This document shows positions 1-64,000 of a DNA stretch of 64,000 nucleotides, one piece after another. Under the pieces are notes generated by a model, which made no database searches, was not told the DNA's origin, and worked only from the letters and a program-made list of their open reading frames with translations. The stretch is from Prorocentrum cordatum (Eukaryota > Sar > Dinophyceae > Prorocentrales > Prorocentraceae). The stretch is taken from NCBI GenBank assembly GCA_963575745.1, contig CAUYUJ010016362.1, positions 124,001-188,000 of the forward strand, written 5' to 3'. How positions within the stretch are numbered: position 1 is the stretch's first letter; each line of letters begins with the position of its first letter. Position numbers and translations under genes: made by a program.

Positions 1-129
1 CAGCAGTTCGACAAATTGCTCGTTTATAAAACCAAGGCGCACCATGTGCCTTTGCAGTCTGCAAAGAGGGTCAAGCTCTCGGAGGGGGATGCCAAGCCTA
101 AGGGCAAGGTTAGGGACAAGAAGAGCTAG
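1..129 (+). CDS. 3' end of an unidentified gene (partial)
   Basis: Frame 1 is open from the first base to a TAG at 127-129. It encodes 42 residues that end in a lysine-rich tail (…KPKGKVRDKKS). The start lies off the left edge. The basic C-terminus suggests a nuclear or nucleic-acid-binding protein, but there is no recognisable domain. A short open frame at an edge could also be chance; the smooth codon use and basic tail make coding more likely than not. Bases 130-699 after it hold no gene I can support. Confidence 0.45.
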   Translation, partial: QQFDKLLVYKTKAHHVPLQSAKRVKLSEGDAKPKGKVRDKKS

Positions 130-699
130 GCCTTCCCCAAATGGCGACGGGCAGCTGCCAATTCCATCGATTTAGTGCGACCACCATTCGCTCTCTGTTT
201 GATTGCGCTGCAGCGCAACGCGTCCCGCACGGTGTGCGAATGGCGCAGGTTAAAAGCGCCATGCGACGCGCACGGCATGCACATGCAACGCTTTCACATT
301 TGAGATATCGCCCAGTTGTGTTTCAAGGGTGTGCACCGACCCCTCTCCGCAGCACTCATGCATGCTGTCGTTTGCGGGAGAGGCGCGGGTGGAGCCACAA
401 CGAGGGATATGCGAAAACACACATGCTCAACGTTACACCTGCAACTCTAATGTCTCTCCGTCTTTCCCTATCTCTCCATCTCGATCAATGCGTTGTTCCG
501 CCACTCTCCCCTCTCAACATCTGTCTTGATCATGCCATCCTCGCTTTCGCGCGTCCGACTCCTCATGCGCGTGCCATGCGCACCGTCCATTGATGGCCCG
601 CTTGTCAGGCGTTTTGTCTCGAGCGTTGCGCGCGTTGTGTTCGTGGGCCGTGGCGCATGTCCACGCTGGAATGTTCGGTTGCTTGGAGGCTTGGGGTCA

Positions 700-1337
700 A
701 TGTTGGCGATCACATGTGGGCCCCCAGGGCTGTTCAGAACTGCAGCGACGACGTGTACGCCATGGTGCACCCATACGATTACAGTTTGATCAAGTATTTG
801 TTGCTCTGCTCTGGGGAGGAATGCCCCAAGTCTACGGCCAGGCCATCTCTCGCCAACGCTCCTGGGTACAAAGCACTTCTTGCTGCGAGGAACGACCTCC
901 TTCGTGAAGATGCTGCACCTATGCGCAACCCCCGCGGCGCCTCTTTGCTCAGAGGAGCAGTCCGAAGCGGAGGCCCAAGCCAAAGCGTAAATCACGCCAA
1001 GAGATCAGGGCCCAGAGAGAGGGGCCGCCCATTGTGATGGACGTCGAATTGCCCTCAGTCGGCGACGCGTCCTTCCCATCGGTCAAGATGCTGCTCCCAG
1101 TCAGGAGCACCGACCATGTGGGTCAACGCTTCCGACGACTCCATCTGCACGCTCGTGCAATACATCTTCGCGCACGGCGTCACGACCGCCACCGTCACAT
1201 CAAAGAGGTCGTATTACAAGAGGGGCGGTGCCGACGATGAGGATGAGGATGCCAGCGCGCTGCAGGACAAGAGTGATCACGAGGTCAACGATAGTGATGC
1301 ACGTGACCGTGCAGATGCCCCAAGTCGCGATTGTTAG
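700..1337 (+). pseudogene. Degraded coding remnant with frame changes
   Basis: Protein-like sequence appears in successive frames. Frame 3 covers about 700-930 (contains CSDDVYAMVHPYDYSLIKYLL). Frame 2 covers about 930-1120 and carries a strong nuclear-localisation-like run (KRRPKPKRKSR). Frame 3 resumes from about 1116 to a TAG at 1335-1337, with an acidic C-terminus (DDEDEDASALQDKSD). No intron fits the two switches obviously, so indels in a dying gene are the simplest reading. Short unrecognised introns are the alternative. The family was not recognised. Confidence 0.35.
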
Positions 1338-1630
1338 GATCACACGGCCAATGTTTCACATCGGCACCTGCCAGTGCGTACCAGCAATTGTTCGCATATC
1401 AATAAAATGCACAGAGGTATGCATCGTTGCTCCGTTGTTTTGCGCATGCCTGTCTTCAGCGATACGTTGCTCGACATTTGCAGTGTCAGATACGCTCACC
1501 GCATGTTTGCCAAGCTTGGCCATTCATTTGCGTGCAGCACCTCCACCTCCTCCTTGAGTGCACCCTCGCCGCATTGCCGTTTGTGCTCCAGCCTTTCGCG
1601 GCTATAGCTGCACCAGCCTGCGGCGCCGCG

Positions 1631-1730
1631 GGCCTGCCGAGGCCCCCGCGAGCCCCTCGAGGCGCTCGCGGCGCCCCCGAGGGCTTCAGGGGCCTGCCGA
1701 GGCCCCCGCGAGCCCCTCGAGGGCTTCAGG
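1631..1730. repeat. 60-bp tandem direct repeat (about 1.7 copies)
   Basis: The unit beginning GGCCTGCCGAGGCCCCCGCG at 1631 recurs at 1691, with the central part of the second copy shortened. It lies just upstream of the start of the 1760-4100 gene. Bases 1338-1630 show nothing else I can identify. Confidence 0.7.
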
Positions 1731-1759
1731 CGCGGCCCCGCGCTCGGGCGCTCGACGCC

Positions 1760-4100
1760 ATGTCGGCTGCGCGCGAGCTCCTGGCTGGGCCAGCGCCAGC
1801 GCCGCCGGCAGCTGATGCTGGCCAGCAGGGCGACGCCCAGGAGATTTACACACGGTAGAATTTATCAGCCCGCCCGTCTTCGCCAAGCTTACGCTGATTC
1901 GTCGCGCGCCGATCGCGGCCCACGACGAGGCAGCGTGAGCGTGGACTGCACAGACGGTGGCGCGCTGGGCGCGCCATCGTTGCAGCTCCCACTGCAAAAT
2001 CAGGCCCCGATGGGCCTCGTGGAGGGGGCTTGCACGCCCCAACCTACCGGATTGTTTCTTTTTTTGGTCGGCCTCCGCCGAGGACGACGCCAAGGCTGCC
2101 AAGCGCGCCAAGCCGTCGCGGCCGCACAGCATGGACTTCCAGATGCTGCTCACCGCGACGGAGGCGCGCAAGGGCGAGCGCGTGGCCAAGTTCGCGGACA
2201 GCCTCGCGTTCAGGAGGTTGCAGGGCAGCAACGAGGACGCCAACGACGGCCTGGTGCAGTGCCTGCAGGGCGTGTACTACAAGGTGGGTTACGTGAACGG
2301 CTCGCCGATCTATCGGCAGGAGCCTGGCGCGCCCGACGGGGCCAACACCAGCGAGCTCTTCTTGGTGTACATTGTGCATGCGGACGAGGAGCACACCTTC
2401 TCGCGCTGGGTGGTCTCCAGCACGTTGGACGTGGGTTCGATCTTGTACTACCCCGACGGCTGCGTGTACGCCAGCGGGATCGGCGACCATGCGACGTGGC
2501 CGACCGAGCTCGTCAAGGCCAGGGGGCGGGCGGGGGAAGGGGTGGGGGGGATTGAATTTTGCAGTGCGCCTGCAACAGCGGTTGGCCTACGACGGCCCAT
2601 GGGGACGACTGGGCCCATATAGGGCTCGATGGGCTATCGCCCCCCCCTCCTACTCCTCCGCCTCCTCCTCCTCCTCCTCCTCTTTCTCATGCCTCCCCTC
2701 TTCATCTTTTTTCCTTCAGCCTCGTCCAGCTTCCTCCTCCCTCCTCATGCCCTTGTCTTTCCTCCCTCCTCTCCCCTTCCTGCGTCAGGGCAGATGCGTT
2801 TGCGACCCCGCTGCCCTCTTTCCCACGGGCGGGAGGCCGTCGCGCGTGGAAAAAACATACCATTACCGACCAAAACGGGCCATGCAAACAACACGTTGTT
2901 TTTCGTATTTTGTGAGATCGCGCTCTGGCGCGTTCGGTGTGTTTTTCCACGCGCGACGGCCTTCCGCCCGCGGGAAAAGGGGGCAGTGGGATCACAAACG
3001 CACGCTGGCTCGGCGGAGGGCTGGCGACAAAGAGGGGCGGGGGGGGGGGCAACCGTCAAACCGAAGAGGGGGGGGGGGAGCCGCCAAACCGAATCTCGGG
3101 CGGCCAAAGAAGGGATGGGGAGCTTTCTTTTTTTTTTGTTTTTTTGTTTTTTTTTTTGTTTGCTTTTTGTTGTGTTTTTTTTTTTTTTTTTTTTTTTTGT
3201 TTTGTTTTTTGTGTTTTTTTTACTTTTGGTTTTTTTTTTTTTTTGTTTTTTTTTTGTTTTTTTTTTTGTTTTTTTTCTTTTTTGTTTTTTTGGTTGTTTT
3301 GTTGTGTGGTTGTTTCTTGTTGTGGTATTTTTTTTGTTTTCTTGTTTGTTTTTTGTTTTTTTTTGTTTTTAGTTTTTTTTTTTTTTGTTTTTTATTTTTG
3401 TTGTTTGTTTTTGTTTTTTTTTTTTTGGTTTGTTTTGTAAGGGAAGGAGGACGAGGAGGAGGATGAGGAGGAGGGCGATGAAGGGGATGATGATGAGGAG
3501 GAGGAGGAGGAGTCGCCCGAGGGCCTCACGGATGAGCCGCTGCACTTCCTCGAGGCCGTGCACTACGCCGAGCTTCTCGAGAAGATGCTCGACGAGCAGG
3601 CCGCAGCTGCGGCAGCGCTTGCGCCTGCGGCTGCGCCTGATGCAGCGGCGGCGGCAGGGAGCGGCATCATCAGGGCGTGGCCTGCTGCGAAGAAGCAGCC
3701 GAAGCCGCCATCGACGCCACCGCCCTCGGTGCTCGCGCCGCCGCTCCCGCCGCCGCCCGCGGCGCCCACGCCGATGGACCACCGCTACAACAAGGGCGCC
3801 GTCGGCGGCGAGCAGGTGCGCGGCGGCTGGTCGGCGAGGCTCATGCGCTTGGCGGACAAGTACGCCGCCGAGGACTGGGCAGGGTGGGGCGCGGTGATCG
3901 CGGCCATGGCCACTGGCGAGATCCAGAAGGGCAGCGGTTGGTTCGCCGACCAGGGCGAGAAGGCCATCGAGGCCTACAAGAGTGCCGACTACGACACGGT
4001 CGAGCGCATCTTGGCCGAGGCCCGCGAGCGCTTCGACTCGAAGGGCCAGGGCAAGGGCAAGGGCAAGGACAAGCCCAAGTCGGGCAGGTTTCCACTTTGA
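1760..4100 (+). CDS. Hypothetical acidic, basic-tailed protein; three-exon model (389 aa)
   Basis: Model: exons 1760-1840, 2083-2517 and 3447-4100. Phases match at both junctions (81, 435 and 654 nt). Intron 1 is GA-AG (CAG|GAGATT…CCGAG|GAC). Intron 2 is GC-AG (AAG|GCC…AAG|GAG) and holds an inverted-repeat element and a long T tract. The product begins MSAARELLAGPAPAPP. It has a KAAKRAKPSRP basic patch, a compact middle region (YYKVGYVNGSPIYRQE…YYPDGCVYASG), a D/E-rich stretch, an alanine/proline-rich linker and a conserved-looking C-terminal block (WSARLMRLADKYAAEDWAGW), then a GKGKGKDK tail. The middle could bind a ligand or nucleic acid, but I do not recognise a family. The two later exons are more certain than the first. 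Confidence 0.65.
2793..3005. mobile_element. Foldback (inverted-repeat) element inside an intron
   Basis: Arms of about 70 nt at 2793-2862 and 2935-3005 are inverted copies, roughly 85% identical. The core GGCCGTCGCGCGTGGAAAAA pairs with its complement at 2942-2965. The loop is about 72 nt, AT-richer than the flanks, and encodes nothing. It lies wholly inside intron 2 of the 1760-4100 gene. Size and shape suit a MITE or an introner-derived sequence. No target-site duplication was seen. Confidence 0.65.
3124..3438. repeat. About 315 bp of nearly pure T with scattered G
   Basis: One strand is almost only T and G, with very few C or A. It forms the 3' part of intron 2, ending at the acceptor TAAGGGAAG|GAGG. 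It may act as an oversized polypyrimidine tract. Its transcript would be U-rich. The reading frames across it (poly-F) are not genes. Confidence 0.9.
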
Positions 4101-4191
4101 GAAGCTGGCGGGCGTCTACGAGGCGCTCTCGTTCATCTATGAGGTGATGGGGGCGCTGCTATGAGGCACGTCGGCGTCGCAGCTGACATCA

Positions 4192-4361
4192 ACACCCACC
4201 AAACCACCCCAACCCAACCCGAAGGCCCAAATTTACCCTCGATTTCCAGTGGGGGAGGGTCGGGGAACGTTGAACAAACATATGGTATCCGTACCCCCCC
4301 AACCCGCAATTCGGGTCAAACTCGGGTCTTCGGGTTGGGTTGGGGTGGTATGGTAGGTAGT
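4192..4361 (+). mobile_element. TIR element, copy 1 (170 bp, non-coding)
   Basis: It begins CACCCACCAAACCACCCCAA and ends with the inverse, …TTGGGGTGGTATGGTAGGTAG. The imperfect terminal inverted repeats are about 32 nt and include ACCACCCCAACCCAACCCGAAG at each end. The interior holds CGATTTCCAG and GGTATCCGTACCCCCCCAAC. A second copy in the same orientation sits at 5794-5954. No ORF is present, so it would depend on a transposase supplied elsewhere. The target-site duplication is unclear. Confidence 0.75.
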
Positions 4362-4404
4362 CATGACAATGGCCGTGGGTGAACCACGGCGACTGCGCCC
4401 ACGT

Positions 4405-4599
4405 CACTTCGAAGTGTTATCACATTGTGAAGTGCGTAGCCGGCCTCACTTGGAAGTGTGATCACACTTTGAAGCTCGATGACACCTCACTTCAATTTGT
4501 ATTCACACTTTGAAGTAACAGGTTATGCGCTTCGAAGTGTGATCGCACTTTGAAGTGACGTCGCCTCCGCACTTCAAAGTGTATTCACACTTTCAAGTG
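4405..4599. repeat. Array of five palindromic CACTT(c)GAAGTG units
   Basis: Five units start near 4405, 4447, 4488, 4528 and 4570. Each has the form CACTTcGAAGTGTgATcaCACTTtGAAGTG: two short palindromes around a central GATC-like palindrome. Spacers are 12-15 nt and unrelated to one another. Symmetry is kept while single bases vary, including a compensated-looking change in unit 3. It could extrude cruciforms or be a cluster of dimeric-protein binding sites. No nearby coding sequence explains it. Confidence 0.8.
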
Positions 4600-4970
4600 T
4601 TGTTATGCGTCCAGGCTCGTGCAGAGCATAAGAGATTGATTTGGCTGAGCGCAGGCTCTAGGGCAGGCGCCATGACGCGCTGCCGCCTGCGCGGCTGCCA
4701 GACATTCGCGTGGCCTATATGAGGCCGCGCGCGATCCCAGCGGCATGATTGACCGCTCGTGGATCTGTGAACCACATCCCCCTCCGCCTCGTGCGTCTTG
4801 TCCCCAGCCGCCCTCACTCCCTCCGCCACAGACTGCATCGCCCTCCGATGCAGTCCTCATTCTCGTTACACCGCGTGTTGCATCGCCTCCCGCTGCTCTC
4901 CGATTCGCCAGATGTTCCTGAGATTGTGCATCATGTTGTTGCCCATTGCTTCCCTCTGACCGCCCGAGGG

Positions 4971-5096
4971 CTGCAGTCCACTGCGTTCGCGCCCGACGGC
5001 AATGTCTGCAGTCTACTGCATTCGACGGCAACGGCTGCAGCCTACTGCATTCGCGCCCGACGGCAAGGGCTGCAGTCTACTGCATTCGCGCCCGCG
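4971..5096. repeat. Tandem repeat, about 35 bp, four copies
   Basis: CTGCAGTCTACTGCATTCGC-type units start at 4971, 5006 (shortened), 5035 and 5070. Each contains the PstI-like palindrome CTGCAG followed by TACTGCATTCGCGCCCGACGG. The array is upstream of the 5212 start codon. The rest of 4600-5211 shows no coding sequence. Confidence 0.8.
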
Positions 5097-5211
5097 GGGT
5101 GGGGATGGGGAGGGGCATGTGGGGATGTAGTGTAGCTGGTTTGCTCAAAGTGTTAGCGCGCACTCATCGCGCCTTCTCGCGCTCGCTTGAGCTCCTCGCG
5201 CCTCCTTCGCG

Positions 5212-5586
5212 ATGGCGCCGAAGGTGCGGGCTGACGCGGCGGCGCCGCCGCATGTGCCGCGGGCGCTGCGGCCGAGCGAGAAGGAGCAGATGAAGGCCAA
5301 TATCCGCGACCCCACGAAGAGTCGCAACGAGTGGAAGGAGATGGCCCTCGGCCTCAAGCGCTTCGTCGAGGGTGCGGCCAACAAGTCGGAGCAGAACAAG
5401 TACGCGAAGCAGGTCTTCGTCGACGTGCGGCGCCTGTGGACTGGCTCGCGCTCATGCGCCACGCAGTCGAAGCCGACGTCGCTCGGTCGGCTGCAGCGCC
5501 TTCAAGATATCCCAGAGGTCATGACTGCGCCGACCTCGTCGCCTTCATCTGATATCCCAGAGGTCACGACTGCGCCGACCTCGTGA
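5212..5586 (+). CDS. Short basic hypothetical protein, possibly a first exon or truncated copy
   Basis: The ATG at 5212 opens 124 codons. The first ~80 look like real protein: MAPKVRADAAAPPHVPRALR, then a charged helical stretch (SEKEQMKANIRDPTKSRNEWKEM…SEQNKYAKQVFVDVRRLW). The last 30 codons run into the 45-bp tandem repeat at 5506 and are probably not native. The gene either continues through an intron after about 5440, with later exons lost, or was truncated by repeat insertion. No family recognised. Confidence 0.45.
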   Translation: MAPKVRADAAAPPHVPRALRPSEKEQMKANIRDPTKSRNEWKEMALGLKRFVEGAANKSEQNKYAKQVFVDVRRLWTGSRSCATQSKPTSLGRLQRLQDIPEVMTAPTSSPSSDIPEVTTAPTS

Positions 5587-5688
5587 GCAGCCAGGTGGAC
5601 CTCGTGAGCACGTCGTGCCTGTGCAGCCAGGTGGACCTCGTGAGCACGTCGTGCCTGTGCCGACCTCGCGAGCACGTCGTGCCTGTGC
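5506..5688. repeat. Two adjoining tandem repeats (45-bp x2, 36-bp x2.8)
   Basis: The 45-bp unit GATATCCCAGAGGTCATGAC… occurs at 5506 and 5551. It is followed by a 36-bp unit (GCAGCCAGGTGGACCTCGTG…) at 5587 and 5623 and a truncated third copy at 5659-5688. The second array reuses GACCTCGTGAGCA from the end of the first, so one may have grown from the other by slippage. Confidence 0.85.
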
Positions 5689-5793
5689 GTGGCGCACGGG
5701 AAGGTCATCGCGCTGTGCATGAGGTGGGCGCGTTCCGCACCAGGCGGAGCGCCGTCTTTCTAGGAGGATGATGATGATGATGATGAGGATCAC

Positions 5794-5954
5794 CACCCAC
5801 CAAACCACCCCAACCCAACCCGAAGGCCTCAATTTGCCCTCCATTTCCAGTTGGGGGGGCTGGGAACATCGAAAAATACATGTGGAACCCTTACCCCCCC
5901 CCCCAACCCGAAATTCGGGTCTTCGGGTTGGGGCGGGGTGGTCTGGTAGGTAGT
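5794..5954 (+). mobile_element. TIR element, copy 2 (161 bp, non-coding)
   Basis: Same family and orientation as 4192-4361. Both ends and the interior landmarks (CCATTTCCAGTTGGGGGG, ACCCGAAATTCGGGTCTTCGG) are shared. The flanks differ: an (ATG)n run on the left and a (GGA)n run on the right. This shows that the shared block is a mobile unit and not part of a larger duplication. TIRs end …GTCTGGTAGGTAGTC. Confidence 0.78.
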
Positions 5955-5956
5955 CA

Positions 5957-6112
5957 GAGGAGGAGGAGGAGGAGGAGGAGGAGGAGGAGGGAGAGGAGGA
6001 CCAGGAGGAGAAGCAGCACGGCCAGGGCGGGGGGGAGGGGGGTGAGGAGGGTGGGGGAGGGGGAGGATGAGGAGGGGGAGGAGGAGGAGAATGCGGAGGA
6101 GGATCGATGAGA
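5957..6112. repeat. GGA-rich microsatellite
   Basis: A purine-only run (GGA/GGGGA units) of about 155 bp abuts copy 2 of the TIR element. The complementary-strand and same-strand frames through it are low-complexity artefacts. Bases 6113-6427 show no coding sequence. Confidence 0.85.
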
Positions 6113-6427
6113 CGGATCTTGCCGAGCGATCTTGCCAAGCGAGCGCGGAGTTCCAGCCGCGCGCTTCTGCGTTAGACAAATGTTGCCTTCCACCGCCACC
6201 AGGCTCAGCTGCGAGTCTGACCCGCAAGCCCCCCGAACGGAAACGCATCCATGCAGCCAATCGGCTTGGCACGCACATGATATTGATGCCTTAAACCGAC
6301 ATCATGATGTTTTCCCATATACGCATTGCCATTTTCACTTTGTCACGCATGCGATGCGCCCTGCGCAAGTTGTGACGACCCATGCAGTCGTTCATGTTTT
6401 CCCTTTGTCAAGTGCGATCGGCATTCC

Positions 6428-7975
6428 ATGGCCGTGTTCGGATCAAGCCTCGAGGGGCTGCAGGTGCTGCAGGGGTTCAGGGTGCACCGCGCGCAGTCCG
6501 ACATGGTCAGTATCGAGGACATAGCGCGCGACGTTTCTGACTTTTCGGACTTGTTGGCGAAGCGCCCCGACAGCGAGGAGCTGCAGGAAAACTTGTCTGC
6601 ATCCCTGTGCACTCGCATACAGTCACTCACAGCGCTTTCAGCGCCAGATGCCATCGTCCTCACCGAGTTGATTGAAAAGAAGTGCACGGTAGCCTCCGTG
6701 AAGCGTGCAGCGCTGGCGGCAGTCGATATCAAGGTCGCCAACATCGCTGCAGCGGTCCCAAGTAGCATCAGCGATGCTGGGGATCAGACGCTGTCCCACA
6801 TATACAACTACCTGACGGGCAAGGATTGGATGGTCCTGGAGGACTACAGAGCGTCGGAGACCAAGAAAATGGCCATCCTTGCAACAAGGTTGTATCGTTT
6901 GGGAATCTTACAGCCAGCGCACGATAAGTGCTTGAAATGGGCAATGGTAGTATTGATTTGGTGCGAGCATGAGAACACCAAGTCTTGGCCTAGCTACCAG
7001 AGCATCTACAACAGCTTTCGCGATTTGGTGGGCCACATGAAAAACACATCGGCCCCATTCACAAAGTCGGGACTCACGACGTATCCCGAGCGTCCTGCGG
7101 ATTTGCCCGCATCTTTGCGTACGGCTGCTTATGATGATGACGACCCGCCCGTCGAGAAGGTCATCGACTTGTACACCTTCCTAGGCAAGCACATCCCGCT
7201 GCGCGACAACAACATATTGCTCAAGAAAGAGCGGGCTGGCTGTTGGCAGTCGTTTGACTTTACCCCGCTTCAGCAGGATCGGCACGGTGGTCGGCACTCG
7301 AGCTGGGACGGCAGCTCTGACTTGAATAAACTGGCCGCTCAGATCCATGGTTTGTACACTGCAGGGCAATCGGGCGCTGGCTCTGCTCACGCGCCAGCCG
7401 CGTCGTTCAAGCCAGGCGAGGGCATCATTGCAGGCGCGGCCCCAGCCGCAGATGCAGCTCGGGCTGCAGGGCCCAAGGTCACAGCACTTCCACTCGGCGA
7501 CGGTGAAGCAGCTCCTGCTGATGGTGACGCAGCTCCTGCGGCGGGCGACGCAGCGCCCACTGCTGCTGGCGCAGCGTTGGCTGCGGATCGCGTCGCGCAG
7601 GAGGCGTGCGAGAAGCAGGCGTTCGACGCTTTGGTGACGAAGGGCAAACGCAAAGCCAAGGAGAGGCCCGCTGCTGCAACGGATGTTGCACAGAAGCCAG
7701 CGGCGGCCAAGAAGAGGCCCGCTGCTGCAACGGGCGTTGCGCCCGCCCTGAAGAAGCCCGCTGCAGCGTCGTGGGCGCCCAAGGGCGGTGTCTTCAAGAT
7801 CGTTTTTGAACCGTGTGACGGCCAGTGCACGCAGAATGCGGTCGCTTCCAGGTGGTACGGGCGGGCGCTCAAGTGGGCCAAGGCAAACGGCCGTACCGAG
7901 AAGCAGGCGCTCGACTATGCAAAGGATGCATACAGGTCGGCAAGCGAGATGTGGAGGAGCAAGAAGAACGCCTGA
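6428..7975 (+). CDS. Hypothetical protein with K/R-P-A-A-A repeats (515 aa)
   Basis: The frame is open from 6326. I prefer the ATG at 6428 (MAVFGSSLEGLQVLQGFRVH), because the upstream codons are Cys-rich and unlike the rest. The N-terminal ~350 residues are a well-mixed, helical globular region (LTALSAPDAIVLTELIEKKC, HIYNYLTGKDWMVLEDYRAS, WAMVVLIWCEHENTKSWPSY). An alanine/proline linker follows (APAAGDAAPTAAG), then basic repeats RPAAATDVAQKPAAAKKRPAAATG, and a small C-terminal domain (WYGRALKWAKANGRTEKQAL). The basic repeats suggest DNA or RNA binding in the nucleus. There is no visible intron. It lies 950 bp upstream of a transposase-like gene on the same strand, so an element accessory protein is possible, but nothing proves the link. 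Confidence 0.75.
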   Translation: MAVFGSSLEGLQVLQGFRVHRAQSDMVSIEDIARDVSDFSDLLAKRPDSEELQENLSASLCTRIQSLTALSAPDAIVLTELIEKKCTVASVKRAALAAVDIKVANIAAAVPSSISDAGDQTLSHIYNYLTGKDWMVLEDYRASETKKMAILATRLYRLGILQPAHDKCLKWAMVVLIWCEHENTKSWPSYQSIYNSFRDLVGHMKNTSAPFTKSGLTTYPERPADLPASLRTAAYDDDDPPVEKVIDLYTFLGKHIPLRDNNILLKKERAGCWQSFDFTPLQQDRHGGRHSSWDGSSDLNKLAAQIHGLYTAGQSGAGSAHAPAASFKPGEGIIAGAAPAADAARAAGPKVTALPLGDGEAAPADGDAAPAAGDAAPTAAGAALAADRVAQEACEKQAFDALVTKGKRKAKERPAAATDVAQKPAAAKKRPAAATGVAPALKKPAAASWAPKGGVFKIVFEPCDGQCTQNAVASRWYGRALKWAKANGRTEKQALDYAKDAYRSASEMWRSKKNA

Positions 7976-8929
7976 TCTATGTCAGATATGTCGAGCATCA
8001 GCGCTGATTGGATGCGTGAGCTGACGGGTCTCTATAAATGCACTATATGAGTATAGAGTATGGGTTGTGCGTCACTGCTCGCATCTTGTTCTTTCGGAGC
8101 GTTGCGAACCGATCGCCGCTAGCGTACATATGAGAAAACAATGTATCGCATGCCATTTCCCTTGCCTGCGCACTTGGGCGCGTCTCTCCGCGTGTTTGCG
8201 CGTCGGCATTTGCGCATGCAGCGTACGTTCCGCCCATCGCTGCAGCACCCCCTGCAATCGCGCGCGTGGCGCGGCCTTCGGGCTTGCAGCTGTGGCTGCA
8301 ATGTTGTTTGTGTGATTGCACATCGCGGTATACCATGGTCACGCGCTCAGGGGATGTGATCGGCGGAGGGGTCCGTTCTCAGACGGGGGGACGCATGGGG
8401 GGGGTGGGGGGGAAGGGTGAGGGGGGGGGTGCATGGGGCAGTGGGGCACATGTGGGGAAGCATGGGCGGGGTGAGTTTGGGGAGGGGCGGGCGCACGAAC
8501 AGCCGATGCAGTTATGACTGCATGTGCAATTCAGGCAGCACACATGTGCCCTCTGCAATATTGATTGCAGTTTTGATTGCATGAGCGCACTCAGCTGCAA
8601 CTGCAGGATCTCTGCATTCACAGATGCGTGCAAGCACGCGCGCCCGATTGCAGGACATGCGTTCAGAGGCGCAGGTGATTGCGCATGCCATGCGCACGCT
8701 GTTGCCATGCAATCCTTGATGTGCCCGGTGAAGTGGTGCGCGCAGGTGTCTGCAACGGTGACTGCGCCCGTGGTGCAAGCATTCTTTTCAAATGATGAGT
8801 CGCATCTGTTTCAGGCCCCCCCATATTTCCTATGCAAACGCATGCGCTTCTATGCGCCATCGGCGCGCCAACCCCCATGCGCGCAGTTGCCGTATATAGC
8901 TCGAGGGCGGGCTCGCGGTTGCGCTGCTC
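7976..8929. other. Intergenic region with TATA-like sites and a G-rich tract
   Basis: No coding sequence supported. TATAAA-like sequence lies at 8031-8040 and TATATA at 8893-8898, the latter 32 bp before the ATG at 8930. Dinoflagellate promoters are poorly defined, so these are only notes. 8384-8500 is a G-rich strand (GGGG runs every 5-10 bases) with G-quadruplex potential. 8510-8720 is unusually rich in TGCA. Confidence 0.4.
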
Positions 8930-11400
8930 ATGGTGCCCAAACCTGACAAGTACCAGAAGATAGAATCCTTGAGGCGGAAATGTCCGCATGCATCTGCTGC
9001 TGCACTGGCTGCAATCTTGGACGAGGTCACGTGGGAACCCTTCTCAGCATCACGGAAGGATATCCGTGATGCTAGAGATTCGGTCATAAACCAGCCGACT
9101 CCTGATGGTACCTTGTTCCGTGAGATCATTTGCTCTGCCGAGGGTTCAGAGATTAAGTTTCCTGTTGCCAATCTCCCTGCAATATTGTACGTGGCGCACA
9201 GCCAATGCAGCAACTGGCGGGCCCTCATTCAAAAGACTTTGGCGGCGAGGCCGTGCTCTTTCGAGCGACCGTGGTCGTTGATATTTTATTCTGACGAGGT
9301 AACACCAGGCAACCAACTATCCCCAGACAATTCAAGGAAGATGTGGATGTTCTACGTATCGTTTCTAGAATTGGGGCCAGAAGTGTTGTCGCAAGAGGAT
9401 GCGTGGTTCTGCGCAGGTGCCCTGAGGTCAAAACGTGTATCCGATATAGATGCAGGCGTCGCACAGGCATTCAAAATGCTTATAAAAGACATGTTTTGTA
9501 GGTCGGATTGCTCACTGCACACAACGGGCGTTTCATTGGAGCCTGGAGTCAGGTTACATTGCAAACTTGGGATGGTTCTCCAGGGCGGCGGTGCCCAGAA
9601 GTTGGTTTGGCTGATTAAAGGAGATGCAGGTACCAAATGCTGCATGCTTTGCCGCAATGTAATTGCGATGGACAGCTCCCTGGTCGACGAAGATGGGGTG
9701 ACCCTGCTGAGAGCAGACGTCATGCGTGAGGGTGACATCGATTTTGCGACGAATGATGACATCAGGGGGAGCGTGCGGCGGCTGGCTGCATTCCACGCGA
9801 CGGACACCAACGCCAAGTTCAAGACCTGCGGGGGGCCTGCAAACCCAAAGGAGGGAGAATGACCTATAGGATGATGAAGGGTGGGAAGATGATGAAGGGG
9901 AGGGGGATTGGAAGGGGAATGCGAGGATGACGAGTGTGGCCCCAGGATCCGCGAGCAAGCGTTCGGTTTCAACCATAATGAGCAGAACATGCTGCTCGAT
10001 CCACAACTGACATTATCTTACCTGTTGACCAGTATTGCCACGACTGGATGCACGCATTCTTTATTCGAGGTGTTTTTAACATTTCGACGCATCTCTTTCT
10101 TGCAGGTTGTAAGAATAATGGGTTGTCCAACGTATACTCACGTTTCGAGGAATACATCAAGATGTGGTCACTGCCCATCGCGCACGGCAGCGCTGATAAC
10201 TTGGCTAAGCTTTTTTTCAGAAGGGCCGCGATACTTCCAACGGCAAGGCGAAAGCGTTTAAGTGCCAGGCGAGTGAGGCATTGACTTTGCTGCCAATGAT
10301 GTATACGTATGTGATGACGGTTATATTGCCTGCAGGGGTAGCACGCGCGGAGTGCACCGCTTTTGCTCGTTTGTGTGATTTGGCGTGGTGCATCGAAGCT
10401 GCAGCATCATCCCGTGCGTCTGCTGACGCTCTCAGGAACAGGACGAACGCGTTTCTGGATGCTTGTGAAGCAGCAGGGTGGCAGGAATACATGACACCGA
10501 AGTTTCACTGGCTGGTCCATTTCCCAAGGCGCCTGATCAAGTTCGGATGCCTCATGTCGTGTTTTGTGCACGAGAGAAAGCACAGAGTGCCCAAGCGGTT
10601 CTGCAATGATATGCGCCAGCTGGCAGCTTCTGAGAGGAGTGTGCTGTCCGAGGTCACATGCCTGCAGTTGGCAAATTTGCGCAGCACCAACGTGTTCGAC
10701 TTCTCGCCGCACTTGGTGCGTTCCAGGGCGGCACCTAAGAAGATGCACGCCTTCCTGGAGGAGAAGCTCGGCCAGCGCCTCCCCAGGGACAGCACGACCA
10801 CGGCTCTTTCGGCTCGGGTGTCGACGTTGTCGACATGCCAATCCCGCGACATCGTGCTGCTCTCCGTTGCCAATGGTGGCAAGGCGTGTGGGGAGGTTTG
10901 GTTTCACGCAGCTGTAAACGGAACGATGGCATCGCTGGTTTCAATCTGGGACACCCCTTGCTACGATGATCGGCTCGGCGTGCTGACCGTGCACCCGACC
11001 GACGACGACTTGCAGCTGGTGCACACGACCGACATCATCACTGCCATGGCGGGGCGTTTGCCAAGTTTCCGAACCATCACCACCACTACGGGCGTGCCGT
11101 CTGCAAGCAACTGTCCGCTTTGCACACGTGCAATTGTGAAAAATGCATGGTGGACATTTGCGATGCGGGACGTCCGTTGTGGTTGGTTAGAAAGGTTCGA
11201 AGACTTGCAAGGCATGCAGGCGCCATGGAGGCGGATCAATCGCGATAGTGCCTCCCATGTTCAAGTGGTGAGACATCGCGTGAGCTGCTACCTGCTTGCT
11301 TATGCGCAGCAGCGCAAAAAAAAACATTGCTTTCCAATGCAGGTGTCGCTCGCCTTGCGCATCGCTTATAGAAAAAACAACAATTCGGGAGCTAAAAATG
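8930..11400 (+). pseudogene. DDE transposase-like gene (CACTA/CMC-like), frameshifted
   Basis: Starts at ATG 8930 (MVPKPDKYQKIESLRRKCPH). Segment 1 (8930-about 9835) contains IFYSDEVTPGNQLSPDNSRK, a candidate first catalytic Asp, and a CxxC knuckle (CCMLCRN). After an intron-like gap, RIREQAFGFNHNEQNMLLD (about 9950) leads in another frame to DQYCHDWMHAFFIRGVFN. The D-x-M-H block is typical of CMC-type transposases. Then come KAFKCQASEALTLLPMMYTY and MTPKFHWLVHFPRRLIKFG with FVHERKHRVPKRF. Frame breaks at about 10017-10022 and in the T7 run at 10210-10216 look like single-base indels. The frame stays open well past the last domain, so the 3' end is uncertain. The family role is inferred from motif order; the gene is probably non-functional here, unless the breaks are sequencing errors. 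Confidence 0.65.
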
Positions 11401-11518
11401 CAGTGGCTGCGCGTCAACATGCAAGTACTTGCAACTACTTGCGCTCAGTTAGCGCAACTTGTAAGTTCCGAAACCAACTTGCTAAGTCTGCTAAATCTTA
11501 CAACCACCCAAGTTCACC

Positions 11519-11650
11519 ACAGTGGTCCGGGACCAGGGGGGTTCGCGACCGGGGTGGGGTCCGGGACCGCGGGGTGTCCGGGACAGGGGGGGTCCGGGAC
11601 CATGGGGGTCCGGGACCAGGAGGGGTCGGAAACAAGGGGGGTCCGGGAGG
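11519..11650. repeat. GGGGGTCCGGGACC minisatellite
   Basis: About seven imperfect units of 16-22 bp, each containing GGTCCGGGACC or a close variant and a run of 4-7 G. GTCCGGGAC is itself palindromic. It lies downstream of the transposase remnant. Confidence 0.8.
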
Positions 11651-11819
11651 ATCAGAGGTGGTCTGGCCCAGAGGTCCTCCGCGCCTTCGGATAACACTTC
11701 AAGTCTTGCACAGGCCTGGAGTCTTATGATGTAGGACTTCGGCCGCTGGCTGCTTACGCAGCCATTGGCTGCTTCTATAGGACTTGAAGTCCTATGCGCA
11801 AAGCTTGCGCACCGCTCCA

Positions 11820-12250
11820 GCGATACATGATACATTATACAGACTATATACAATAGTACGATAGTGAATACATAGTATAAGAGTATGTATATAGTACGAA
11901 TAGTATATATATAGTATGTATAGTATATGTAATGCATGGAATATGTATGTATATATAATAATAAAGGTATAGCATATATCTAGTCTATGTAATACATATT
12001 GTATATAATCTGCATATTACTTATTATACTGTGTATATAGTGTACATGTATTGTATAAATAGTGTACACTAAATATATTTTACATATATATAAATAAATA
12101 TTATAGTATATATAATCCATATAGTATATGTAGTGTGTGTAGTGCATGTGTATTACGGGGCATCTATCATTTTTGTTAAAAAAAACAATAAATATGTAGC
12201 AGATACAACATGTGTACAGCATAGTTAAAATTATATATAGTAAATATAGT
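11820..12250. other. AT-rich island in GC-rich surroundings
   Basis: About 430 bp made mostly of TATAGTATATG-like words with few G or C, bounded sharply by GC-rich DNA on both sides. Only short tyrosine/isoleucine-rich frames occur, so it is not coding. Candidates are a matrix-attachment or replication-associated sequence, or an old organelle-derived or microsatellite expansion. No organelle gene was seen in it. 12251-12777 holds GC-rich sequence with a (GC)n run near 12650 and no supported gene. Confidence 0.7.
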
Positions 12251-12777
12251 AAGAGTTAGTGATGTTGTACGTTATGCGTTCTCACATATGCATGGTGCTA
12301 TGCCATGCCAGTGCAATGCTATGCGGCGCGACTCTGCCATGCTACGCCGCGCTATGTCATGCCTTTCGCTTCGCTCGCTTTTAGCTGATTTTCAGTTCTT
12401 CTGGCTACCTTGGGACCCCCGCCCCTCAAGGCAGGTCTCGGCTTGGGTCGCCCTTCCTCCCCTTGAGGTCCCATGGAGTCCCTGCGCGCGCGTGCGTCTC
12501 GGGTCTGGGGCTTTCGGTTGGGAGTTTGGGGGCCGTGGCGGGTCTGCCGTCTGGGGATCGGGGGTGCCGTGTCGGGCCCCTCATGGGGCCTGGGGTGGTC
12601 TGCGGACCCTTCCTGGGGCCTGGGGTGGACCCTCTCGGGCCTTGGGGCGCGCGCGCGCGCGTGCTCGCGCCCGTGCGCGCGTGCCATCCGCGCCCGTGCT
12701 GGAGCCGCAGCTCGGCTGGAGCGTGGCCGCGGCGCCCTCGGCCGCCGCGGCGCTGGCCGCGTTGCCGGCCTGCGGGC

Positions 12778-14031
12778 ATGGCGTCGTCGCGAGCGGCGTC
12801 GGGCAGCAGCGAGAGGGCGGCGACAAGAGAGAGCTGCAGGATATTTTTTTTGTCGGGGCAAGGGTTGTGGAGGGCAGGGAGGATAGGAGGCATGGGATGA
12901 AAGGGCTAGGAGTGATCGGATGGAAGGGCAGGAGGGATGGGATGGCAAGGGCGCGGTGTAGCAGAGGGCCTCGCGAGGAACAACGGCCTCGAACTTCGAG
13001 GATCGAGGCATTGTGGCCATCGGGTGCCCCCCTCGCCACGGCTGGGCGCAGCTCGAAAAACTTATGCATTCCCCGCCCTCTCTTCTTCGACGCCACCCAT
13101 TAGCGGCCATTGCAGTGGCAGCACGCTCGCCTCGAACCTGACAGGATGGGGTTGGTCAAAATCCGCTCCTAGCGACCCCGTGGCGCTGGAGGCGGCGATC
13201 ATCCCGAGCGTGAACAAAGAGCACTTCCTGACCTACGGAATTGCGCCTGGCAAAGACCAGTTCGCGGCCAGGTGCAAGGAGGAGGTCGCCCACCACTTCC
13301 AGGCGTCGGTCGTCGTCGCCGCCGCCGCTGTCGTCGTCGAGTTTGAACTTTGAGATTCGATCGGGTTTCGAAGGTTTTTTTTGTTTTGGCCTCCTGAGGG
13401 CGCTCTCGTGGCCACGGCTGGATCCACCGTGATATTCTGGTCAGTCATGGTTACGCTGACGACGTTGACGATAGCGATGATGAGGACGACGACGATGATG
13501 CTGGTAGTGGTGGTGGTAGTGATGATGCCGTTGGCAGCGGTGACGACGATGGCGACGACGATGACGATGGTGGCGGTCGTCATTGCGACGGCGGCGATGC
13601 TGGCGCGCCCCCCCCCTCCCGCCCGTTGCGAGATGCTCGGCCGCCTCGAGAAGATTGCCCCCAACATGTCCATCAGCGAGCAGGCTGCTACGCTGGCGTT
13701 CACATCGATCGTGAAGAAGAAGGCTTCAGCATGGGGCGGGATGGATGAGGCAGCCCAGCAGTCATGGGCAACGAGCAACAGTGCGAGGTGGGCGGGGAGA
13801 ACTCTTCCATTCGCATCCTGATTCCCCGCCCCCCCTCCCGGCGGGCCCGCGGCGCCTGTGAGCACGTAGCCCTCCGTCCTCCTGGGGATTCGGGCGGCCA
13901 GGGCGGACACGGAGGAGGTTGAGGGGGTCGGGAGTGGAGGAGCGGATCGGATGGAGGGAGGAGGTTAGAGGAGGTTACGGAGGTCTGGAGTGGAACGGAG
14001 GAGGTTGAGGATGTCTGGAGCGGAACGGGGC

Positions 14032-14069
<38 letters not shown>

Positions 14070-15567
14070 AACAAAAAAAATACGGCCCAGGCTCCGCCCC
14101 ATGTGCCGGCACGTCTACGACGCGCACCGCAAAGAGAAAATCGGCGACAAGGTTCCTGCCTGGATGACTGAGTTGAGAGAGAAACAGAAAGCGATCGGCA
14201 TGGAGGTGGGCCCCAGGAGAGAGCGCGATGACAGCAGAGGTGATAAAGCCAGAAAAGACCACAGAACAGGCGAACACCATAGAGATGAAAAAGACTCGAG
14301 GAAAGAGAGTGGAGAGAAAGCTAGGAGGTCGCCCGCGTCAGATGATGATTCGAGCCGTAGGTCCAGCCGAAAGCGGAGGCGGAAGATAACCAAATCCAGA
14401 GAAGAGACACCACGTAGGCCCGTCGAGCTGGACTTCGACATCGGTTACAACCCTGATGACAAAGTTGCCACCAAAACATACCGAACGTCTGGTAGACAGT
14501 CTGGCAAGATCGTGACCACCCACGACATATTCAGAAAAGATCACCGTGCATGGATGTTCTGCAAGTTTGCGGGCAGTGATACAGAGCACGAGATTCCCAC
14601 TCTCACGGTGCACTCGTGGGAAAATCAAGGTGGCCAGCGGACCTCTGGGACCTCTGGTGCTGGCAAGGCCGCGGCGGGGGCTGGCACGTACTGGACGGGC
14701 GAGCTCGACGGCAAAATTGCGCGGGTGATGTATAAGAAGCTCTCCACCGAGGCCGACAAGTCAATCACATATGGATTGGTCATCAAAGAGGGTACGAGTG
14801 CTGGTGGCCAGAAGCTTCAGATCACTTACAAGTCCTGCAGCAACGACGTAGAGTTCGCAAAGCAACTAATGATAAAGCTAGCAAAGCAGTACGTGAATAA
14901 AGAGCTGGCTCACAGGCAGCTGATGGCAGAGCGCGATAAGGGGGTCGAGGCGTACTTGAAAAAGGTGGGAAAGGCCGCGGCCGCCTTACGGAGACCAGCA
15001 AAAGCAGATGACGGCGAGAAAGATGGCGACGAAAGCGCGGCCCCAGGAGAGAATAAAGATGATGATGAGGAGGAGGAGGGAGGTGAAGAGGAGGAAGATG
15101 GCGAAAGGGACGAGGAGGAGGAGGAGGAGGAGCAGGAGGGGCCTGAAGTGGCCAAGAAGCCCGCCGCCAGCGCGGGGAACGAAGATGAGGAGGAAGATGA
15201 GGACGAGGAGGAGGAGGGGCCCGCAGTGGCAAAGAGGCCCGCCGCCAAGCCTAAAGCGAAGGCTCCGATGAAAAGGCCCGCCGTGCTCCACAGGCCCGCA
15301 GCGGCGAAGAAGCCAGCTGGCAGGCAGGAGCCCGACGACGAGGAAGAGGGGGGGGAGGAGGAGGAGGAAGAGGCAGAGGAAGACGAAGAGGAGGCTGAAG
15401 AGGAGGAGGAGGAGGAAGAGGAGGAAAACGAGGAGTCAGAGGAAGAAGATGGAGATGAGGAGCAGGCAAAGAAGAAGAAAAAGGTGCCAGAGCAGATCCC
15501 CCCACCGAGCGGGCAGTCCTTGTACATGAGTCTGCTGAGGAAGAGCAGCGCGCAGGGGTGCGCCTGA
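12778..15567 (+). CDS. Acidic/basic repeat nuclear-type protein; four-exon model (607 aa)
   Basis: Model: 12778-12839, 13173-13302, 13633-13787 and 14091-15567, all in phase. Introns are GA-AG (least certain), GC-AG (a GT donor 6 nt later is also in phase) and GT-AG (13788-14090). Exon 1 starts MASSRAASGSSERAATRESC. Exons 2-3 give NKEHFLTYGIAPGKDQFAAR and LEKIAPNMSISEQAATLAFT. The last exon has an RS/KR-rich segment (SSRRSSRKRRRKITK). A globular part follows (YRTSGRQSGKIVTTHDIFRK, AWMFCKFAGSDTEHEIPTLT, GTYWTGELDGKIARVMYKKL). The tail alternates long D/E runs with KKPAA/KRPAA motifs. It is probably a chromatin or RNA-associated protein. It shares the K/R-P-A style of 6428-7975 but not its globular domain. 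Confidence 0.65.
13600..13632 (+). promoter_or_regulatory. Pyrimidine-rich intron 3' end
   Basis: CCCCCCCCTCCCGCCCGTTGCGAG precedes the exon that begins ATGCTCGGCCGC at 13633. It is one of several acceptors here with a C-rich rather than T-rich tract. Confidence 0.45.
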
Positions 15568-15997
15568 GTGGCGGGGCCGCACGCGGGGGAGCCGAGCGCG
15601 GAGCGAAGTGGCGCGGAGGTGAAATGCACTTCCGCTCGATCCCTGGTGGCTCCATTTTGAAAACGGCCCCGCTCCGTCCGTGTAACTGTTGCAAGCTTCG
15701 AAGCTGCAGGGTCAGAAATGGCAAGGAAGTCCCCCTCATCGCCCTTCCTTCCCCGTTTCCTCTCCGCCCCTCCTCCCCCTCGCTCATATCCCTCTTCCTG
15801 CCTCTCCTGTTCGCCCCTTCCATCAACTCCCATCGCCTTGCCGGCATCTGCCCCGTCGTGTCCCGTCGTGGCCCGTGCCGGCCCCATCTGTGGCCCACCC
15901 TGCCCTATCCCGCCCCGCCTCCAAACCGCATAGCCGTGCAACGTCGAGCAATCTTCTCGGTGACAGCGGCCCCTGAGGGAACAGGTGCAGCGGAGCG
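15568..15997. other. Intergenic gap between two head-to-tail genes
   Basis: About 430 bp between the TGA at 15565-15567 and the ATG at 15998. It holds a T/C-rich stretch (15725-15900) but no coding sequence I can support and no recognisable promoter. The large minus-strand frame across 14910-15941 is a shadow of the D/E-rich exon. Confidence 0.6.
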
Positions 15998-20461
<4,464 letters not shown>

Positions 20462-20919
20462 TTCGTGCGTGCACGAGCGCGTTTTCAGTTTGAAGGGGCG
20501 CGCGCACGTGTGCAGCATCGGCGCACTGCCATAATACGCTCGTGGGGGTGATGAGGGGGATAGGATAGGATATGGGGAGATGGGGGGGGGGGGGGGGGAT
20601 GGCCTGCTGGCAGGGTGCTAGCAGCCGCGCCAGTGTATTTGTGGCGGCCCTGGGAGCACCGTGCCCGCTTTCAACGCTCCAGGGATCAGAGTGCAGCCCC
20701 TGCCGCAGGATCCAGCAGCAACTAGCATCGCTGGGGATAGCGACGCCGAGAGTACAAGCCATCCGAGATTCGTGCTTGCTCTCCCTTCCCTGAAAAAATC
20801 AATGCCGAGTCAGATCTGCACGCGTCGAGTCAGCGCACGCGGCGTTTTTCTAGGGTTCCTGGGGGGCCTCCGTAACGACACCCTAACGACACACCCTATC
20901 GCCACCTATCGCCACCAGC

Positions 20920-20951
<32 letters not shown>

Positions 20952-21434
20952 AACACGAAGTTCCATCGACACGCCATCGACACATATCGACACACCCCAA
21001 ACCACTTCGGCTCGGGCTTGGCTAACAGGTCGACGGAGGCGCTGCCGAGGGGGGAAACGTGAGGGCAGTGGCGCACTTCGCCCCCAATTTGGCCCAGAAT
21101 GTTTGTCGCGCGGTTGGACTCGGCTCGATTCGCAGGCCATGGAGGCGATTCTCACAAGCTGGCGCGCGCTCCCCCCCCTGTCTGCAATCATCCTTGACCC
21201 GCCCTCTGCTTCGGCGAGCCTCGGCGGCCACCGTCGTGGTCGCAGTACCTCGGGGGCGGGCGCCAGAGGGGCGCGGCGACGATCGGGCTCGCAAAGGGCG
21301 GCAGGGGCGGGAGGCAGCGGCGGGGGGGGGGCAGGAGGGCGAGAGGACGGCTCCAAGGGCGGCCCCGTCAGGCCTCTTCGGCTTTGAACAAAAAATAGTT
21401 TTCTGAACATTGATTTTTTCAAAGCCCCGCGGGG
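20462..21434. other. Intergenic region with short repeats
   Basis: No gene supported. It contains a run of about 18 G (20583-20600), a (TA)n run at 20921-20948, and three CATCGACAC-type units of about 11 bp at 20962-20996. A G/C-rich stretch at 21160-21390 is open in several frames but looks non-coding. Confidence 0.5.
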
Positions 21435-21600
21435 GCGCCAATCGGGGCATTCTCGGCGCCCCCTTGGAACTTCCTCGGGGCCTTCTTGGAGCTTCCTGGG
21501 GGCCCTCCTGGACCAAGAGAGCTCCAAGAGGTCCTCGGGAGGGGCCCAACAGGGCCCCGAGACGGCCCCTAGAGGGCAGAGCCGAAAGAGACCGACCCCT
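21435..21600 (+). repeat. GGGGCC-rich dispersed repeat, copy 1
   Basis: CCTTCTTGGAGCTTCCTGGG, followed by a ligated run of GGCCC/CCAAGAG words, closely matches the reverse complement of 24696-24790 (about 90% over 95 bp by eye). Looser relatives lie at 27540-27640 and 54463-54990. Non-coding. Confidence 0.65.
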
Positions 21601-21944
21601 TGCTTGCGCCCGCGCTTGGCCTACTTTTCCTGCCTGGCCTTGTCGTCGCCCCTGCCCCCTCTTCTCCCTGCCTTCCTGCTTCATCCTTCAGGCCTGGGGC
21701 AATTTCTCGGGCCCGCTCTGTGTTTTTCTGCGCCACAAACGGTGCCCGAAAAAAGTGCCCCAAACGGGCCCCTCGGGACATTTGTTGGAAAGCATATTTT
21801 TCTGCTGCTGGGCCCCTCCAGGGGCCCCCTCGGCACCACCTGGGGCCATATCTCGGGCCCGCTTGGGCCCCCCCAAGGCCCTCTCGGCGCCGCCTCTCAC
21901 CGCAGCGTGTCTTTCGGTCGAGCAATGGCGGCTGTCACATTGCA

Positions 21945-24900
21945 ATGGCTCCCAAACGCAAGAGAGAGGAAACCCATGGAGGCGACGGCGACAGGTCACG
22001 GCGTCGAAGACGGGTGCCCGACGCCGAGTTGCCGCCGCCGCCAGCGCCGCCACCCGTGCCGGCTGCGGACCCCGAGGAGCAGGAGGAGTCGGGGGTGGAC
22101 AGAACCCCCAACAGTGACACGTCGATTAGTGAATTGTCCGTTTTCGGTTTTCGAGAGGGCGCCGTGGCCGTTATTTTCCAGGCTTGCGCCCGCCAGGTTT
22201 GGGCCCGAAGTCGTTTTCACTAAACCACGTTTTACTTAAGGGAGGTCTGTCCATCCCCGAAGGAGGCTGGGCATAGATTACTAGCGGATCAGCAGCGGTT
22301 GTATTGTTCTGGTCAGCAAACTTCCAAAGCGTTTCTATCCACATGCTATCTAGCTGCGAAGGCAGGGGCCCGAGGTCCTCTTAAAGAGTGGGGCTTAGCA
22401 CCAGAGTCCCCAACAGGCCACTTTCAACGCAAAGTCGCGAGAATGGTTGAGAAATCTGGAATGGCGGAGATCCCTCCATACGTGTTGTCGGTGCCAGGGC
22501 ATCTGCCCAGATCGAAGTTGCGCGGGGACTTGAAACTAGAGGTGAGGCCGTTTCACGAAACATTGAAACGGGAGTTGGACAGCGATGACACCTTGAGGAG
22601 AGTGCGGGCTCGCCTCCGAGACGAGCCATGGCCTAGTTCATATACCGAACACAAAGTGACACAGGAGGCCGACCCAAGTGAATTGGTCATCCCACTTGGG
22701 CTCTTCTTTGACGCAGCTCGGTATGGCGGCACGTCCAGCAGCGGCCGCCAGCGCAATATCTTCACATGCAGCATCGTCAATCTCGTGACACAGAGGCGGC
22801 ACCCTGGCGTCACCTTCCGCAAGCAATTCGCTTGCAAGTGCGGCTGCAGGGGGCACTGCAGCTTCCATGCTATAAGTACCTTTCTGTCGTGGAGCCTGGA
22901 GGCGCTAGCCGTCGGGAAATACCCTGCCGTTGGTGACATGGGCGCACCGTGCCCTGTGGATAAGGACCCGCAGCGCGCCCGCACGGCGGGCCAGGCGCTG
23001 GGATTCCGTGGGGCTCTCGTGCAGTTGATGTGCGATTGGGAAGGCTTATGCAAATTGGCGTGCGTTCCAACGTGGTCATCAAACCGCCACCCATGTCCAT
23101 TATGTACGTGCAGACGGTCGACTATGTATAAATTCAGGAACCTGTTTTTTCTCCGTTGTGATCGTTTGTAGATCACCTCATCTCCCCCGCCTCCCCTCAT
23201 TATGCCATGCTACTCTCTCGATTGCCCAACTTCTGTCCACTTTGCCCCCTGGCCCAGCAGCCCCACTCTGCCCCCCCCGACGTCTGGCCGCGCGCGGGCG
23301 GGGGGAAGCGACGAGAAGAGAGGGGGAAGTGGGGAACGGGGGGCTGCCGGCACAGGGAGGAGTAGGATAAGGAGGAGGAAGGAGGAGGAGGGAACGGGGG
23401 GCTGCCGGCACGGGGAGGGGGAGGGTAGCAGAGCAAACCAGCGGCGCCCAGCATGCTTCGGGCACCAGATGTACCCTGGCTCGACCACGCCTGTCACGGG
23501 GGGGAGGACCCTCACGAGGCGGCGTGCAAACAAGCAGAGAAGGTCGTGCATATCCGCAACAATGCCGAGCTACAAGCGTTCATCCGAGATGGAAAACTAC
23601 ACTTCGATAAACGTGAGAAGGATGGGTACGGCTTGACACTTGGCGGTAGCGTTTGGCCTCTAAACGAGCATAGCGCACATTTACGTGCTGGGGATTTACT
23701 GGTTGCCCAAGATGGTTTGAGAGACGTGGCTAAGTATGCGAATCTTTCCCCCCCAATCAGATTAGTGTTGTGGCGCAGGAAAGACTAGGCGTTGTGCACC
23801 CGCAGATGCCCATTTCTCAGGTCTGATTTGGGGATATCGCTTAAGGGTTGCTACATGCCAGATTACATGCACACAGTGCCGCTTGGAGTCATGGGCTTCG
23901 TAGTTCTGGCGTTCTTGTGGCGCCTCACAGACTCGACACATTACAACGGGAACGCTGGTGAGGAGAGCGTGCGCCAGTCAGTCGCGTTCCAGAGGGTTTC
24001 TCTGGAGCTGTCTGCTTGGTACGATCGCGAAAAGAGGCTCGGCAACGATGTGTGCGAACTCGATGGCGTTACAGGCCCAATGTTCGGATCGAAGAAGGCC
24101 CCCAGAATCAAAATCAAAGCAGGGGAAACGAAATCACTGTTCAAATGGGTTTGCACAGAAGGCCTTCCTAAACACTGGGGGCATATATACAAGGGTCGAG
24201 AATTATTGCCACGTGGAGTTGCGCTATTAGAATGGGACAATTATCTCTGCGGCCTGGACCGTGACCCTGACCCCCGCGAGCGCAAAACGTTGGAGGATAT
24301 GGTTCTCAAACACTTGAGCTTGCTGGAGGCGGCTGGAGCCCGAGAGATGCCCAAACACCACCTCGTCTGGCACTTGACAATCAGGAGTACAATTCCGCTG
24401 CAAAGCCGACCCCGACCTCTTTGGGGAAGGGGGCGGGGGGAGAAGTTGGCCGTGCCGGCAACTCGGGGTCGGGGGAGCCGTTGGCCCCCCTGGAGACCTC
24501 TGGGGCCCTCTTGGAGCATCAAAATGGGGTCAAGACAAGGTGGGAGGGCGCCCCAGGGGGGCCCCAGCTGGGGGGCACAAGAGCCTCCCAAAAAAGTACA
24601 AAAAGCACAAGAGGGGTCTTGATATGGAACCCTTCTTGTGTTTTTTTTTTGGGGGGGGGGCCCTCTTGGACCCTCTGGGGGCTGTCTTGGGCCCTCTTGG
24701 GGCCGTCGCGGGGCCCTGTTGGGCCCCTCCCGAAGGCCTTTTGAAGCTCTCTTGCTCCAGGAGGGCCCCCCAGAAAGCTCCAAGAAGGCTGGGGGGGCCC
24801 CTAGGGCTTCGGGAGGGAGCGGCGACAGCGACACCTTCAGAAGTGCGCCCCAACGTGGGGACCGAGATTTGAATTCAGGGCCCTCCTCCTCCTCCTCCTC

Positions 24901-25305
24901 CAACACGGCCCCAAGACGGCCACAAAGCCCCTCCAACACGGCCACAAAGCCCCTCCTGAGTCCTTCCTGGGGCCCTCCAACACGGCCCCAAGACGGCCAC
25001 AAAGCCCTTTCCCCCTCCCCCTCGCCCTCCTGTCCCCCACGCCCCTTCCCCCTTCAGGGGTTGGATGCGGGGTGCTCGCAGACCAGCCCAGGTCGCTTTC
25101 GGAGGAATTGCACGCGCCATTGAGGATCCCCATCGCGGGACACCCCCGAAGATACGCCACTTGGAGGGATGAGACCCTGAATGCCCTCCTGAGCCGCCTC
25201 GCCGCAGCCACGCACGCTCGACCCCGCGCCTTCGAGACGGGCTTGTGGACGCGTCTTGACCTGCAAGAGATCCTACATACTGGCGTGCACTCATCAGTCC
25301 TCTAG
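21945..25305 (+). CDS. Second DDE transposase-like gene (CACTA/CMC-like), multi-exon, possibly disabled
   Basis: Starts MAPKRKREETHGGDGDRSRR at 21945, with an R-rich and proline-rich N-terminus. Approximate exons: 21945-22120, 22241-23115, 23520-24384 and 25092-25305. The last intron (24385-25091) is GA-AG and phase-consistent. Exon 2 has VIPLGLFFDAARYGGTSSSG (candidate first Asp), CKCGCRGHCSFH, and CPLCTC knuckles. Exon 3 has GCYMPDYMHTVPLGVMGF, the D-x-M-H block. Exon 4 ends the fold with IAGHPRRYATWRDETLNALL and a TAG at 25303-25305. A TAG at 23786-23788 interrupts exon 3, so the copy may be dead or a small intron was missed. It is only distantly related to the gene at 8930. The next gene starts 4 bp after its stop codon. 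Confidence 0.6.
24640..24800 (-). repeat. GGGGCC-rich dispersed repeat, inverted copy
   Basis: Reverse-complement relative of 21435-21600, lying inside the last intron of the transposase-like gene. The best match is 24696-24790. The two inverted copies enclose most of the transposase gene but exclude its last exon, so they do not look like the element's own termini. Confidence 0.6.
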
Positions 25306-25309
25306 CGGA

Positions 25310-27167
25310 ATGGTCGGCATCCTGGCGTGGCTCCTGTTCGCGGCCGTGCCTTTGCGCGGTTCGACCGTGCCGCAGTGGGCGCGCGACATCGCCCGCGACT
25401 TCAAGGGCAATTCCCAGTTCGAGATGCTGATGTTCACTCTGGATGTCCTCGACCAGAGGAGGAGGTCTGGTAACCCATACGGCAGAAATGAGAGGCGGGG
25501 TAGGCAGGGATGGTGAAGAAGAGGAAATGGGGGGTGGTTGGAGGGGGGAGGGAGGAGGGAGACGGAGGAGAGAGAAGTAGGTATAGGAGGGGGTAAGGAG
25601 GAGGGAGAAGGAGGAGGGAGAAGGAGGGAGGAGGAAGAGGAGGAGGACGAGGACAGGGACTGCCAGGAGGCACGGCAGGCACGGCTGGCACGCCGTCGGT
25701 CTTGTCGTCCTCATGTATCCCCACCCTCCTTTTCTTACCCTCTTTCCCGTTTATCCCAGTGCCCCTCCTTCTCTGCCGCATACCCCGCCCTCTCCGCCCT
25801 TCCCCATCCCTTCCCAACTTCGGACACGCAATGTGCGCAGAGTTGGTTCATGCTATGGGCGCATTCCTCCACGATCCTGGGGTCCATTCGGGAAAGCCCT
25901 GTGCTTGGACCAACTCTGGGCGCTCGTGCGTGCCCCAAGTGGTGTAAAACCAAGCGTGCGGGGCGGGCTGCAGGGCCGCCCCCATCCCGACGCGGTCGCC
26001 CCCGTCGCCCTCCTGGGGGAAAGGGGGGAGGGCGGAGGCAGAGTGATTTGGACCCTCAGAGCGGGGGGGGGGCGGGGGGCCATGGGGCGCCCTAGCCACC
26101 GCAGGCATGCTGGCGCGCGAGCTGGACTTTGCGCGCATGTGTTCGGGCGCCGACGCTCCCGGCAAGGCCGTCAGGAAGAGGGGCTACAAGGCTGCCTCGT
26201 TCGACATTCGGGGCGACCCCGACGAGAACTTGATGACCCTGCCAGGCCTGTTGTACGGCGTGTCCCTATGCTTCCAGATAAAGCCTGGGGGGGATGGCCC
26301 ATTTCGGGCCAGAGTGCAGCTCGTTCATATGGATGAGCAGGGGGACGAGTGGCAGGAGGAAAGACGACCTCCACGGGCTGCCGCCTGCATCAGCCCGTCG
26401 CCTCCATTGAGCGGCAGCCTCCTTCTGGCATCCCACCTTGCCCCCGCTGGAGTAGGGCCCTGCGGGCTAAGGGGTTGCCAGTCGCATGCCGATGGGGCCA
26501 CCGCTCTGCGCGCGTGACAGGGGTGGGGGATGGGGGAGGGGGGGGGATGAGCAAGGCCCCCTCCTCCATCCCCTTCTTCCGTGATCATCTTTGCTCCACC
26601 TCCCTCCTCCCGGCGCCGCCCTACCGCCGCCGTCCTCTGCCCGCCGCCCTCATGGCAAGGGTGCCGCGCATTCCCGCGAGGTGGCGGATGATCGGGGGCA
26701 CTTCTCAGGAGTTTGTGAGGCGCGGGAACTTTTTTGTTCTGCTTGTATCTTGCATCGCTTTCCACCTCCATTTGATGCAGGTTTCCTATTCGATCGAGCA
26801 ACCGAGGAACAGCCTGATGCCCCTCATGCCAGCATTCGTCCAATTAGAGCCCCTCGTGAAGCAGTCTCGTTTCTGCGCTTGGCTCGGAGCTTTTCGGGGG
26901 CATGGCAGGGCTCAGCCTAACCCCGAACCTGTCATCATTTGGACAAACGCCCCGCTGAGTCCTGCAAAGTCTCACTTGCGTCGCACTGTGGTGAAAGGCT
27001 GCTGCAAGGGCGGCGGGAAGGCTTGGAAAAGGGTCGAACCTTCGTCTAAGACCAAAGGTTATGTCAGAGGCACCAAAGGCCTCACCCTCACGAGCGCGTA
27101 CCCCACGGAGTTCGGCAGATGCATGTCAGCACTTGCCGAGGAGCCCCTCGGCCATCGGCCCCAGTGA
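25310..27167 (+). CDS. Methyltransferase-like protein (C5-MTase-like motif order), multi-exon
   Basis: Starts MVGILAWLLFAAVPLRGSTV at 25310. Exons: 25310-25464, 25841-25941 and 26105-about 26295, then about 26400-26513, then 26709-27167. Introns 1, 2 and 4 join in phase. Motif order fits a SAM-dependent methyltransferase fold. There is a glycine-rich loop with following acidic strand (ARMCSGADAPGKAVRKRGYK, then FDI), a PPC motif (GIPPCPRWSRA), RRGN then an EQP motif (YSIEQPRNSLMPLMP) in the place of the C5-MTase ENV. The C-terminal block is FCAWLGAFRGHG…KTKGYVRGTKGLTLTSAYP. Such domains are frequent in dinoflagellate predicted proteins. Activity on DNA is an inference. The gene follows the transposase-like gene by 4 bp on the same strand. 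Confidence 0.6.
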
Positions 27168-28126
27168 GATTCTGGGGCGGGGGAGGCTGGGAGGTATAGG
27201 CAGGGACGCAAAGGCAGAGAGGTACTGGGCAGGGAGGTATAGGCAGAGAGGTGCGAGGCTCCAGCAGTCCTGACATAATTCGATATCAGCCACGCTCCCG
27301 GCCACGCTCGTGCACGGGAGATCCTTGCGGCGCGCGGTGTGTGAAAGACACGCCATGGACATATCTTTGGACCGGGCGGTGTTTCAAAACACACGGCAAA
27401 GCACGCGCTGCGCCACGCTAGCCATCGGAGGATGAGGAGGCGGAGGAGGAGGCGGAGGAGGATGACGAAGGTTGAGGAGGCGGAGGCGGATTACCTCATC
27501 CAGGTCAGAGTGAGGTGGCCGAACGGTCTTACAACGTCCCTGGGCACGGGGCCCTCTCGGGGGCTTCTCGGAGCCGCCTCGGGGCCCTCTTGGATCAGTC
27601 TTGTCTTGGGGCTTTCGGAGGGCCCCTCCCACCGACCGAAATCTGCGGGGGCTGAATTCTTTCCAGGGCGAGCGGGTAAACCGTTAATATTGCGAGGTTG
27701 CGGGAAGGTGGAAAAGGCCCAGCCGCGCTCCTGGGCGGTGGGAGTGGCCTCTGTGCCCCCGCCGCCCAGGAGTTGGCTGGGCAATCTGCCCTCTCGTAGC
27801 CCTAATGCCCACCTCGCGTGGGCGACTCGCCCTCCTGCTCCTCCTCCGCCTCTTTCCTCCTCCTCCTCCTCCTCCTCCTCCTCCTCCTCCTCCTCCTCCT
27901 TCGGGACCGCCACGGGTCAAGCAATGAAGCAATGTCTTTTTTCGGTCGCCCCCGCCGATCCCCATCCAGAGCTGCTCATTCCCGACCCCCATCCAGCAGC
28001 GCGCATATGGATAGAGTTCTCGGCTTACGACGGCCGGTGCGCGACCTGGTGGGGCATGCAAGGCGGCTTCATTAGACGGTCGCTATATGATCTGGACCCG
28101 ACGATGAAGCGATGAGACGAGGATAG
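27168..28126. other. Repeat-rich intergenic region with possible small exons
   Basis: 27187-27250 holds two copies of a GGGAGGTATAGGCAG-type unit of about 45 bp. 27540-27640 is a relative of the GGGGCC-rich repeat. 27842-27902 is (CTC)n. One short frame (MTKVEEAEADYLIQ, 27462-27503, followed by a GT) and another at about 27990-28110 (FSAYDGRCATWWGMQGG) read like coding sequence. They may be upstream exons of the next gene, but I could not join them in phase. Confidence 0.4.
27540..27640 (+). repeat. GGGGCC-rich dispersed repeat, diverged copy
   Basis: GGGCCCTCTCGGGGGCTTCTCGGAGC… matches the spacing and words of 21435-21600 (CTCGGGGCC, CTTGGA, GGGGCCCCTCCC) with many changes. Confidence 0.45.
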
Positions 28127-28131
28127 GAGGA

Positions 28132-28171
<40 letters not shown>

Positions 28172-28545
28172 GAGTGTCCGACAGGAACTGGAGCTGCTGT
28201 TTCGTCCGCACCTGTCTGATTTACTGCGGTGCCCGCTGTCTGATGACCCTTACACGGTTTGGTTTCGCTCGCACGTTCTCGGAGCCAGGGTTCGCGCGAT
28301 CGATGCTTTCCACCGTGAACTGGCCGCGCGACACTCGCCGCTCCTCTCTGAGGACATGGGCAAGGGTAACGGATAGGGAAGTTGGCAAATCGAGGAGTGG
28401 GGAAACGGAGTGGAGGGAAGGAGGGGGAGGCGGAGGAGAGAGAAATACACCCCAGGACGAAGTGGTTTGGGATCTGAGGGCGATCGAGGATGAGGCCAAC
28501 GACAGGGCCATGTCGGACAGGGAGTCGGGCGATGCGACGGCGTGA
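28127..28545 (+). CDS. 3' part of a small acidic hypothetical protein
   Basis: Exon about 28127-28364 starts with a poly-Asp run made by (GAC)n. It continues SVRQELELLFRPHLSDLLRC and VWFRSHVLGARVRAIDAFHR, a well-mixed helical sequence that reads as real protein. An intron of about 91 bp (AAG|GGTAAC…CCCAG|GAC, exact boundary ambiguous by one base) leads to 28456-28545, DEVVWDLRAIEDEANDRAMS, ending TGA at 28543-28545. The 5' end is unresolved. Family unknown. The trinucleotide run may be a length-variable coding microsatellite. Confidence 0.5.
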
Positions 28546-28559
28546 GAGCTCCCGTAGAG

Positions 28560-28930
28560 GATGATGATGAGGAGGATGAAGAGATAGGAGGAGTATGATG
28601 ACAATGAGAGTGATGAGGACGATGGTGATGAGGGTGATCATGATGATGAGGATGATGATGAAGATGACGGTGATGATGATGAGGATGATGATGATGGCGA
28701 TAGTGATGAGGATGATGATGAGGATGATGATGCTGAGGAGCATGATGATGAGGATCATGAGGGTGATGAGGAGGAGGAGGGATGACGAGTAGGAGGGCGA
28801 GTAGTAGGATAGAGAAGTGGGAGAGAGGAGGAGGAGGAGGAGGATGATGAGGAGGAGGGGGAGGAGGAGGAGGAGGAGGAGGACGTGGAGGAGGACGTGG
28901 AGGAGGAGGAGGAGGAGAAGGAAGAGGGCC
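28560..28930. repeat. GATGATGAGG microsatellite block
   Basis: About 370 bp of imperfect (GAT)n/(GAG)n units directly after the stop of the preceding gene. All six frames are low complexity. Confidence 0.9.
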
Positions 28931-30410
28931 CCGCTGACCCAAGAGCGAGTCCGCAGCTCGGGGAACGATTAAATTGCGCACGCCGCCTACAGGATCGGGC
29001 GGTCCATCAACGGGGGGTCATGGGGCCCTGAAGGGGCCGTTTTGCGGCCTTACATGGCCTCTGTCGGGCTTTGGGGGGCCCCCTGACGAGCCCTAGTGGG
29101 CTGTGTTTTTTCTTTCGTGTTTCGGACCGCCCCAAATGCCTTTTTTGATTTTTTTGGAGACCTCCCATGATGGGCCGCCCGCTCCTGTCCGCCCCCCTGG
29201 CCTCCTTCCTTCCTGGCCCCGCTGCCCCCTCTACGCCCTCCCTCCCGCTCCTCCCTCCCGCTGCCCCCTACACCCTCCCTTCTCTCTCCTGCCTCTCCTG
29301 CCTTTCCTCCCCCTCCCTCGCGGGGCAGGCGGTCCTCGGCCGCCTCGTTGGTGTCGTCGCGCGCCCGCGGCGGGCGCGGATGGCACGGCGCGCGCGCGCG
29401 TGCAACGTGCAGGGCGGGCGCGCGGATGGGGAGCGCATCGTTTTCAAAACGGGGCCCCCGCCATAAAGCCGACTATCGTCCTGAATGTCTTGTAAGAGCT
29501 GGATGGCGGCCCCGTTCCCGTCAGGAATGGCGCCCTCGCCTTTTCGCCGCGCAACCTTGCGAAATGCGCGTTTCAATGGGGGTGGTGGAGGGCATAATTG
29601 TTTAAATATCATAATTAGAGACCGCATGTTGTGCATCAACACGTTGATAGCACAGCATTGCGCCGACTTGCATGAACGCTTCGGTTTCTAAGCCGAGCGT
29701 GCTCCAAGCCAATGAATATATTACCATTGGCTGTGAAGTACGAAATCACCCAATTGAGTTGCACCGACTTGAAACAGAAAAAGGATCATTGCACAATCGT
29801 GTTTGCATATATGCGTGCACGCACTGTGCATGGTTAAAATTTGAACGTGTTGTCGTGCAACATACGAACATGCACAAATGGCAACGACTAGTACATTGTA
29901 CATGCACAGCACACACAATTACATAATGCATATATCATACATATGAAAATATGACATGTTCTAGGTGCGTAAAACGTTACACCTATATACACCAATCATA
30001 CGCATCACACATCTATGTGTATGTGTGTTGTATGTATATGATATGACATGTTATATAACACTTCGCGGCTTACATAGGACTTCACTGCTTAAACAGAACT
30101 TCAAGTGTTGTGCTGTTACACTCAAGGCCAAGACAGCACTTGACTTGCTAGCTGAGACCGACAAGGACCTCTGGGGAGGGGTTGGGTCCCGCACCTGCCC
30201 CATTGGTGGGCTGGCCGGAGCGTGCCCCCACCGCCACCGCCGCCACCTACCCCGCCCCCGGAGGCGGGGCCAGGTCCCGGTTGGGGATTCGCAGCCTGGG
30301 TCTTCGAGTTCGCGGGCTACGGTGCGTGGGTGAGTTCCCCCGACCACACTGGCACGATCCGCACGAGCGGCGGATGGATTGGATCCGCCATCGACCGACT
30401 GGGCGTTAAG
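28931..30410. other. Left flank of the DIRS-like element
   Basis: 28980-29110 resembles the GGGGCC-rich repeat family. 29170-29480 is C-rich with no supported gene. 29590-30120 is distinctly AT-rich and ends at CAGAACTTCAAGTGTTGTGC. A 5' terminus of the DIRS-like element should lie here, but I could not match it to the repeat pair at 43201-43746. The frame is open from before 30222, but the first ATG in frame is at 30411. Confidence 0.5.
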
Positions 30411-33400
30411 ATGCTCGGGTACTGGTGGGAGACCGCGGTCCTTTGCTTCGCCCTAGGCATCTTCACGTTCGTGTTGGGTGCCCTGGCCTTCATCGTCAAC
30501 GCCGCAGCCCAGCCTATGCTGTGGGCAGCCGGGGGACTCCGCTGGGCGTGGCACCAGATTACCCGGTGCTGCCAGCGACGCGGAGGCGATGGGCCCGGCG
30601 CCCATCTCCCCCCACCCCCTCCGACTCCCTTGCTGGCGCGCTGGCGCGGGCCGGGCTTGGGCGGCGTGGTGGAAACGGAGTTCTACACAAGGGGGGTCCG
30701 CGGCCGGGGAACCAATCGGGCATGCAACCACGTGCTTCTGCGCAAGCACGGGCAGGTGGCCTGCATCAGCTGCAACTTCGCGGACCGGTACCGACTGGAC
30801 CGCCACGGGCTCAACATCGAGATCGGGCAGGTTCTGGGGTGCACCAGTCGTAAGTGGCGGCTGAACCTCGAGGAGACAGGTAACGTGCATCTATGCCGTG
30901 CCGTCGAGTGCGCCTCCTGTCCAGTGGCGCACCCCATGCATGTCGACCAGTACGCGGCCATTGACCACACACAGATCGTGGACTTGGCTGAGCACGGTAA
31001 GGCCGCAGCCTGCCGGGCAGTCGGCGTGGGACTCCGGAAGGTATTCGGGGTCGTCAAGTGGCTGCTCTGCCCACCCTGGTCGGCACTTGGATGGCTGTGC
31101 CGGGGCCGGCCGGAGCCCCGCTACATCACCGACGCCGCGGGCTATCGCCGCCTGGGCATCGATTCGGAGAGCGAGGTGGAGGCGGAGGAGCGCCCCTGCC
31201 AAGCCGCGCAAGTTGGGGCGCAGCTCGCAGGTGGCGCACGCCCCCTCCAGCCGGAGGGGTGCGGCGACCGAGGGATGCAGGAGGCGACTGTTCTGCTGCA
31301 GGAGGATGCAGAGGTGTCGGACGTCCCCCGGCCGGGGCACTGTCTCAATGCACAGGTGCACCTCTGCGCCCACCATGCGCAGAAGTACCGGTCTACCCTG
31401 ATCGGCCGCAAATGCAGCCCCCCCACTTGCCTCCGCATGGCGAAGGGTAGCTGTGGGGGGGGCCCGATGTGCGGGGAACATCTCCGACGGGACGAGGGTC
31501 ACACCGTGCGCGTCGAAGCGACGGTCCAACCGGGGATCCTCGGGGGTCTGCGCCGTCGCATGCGAGCGCGGGCTCCAAGCCCCGCCAGGGCGCGCGATTG
31601 GACCGCGCATGCCGCCGATGGGGTTGGCGTAGCGCCCGGGCCGGTCTACCCCCCGCCCGCTGCACCGCCGCCGCCAGCAGTGGCCCCATCCGTCGATGTT
31701 GAGCCCTCGGGGGCGCAGGCCCTAGCCTCTGGGCCGCAGCCGCGTCGTTCGCGCTCTGCGGAAGCAAGGGCCTGCGGACGTTCACGGTCTGCCGACCGCG
31801 GAGCCCCGGGCGATCGGATCGCCCATCACGGGTGGCTTCAGGAGCCCTTACTCGCGAAGGTCTGCCCGATACTCCCGGGCGACCCTCGGGGAGCCGAGGA
31901 GGCGTATGGCGCGCCCCCGGCGAGTCCTTGGTATATTCTATTGGGGGAATGCGAGGGGCTCGACGTACGGGGCACTGGCGGGGACGCACGACTTATCATC
32001 GGGACTAGCCTCGAGGGCGTCAGGGTGGAGGTCCCAGCCAGCGAGGTCGTATGGCACCCCCCTCCGCTGGAGGACGGGCGCTACCCGATAGATTGGATCA
32101 ATCGGCTGCTGTACGAGGTCCCCCAAGGCGCGCGGGAAGTGGGGTTGCGTGTCATCGCCCACCACATCCCGCAGGATCTGCTGGCGATGTTACGCCAGGA
32201 GCAGTGGGACGGTGTGGGCGTGGAAAGCGCGAGCGGCTGGAGGCGGCGCTACCTGACGAGCACGGGGCGCCAGCAACTGCAGCACGACCCAGTGTGCACA
32301 CTCGGCCACCATCGGCGGGGCGGCGCGCAGGGGGCGCAACCTGCGCCCGGGATGGAGGGCTTGCCCCGCCCAGCCCCCGTGGCGGCACCGTCGCGCTTGG
32401 CAGCGGCCGCCGCCGGCGTGAGCGAGGATGCTGAGGAGCCCGACCCCCTCGAAATATTCATGGATACCTTGCGAGCCGAGGATCTCAAGGGACGGGGGGG
32501 CCAAGCGGCGGCCCTCAGCGCATTAGGTATGACCGCGGACCTGCTCGGGATTCCGCTTGATCAGGCGGAACGGCAGCTGCGGCGGAGAGTCGCACAGGTG
32601 GCTGCGGCGGGCCCACCGGGGCCCGATCTGGAGCGCGCCCTCGCGGATTTGGAGGATGCGCAGCTGGAAGCGCGCGCGCGGGAGCGTGCTGCGGCCGCCG
32701 ACAAGGTCCCCCTGCAGGGCAGCCTCTCACGCGAGGGGTCGCGGAGCCGCTCGGCGCGGGGGCGGGATCCCAGCCCGAGGCAGGGACCCCGGCGCGAGCT
32801 CTTCGGGGCCATGCTCCCCGTCCAACCCACGGGCCCACGCCGTGGCTTGCTGGGCGATCGGGACCGACTGGCACGCGATGGACGCGGGGGGCCCGCTCGT
32901 GGGGCCAACCCGCTCCTCGACGGAGCTTCGGTCCTTGGGCACCTCACTGGCCAGACGCCCCACGGGGGTGGCCTGGGTGGGGAGCGAGCCTGGGGTCCAG
33001 ACCACGCCGGGGCGGCGGGCGCCCTGGGCGGGCTTACAGCCGAGGCCGAAGCCCAGATCATCGAGCGCCTGGATCGCCAGAACCGCCTCACCGAACGCCA
33101 CGTCCTCGCCGCCGAGCGGCAGGCGCGGGCCACCGAGGGCGACAAGAAGGCCCGGGGCACCAGGGCGGGGATCGGTCGGGACGAGGAACTGGATCTTTAC
33201 ATAGCCAGGGGATGCAACACCTTCGTGGTTGAGGCCTGCGAGGGGATCACGGGGAAGGACTTGTTCGACTCCCTCAAGCGCATGTGTGCGCACTCCAAGA
33301 GCACGCTCAAGACGATCGGGTTTCCCTGCCTGGTTACCAACCGTGTGGCGCACGGCTACGCGGCGCTCGCCTTCGGGACGGGTCCACACGACCTGGCAGT

Positions 33401-36400
33401 GGACGACTGCGTCCCCGCGCGTGACGAGGACTTCGACGGCTACAGGCTCCCTGTGGACGACAAGCTGGAGCCCCGCCAGCGGCCCGCCACCCGCATGGCG
33501 ACCTGGTTCAAGAGGGCCCGGTGCGAGATCCAGATGTTCGAGTCCATCGTAGGGGTCGTCACCGAGGGCGGGGCCGAGGTCGGCCCGGTTGCCTGGGACG
33601 CCGACGGGCTGATAGGCCGCGGGTCCTATACCTTCTGGGACGGGGACACCCGCATCCAGTGGGACTTCCTCGACTACCGGGACCGCCTCAGCCCTACAGA
33701 GGAGATGGGCCAGGCGATGGGCCTGGAGGTGGGCGATACCGAGGAGCGGCAGTGCCTGCTACTGCACGTAGCTGCTGGGGTGCTCCTGCTACGCGCGGGC
33801 GAGGGCGCGGGTGAGCCCAGCTCGGACGCGGTGCAGCAGTTGGCCGCGACGTATCGCCATGCACTATGTGAGGAGGCCCACGAGGCACTTCGTGCCCTGG
33901 GCGACTCCCCACCGTGGATCACGGCCATGGAGGCCGATGTCCGTTCCTACGTCCATGATGCGGTGCACCCGCACCACGACAAGGACTATCGCTGCCTGGC
34001 AGCATGCCCCGTCACCGACCTCGACGCCGTCACGCTCCAGGTGCACCGAGTCAACGGCAGTGGGCGCCTATGCGTGGACCACCTAATGGGGACGGGTGTC
34101 GGCGCGGAGGATCAAGTTATTCCGCTCCTGATCTGGCGTGGCCATATGCGCGTCTTGCGCCCACGCTCCCACACGGAGGCGGCGGCCCTAGGCCAGCGCT
34201 GGGGGCACGCAGGACGCCTGTCCCGCGAGATCGTGAGTGTCGGCTGGCGCGAGATGCTCGACGAAGGTCCAGACGTTGAACCCACCGTCCCAGGCAAGAG
34301 CGCGCCCTGCACCCACTGCAAGGCAGCGGAAGGTCGGGCGGGCCGCGCAGTGGGACGCGCGCCAGCCTCGTTCGGGGAACATCCAGCCGACGTCCAGGCA
34401 CGCCTCCTGGAGGCGAACGCGATGCCAATTCGACACGACCCCGCGTTCGCGTACGGTTTGATCGCCCAGGAGGTGTACGCCGGATCGGGAAACTGGTCGG
34501 CTGCGCTTCGAGCCGAGGGCATCCGGGTGCTGGAGCCGATCGAATACTACGACGACCCTCTCCGAGAGTCCGGCCCACGGCCGGATCACGACACCCTCGA
34601 CCCGGCTGTTCGCGCGCGCCTACAGGAGGCCGCACGGACCCCCATGGGCCCCGATGTGGCCAACGTTTGGTGCTGGGGTACCCCGTGTGGCTCGTGCACC
34701 GACCTCGGGCTCATGACCCAGCCTGGCGGGACCCCGCAGGGAACCCGCACGTGGGAGCACCCCGAGGGGGACGGCTCCAAGGAGTTCGAGCTCGTTGGTA
34801 ACAGCCACACTCAGTTCACGTGCGACACCTGCCGCATCCTACACGACGCCGGCAAGGAGTTTCTCATCGAGTCCTCCTGCCCCTCGGGCCGCTACCCCAA
34901 GATCTGGGACCAGGCCCCAATGCACGAGCTGCGTCGAGCGACTGGGGCCATGATCGTCCCGATCCACATGTGCGCCTGGGGTAAGGCCCCGTCCGACGCG
35001 CCAGAGAGCCGCTATCGCAAGGGCAGCTGGTGGCTCGTCAGCCCCCGGCTGTACCTGCGCGCTTTGTTGTTGGCGCGACGTTGCCCCCGTGACCACCGCC
35101 ACGTCGAGCTGAAAGATCACGTGCCTGGCTCGGGCATTAAGCGCACCAAGGAGGCGCAGGTTTGGGCCCCCCGGCTTTGCACTGCGTGGGCAAAGGTGTT
35201 GAAAGGGGCCTATCACCGCTGGTCGGTGAGCCAACTGCGTCGGCAGTTGGCACCTATATGGGAGGATGGCCGGGGGGCGTCCCCCAAAATCGCCCGGGCG
35301 GAGGCGCCCGGGCGCCTGCAGGGCGTCGACTTCACTGGAATCGAGCGCCTACAGGCTTCAGGGGACGGCTCAAAATGCGGTAGGCTCAGCCCAGCCATGC
35401 ACCGAGCATTGGCGGGGCTTCCTAAGCCCCCGTTGGGCGAGACACAGGGGGAGGTGAGTGCGGGCAAGCCTCGACCCCCTTGCGAGGACCCGGCCAGAGA
35501 TATCGCGGAGGACCTCGACGGGTGCAGCCCGGCGGAGCTGGCCACGGTCTACCTGGCCTTCTGCGCGGAGCACCCTGAGTACGACCCCGAAGCCATGCGG
35601 ACCCTGGTGGGTCTGGGGGATCGGCTCCTCCAACGGACGGGGTCCCTGAAGGAGGCGGCCGCGCTGCTTAGGCGCGCGCGCCACGAGCGCCTGGGCAACC
35701 CCCTTCGGGGTGTCCTGGGGGACAAGGTGCGACGGTGTTTAAGCCGAGAGCACTTCGAGTACGTCCGGGAGCTGGCGGAAGGGGGAGCATCCGCGCGGCG
35801 GGGCGCGCCACGGAGGCGCGAGCGAGCCCAGCCGTACCCCAGCGTGCGAGCCCACATCGACGAGGCCTACCAGAAGGTATGGGCGGATGTGACCTGGGGG
35901 ATCGTCTTGGTGGCTTCCCAGGCGGCAGAGGGTTTTTTGACGGAGCTGGTGGAAGCCCCCCTGGGGAGGGTCCCAAAGCAGCTACCGGACAGAACCCTAT
36001 CGTCCGAAGGGCGTATGATCCACGCGATGCTCTCGGCCAACGCCGCCACACACAAGCGCGACCACCCGCCTGCCGTCCAGCCACGCCATCGGCAAGTGGC
36101 GAGGACGGCGGTATGGCATCGCGCGCGCCATCCCGGAGCGCGCCTCCTCTGCGCCAAGCGGGACGTCTCGCGGGCCTTCAAGTGGCTGGACATCGCCCCG
36201 GCGGACGTCGGGGACTTTGGCACTTCACTACCGGGGGCCCACGCTGGCATCGAGGGGGACGTCAGAGTCGTTTACCTAGCCATGGTGTTTGGGTGGACGG
36301 GAGCCCCAGGCAATTTCATGATGCTCGCCCTGGCGGCGAGGGAGCTCCACGAGAGCTATCGGCCTGGGGGGCCGCACTGGCACGACACCACCCACTTCCA

Positions 36401-36635
36401 CTCGGAGTGGCTTATGGATGACCCTGTGGTGGTGGAGCCCGACATCGGGGTCCGGCCATGGATGGCCTGCGACGCATTGGATGCTTCCATACGTGAGGTA
36501 CTCGGGTCCGAAGCAGTGAACGTCAGCAAGAGGGACGCCGAGGGGGAGGCCTCCACCACTCAGATTAATCTATCTGGGGGCTCAGCATGGACTTCGAGCG
36601 CGAGCGAGTTGGACTCCCGGAGCCCAAGGCCATGA
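30411..36635 (+). CDS. DIRS-like ORF1: N-terminal region, MTase-like domain, RT
   Basis: First in-frame ATG at 30411 (MLGYWWETAVLCFALGIFTF); the hydrophobic stretch that follows could span a membrane. A Cys/His-rich region (ACISCNFADRYR, CRAVECASCPVAHPMHVDQY) and a second (KCSPPTCLRMAKGSCGGGPM) may bind zinc. An R/S-rich segment sits near 31730 and another near 32740. The MTase-like domain has VYAGSGNWSAALRAEG, then WCWGTPCGSCTDLG (Cys codon at 34686), then FLIESSCPSGRYPKIW. RT motif A is KRDVSRAFKWLDI (Asp codon 36162), B is YLAMVFGWTGAPGNFMML and C is EWLMDDPVV (Asp codons 36417 and 36420). The frame ends at 36635. The RT thumb (WGLSMDFERERVGLPEPKAM) is found in the next frame from 36575. 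Confidence 0.8.
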   Translation: MLGYWWETAVLCFALGIFTFVLGALAFIVNAAAQPMLWAAGGLRWAWHQITRCCQRRGGDGPGAHLPPPPPTPLLARWRGPGLGGVVETEFYTRGVRGRGTNRACNHVLLRKHGQVACISCNFADRYRLDRHGLNIEIGQVLGCTSRKWRLNLEETGNVHLCRAVECASCPVAHPMHVDQYAAIDHTQIVDLAEHGKAAACRAVGVGLRKVFGVVKWLLCPPWSALGWLCRGRPEPRYITDAAGYRRLGIDSESEVEAEERPCQAAQVGAQLAGGARPLQPEGCGDRGMQEATVLLQEDAEVSDVPRPGHCLNAQVHLCAHHAQKYRSTLIGRKCSPPTCLRMAKGSCGGGPMCGEHLRRDEGHTVRVEATVQPGILGGLRRRMRARAPSPARARDWTAHAADGVGVAPGPVYPPPAAPPPPAVAPSVDVEPSGAQALASGPQPRRSRSAEARACGRSRSADRGAPGDRIAHHGWLQEPLLAKVCPILPGDPRGAEEAYGAPPASPWYILLGECEGLDVRGTGGDARLIIGTSLEGVRVEVPASEVVWHPPPLEDGRYPIDWINRLLYEVPQGAREVGLRVIAHHIPQDLLAMLRQEQWDGVGVESASGWRRRYLTSTGRQQLQHDPVCTLGHHRRGGAQGAQPAPGMEGLPRPAPVAAPSRLAAAAAGVSEDAEEPDPLEIFMDTLRAEDLKGRGGQAAALSALGMTADLLGIPLDQAERQLRRRVAQVAAAGPPGPDLERALADLEDAQLEARARERAAAADKVPLQGSLSREGSRSRSARGRDPSPRQGPRRELFGAMLPVQPTGPRRGLLGDRDRLARDGRGGPARGANPLLDGASVLGHLTGQTPHGGGLGGERAWGPDHAGAAGALGGLTAEAEAQIIERLDRQNRLTERHVLAAERQARATEGDKKARGTRAGIGRDEELDLYIARGCNTFVVEACEGITGKDLFDSLKRMCAHSKSTLKTIGFPCLVTNRVAHGYAALAFGTGPHDLAVDDCVPARDEDFDGYRLPVDDKLEPRQRPATRMATWFKRARCEIQMFESIVGVVTEGGAEVGPVAWDADGLIGRGSYTFWDGDTRIQWDFLDYRDRLSPTEEMGQAMGLEVGDTEERQCLLLHVAAGVLLLRAGEGAGEPSSDAVQQLAATYRHALCEEAHEALRALGDSPPWITAMEADVRSYVHDAVHPHHDKDYRCLAACPVTDLDAVTLQVHRVNGSGRLCVDHLMGTGVGAEDQVIPLLIWRGHMRVLRPRSHTEAAALGQRWGHAGRLSREIVSVGWREMLDEGPDVEPTVPGKSAPCTHCKAAEGRAGRAVGRAPASFGEHPADVQARLLEANAMPIRHDPAFAYGLIAQEVYAGSGNWSAALRAEGIRVLEPIEYYDDPLRESGPRPDHDTLDPAVRARLQEAARTPMGPDVANVWCWGTPCGSCTDLGLMTQPGGTPQGTRTWEHPEGDGSKEFELVGNSHTQFTCDTCRILHDAGKEFLIESSCPSGRYPKIWDQAPMHELRRATGAMIVPIHMCAWGKAPSDAPESRYRKGSWWLVSPRLYLRALLLARRCPRDHRHVELKDHVPGSGIKRTKEAQVWAPRLCTAWAKVLKGAYHRWSVSQLRRQLAPIWEDGRGASPKIARAEAPGRLQGVDFTGIERLQASGDGSKCGRLSPAMHRALAGLPKPPLGETQGEVSAGKPRPPCEDPARDIAEDLDGCSPAELATVYLAFCAEHPEYDPEAMRTLVGLGDRLLQRTGSLKEAAALLRRARHERLGNPLRGVLGDKVRRCLSREHFEYVRELAEGGASARRGAPRRRERAQPYPSVRAHIDEAYQKVWADVTWGIVLVASQAAEGFLTELVEAPLGRVPKQLPDRTLSSEGRMIHAMLSANAATHKRDHPPAVQPRHRQVARTAVWHRARHPGARLLCAKRDVSRAFKWLDIAPADVGDFGTSLPGAHAGIEGDVRVVYLAMVFGWTGAPGNFMMLALAARELHESYRPGGPHWHDTTHFHSEWLMDDPVVVEPDIGVRPWMACDALDASIREVLGSEAVNVSKRDAEGEASTTQINLSGGSAWTSSASELDSRSPRP

Positions 36636-39600
36636 AGATGCGTTTCCTACTGGCGGAGCCGGAGCTGAGCTTCGGCTGCCGCATGGTACGGCTGCGAACC
36701 GCGAGGGAGCTAAGTGGGCTCGGCCAGTTCTGCGCCTGCGAAGCTCCAGCCCTGAGCCTGGAGCTCCCAGCGGTCCACCGGATGCTGTCGGGCGACCCAG
36801 GCCAGGCCTACGTCCACCCGCCGGGCGACCCCGAGATGGTAGAGGCTGCGTGGGACGATTGGCACCAGACCCTGGATTGGCTGCGCGTCTGCTTTGAGAT
36901 GCCTGTCGAGGGTAACTTCGAGACCTCCTTCGAGGGCCTGCTAGGCCTTCGCGAGGCCCTCGCACTTCCGGGGGCGCTCGGCAAGCTGCGATGGCTGGGA
37001 GGCGATGCCACCGTAGATCGGATCGGTGCGCTGGACTGGTCCTCGCGCGAGTACATCGTGGCGGAGGCGGCTCCCTACCTGGAGGCGCTCCGCTCCGCCC
37101 CCGGGGTCACCTGGCAGGGGGAGGGGGAGATCATCGCGGTGGTCGAACTCCTCTGCCTGATAGCCTTGGCGGCCGAGAAGGGCCCGGACTGGTTCCAGCT
37201 TCTATTGCCGTACGTCACTGACAACAGTAATGTCAGCCGCTGGCTGCGACGCCGCCGGGCACGGAACGCGGTGGCGCGCCACCTGCTTCGAGTCCTGGCC
37301 ATGCTGGAGCTACGGTACAAGTTCCGGGTCCTGGACGGACTTTACTTACGGACTTACCACAACGAGCTGGCCGACTTCGTGACTCGAGCCACGGTGGAGG
37401 AGGTGCGCCAGCGGATGGCGGAGGCCGGATGGACCGAGCTGTCGCCGGCAGCACCGCGGGGCGAGCTGGTGGAGGAGGCCGCCCAGCGCGAGCTGCGGAT
37501 GCCAGGGGACGATGGGCCCTGGCGCGCGGCTGCACTCCAAGTCAAGGGAGCCCGGGAGGCCCTACCACGCTACGCCCCCCTGCAGGTCGAGGGGGCGCGG
37601 CTGCTGGAGGTGGGAACCGCGTGGCCCCCCTTCGGGGAGGCATGGGAGAGCCTCGGCGGGTCGGCGCTGCTAGCGCCGTGGGATGTCGGTGACCGATGGG
37701 GCCCGGACGACGGCGACCACCCCAAGGACCCCACTGGGGCCCCGCGGATCCGTTGGCTGTGCGCGTCACTATCGGAGGACCCCGGTGGACGCGAGGCGAC
37801 GGGCCTGGAGCGGCTACTGATCACCACCCGACCGCTGGCCGTGTTGCTCGACGCCCCCGCCAACTACGCCGCAGTGCGGCTAGGTGCGCGCTTGCGGCGC
37901 CTCGGCTATGTGGCACTCTCCCAGGAGACGCGCCTTCTGTGCACCCACTTCGGCGACGTCACGGCACGCGCGCGGGCGGTCCAGGTTTGGGGTTGCGGAG
38001 AACGGGTTCGGGCGCCGAGCCTCATACCCCCCCTGGGGCAGCCCTGCGTGGAGCCACGCGGCCTCTGCCAGCTCTGGAAAGAGGCAGGGCGGCCACCGCT
38101 GGATGAGCTCCGCCTGGACCTCAACAACGGCACCTTGCTCGTGGACCCTCGGATCTCGACGACGGGGGATCGCATGATGCCCTGGCCGCGCGGCACATGG
38201 CAGCCCGCGGGAGGCGGGCGGGCCCAGCGCGTGGTGATTCATGATCCGCGCGGGCCCTGCCATACGGCACGGGCGAAGCCCGACCCGTTGAAGGGCTATG
38301 CGAACACCCTGATCCTGGAAGGGTCCGAGGGCGGCTGGACCGTGCGAGCCCTGCGCCCGAAAGAAATCTGGTGCGCCCAGGGGGGCACGGCGGAGCTGTG
38401 GGATGCCCTGGGCCTTGGAGGTATGCCGATCGCCGAGCGCATGCGGCAGGCCGCCCGTGCACTCCCGCGCCGCACGGCCCGCTGGGTGCTCCAGTGGGCG
38501 GAGCGTCTGCTGAGGCAGGCCGTAGAGGCAGCAAGCGCAGGCGAGGCGCCCGGGGCGCGCGCTGGCGTCGGACCCGACTACGACCGACTCGCTAACGACG
38601 AGATGGTTAAGCTGTGGCTAAAGGCCTGGCTTCAGGCCCCCGACCGCCCAAGCGGGCCATTCGAGGCTGCGCTGGAGGCGGGGAAGACGACGGACGACGC
38701 CGCTCGGTTGGCGGACCAGCTCGACCCCCCTGCTACCGCGCGGTCTACCGCAGCAGGGGAGGACGGGGCAGGCGGGGAGCGGGTCGGGGCGGTGACCTTC
38801 GCTGCTCCGGAAGGCGCGGGGATGCCCAGGCCGAGCGCCACGGACGGCGCGGGCGGCGAGGCGCGCCCCCCGCGCAAGACCCGCCGGCGTACCCGCAGTG
38901 CCCCTGCCCCCGCGCTGGTGAAGCCCGCCGCCTGGCGGTACGCCGGCGGGGGCGCCCCGAAAGGGGTTCAGGATGAACTCACCGACCCTCGCGAGCTGGA
39001 CGCGACCGCCACCGAGGCGATGCTGGCCAAGCTTGCCGAAGGGACGCGGGCTAACTACAGCGCCGGGTGGCGTAACTGGGTACTCTGGCGGAGGCTCCGA
39101 GGCCGGAGCCCGTACCTTCAGCGGGAGACTCGGGACGCCCGCCTTACGGATGAGGATGACCTCATCCGGTATGTCGTGTACCTGTACAAGGTGATGAAGA
39201 GGCGGGCCACGACCATCCGCCAGCGCCTGTTCGCCATTCGGTATGCCCATACCCTGGCAGGGCTTGGGGACGTGACCTCCGATCGGCGCCGGCTCTGGAC
39301 CACGATCGAGGGACTCCGCCGCTGGGACGAAAAGGCGAAGCGGAAGCTGCCGGCCACGCCCCGGATGTTGCGCTGGCTCCGCGAGTACTTGTTCGCCCAC
39401 GGAACGGCCACGCGCCGAGAGGCGACCATCCTATGGGCGGCGCTTATGACGGGGTACTTCTTCATGCTCCGCGCGTCGGAGTATTTGGTCCAGGAGGACC
39501 GCTCCTGGAGCATGGGACGGGTGGTGCGTGGGCAGGACGTGCAGGGGCTGCGCGGGGGTACACCCAGCGCATGGCTCAGCGACTGCGACGAGGTAGTGCT

Positions 39601-40200
39601 GACGATCACGTCGTCCAAGACGGACCAGTTTAACGCAGGTTGCGTACGCAACCATTACCGTTCGGGGGTGGAGTTGTGTGTCGTGGACGCACTTGCCGAC
39701 CTCCAGAGGGAGCTGCCGGACCGGTTTGGACGAGGAACCGAGGCGGGGCTCCCCCTGTTCCGCCGGCCCGATGGCCACCCGATTATGCGGGAGGAGGTGC
39801 AGGGGCTCCTCCAACTCGCGGCTGCCGCCTGCGGCGTGGACGCAGGCCAGATGGGATCCCACTCCCTGCGCATCGGGGGCGCGACGGCGTTGTACCACGC
39901 CTGTCGCGACCTGGAAGCGGTCAAGAGGTTCGGGAGGTGGTCCACGGACGCCTTCCACGGATACCTCTGGGAGGACCATCGGCGTCAGGCTCCATTCGCC
40001 CGAGGCATGGCGGAGGGCCACGCCTTACTGGCCCCGGACGCCCGCGGTGATGACGGCGTCGCGGCCGGCGCCCGCCCCGACCGGTTGGCCGGGAGCGACC
40101 CGCCCCCGTTTGGGAGCGACCTGAGGCCCTCGGAGCGCCCGGCCTGGGCGCCCGGGCGCCCCCCCTGGGCGCGCCCTTCGGCGCGAGCAGGGTCAAATAT
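36575..40200 (+). CDS. DIRS-like ORF2: RT end, RNase H, MTase-like region, tyrosine recombinase
   Basis: Begins as the RT thumb one frame back from ORF1 (TGG at 36575; first ATG 36587). RNase H acidic residues are visible: Asp at 37004 (LGGDATVDRIGALDW), the Glu of AVVELLCLIA, Asp at 37220 (YVTDNSNV) and Asp at 37373 (YHNELADFVTR). A region follows that resembles a C5-type MTase: LLEVGTAWPPFGEAWE, then LAVLLDAPANYAAV…RLRRLGYVA, TARARAVQVWG and VRALRPKEIWCAQGG. No clear PC catalytic motif is seen, so it may be inactive. The recombinase has R at 39470 (LRASEYL), K at 39617 (SSKTDQ), H-x-x-R at 39860/39869 (HSLRIGG), W at 39938 and Tyr at 39962 (FHGYLW). The frame stays open to 41473, but element-like sequence stops near 40100-40200. 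Confidence 0.8.
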
Positions 40201-40516
40201 GGAGGGGGAAGGAGAGGAGGGGCCGGTGAGATACGAGCCAGGGCGAGGAGTTAGCGGGCGTGTTGGGAAGCAGCAGGCGGGTCCTACAGGTGTTCGTTTC
40301 GGGGCGGGGGCTTCGCGTTGCGGGGGTATCCCGGTGGACCTCTCGCCCTCGACCCCCTTTTCGCTGCCGCCCCCGATCGCCCCAGGCACGCCCACCTCCT
40401 CTTGGTCCTCTCATCCGCAGCCATCTCCCACTCCAGAGCGAGGCGCGCGAGCAGCGCGCGCACCCCAGCCTCGCGCGCCAGCCGCGCCTCCGCCCCGCGC
40501 TTCGGCAGCGTGCATC

Positions 40517-42695
40517 ATGGGATTCCTGGTGGGCCTGGTGGCCCCGGACCAGAGCAAGGCGCGCGGCCATGACTACAGCATCATGGCGGTGAACCCCCTC
40601 GGCGTCGTCGTCTCGGGGGCCGCGCTGTCGGACGAGCTCCGGAGTGCCGCCCACAACATCCTGTACACGGTGGTGGACGAGCTGGACAGCGAGGACCTCG
40701 TCGAGGTGGTCAACCACGACCACGAAGCAGCCCCGTGCATCGCGGCGGCTTGCCTGGCCGCGGGGGCGAGCGAGGACCACGGCCAGCTGGTGATCGTCGA
40801 CGGCAAGCGGGGCGCGTGGGGAGTGGGCGCGGGGCCGAATATCAAGGTCCAGCGCCAGGCGGCCAAGCTGGCGCTCGCCTTGGCCCAGTTCCAGGGGCAG
40901 CCCATGCCGGAGCTCCGCGAGCTCTGCAAGAACAACAGGGGGCTGCTCGACATGATGCGCACGGTGGACGCGGAGGCGGTCGTGGAGCTCACCGACGTGG
41001 AGGACGCCTCGAGCAGGGGCGAGGGGAGGTCGACCCCGGCCCCGGTCCTCGAGCCGGGCGAGGACGCCGTGACCGCGGCGCTGGCGCGCGCGGCCATCCA
41101 GGCTGCAGCGCGGCGCCAGAGCAAAGGCGCTCCAGTGGAGCGCCCGCGGCCCCCGCGGTCCCCGGGGCAGGAGCGCCTCGCCGAGGAGGTCCGCAAGCGT
41201 GAGAGGCGCCCTGCGCCCTTGCGCTCGCCCTCGCGCGCGAGGCGCCGCGATCGCGAGCGCGATGAGCCTCGCGATCGCGGGCGCAGGGGGCGGGGGGAGG
41301 GGGCCGTCCTGAAGCCCAAGACGGGGGGCGCCCCCCCGAAGGCCGACATCGTGAGGCGCGAGGCCGTCCTGAAGCCCAAGAGCGGTGGGGCGCCGCCGCG
41401 GTCCTTCGAGGTGAAGACTGAGGTGGAGGAGACGGCGGCGCCAGCGCCAGCCGCGCTCGAGGAGCCGCCGTAGGCGCGAAGAGGAGCAGCGCCAGGGCGC
41501 CCAGCAGCAGCCCAGTGACCAGCACGACGAGGGCGAGTCCATCATCCGCATCGAGCGGGTACCGCACCACGTCGACGCCGAGGTGGTCAGGCAGGTGGTC
41601 GTGCCCTCTGGGGTCGTCAAACACACCGCCTTCCTGTACGACCACCGCCACAAGCGGGAGCCGTGTGTGCTCGTGGAGTCCCAGCGCCGCGCTGATGCAA
41701 AGCGCGCGCGGGAGTGCACGAGGTCGAACTATCGGTTCTACAAGACGGACCCGTGCACAGTGGTCACGGAGTGGGCGAGCCGGCCTCGCGGCCCTGACCC
41801 AGGCAGCGACGGGGAGGATGGCCCGACCATCCAGCCGCCTGCCTGCCCGACGTGCGCTCTCAAGATGCGCTGGAGCTCCTTTGACCCGGGAGACGGCTGG
41901 GGTTGCGAAATGTGCCCCGCGGGCGGAGCTAACAGCGGAGCCCTGCGGTGGCACTGTAAGGGGTGCGACGTGAGCTACTGCGAGGCTTGCCGCGTCGCCT
42001 TCGGCAAACCCAAGACGGTGGTGGAGAAGGCCCGGCAGAGCGGCCACACCGTGCGGGAGGCGCCGGGCCCCAGTGCCGGCCACGGAGAGCGCCCCAGCAC
42101 GGGTGCCGCGGGTGCGGGGGCTGAGGGGGGCCGCCCGCCAGGCGACCTCAGCTGGCCCAAGCGCGAGAGGTCGCCCAGCCGCAACCGGCCCAAGCGCGAG
42201 AGGTCGCCCAGCCGCAGTCTGGCGCGGGACCCAGCGTGGGCGCGGCGCGGCGACACCCCCCCCGGCCGCACGCGGCGTAAGACCGGGAAGCACGCTGGGC
42301 AGCTTCGCGCCCCCCGCGGCGGCTGGTACGAGCAGGAGAAAAAGCGGCGGCGTGCTGCCGCTGCGGAGGCTGCCGCGGGCGGGGGTGGGATCCCAGCCTG
42401 GCGCGGCAAGGGCGCGGGCGACAAGGGCGGCAAGGGCGGCAAGATCAAGGGCAAGCACTCCGGCAAGGCCGCCAAGGGCACCAAGAGCGGCGGCAAGGGC
42501 GACAAGAGCGGCAAGGGCGGCCACTCCAAGGGCGACCAGGGCAGCCGCGGCCGGAGTGAGCGTGACAGGCCCAGCGCGGGCGGTCGCGCATCGAGGGGCG
42601 GCGATGGCGGCAGCCCCCGGGGCCACAGTGAGCGCGGCGGAGACCGCAGCGGCGACGAGAGCCGCGATCGTCAGGGGAACACGCCATCCATCTAG
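40517..42695 (+). CDS. Hypothetical protein with Zn-finger and RS/KG-rich tail, one frame change
   Basis: An ATG at 40517 (MGFLVGLVAPDQSKARGHDY) begins a new-looking protein inside the frame left open by the retroelement. It has a globular part (YSIMAVNPLGVVVSGAALSD), a block WGVGAGPNIKVQRQAAKLAL of a type I associate with small nucleic-acid-binding domains in dinoflagellates, then an R/E-rich segment and two LKPK(T/S)GGAPP repeats, with TAG at 41471-41473. The next frame, open from before 41472, continues (ESIIRIERVPHHVDAEVVRQ). It carries CPTCALKMRWSSFDPGDGWG…CEMC…CKGCDVSYCEAC, a Zn-binding cluster, then RERSPSR repeats and a KGGKGGK tail ending at 42695. An intron near 41400-41500 or one indel would join them. 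Two genes is the alternative. Confidence 0.55.
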
Positions 42696-42818
42696 GCGTG
42701 GAGCACCCCACATCCCGACGCCAGCGCCCGCGGCATCGCGGGCTGCGGGCTGAAGACGGCGGCCCATCGAGGCGGACCGCTACTCGGGACAGGCCCGTGA
42801 GTGAGCCGGCTTTCCTCT

Positions 42819-42886
42819 CAGCCTACAGTACGCAGGTGGCGCCTGCGATCCTTTCAGCCTACGGTACGCAGGTGGCGCCTGCGATC
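42819..42886. repeat. 36-bp tandem duplication
   Basis: CAGCCTACAGTACGCAGGTG… at 42819 is repeated at 42855 with one or two changes. Each copy contains GGTGGCGCCTGCGATCC. It lies 120 bp after the stop of the preceding gene. 42887-43200 shows no coding sequence. Confidence 0.85.
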
Positions 42887-43200
42887 CTCTTTCTTTTGAG
42901 GATTTTGAACGTTGCGCGCACGTCGCGCGCTTCCTGGACCCGGCCGCGCTGCGCGTCCTGCGCGCCGCGCGGTCGGGGCCACACTTGCGCTCTGCGCCCG
43001 GCGCATCATGCGCCGCTCTTTTATTGTTCTTTTGCGCGCTTCGCGCACGCGCCGCGCCCGCGCTCTGGGTGCGCGGGGCGCGGAAGGCCTCAAGGTTGCA
43101 GGCAAGTGGCCGCGCGCGCGAGGCTCTTGCGGCCTCAGGATCCGCCCTCGCACTTCGGGCTGGGCGTCCCCGCGCGCGCGGCTGCGCTCTCTCTTCTCAT

Positions 43201-43394
43201 GGCCAAGCGGCCGCAGGCGTGCCAGAGCGCGAGCGCGCGGTCCGTCGGGGCCCACGCGCTCGCGTCGGCCGACGCCCAGGTGGAGATGCGCGTCGCCACG
43301 CTGCCATGAAAATACCATCGCCCAGTCCTGGTCCCTCTCTCGTCCCCTCCTCTCCTCCTCTCCCTCCGTTGAGTGCGCGCGTATCTCACTTAAC
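43201..43394 (+). repeat. Long direct repeat, left copy (R1)
   Basis: GGCCAAGCGGCCGCAGGCGT… to …GTATCTCACTTAAC. It recurs at 43536-43746 at about 95% identity apart from an ~18-bp insertion in the right copy. Both copies include ATGAAAATACCATCGCCC and a (CTC)-rich stretch. Confidence 0.9.
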
Positions 43395-43443
43395 TTGTAT
43401 AGTCTGATTGGTTGTAGACTGCAGGTTATGTGGGAGGGGGTGT

Positions 43444-43482
43444 GGGCTCAGGTAGCCATTTTGGGTCCGTAGCGTTCGGCTC
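43444..43482 (+). other. Spliced-leader-like relict
   Basis: 43452-43464 is GTAGCCATTTTGG, a 13-base exact match to the core of the dinoflagellate spliced leader. Directly before it is GGGCTCAG, resembling the leader's 3' end. Directly after it is CCGTAGCGTTCGGCTC, resembling a decayed second leader. Tandem leader relicts are known marks of mRNA-derived (retroposed) genes in dinoflagellates. It is too degenerate to be an SL RNA gene, and no splice donor or Sm site was seen. Confidence 0.5.
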
Positions 43483-43535
43483 TGGCCGACGCGCGGGCGC
43501 CCACCTACCCCGCTTTGCTCCCAGACGCCTGCGCG

Positions 43536-43746
43536 GGCCAAGCGGCCGCAGGCGTGCCAGAGCGCGAGCGCGCGGCCCGTCGGGGCCCACGCGCTCGCGT
43601 CGGGCGTGGGCCGTCAGGGCCTCATGCCCAGGTGGAGATGCGCGTCGCCACGCTGCCATGAAAATACCATCGCCCTGTCCTGGTCCCTCTCTCGTCCCCT
43701 CCTCTCCTCCTCTCCCTCCGTTGAGTGCACGCGTATCTCACTTAAC
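43536..43746 (+). repeat. Long direct repeat, right copy (R2)
   Basis: Second copy of 43201-43394, separated by a 141-bp spacer, with ~18 extra bases around GCGTGGGCCGTCAGGGCCTC. Immediately after its shared end (CTTAAC) the decayed copia coding sequence begins. Confidence 0.9.
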
Positions 43747-43747
43747 A

Positions 43748-46700
43748 AAGGGGATTTCCATTGGGAATGTCCAAGCTGCAAGAAGAACTACGGCCAGGCA
43801 AAACCTGGTCACTGACGAACGCCTGGCAAATTCAAGTTTGCCCAACCGTGGCAGCTGCCTGACAACCACTGAAAATAACCTCCTGTTCTGCTGAATCGGC
43901 AGCGCCACCGCTTGCGGCGGCAGCCGCGCCCAGGGCGCCAGCCGCGCCACCGCTCGCGCGGCTGCGAGCGCCGAGACCTGGCTCCAGAGCTGGACCAACA
44001 GCCGGCGCCAGCAGCCACGATATCACAGTAGGCATGCTGCTGAGCCCGTTGCGGGGCAACCTGCCTGGAGCGGAACCGGTAGCTCGGATGATCACAGAGG
44101 ACTGCCACATATCATAGCCAGAGGTGGTCGGCAGCAAAAAAGATATCCATCTTCACCGCCACCTGCGGGTAATCCTGCTGCTCGTCCACGACCCCCAGAC
44201 TGGTAAAGGTTCGATGTGCAAACTAGTCTGCAGAACCTACGGAGCCTTGACCCAAGCGTGGTAACGCGCGAGTTGCGGAAACTATACGTGCGGTGGTTCC
44301 ACGCCAAAGAGCCCACGATGCGACTCATCTTGACCAAGGCTGCTCTGGACAACGTCAGGCTTAACTTGATCAAGGGTGTCTGTGACACATGTCGGGGGCG
44401 CAGGGCTTGGGACCAGCCAGGGCATGCTGTATGCCATCTAGTGCACTGCCTGGCAAGTTCAACGAGGAAGTTGAATGCGACTTAATGTTCTACTAACAGG
44501 AGGACGCGATATTTCACATCATCGATCTCTGCATTCGATGCGCCACTCGAATCGAGATACCAGGTCAAACGATGACCAGTGTCTTCGATGCGTACCATCA
44601 GTGCTGGGTGCAATTTGGACCTGCCAAAGTATCCTACTTCGACGGGGAGGATCCCCTTAGAAATGACACAGCAAAGGCAGTCCTTGAGCCGACGGGCGCT
44701 GAGCTGAGGATACGCGCGCGTGGACATAGCGCTACGACAATTGAAGCCAGAAGTGGCGACATCTATTTCACGTCATGGAGACTGAACTCAAGAGGGTAGA
44801 CATACCTCTTTTGTTCACACGACTACTGCATGAAGCCTTGTTCGCCGCCATTGCGCTCACCTTTTGCAGCGAGGTTTTTCCCTGTAGCGCCCTGTTTGGA
44901 CGGCGGCCAGCGATGCTACCCGACCTGCCTGTTCTGGATCATGACAGCAGACAGACACATCCGATCACTCTCGAGAACAGGTGATCCGCCGGGCGTGCAC
45001 TGAGGCCATCACGCAAGCCGTTGCAGCAACCAAAACCAATCGTGCACTGCGTACCAAGACGACTATCACCTGTCATCACAATTATGATGAAGGAGATCTG
45101 GTTGACTATCATCGCCCCACGATCACGAGAACGGCCTTTTCCGGGTCGCCCGGAACGACCCCGACAGGGGCCAAGTTTTTATCCGAGTGGGAAGTCGCGA
45201 CGCGTTAGTCCAACATGGCGACGCACGACATTCATGGTGCATATAATTTTTGATCGCCCGAGAGATTGGCTCCGACAACACTGCGCTACGGACGGCGCTG
45301 GCATTTGTCGCCGGTCTACCTGCGGGGAGACATGTTCTGACATTCGGCTACGTCCTGACCAAAGCGGGAACGCTTCAGATGACGAGTGCGAGCCGAATAT
45401 TTCCAAAGGTACACTTGATCTCCAATACCTCATCAGAAACTTCTTACGCATCGAGAACGTAGTCTATGTCAGGCTAGCCAAGAGAATCCACGAGCTATTT
45501 CCGGTGGCTTATGCTGACAGCTGTACATTGGCGCAGTACGATAACGACGTGACTCTTGGCTTCCAATATAACGACGCCGAAGGCACTGCCCCGAATGTTC
45601 ATGACATAGCCGGATCAGCACATTCGACGATCATCCAATGCCCAAAGTCCACTAAGCTTCAAGCGGGCTTCGACCAAGACATGGCGAAATTTGAGGAACT
45701 GGCCGACGCGCCGACACAGGACAACGGCGCCAGAGAAGCCCCAGAAGCCGAACCACTACAGGAGGACGGACGGCGCCCTATATGAGGGATCGGAAGCGGA
45801 CCTTGGGGCACATGTTATGGATGTGTGGTGCGCAGAACTACAGGGGGAGAGGGAACTTTTTGAGGCAACTCCATTAGACGACCTCCTGTACCCACACGCA
45901 TGATCACTGACAACAGTGCGCTGGTCTTGGTAGCTGAAGAACAGCGGGGGCACCTGCCTGCGTGGGGTCACCCACGCGACTCCGACACTACGGAGACATA
46001 TCTTGTCCCGTTATGTTCCACGGACGAAGATACTTACGGATTGGCCTCGGATGACAACGGTCAATCGATAGAAGTCTGCTTTATGGCAGACATGTCAAAG
46101 GTAGCCTTATCCGAACAACATAGGATATTCGACTTCGGCCGTGCGACCACCATGCGAGTGCATGTGACTGCTGCCGCAAAACGAGTTGCGGTCGTCAAGG
46201 AGGAGAACCTCCTTGCGAAGGCCGACATTCAGGCGAACCCAGTCAAGGCATCGAATGCCCGACATTCTGTTTCAAGACATGGTCTGACAACAACTGGTTC
46301 AAGATGTATGATACATCAAAGGCGTCGAACATCATGACTTCGAGATACGTATACGAGTGGAAATTTGTGAAGAACGAAGAGGGCGAGATGGAGCGAACCA
46401 TATATCACGCCTGGTATTTCGGGGTTTCATGGGCCCCGAAGCCATTGATGCGGAGACTTTCCCTGGGGCGGCGCGGCGGCCAAGTTGGGCACTACTCGCG
46501 AGCGCGGCAGCGCGCGAGAGGCAATGGATCATCGATTCCCTTGACACCAACATGACCTTCCCGAAGGGACTAACCTATCAGGAAGTTGCTGAAGCAACTG
46601 GTGGAAAGGAACGCATGGCGCGATTTACATTGCCGCCTGGATCAGCATCGGCGCTTAGATCCCTTCCAGGATTCGAGCACCACGATGAGTCAAAGCGCCG

Positions 46701-47945
46701 CTCGCAGCGCCTCGAGCCAGGCACCTGCGCCAAGGATGCACCAAGAGCCTTCTCACTGAAGCTCAGGAAGACAATGAGAAGGGCTGGTTTCCGACCCACG
46801 TCCAACGACGAGGAGTTCGAGACAATCAACCACCATCTCACGGCCAGGCGCGCTGATAATTTCAATATGGCCGGCGCAGAGGACAGCGTCGACAGCTGCG
46901 TTAGGTGTGTCGAGGATCTTTCTGGTACATGTGCACTCAACAAACATACATATGCCAGTTGCGCTGTGAGGTATAACAAGGATCGGGGCGGTAGCGTTGC
47001 ACTTGATCAAGATGGATACACCAAACAGCTCCGTCTTATATCGCATCCTGAATTCACCGGTGCAGACGCTGACTCCAAGGCATCACAGGTGATCATTGAC
47101 GTGTCTGTCAGCCTCAGAGGCGCGTTGGCTTACGCTTTAATCACATAGGCGCGGTTGACGGTGCATGCTGCCCCCTTGCAACGCGTCGAAGAACCGACCG
47201 ACATACAGGTGAACGACCGAGCGCGATTACCAGGAAGCTGCAGGCCTGCCCTAACAAGGTCCCCCATCGACTCATAACTCCAACGGGCGGTGTCGACCTG
47301 CGCAGAGACTCCGGCTACCAACGCCCAAGTGGATATGTTGATGACGAGGTCAAAGAAAATGGTTTTCGCGGGGCAAGCCTGCTAAGGCGTGGTAACACGC
47401 CTGCTGGCGCGCCTGTCGCCCATCTTTCCGCTGCGCGCTGCAAGTCTCACCGCTTGCAGGCCCGATCGAGCGATTCAGCAGAAACGCTGGCACCAGCCCG
47501 CAACTTGGGGGACTGCTATCCCACGATCGCCACTCTGCACGAACTCCACGCAAGGCCGCTGGCACGCACTCAGTTGAAGGATATACTGGAGATGGGCGGC
47601 CTGAGCATTAAGGTCACACTGGCCATAGATGCTGAATATGTCTTCAAGTCCTTGGAGAGCAAAGACCTGAAGACACCGACCGAGTGTGCTCTTTTGAGCC
47701 ACATCAGTTTTATACGACAAATGATGGAGCGAGGTATCGTGCATAGTATACAGTGGTTTGACACTCGCGACATGACTGCGGATGGCCAGACCAAATTCAG
47801 CGTTGACAGAGGTATGCTCCGGTTATGGGAGGAACGCAACCTTTCAATCACGAGCTAAAGCGTCATTGTCCGTACCGGGCTGGCCAGACAACACTGTCTG
47901 AGGCCGCCTGAGAAGTGCTCGCGTGAAGGGCGATATGCCCGCCAA
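43748..47945 (+). pseudogene. Decayed Ty1/copia-type polyprotein (element 1)
   Basis: Broken frames in pol order. A knuckle-like piece (GDFHWECPSCKKNYGQAKPG, about 43750). Pre-integrase region (ELRKLYVRWFHAKEP, GVCDTCRGRRAWDQPG, 44260-44440). Integrase core (FNEEVECDLMFY, YFDGEDPLRNDTAKAVLEPT, ATTIEARSGD, 44460-44760) and integrase C-terminus (YDEGDLVDYHRPT, about 45090). RT (46320-47140: TFPKGLTYQEVAEATG, LPGFEHHDESKRRS, KDAPRAFSLKLRKT, VSLRGALAYALIT). RNase H end (DAEYVFKSLESKDLKTPTEC, WFDTRDMTADGQTK, 47450-47945). There are at least eight frame breaks and stops (for example a TAA after DLMFY). The YVDD motif of RT is replaced by RADNFNM. No LTRs were recognised. Confidence 0.85.
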
Positions 47946-49027
47946 GCAACGTGCGTGCAAGGGCACTCTTGCGTGCGGGTTCATCTTCCTTTTCAATCCG
48001 CCTGTTGCTGCTTTCCTTGCGCATATAGCGTTTGCTGTATAGTGGGCGACGGGCTCACGCTTCGTCTCCTCCCCCCGACTCTAAAGGGAGATTGGACAAG
48101 GGCGATAGATTGTCCGCGGCCGTTTGTACCCAAGCGGCCGGCCGCCAATATATGACTGAATGTCATCGCGAGGCACACTACTTGCCATCGAGGCCGAACA
48201 CATTTTCGCTTGACATGGCCCGTCGCTCCCGCGACGATCTCCTACTTCTGGGACTATCGTCGCTGCGGTACAACGAGTTGGATATGGGTTTTCGCCTAAG
48301 GCGAAACTGTTGGTTGGGCTTTCCAACCCTCTTTTCAAACTGAGGGAAGGAAGACATCGCTAGACCATCGCAGCGTTGCTTAAGGCAGAATTGCGAAGCC
48401 GTTGCACAATTCCAAGGGTCATTCTGTACCCCCCCCCCACCACGCGCGTTAGTAAAGCGGCTCGAATCTCTCGAGCCACGCGTGCCCTACACCCTCGCAC
48501 AAAGCGACCCTTCGTGCCTGTGCAAGCGTACGCCACTCGGCCTCCTTTGGGACTCACTGTTGCAAGGGGCGTCGTGGTGTGCTTGAACTGCGCAGTGTTG
48601 TCTGATCCCTTTCAATGCAGCGCACTCTCGGTTTCTGCTGAGAGGCATTTGTTCACCAGACGCCCCTTCGTCGTTCGGGACCCTCTCGTTCTCATAGTTC
48701 ACATTATCCTCATCCTCATTCGCATTTTGTTCCGTATTCCTCCGGTGATTCGTCAATTTTTTTTGTCCTCCTCATTTTTCCTCCTATTCGACATCCTCCT
48801 TATCCTCGTTCACATGTTCCTCCTCCTCATCCTCATTTGTTCCACGCCATCCTGTGGTGTTGGGTTTTCGTTTTAAAGAGACAGCGCCCCGCGTCAATCA
48901 TCCCGCTGCCCCCTTTCCGTCCTCCTCCTCCTCCTTCATCATCATCATCGTCATTATCAGCATCATCAGCATCATCATCATCATCATCACCATCATTGCT
49001 TTCATTCGCTTCAGCATACCCGTCATA
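47946..49027. other. Unassigned region with (CAT)n microsatellite
   Basis: No supported gene. It may include the right end of the decayed copia element, but no LTR pair was found. 48700-48840 is C/T-rich (CCTCATCCTCATT). 48940-48995 is (CAT)n. Confidence 0.5.
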
Positions 49028-49460
49028 CGTTTCGTGGCCACATGGGAGCTCCTCCGAAGGCCCCACTGGCAGGGTTCGCATGCAGTTCCACCCTCATCTC
49101 GGCGCACCCCTCACACGGTTCGTGGCCCCATAGGGAGCTCCACCGAAGGCCCCAGAGCCAGGGTTCGCATGCAGTTCCACCTTGATGTTAGCGCACCCCT
49201 CACACGTTTCGTGGCCCCATAGGGAGCTCCACCGAAGGCACCAGCGGCAGGGTTCGCATGCAGGTCCGCCCCCATGTCTGTGCCCTTCTCACACGGTTCG
49301 TGGCCCCATCGGCAGCTCCACCGAAGGCCCCATTGGCAGGGTTCGCGTGCAGTTCCACCTTCATCTCGGCGCACTCCTCACGTGGCCCCATCGGGAGCTC
49401 CACCGAAGGCCTCAGTGGCAGGGTTCGCATGCATATCCACCCTCATTTCGGCGCACCTGC
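49028..49460. repeat. 88-bp tandem array, about five copies
   Basis: Units begin near 49028, 49117, 49205, 49294 and 49380 (spacing 86-89). Each runs TTCGTGGCCCCATAGGGAGC…CACCGAAGGC…GCAGGGTTCGCATGCA…. The period is not a multiple of three, so it is not a coding repeat. Copies differ by 5-15%. All units are contiguous with no unique spacers, which rules out CRISPR. Confidence 0.92.
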
Positions 49461-49490
49461 CTTCATACACGCCGCAGTCCTTTTGCTGGC

Positions 49491-49614
49491 CCCCCTCTCC
49501 TTCGTCTCATCTCCCTCGCGGTACTCGCAGCCGCTTAGGCTATGCCGCGTTCGCTACTCGGAGTTTGCGCGCCCCCCCTCCTTCGTCTCATCTCCCTCGC
49601 TGTACTCGCAGCTG
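49491..49614. repeat. About 43-bp direct repeat pair
   Basis: CTTCGTCTCATCTCCCTCGC-GTACTCGCAGC occurs at about 49491-49536 and 49572-49614, 81 bp apart. 49615-50985 holds open frames in several phases (for example 49542-50072), but none that I can support as a gene. Confidence 0.8.
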
Positions 49615-50989
49615 CATATGGCTGGGTCCTTCGTCGGGCTAATTTGTTCGTGTTCCCCCGCCTCCTCCCGCTCCTCCTCCTGACGTGGCTTGCCCAGCCC
49701 CCGCGCGCAGGGTCCGGAGAGCACAGGCACCGCGGGGGCGCCCGCAGCGGGAGGGGGCGCGCAAGGAGCGAGGTGTGCAGCGGGGTAGGTTCGTGCCGTG
49801 TCGACGCGTGTGTTCGCGTGGCCAGCATGGGGCGCGTAACCCTGAGATGCGGTCGTTGCTTTGGGCGATGTTGTTTTGTTCGCACTGTCGGATTTCGGGG
49901 AATTTCGGTGAGTTGTCGCGGGGATGAACGCAGGCAAACAGCCATTTGTTTGATTTCGGGTTTTTGTCATGGCCTCAGGGGCAAAGCATCACCATCAGCA
50001 GAAGAGACTGGACCAGACGTGGGGCCAGGACCCGGAAAAGACCAGGAGGAGCAGATGGCAGAGTTGCGATGAGAGAAAATTGGATTCGGACGAGGATGCG
50101 GAAGATAATCAATAGAAGGCAGATCAAATCAATTCGGAAAAAATGGTTGTCCGCACAGTGGAGCAGAAACGCAATTACCGCCTTTATTCCCAACCCTGCT
50201 GTGCGTTAGGTCCTCGCTCTGGATCCGCAGCGCCGCGTTCCACCTCATCTCGTCCCTCTCCTTTTCCCTCCTCCTTTTCCTCCACCTCCTCCTCCTCCTC
50301 CAGCTCCTCCTCCTCGGTTCGGTTCTGTTCGGTCTGCGCAGAGAGGTTGAAGCGCTTGTGGAGAGAAGCAGACAAGAGAAGGCCCAAGGAGTGAAGAACC
50401 AGGCCAGAAAGGGACCACACAGGCTGGAACGGGTACTATCGCTGAAAGTGAATGGACTTTTAGAGGGGTGGAAAAAGGAAGGAGACGCGAGATGGCTAAA
50501 GAAAGAGACCTTCCCCTGAAACGAAAAACGCACTACTCTCCGAAGAGGCCGCCATACCCTCAAGGGCATAGGCATCACACAAGGGGTACTGCCTCAGATG
50601 GGATGCGCATCAGCTAGGGTCAGGTCATGGCCCTGGCATCTCCTTCCCCCCCTGTGCCCTTCGTGCGCCACAGTTACATTCACACTGTTCTGCAACCCGT
50701 CCAAAGGGGTGAAGGAGAGGGAGAGAGCTGACCGTCGTGGTTCGCCCCACGAACTCCACCTTTGGGACAGTGTATCACACAATACATGGCAAGTCCTGTG
50801 TCGAGATCTGGGTCCCACGGCGTGGTAAAAATTCTGAGTCCAAGCGGTAGATCACAGCCGTCGGTGGTGGGAGACAACGAGAGCAAACCCTTAAGTTCTT
50901 TTGCATCAGAGCGTGTCCGCCGTGGCCTGGGGCGTACTAGATCATTACAGGAGATTATTGCGATGGGTGGTCCAGGCACACGCGGAAAC

Positions 50990-51870
50990 CGAGAGCGTAG
51001 TTCTTGGAGTAAGCGTGACGCTATAGCGCAACAAAAGGGCCGATGGGGTATGTCTTGACATGGGCTGTGCGCCAAGAGCCATCATCCCCACCTCCATTGA
51101 GGCTACTGTGGGGTCTCGCATGAGTACACAACCCCCTTCCCAGGCTTCGCGTCAGTTGGGTTAGTGAGTTCACATAAACAGCCAGACGCGAGGTGGGCTT
51201 GAGGCGACGGGAACGGGAACCAACTTCACACTGGTTAGCGCGATGAAGCTTAACCCCAGGCACCCCAAGAAGCCGAACTATCTGGGGGGGGGGGAACCTC
51301 CACTACGAGGTGGCATCGGGCATTCCCGGGTCGTCTGACGGATGCTCCATAATGGTGGGAATTCCAAACAGCCAACCACCATATAGGAAACGAATGGTGG
51401 CACGCCAGTGGAATATTGCCCAGGCTCACTTGAGTGGCTTCCCGGGCCCGCAGATGCCCGCGGCCCCAACGATGAGAACTATCCCGAAGTGGACTCGGAG
51501 GTCGCACACCCCCAGGAGCATCGGGGGGAGCGGGAAGAGAGCGAGCCGCCGACCATGTTTCACAAGGCGGGCCTGCAAGCACGGCAGCAACTCTTCCAGA
51601 CCTAAGAAACAAAGTCCAGAGCCTGATGGACTGTGCATTGATGAGATCTCCATGCCCCCTGCGGTCTGAGACATCGATGTTTCGCACCGTTACTCGCGCA
51701 GGGAAGGTCTCCAACAGCGCTTCCACATGCCATTGCACACCCTCACGCCTCCTACGCCCCGAGAGGAGATGCAGCGCATGCATGGTAGGACACAGGGGTA
51801 GGGCGCGCGGACGAAAAGAGGAGGGAAGAGGGGGAACAGGGGGAGGGATGAGATCAACCTTGTCCTGAGC
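50990..51870 (-). pseudogene. Decayed methyltransferase-like domain of a LINE-like polyprotein
   Basis: Read on the minus strand from about 51810: MHALHLLSGRRRREGVQWHV (glycine/arginine-rich loop), VTVRNIDVSDRRGHGDLINA, then AAVLAGPPCETWSAAR at about 51570, a PPC motif with its usual ETWS context, then LRAREATQVSLGNIPLACHH. After frame breaks the C-terminal signature DDGSWRTAHVKTYPIGPF appears near 51060. In dinoflagellates this domain typically sits C-terminal to a non-LTR reverse transcriptase. The RT itself is not recognisable upstream (51871-54100), so either only the 3' end survived or the rest is too decayed. Non-functional. Confidence 0.6.
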
Positions 51871-54158
51871 CTGCATCCGTTTGCGAATGACAAGCATTCG
51901 TGATCCGATGGCAGGGCCCCGACATTGGACAGGAGGCCCAGGAGCAAAGTGGTAGGGCTTTCCCTGAGAACGATTGGCCGCAGCCCCCCCCCCCTATATT
52001 CCCGTTGCGTTTCATCTCGCCCCTGCAGCGTCGGAAGATAGCCGGGCTGGAGCAGGGGTACTCGACGCGCGGGTGAATTGCGCAGGTGTTGAACCAATCT
52101 CGGGATCGTGCGATAACCGCGTAGACGCATCTGGCATAGGGAGCCTGAAGCAAGCGAGGTGGGGGGCACTCGGTGTCTTATGAATTTCACCTCGCTGGGG
52201 TCGGAAATGTTGTTCGGGCACCGATGCGACATCGCAATCGGGGCAAACGTACATCGGCGCAGGCCTGGCGCGATCTCAAGCGGCGAGCGGCGAGCAGCAG
52301 CATTCAACGAGTGTCGCCAAGCAACGCAGTGCTATGCGCCTCAGGAGAAGGGCTTCGCCTTCTGAATCGCCCCCGACAGTAACGCTTTAAAGGGCTTGGG
52401 GTGAGCTCGAACGAAGTCGAACAGGCCTTCCCGAGGCGCGTCTTCGGGCCTCTGAGCGGGGTCTGTGCGAAACAACAACCAGGCAAACTCATCATCCATC
52501 AATGGGGCCCAACCCTCTCTGTTCTGCCAGACCAAATCTACAGGCACTCTAACCAAGGGAGGCGCAGAAAGAAGAATTACCAGGAAAAACCTCAGACGCG
52601 CCACAGTCGCCACTACAGGATGTTGGGAGCGATGGTCTCAAAGAGCGCATGCTCGGAGCTATGATGCTCTTTTCCATTGTGAGCTTGCAATGTTCAAGGC
52701 AGCGCGGCGCGCCGCGAGATGAGCCGCGCTCGTCCTGTTGGCCTGCGAGAGCGTTAGGCGCGGCCGAGCCCCCGGGGCAGCAGAAGTCTCGATGGGCCCC
52801 ATGGCCCCGCTAGCCGTGACTCTCGCTTGATCTTCGGCCGCCATCGATCCCGAAGCCGCAGCTCGGGCTCCATGGATCTCGTGGGCGAGTGCAGCGGGGA
52901 AAGCAAAACCCCACAGCACAGACTTGACGCGGTCAACTCAAGCACCAGAAAGACCAGGCACATTGCGAACACAAATGCCGCGCAGGGCAATCAATATTTT
53001 CGTTTTGGCTGAGTTAAGTTAGGGCGCGAGCCTAAGGGTAGGACAGAAACGAAGACAGGCTCGTACACAGAGAGCGCCACCCGCGGAACATCACGGGAGC
53101 GAGGTACAAAGAGAAGGACGGATAGATCACCAACAAAGGAGAGATCCGGCTGGGCTGACAACCAGACTTCATCCGTAGCACAACATCTGGTGGGTGGTTC
53201 AAATGCACCCTGGATTCCTGCTGCGATGGGGCGCGTTACTAGATCGCATTTTCTGGAGCACGGAAACAAACGCCAAATTGAAGATATCGGTGGCCAGAAC
53301 GGCCCCAGGGCGGGCCACACTACCTGGGGGAACGTAGTCTGAGGACCCCCGTACTTGCCAGACTGAGCTCCGCTGCGTTTCCTTGATCAAGGCTAGAGGG
53401 AGGGGGTCGCTGTGAAATATTGCCCGCGGATAGCTGCAGCAATTGCCGTGGCTCGCAACAGACGAACATCAGTGCGCCCGCGGTGACACAATGCATATTT
53501 CAATGCATTTCTCCATCGGCCTACTTGTAGTTATAGTTATAATTGTACGCTAGATTTTGAGGATCTCACACGCTGTGGTGTGACATGCGACATGGTTTTA
53601 AGGCGCTCGGCGGCATCCGGGTTCTCGGTGGAAAGGCCAGCTGGCGCTACAGAGCATACTGCCTCCGCGAGCTGAAGAGACACGCCGGCGCGACAGAGCA
53701 GAATGCCTCCGCGAGCTGAAGTGACACGTCGGCGCGCGTGGCAAGATGCCGGCACGCCGGCGCACAGCAGCGCGAATTGCCGAGAGCATTTGGGGGGCAG
53801 CCTGTCGCATTTATTCTTCACACGTTTGTATTATATTCAAGCTCGCGTCGCGAGTCGCACTTGTAAGATTTAACTCTGTGGTTGAACCATGAGTACGTTA
53901 GCTCCTGTCTGTCACGTCTGTTAAGTTGGCCCTCCAAACGTCCATCGGCCACGCGGCTGGGACAGCTATAGGCCTGAACCGAGCGACTTGGCCCCGGGAG
54001 TGTGGCTGGATTCTGGCCGCTCCCTGGCTCCGGATCGCAAGGGGGGTGGGCGCATCGTGGAGTGTGGCTGGTTTCCGGCCGCCCCCTCGTTCCGCCAGCC
54101 CCTGAAACCAAGCAGTAGCATCAGCATGGCCACGGAGAGCACGGGTAATGGCAAAGCA
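51871..54158. other. Unassigned region, possibly decayed LINE body
   Basis: Both strands have only short frames. A minus-strand piece near 52200 (CPDCDVASVPEQHF) could be a Zn-like segment of the LINE polyprotein and one at 52341-52613 looks protein-like (VWQNREGWAPLMDDEFAWLL), but neither is assignable. 53650-53736 is a 43-bp tandem duplication (CTCCGCGAGCTGAAG-GACAC). Confidence 0.4.
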
Positions 54159-54179
54159 CCGTACCCATGTTGGCTCAAG
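54159..54179 (+). other. Spliced-leader-like relict (19 of 21 bases)
   Basis: This stretch, from CCGTA to TTGGCTCAAG, matches the 21 fixed bases of the dinoflagellate spliced leader at 19 positions; mismatches are at 54164 and 54169. The exact 3' half (TTGGCTCAAG) is what trans-splicing would join to an mRNA. It is followed by AACGACGGAG, with no recognisable downstream gene, so the retroposed transcript, if any, was non-coding or has decayed. Confidence 0.6.
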
Positions 54180-54462
54180 AACGACGGAGTGCCGCGCCTC
54201 GGTTGAAAAAGGCAAGCGACTGGCCCGTCTGCTAGTGTGACGCGCCCGCCGCCTGGCAGACTGGCCGCTCACAGGTTAAGAGCCTGGTGCCCTGCCGCAT
54301 GCCACGCGAACGCACGCCAGAACAACTACTTGACTGCGCGCTGACGCTTGCCCAGACGAGGACCCCGAAGAAAAAGGACCTCAACAGGCTCTCCGCCGAT
54401 ATTGGGCTGGCCTCCGGCCAGCGCCGCCGATCCGGGGGGGGTGAGAGCGAGATGATGATGGG

Positions 54463-54990
54463 GATCCTGGGGGCGTCATGGAGGCTTTGGAGCCGTCTTG
54501 GGGGCATCTTGGACGGCCTGGAGCGATGTTTCGGCGAGTCGGAGCCCTCTTGGACCGTCTAGGGGGCCTACTGGTCCTCTCTTGGTTTTTTTTCGGCCGT
54601 TCTGTGCGGTCTGGGCTCTGGACTTGGGTCGTCTTGTGGCGCTCCTGGGCCGCCTTGGGCCCTTCGGGGGCCGTTTTGGAGCCGTCTTGGGCGCCTGCTT
54701 GGCGTGTCTGAGGGAGCTCTGGGGCCGCGTTGGACACTGTGAAGGCCCAAGAAACGAATATGCCGAACATATACTTTTCCCCAGAGAATGGGTCTATTTG
54801 TCAGTCTTTGGGCACTCTTGGAAAGTGTCGCGAGGGATCTTGGGGGCGTCTTGGAGGTTTCTGGAATTGTCTTCGGGGCATCTTGGTCGGTTCGAGCGAT
54901 GTTTCGGCGATTCGGGGCCATCTTGCGTTGTCTAGGGGGCCTCTGGGGCTTCTCTTGGCTTCCTCTTGGGCTGTCTTGGGCGGTCGGGGC
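54463..54990. repeat. Pair of diverged about 130-bp direct repeats
   Basis: GGGGGCGTC(A/T)TGGAGG…GCGATGTTTCGGCGA(G)TTCGG…GTCTAGGGGGCCT is found at 54471-54575 and 54843-54945. Both contain CATCTTGG and GCGATGTTTCGGCGA. The general G-rich, CTTGG-containing style recalls the repeat family at 21435. Confidence 0.7.
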
Positions 54991-56540
54991 TCCGGAAGTG
55001 GAGTTGTCTATATCCCCCTGTCCCCGAGCACCGAAAAACGCAGGAAATGACGTCGGAAATATCCCCGTGCACCGAACAACGTCGGAAATGCCGTCGGAAA
55101 TAACGCGCCCCCCCCCCCCCCCCCCATCAAGAGCTAAACTTTGGCGAGCTCAAGTCCACGCTCTCAGAAACGCACACGCCAGATCGGCGGATTCAGAACC
55201 TCGTTGAGGCCCACATCACGGGCGTCGCCGACTGGAAGAAGGTTGGTTAGCAGCGGGAGCGGGACATCGTGAATCAGTTGAAGGATGTCGCAGCAAGGGG
55301 CAACCTCCTTTTCAAGCCAAATTCCAGGCCCCTCCCACCTGGGCTCATCAAGCGTGACCCCGCACCAGGGTCAGGCCCAGCCAGCGTCGCTTCCAGCGCT
55401 GCCAGCGGGGCAGCAGTCAGCTCCACTTCCAGCGCCTGATAATGGCCCTCTGGCGGCCGCCGCAGCTGTGGGCGAGCAAGTTATGGCTGCCCTCGTGCTG
55501 CCGACGTTTGGCGCGCTGACTGCGTTGTCGACGTTGCCGCCTGCGCCCCCACAGGCGCTGGCGCCGCTGCAGGCGGCCCCCGCTGCGCAGCCGCAGCAGG
55601 AGGCCCTGGACCTTTCCATGGAGCTTTACATGGGGCTTTCCTGGTTTATCGACGTCGTCGAAATCGAGGCCGATATGGAGTCCCGGGTCGTCGCCTACGA
55701 GCAGCGGCTCGAAGCGCAGGCGGCGGTGGAAGCGCGCGCGGCGGTCGCGACGACCGAGACTGCACTCGCCGCCAGCGCCGCCCGGGAACGCGCGCGAGCG
55801 CAGCGCGAGTCGGGCCTCGCCGCGGCGGCCCAGCAGGCTCAGCCGGGCCAGCTTGTGGCCGAATCCCGCGCGATCACTGTCCAGAGTGAGAGCGCGTTCA
55901 AGGCCGAGCTCCAAGGGGAACTTCGCCAGTGCGAGGCGTTCCTGGCGCACCAGGGCGCCAAGGAACAGCATGGCGTCTTGAGGAGCTTGGCGGGGCAGAT
56001 CCATAACTACTTGGAAGACATATTCGCGCAGCGGGTCGAGGAGATGCAGGTCCAGCACCAGGATCGGCACCGGCGCCTTGCATCGGATATCGAGTCCGAG
56101 GGCCGCGCAGACCCGATGAAGGCAGAGACCCACGTCGGCTGCAAGCGCCACGCGCTGGCCGCGCAGCTCCGCCTCGAGGCCGAGGGGGTCGCCAGCCTGA
56201 AGCGGCGCGCCCCCGCCGCATAAGTCTCGAGCGACCGAGCGCGGCGACTCGCCGACGCCGGGGAGTGGGGGCGCGCGGGGCATTTGGAGACGGAGTTGAG
56301 CTCCAGGGCTTCCGCGCTCCAGGGCGAGCTCCGCGACCATGAGCGGCGCGTTCGCGAGGAACTCCAGCGCGCCGCTGCCGAGACGACGGTCGAGGCGGCT
56401 GTGGCGCGAGACGAGGCCCGCGCCGAGGCCACCGAGACTCGCGCCGCCACGCAGCGGCAGATCGACCAGTGGGCTGCGGAGATGGTGGCGCCCAGCGACG
56501 CGCGTCTCCGCGAGGTCACGCGCGCCGATGGTCGGCGCAC

Positions 56541-57117
56541 AGGAACCCGACACCAACACCAAGAAGCCACTAGAAAAGAAAACATTGCAGCCTCTGTTGG
56601 ATGCCGTCGCCCGTGTCTTCGGGTTCGCGTGTCCAGAGTTGATGAATGCCAGCTCTGAGCGCGTGGGAACATAACGGGCCGTCTCCAGTTCCCCAAGTGC
56701 GCGTTAGGATTTCCATGGGCCGCGCGAGTCCCGCGGGCCGTGCGAACCCAGCCAGCCCCATGAACCCCACGAGTTCCACGAAGAGCTTCATGGGCCGAAC
56801 GTGCGCCGCAGCGCGCATAAGCCCAACGCGCCGCGCTGGCCCAGCATGCCGCGCGGGCACCATTGGCTCCCTGACTCGTCAGTGCCACATCTGGTTTCTG
56901 AGCCTTGGAAACCCCGCGGGCCATGGGAGCCCCGTGGGCCTCAGGGGCGCCATGAGCTGCATGGGACGTTTCCCTATCATGGAAGCACCGTGGTTTGCAA
57001 AGTCGGAGAGCAATGCGAGCCATCTCAAGCTTTCTTGGCTTCGTTGGGTCGCTCAGCCCCCACAGGGAAAGCGCTCCGAACTTTTCCAGGGGCGTCTTGG
57101 TGCCGGTGCCGGCTTCT
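56541..57117 (+). mobile_element. TIR element inside copia gag, left of a tandem pair
   Basis: The left end AACCCGACACCAACACCAAG pairs with the inverted right end CTTGGTGCCGGTGCCGGC-TTCTTGTTCCC at 57091-57117. The interior is GC-rich and has no supported gene. It interrupts gag coiled-coil coding. Size about 577 bp. May be an introner-like element, since the host sequence resumes after a CCCAG on the far side of its neighbour. Confidence 0.6.
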
Positions 57118-57125
57118 TGTTCCCT

Positions 57126-57712
57126 GCAACATCAAAAAGCCGACGCCAGCACCAAGACCCCCACTGGAACGGCGGCCCCATGTGCGAGCTGAACCCCTCG
57201 ACGATTTCGGAAGGTTGCCACGGGCTGCGGGCTTGGGTCAAGAGGGGGCCACGGTCTTATGCCCAGGCCGCGACGGGCGGCCACCGCCCCCTTTCGCAGA
57301 GAGCGGCGGATTCGAACTCGTCGGGCCTTGGCGCGGGGCCAGACGAGGGTCAGGGATGCGACGCGGGCGGACATAGGGTGGGCGAGGGGTGGGGGGGATG
57401 AGAGGGGGGCGGGCGGGCGGGGGCAGGCGTGGTGGAGGGCGGCGGTGGGGGGAGTGAAGCTTCAGCCATGGGGGATGCCGCAGCCTTCCCTCTTCTCTCC
57501 CTCTTCTCCCGAGAGCGCCCGCTAGTTTCGCTTCTCGCTTGCACTTGTTATGTCCTGCTTTCCCTCCTGCGTGCTGCGCGACGTCTCCCTTCCCCCGCCC
57601 TCCTCGCCCACTCTGCGATTCCTCAGGCCAGGGCGGGCTCGCGCTGGTCCAAAACGCGATTCGACATTTCGTGAAACAAATGCTTTCTTGGTGCTGGCGT
57701 CGGCTTTTTGTT
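57126..57712 (+). mobile_element. TIR element inside copia gag, right of a tandem pair
   Basis: The left end ATCAAAAAGCCGACGCCAGC…ACCAAG is the inverted match of the right end CTTGGTGCTGGCGTCGGCTT…TTTGTTCTCCC at 57683-57712 (near-perfect over ~27 bp). About 587 bp. Only ~8 bp separates it from the first element, and the adjoining ends form a hairpin at 57091-57155. Gag coding resumes right after CTCCCAG at 57716-57718, as expected if the unit can be spliced out. Confidence 0.65.
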
Positions 57713-58828
57713 CTCCCAGATGGCGAAGTTGCGCCCGAGCTGCAAGAGAAGTAGTCTGAGCTGCAGCAATGGGTCACCGAGGCGGAGGACTACCAGGGGG
57801 AGCTGCGACAGGCCACCCTCATGCTTGCCATGCTGGCCATCCCGGCTGCAGATGCAGGGCGGCGTTTTTCTGCCCCGCCAGCGCCCCCCCCCGCGCGGAC
57901 GTTGGCTGCGTTGTCTTTGGGGGGGGGCCGGGCTGCCCGCGGTAGCGAGCCAGGCGCCGCTGCGCGGGCTTCTGGAACCGCCGCGCTGCCCGCAGCGTCG
58001 GAGCCTCTGCTCCGCATGCGCCCCAGGAGCGACGGCGGCGCCCCAATCAGGACGGCGCCTCTGGCGAGCGTCGGGGCGGGCGCGCGCGGCGCAGCAGCGA
58101 GCCCGAGACCCGCGGCCAGCCCGACCATGGCTTCGGCCCCGCGGGCGCGCCCTCGCGCTTCGCCTGCGGCGTCCGCGGCGCAGGCTCCTGCGGGCCCGGC
58201 TAGGAACGAGTTCTCGGATGAGTCGTCTGGTGAAGCCCGCAAGCGGACGGAAGTGAAGGCCATCAGTTTGGTTTCGTCTTCGACGCCCGCAGGTTTCCGA
58301 GCCTGGCTCAGCGATGCTGATCCAGCGTGCGCCAAGGCTTCGAACCGACCACAACGACGCACGGTAAGATACTTCAAGTTCGCCGAGGCTTGCGAGGACC
58401 CGAGCCAGCTGATGGAGGTCCCGAAGAGATGGCGGCCTCTTGATGCCGAGCTGCTCGCCGCAGTCATGGAGCACGCTACCGCGAGCAGTGCTACCGGGTC
58501 GGGGGCGAGCCATCGGGGCGATATGCCTTCTTGAGCGCGCTCCGGAAGCATGCGCTCCAACGAGGCAGAGCCGCCGAGTTGACCTCGCCAAGCTCATGGC
58601 GCACGAGTTCCACGGCGACCTGAGCCTCTATCTGGGCGGGTTGGACAGGATCCCCATGCACCTTGGCGACCCGCCTGACGAGAAGCTCCTGCATGCGTGC
58701 GTTGAGCCGCAGCTACGGCGCTGCAAGCACTTGAACAGGGATTTCGGGATTTACGACCGCGCGTTGGAGGGGGCCGACGAGAAGAGCGTGGAGTTATTGT
58801 ACTCCGCTGCGAGGGGGCGCGTTAATTA

Positions 58829-60954
58829 GGCGTAAGGCGCTGCCGGACGTGGAGGACGCGCTGCTCAGGCCGACTTCCAAGGCGGCGCCAGTGAAGGACC
58901 CGAAGGGCAAAGGCGGGGGCATAGACAACAAGATCCGCGCGGACACTGCGGCGCCTCCAGGTGCCTCGAGGGGGCCTTGCCGGCGCATCCTTTTCTGATA
59001 GGCGCGCCAACGACGACTGCCCTTGCGCGCGCAGCGGCCCGGAGGTGGAGAAGGCCGAGGCGGCCAAGGCGAAGGCCAAGGCCGAGGCAAAGGCCTTGCC
59101 GAAAGGCGCGGCCCAGAGCGGGACTGAGGAGCCGCGGGGACGCACCCCGACGATGTGCGCCAGCATCAAAAGGGGCACCCCGCGCAGATATGGCGATTAG
59201 GGCATCTTCCGGCACTGCTCGACCCCGCCGACCAGGGGCGACCTCGAGGCGATCCGCGCGGGCGCTCCTGCCACGAACCCGGAAGCTGCCGGGGTGCACG
59301 ACTCCACCCAGGCCGTCGGCGGAGCTTCCCAAGAAGCAGATGATCTGCCAGGTCAGCGCTTCTGCATTCGACGAGCGGGCACTCGACGCAGCTGCTGCCG
59401 CCTGCGACGTGGCGAACCCCGCGGTGCACGGCACCGGGGGCGAGCAGAGCGCGCCCGCGGCGATGCGGTCGGCAGGGGGGATCTTCGACCCCAACGAGAC
59501 AGTCGCAGCTGACGTCAAGCCCATTGGCGAGACAGTCATTGCGCACGCGCTGCCGCGCACGCCGAAAGCGCTGGCCTTGGGCAGGAGGCGCGCACTACAG
59601 GGGCGCGGTTTCCATGGGCATCCTTATCAGCTGAAGCCGGAGGTTTTCAAGCCGAACGGCGAGAAGATTCATCGCGAGGCCGATGAGAACTATGTGCTCT
59701 TCGTCCGTAACCGCCGGAGCTCTAGGGCCCGACGCCCGGTCCCTGCGGCCGCGAAGCCTCCGGAAACTGCCGAGCCCAGCGACGCCGCGGGGGGGCGGCT
59801 CCACGGGGGTGGCGAGCTCGAGCTCGACGTGCCTCCCATTCTTGACGCAGCAGATGCAGACGACGCGCCTGAGCACTCCGTGTTGGCCGACATCCAGCGC
59901 GTCCTGGACGTGGCTGACAAAGCCGAGTGCGACGCTGAGGCCGATGCCATCGCATATGACTCCAATTTAGCCGCGAAGCAGGTCCAGGCCAAGGACGAGG
60001 AGCAGGGCTACTGCACGCCGCGCGTGGACATCGCGTCACTGGAGCATTTGAGCATGCACCTTCCCTGGTTGCAGGGGCGCTCCCTCTGCGACGATGCCAA
60101 GCACCTCCACGAGCGCAAGCTGCGACGTAAGGAGCCCGTGGTGTACGTCACCAGCCAAGACGCGATCGACAAGCCCTGCGGCGCGATGTTGCACATGGAT
60201 TGGCTGGAGATTCGCAGGGCGACGTTGGCTTGCAGGACGGCGCAGCGCGCCCTCATGCTGACCGACGACATGAGACATGACCGACTTTCTGGGCGCCAGC
60301 CCGTCGAACTCCAATGACGCAGCCATGGTCGTGGAGTTGATCCATCGTTTTGACGACGTGCCGCCTGTCATTGGGAGGTGGTGGTCCGATCGAGCCCTTG
60401 AGTTCTTAGCTGCTGCTCGAGTCGTTCGCGCATTCCGTCCGCTGGCCCATTTTACCTCCGCGCCGTACAGACACCTCCCAAAGGCAGAGAGATCCAACTG
60501 GACAGCAGCAGAGGGAGCGCGGGCATCGCCCATCCAGTCTGGCCTCAGTGAGGCATGGTGGGCTGTGGCGCTGCTGGTCTGGATAGCCCAGTGGAATGGC
60601 TTCATGACCGGAGCTGATGGCATGACGCCGTACCTCGGGAGGCAAACCGAGAGAGCTCGAGATTGCCATCGGACCAGGGGGGAGGTGGGCATCCAGCTGC
60701 GGGGCCATCTTCCCATCGAGGCTTACCTCGGCGGCTCGGGCCTCCAAGGCGGCCATCGGACGGAGCGTGGACGCGGTGTTCCCGCGGGGCGCGTCGTTCC
60801 CGCTGCGGCAGCGCTTGGCCATCCACGGTGCCACAATCGACAAGACGCTGCAGACGCCCCACGTCGCCGAGGACGGCGACTCCTGGGAGATGCTGGAGGA
60901 GCAGGGCAGCATCGACGTGGACGCGGAGTACTTCGACGGCAAGTGGGGGGATAA
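58829..60954 (+). pseudogene. Protease/integrase region of copia element 2
   Basis: The long open frame 58977-60317 includes NETVAADVKPIGETVIAHAL and FHGHPYQLKPEVFKPNGEKI (linker or protease region; no clear DTG/DSG). It then has EHLSMHLPWLQGRSLCDDAK, in the position of the integrase HHCC region, with the Cys/His pattern incomplete. After a frame change near 60277 the integrase core follows: WWSDRALEFLAAARVVRAFR, PLAHFTSAPYRHLPKAERSN, GADGMTPYLGRQ. A further break near 60650 leads into the linker frame that starts before 60767. The D and the PKAER-type element typical of the core are visible; whether the triad is complete is not clear. Confidence 0.65.
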
Positions 60955-63900
60955 TGCGGCCAAGTTCGTGTCCAGCGCGCCGCTTGGGCATGTCTTGGCA
61001 TTGGAAATGGACGTCGCCAACGACGACGCGCAGATGGAGATGCACTGCGCGAGCCCTGACTTCCAGCCCGTCGACGCCGACCGGGTCGAGGCGCAGCAGG
61101 CCCAGGGGGACATCAAGCCCGAGATCGCCATCATTGAAGGGGGGGCGGCTCCGCCCGGGCGGCGGGTCGACCCGTTCGCAAGGGGCGACAGGGTTCGACT
61201 CGCGCATGCGCCTTCCTGGCCGCGTCGCCCGCCGACGCGCGAGCCCAAGGCCCGGGTCGGCATCGGGCCGCCCGCGCAGAAGGTCCTCCGAGACGAGTGG
61301 GAGAGGACCGACAAGAAGAGCTTTGACGAGCATGAGGGTCGAAGGTCAACGTGGTTAACGGCAAAGCGGAAGGGCGTCGCCACCTCAACCGTCCCACTGG
61401 CTGCAGTCGTGAGCCAGAGCACACAGACTGTCGGGCGCGCCCGCGTGCTGGGGGGCGCCCTGAAGAGGGATGACGCGGCCCGTACTTCAGCGCAGCCGCA
61501 GCCTGCAGTGGCGCACGGGCAGTCTGCGATTACCCTAGCGCAGCAGGTGCGGAGCATGATCATCACGGGTGACTATCTGTTTTTTGTTATTGGAGTTGGG
61601 GCGCTCTGAAGATAGTGAGCTCAGCGCCGCAGTCCAGGGGCACTGCCTGGCGGCGCGCATCGCCGCCAAGCAGGACTTGACGCTGAAGAGCACCAAGAGG
61701 CCGATCGACGGCTTCATCCGGTTCTGCGTCCTGAGCGAGGTGGAGGTGCACGTCTGGGTCAGCATCCCGGGCATCACCGCCGTGGATGACCTGACGAACA
61801 AGCTCGTCGACGCCACCATCCCGACCTGCTCCCACGCAGGCCAGGTCAACGGCGCATTTTCCTGGGAGTGCGCGGACTGCAACCCACTGTGGACAGATCC
61901 CCGAGTCGACGGCAGGCTAACCCAGCGCAGCGCTGCGGAGTTCGTGCCATCCGCAGCCGCAGTGGGGCGGCTGTCTCTCAAGGGCAAGGGCAAGGATATG
62001 TTCACCAGGGAGAAGTGGAGGATCGCAACCACGCACCCCGGAAATCCCATAGCTGGAGCCGTGCGCCGAGGCGCCAGGCAGCATCCCTGAGGCGAGCTTT
62101 TGGAGGGCCGCGGCAAACGCGCGGCAGCCAGCGCCATGTACACGCCGTTGATGGCGAAGCTGGTTTGGAAAGCACTAAAGCCGCAGGTTCCCGCTCCAGA
62201 TCGCATCTTGGGGTGCGTGCTACCGCGGGGAGCGTCGACAATGCCGTTATGGCGTGGCCTCATCACACGGCTCGTGAATATGAGGTCACAAGAGGCTAAG
62301 ACTCTAGGCCTCCTAGATGGGGTCGGAGTAGATGGGGTCGGAGGATCGCGCCGCATCGCCGATGCATCGCCGATGCGGCTCGATGTAGGGCCCGATTTGC
62401 TTCGCGTCGACGGCGCCGATGCATCGCCCACGTCGAAGATGCATCGCCGGTGCATCGCCGGTGCATCGCCGATGCATCGCCGATGCATCGCCGATGTATC
62501 GGCGATGCGGTGAGATCCTTCGACCCCATCTACTCGGACCCCATCTAGGAGGCCTCTAAAGACCGAGAAGGCGCAGGCGGCGGTTGAGGCTGAGCTCGAG
62601 GGGCACCGCAGGCGCGGCACCTGGGACATCACTCAAGTCCGGAGCCTGCGCGACTGGATGGACGACCCTGGATATGCCAACGTCGTCGTCGGCCGCGTCT
62701 TCATCATCCTGGGCTGCAAGAACAGTGAGATGGACGAGAAAGGATGGCGCTATCGCGCCCGAGCGGTGTTCCAGGGCAGCAACATCTGGACCCGCACTGG
62801 GCGCATCGCACACGAGATCTTTGACGACGTCTCGAACTGCGCAGCCAGCCTGATGGCTGCCAGAGGTGCGTTCGCAGTCGTGGTGATGAAGGGGATGGCG
62901 TGTACGTGTCGCGATGCCTTCGAGGCGTGCCTGCAGGCGTCCATGGAGACGGACCCGAACATCGTCAACCTGGTCGAGCTACCGCGGGAGTGGTGGCCGA
63001 AATTATGGTTCTATGACGCTGGCCGTGCCCAGCCTCGATACCATCGCCCTGATGCCCCTGTGATGCACGCGCTGCCGGGGCGCCCCAAGAGCGGCAACAT
63101 CTGGGAGCCCCACACCGACGCATTCTTCTTAGCCAAGCTGATGGGTTGGCGGAAGGTCGAGGGACGGCACGGCGCTTGGGTCCACGCAGACGGCTCCATC
63201 ATGGTCATTTACGTCGACGATTTCATGTTGGTCGCCATGCCAAGCAGCACTGGTACGATCTGGGGCAGTGCATCGTCTTCCGAGAGACGTGCGCGCACGT
63301 GAGCCGCCACCTGGGCGCCATCTACTACTTCGACGCCGTCGACCCGCAGAAGCCTCTGAGCGCGCGCTCGGTGACCACGAGCATGAGCAGCTACCTGAAG
63401 AACCTCGTTGACCGTTTCCGGAAGGACTTCAAGGGTGTCTTCTGCAAGGCCACGACGCCCTTCCCGCCGGACGCCGAGGACAGCGCGGCAGATGAGGAGC
63501 CCGGCGTCTTCCAGAACTCAGCTGCCAGTTTCGTGGCGTCGGGCCTGTGCGCCTCGCTGGTGCGCCGCCGAGATCTGTCAGTCGCCGTGCAAAGGATGTG
63601 CTCGCGGGTGACCAGGTGGGCCGTGAGCGACGATGTCGCGGGCGCCCTTGGCCCCGCAGGCTTGGCGGACCTCGCGATCGCTATTTGGCCGGATGCCGAC
63701 TGGGCCGGCGCCCCGAGCACCGCCGGGAACACGAGCGGATTATTGCGAGCTGGAGGGCACGGAGTCTGGAAACACCTTTCCTTTGACGTGGAAGGTCTCG
63801 CACCAGGCAGCCACGAGCAGCAGTTCCGCAGAATCGGAGACCGCATCGGCCTCGTCTGCGCTCGGCAAGTGGCCCTGCCGATCCAGACTCTGTTGTCCGA

Positions 63901-64000
63901 GATGTTGGGCTTCGCGGTGCCCATCTGGCGCCGAGTAGACAACGCTCAGGCCACCCAGGCGATCAGAAAAGGGTACACCAAACGCCTGAGATCCCTGTCC
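60767..64000 (+). pseudogene. Linker, RT and RNase H of copia element 2 (partial)
   Basis: The linker is open in frame 2 to 61609, then in frame 3 from 61569 with a TGA at 62088-62090. Removing the insertion at 62307-62558 leaves frame 3 intact: …SQEAKTL joins KTEKAQAAVEAELEGH. RT: GHRRRGTWDITQVRSL, WRYRARAVFQGSN, RDAFEACLQA (motif A Asp), ALPGRPKSGNIWE and VIYVDDFMLVA (motif C YVDD intact). A one-base shift at 63236-63238 leads to KQHWYDLGQCIVFRETCAHV. The RNase H block DADWAGAPSTAGNTSG is in frame 2. FPLTWKVSHQAATSSSSAES is in frame 3. PIQTLLSEMLGFAVPIW and RVDNAQATQAIRKGYTKRL are back in frame 2 to the edge. Confidence 0.8.
62303..62558. mobile_element. Foldback element with 34-bp TIRs and TCTA target duplication
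   Basis: Arms 62307-62340 and 62521-62554 are inverted copies with one mismatch, starting GGCCTCCTAGATGGGG. TCTA flanks both sides (62303-62306 and 62555-62558). The interior is built of GATGCATCGCC-type 11-bp units, which are themselves partly palindromic. It sits in the copia element at the start of the RT coding. Element plus one TCTA copy is 252 bp, so the reading frame is preserved after insertion until a stop inside. Confidence 0.88.

Follow-up and report, generated by a model that had tools for sequence, protein, structure and literature searches.

DIRS elements make cDNA by reverse transcription, and this cDNA is inserted by a recombinase. Available parts of the literature describe a Dam-like (N6-adenine) methyltransferase in DIRS1-like elements (PMC3266345, PMC5890265) and a Dnmt3-type domain in the Pol of SymbioDIRS-Dnmt3, a DIRS-like element of Symbiodinium found with two domain orders (de Mendoza et al. 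2018, PMC5890265). As far as these descriptions extend, SymbioDIRS-Dnmt3 is the closest known relative of the element reported here, which lies in a 64,000-nt window (the whole stretch of DNA that was analysed) of the Prorocentrum cordatum genome. Judged from its sequence, the locus is a damaged copy of a DIRS/PAT-like tyrosine-recombinase retrotransposon of approximately 15.6 kb. The explanation to which we lean, with slightly better than even confidence, is that this copy derives from an element encoding a giant polyprotein with two divergent C5-methyltransferase-like regions, where MT1 would be catalytic, acting on cDNA or RNA, and MT2 would be its partner.

The element occupies positions 30175–43746 (Table 1) and not 30411–40200, as proposed in an earlier reading of the sequence alone, which missed the C-terminal extension and the repeats. 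Compared with full-length copies, the window copy has lost its 5' end and starts at element nt 654; an internal deletion has removed about 1.3 kb near 33560. It also has a frame break within the RT, near its end, and its 3' part is composed of B1-A2-B2, ending at 43746. The peptides on which the sequence-only reading relied were all found in frame, namely VYAGSGNWSAALRAEG (34473), WCWGTPCGSCTDLG (34668) and FLIESSC (34860) of MT1 in the frame 30156–36635, and LLEVGTAWPPFGEAWE (37601), TARARAVQVWG (37961) and VRALRPKEIW (38342) of MT2 in the frame 36569–41473; the order MT1, RT, RNase H, MT2, tyrosine recombinase was also read correctly. Degenerate GAT/GAG-rich triplet repeats (28557–28937) are located upstream of the truncated 5' end, and the N-terminal part of the polyprotein contains a strongly hydrophobic, membrane-like stretch (ETAVLCFALGIFTFVLGALAFIVNAAAQ, 30429–30512), which is unusual in a gag region.

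Table 1. Features of the element copy in the window (positions are those of the window).
Feature	Position	Strand	Basis
Whole element copy	30175..43746	+	blastn alignment to other copies, which have ends in common; spans element nt ~654 to 3' end
First open frame (gag-like region, MT1, most of RT)	30156..36635	+	
Junction of ~1.3 kb internal deletion	33518..33621	+	comparison with full-length copies; frame open across the junction
MT1 (methyltransferase-like; motif-I-like YAGSG, TPC, IESS)	34422..35190	+	
Reverse transcriptase (RT)	35700..36632	+	KRDVSRAF, GWTGAPG, WLMDDP by eye
Second open frame (RT end, RNase H, MT2, recombinase, start of C-terminal extension)	36569..41473	+	
RNase-H-like region	36650..37480	+	GGDAT, TDNSNV, YHNELAD by eye; conserved in P0003 and P0004
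MT2 (C5-methyltransferase-like, without Pro-Cys)	37550..38530	+	SLSEDP at the place of motif IV
Tyrosine recombinase	38960..40120	+	PF00589, E 2.3e-4 (below Pfam cut-off); MLRASE, SHSLRIGG, GRW, FHGY by eye
C-terminal extension: RRM-like (by eye), B-box-like zinc finger (PF22586), KG/RS-rich tail	41415..42692	+	
Repeat B1 of split direct repeats	43201..43394	+	
Repeat A2	43395..43497	+	99% identical to A1 (5' end) of copy C37; A1 missing in the window copy
Repeat B2 and 3' end of element	43536..43746	+	

A search of the 4.13-Gb assembly with MT1 yielded 1992 first-look candidates, 148 of which were scored; these were 97–100% identical, 147 of them had no stop, and in 18 of the 148 MT1 lay within frames of at least 4,761 codons. 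The element is abundant and little diverged. Eight whole copies were retrieved, including six picked for their long frames; these six contain a single frame of 4,775–4,778 codons, and the other two are broken (2,783 and 3,267 codons). The encoded polyprotein comprises, in order, a gag-like region, MT1, RT, RNase H, MT2, the tyrosine recombinase and a zinc-finger tail. The 5' end (TTGTATAGTCTG...) is common to all eight whole copies, and the 3' end (...ATCTCACTTAAC) to six of the eight and the window copy, the exceptions being C13105, where the alignment ended earlier, and C9446, which enters Ns. In copy C37, repeats A1 (nt 1–105) and A2 (15260–15364) are 100% identical over 105 nt, and repeats B1 (15051–15259) and B2 (15401–15610), of about 210 nt, are 99% identical; this A-coding-B-A-B layout is the one known from PAT-type DIRS elements, whose direct repeats are split. 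No target-site duplication was seen by eye when the 40 bases flanking the element were compared in the six copies that have both ends; this absence, with the split repeats and the tyrosine recombinase, bears out the earlier assignment to DIRS-like elements. Repeat A2 of the window copy contains GTAGCCATTTTGG (43452–43464), 13 bases identical to what we take to be the core of the dinoflagellate spliced leader; perhaps they are a relic of trans-splicing captured by reverse transcription.

Both MT regions were present in all members of a set of 29 copies (the window copy and 28 others, a non-random choice, most of them being the top entries among the 148 or copies with long frames), so homologues lacking one of them, which would have spoken against the original proposal, were absent among these copies of one family in one genome. 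Because the 148 MT1 copies are 97–100% identical and both regions recur in 29/29, the arrangement is not due to chance; within this family and genome, the two regions lie in one frame. The MT1 frame was unbroken in all 29 copies, and indels breaking the frame were found in the RT of five, the RNase H of three and the MT2 of two. In other records, four relatives were found, each spanning one half of the element: P0001 and P0002 contain MT1 and the part upstream, and P0003 and P0004 contain the RT, RNase H and the start of MT2, continuous from RNase H.

Pfam searches gave no match for the RT and RNase H regions, and both were read from motifs by eye, which are conserved in P0003 and P0004; the RTs of Symbiodinium DIRS elements are described, in the available part of PMC5890265, as aligning poorly with Pfam. 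The recombinase matched PF00589 (E 2.3e-4, 21.4 bits against a cut-off of 27.1), and its catalytic R, HxLR, W and Y were seen by eye; the B-box-like zinc finger matched PF22586 below the cut-off (E 0.012). The remaining Pfam matches in the MT, RT, RNase H and recombinase stretches were at chance level (E at least 0.25). A programmed frameshift in the RT was considered and rejected, because in P0004, P0003 and the intact copies the end of the RT and the RNase H share a frame.

The TPC and IESS motifs of MT1 are unchanged in 29/29 copies. The former supplies the Pro-Cys of motif IV, and the latter a glutamate followed by SS rather than NV, its equivalence to motif VI being judged by eye; no target-recognition domain was seen by eye. 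MT1 had no Pfam family at E<=10, so PF00145 was unmatched, and no PHROG match. A small C5 profile gave a marginal hhalign score for MT1 and nothing for MT2; in an hmmsearch of seven regions, the only scores were −3.2 bits (P0001) and −3.1 bits (the recombinase control). A Foldseek search (pdb_via) with a low-confidence predicted model of MT1 leaned towards the methyltransferase fold, with the RNA methylases Spb1, FtsJ and RlmO also among the matches, and provides moderate support for this predicted fold. Thus, of the earlier description of MT1 as methyltransferase-like with TPC, the motif held in every copy, the fold was favoured by the model, and the C5 family itself was unmatched in Pfam. 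A search of prokaryote genomes with MT1 gave no match; a search of viral contigs with MT2, MT1 and the recombinase gave one match, a phage contig, judged to be due to chance.

Values of dN/dS were obtained relative to C37 and are listed in the order C13105, C17241, C9446, window copy and C3025, of which C3025 is too little diverged to count; the pairwise comparisons share branches. Purifying selection is evident in MT1 (0.08, 0.05, 0.04, 0.08, 0.32), RT (0.03, 0, 0.02, 0.05, 0), RNase H (0.04, 0.07, 0.14, 0.11, 0.18) and the recombinase (0.08, 0.05, 0.09, 0.08, 1.0), as well as in the RRM/zinc part of the C-terminal extension beyond the recombinase (0–0.14); these values and the unbroken frames indicate that MT1 is constrained like the RT and the recombinase. 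Altogether, the data support MT1 as a strongly constrained C5-methyltransferase-like region ahead of the RT that has kept its Pro-Cys. The values for MT2 (0.27, 0.19, 0.16, 0.17, undefined) approximate those of the gag-like region 700–1300 (0.13, 0.10, 0.17, 0.17, 0.20) and linker 2281–2480 (0.09, 0.10, 0.19, 0.16, 0), and indicate stronger constraint than in linker 3386–3530 (0.31, 0.32, 0.31, 0.30, 0.57) and the tail (1.03, 0.50, 0.34, 0.35, 0.52). Selection retains MT2, though nothing in its degree of conservation marks it out as an enzyme.

Motifs read by eye in MT2 include LLEVG (I), SLSEDP (at the place of IV), LLDAPAN (VI), DVTARARAVQVWG (VIII), VRALRPKEIW (IX) and LPRRTARWVLQW (X). SLSEDP, which lacks Pro-Cys, is unchanged in the 29 copies, and since P0004 has SLSQDP, the missing Pro-Cys does not reflect decay of the window copy. 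The full MT2 region had a sole match among the 38,880 PHROG families, the C5 family phrog_116 (E 0.044, or 0.011 with other ends; 0.022–0.025 for MT2 of four intact, near-identical copies), and the RT, RNase H and recombinase had none. The match covers profile positions 341–503; all five phage C5 enzymes compared hit this profile over 136–501, which places the MT2 alignment in the C-terminal half of the domain. The N-terminal half of MT2 alone matched only an unrelated tail family (0.48). Searches of MT2 against Pfam and NCBIfam gave no methyltransferase match, a search among the best 8000 candidate proteins of about 500–1,600 aa gave no match, matches to ribosomal eL43 in a PDB sequence search (E 0.018) were judged to be chance, and the predicted structure model was uninformative. 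The results weakly support MT2 as a possible C5-methyltransferase homologue. The earlier claim of a C5-like region without PC was therefore correct as to the PC, absent throughout the 29 copies, and its methyltransferase likeness stays weak; the structural comparison it had suggested favoured MT1 and was uninformative for MT2.

The weakness of the C5 match (E 0.011–0.044), the empty Pfam and NCBIfam searches, the uninformative model and the rate of evolution of MT2, two to four times that of MT1 and no slower than that of the gag-like regions, would all agree with MT1 being the sole methyltransferase-type domain and MT2 an unrelated structural or linker region that resembles C5 motifs by chance. 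We consider this unlikely, as the one PHROG family matched by full-length MT2 is a C5 family and the neighbouring domains match none. An ordered-motif scan also placed five of the six MT2 blocks (IV, VI, VIII, IX, X) in order where they had been read by eye, but non-significantly, 23 of 400 shuffles being equally good; it failed its own control (RNase H, z 3.3), missed the by-eye places of MT1 motifs VI and VIII and MT2 motif I, and was left out as evidence for MT1 or MT2.

In the element copies, private C>T changes are slightly more frequent at CpG (21.7 per 1000 sites) than at other cytosines (17.2), and CpG observed/expected is 0.97; therefore, no clear footprint of CpG methylation is seen in these two measures. 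Such values speak against inserted copies being heavily and permanently methylated at CpG; an action at the cDNA or RNA stage fits better, and a transient mark, a non-CpG target or no DNA methylation are left as options. The last of these belongs to another reading, where both regions are derived from methyltransferases and serve in nucleic-acid binding, or MT1 acts on RNA, as Dnmt2 or an rRNA methylase does; the lack of a clear footprint and of a visible target-recognition domain in MT1 fits it, as do the RNA methylases among the fold matches. A pure binding role would not predict Pro-Cys and glutamate at the likely C5 catalytic places of MT1 in 29/29 copies; Dnmt2-like RNA methylation would, so these residues count against pure binding alone. 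On the whole, a function apart from DNA methylation seems rather unlikely.

The private differences of the 29 copies (element nt 160–14400) show a strong excess of A>G (128/2322 A sites) and T>C (115/1963 T sites) over C>T (82/4699) and G>A (103/5256), the reverse of the usual mutation bias. The two strands show a similar excess, rates are high at GTA (26/193) and GTG (63/511), and copy C9446 contributes 199 of the 546 private differences. A possible cause is 5-hydroxymethyluracil, which dinoflagellate DNA contains, with no sequence preference there according to the available part of PMC11071213. RNA editing was rejected as the source of A>G, since T>C is as frequent.

Returning to the favoured reading of MT1 as catalyst and MT2 as partner, the substrate, activity and partnership that we infer would be as follows. 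The element would replicate by reverse transcription, and the recombinase would insert the cDNA, probably circular, without target duplications, as the repeats and the recombinase suggest. MT1, a putative compact Rossmann methyltransferase with catalytic Pro-Cys and glutamate ahead of the RT, would most likely modify cDNA or RNA of the element itself, being tethered to the RT as it does so; MT2, having lost Pro-Cys, would most likely be a non-catalytic binding or activating partner. In DNMT3A-DNMT3L, an active C5 domain is accompanied by a non-catalytic C5-like domain. By analogy, MT1 and MT2 might form a built-in active/inactive pair, in which MT1 catalyses without a target-recognition domain, a dead-C5 MT2 possessing one guides or activates it, and the element's own cDNA is methylated between reverse transcription and insertion; we regard this specific version as speculative and quite improbable. 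DNMT3A and DNMT3L are separate host proteins, whereas MT1 and MT2 would share one retrotransposon polyprotein, and their interaction is putative.

As far as the available part of PMC5890265 describes SymbioDIRS-Dnmt3, the present element shares with it the DIRS-like class, the A-coding-B-A-B repeats, the tyrosine recombinase, a C5-methyltransferase-like domain in Pol and a dinoflagellate host. These likenesses would suit an ordinary SymbioDIRS-Dnmt3 member in another dinoflagellate, without a noteworthy second methyltransferase domain, but this is very doubtful, given that the described DNMTs are PF00145 by Pfam with key residues conserved, and the recombinase is in a separate frame, whereas here PF00145 is unmatched, one frame of about 4,775 codons (six of the eight whole copies) ends in a zinc-finger tail, and there are two very divergent MT regions, one without Pro-Cys, instead of a Dnmt3-type domain; the two are set apart by description. 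With DIRS1-like elements, as described in the available parts of PMC3266345 and PMC5890265, it shares the RT and RNase H (read here from motifs by eye), the tyrosine recombinase and, behind RNase H in Pol, a methyltransferase-like region; that methyltransferase is Dam-like and this one C5-like, and those elements have inverted repeats and three frames in less than 6 kb, whereas the present one is 15.6 kb long, has a single frame and direct repeats that are split, and carries a further MT region ahead of the RT. No description of an element with two methyltransferase-like regions was found in the open-licence literature surveyed, and the double MT1 and MT2 arrangement appears to be new. The capture of methyltransferases by retrotransposons is already known; a family that pairs a tightly conserved MT1 with a Pro-Cys-less MT2, and does so in many near-identical copies, offers a way to study catalysis and scaffolding apart from each other.
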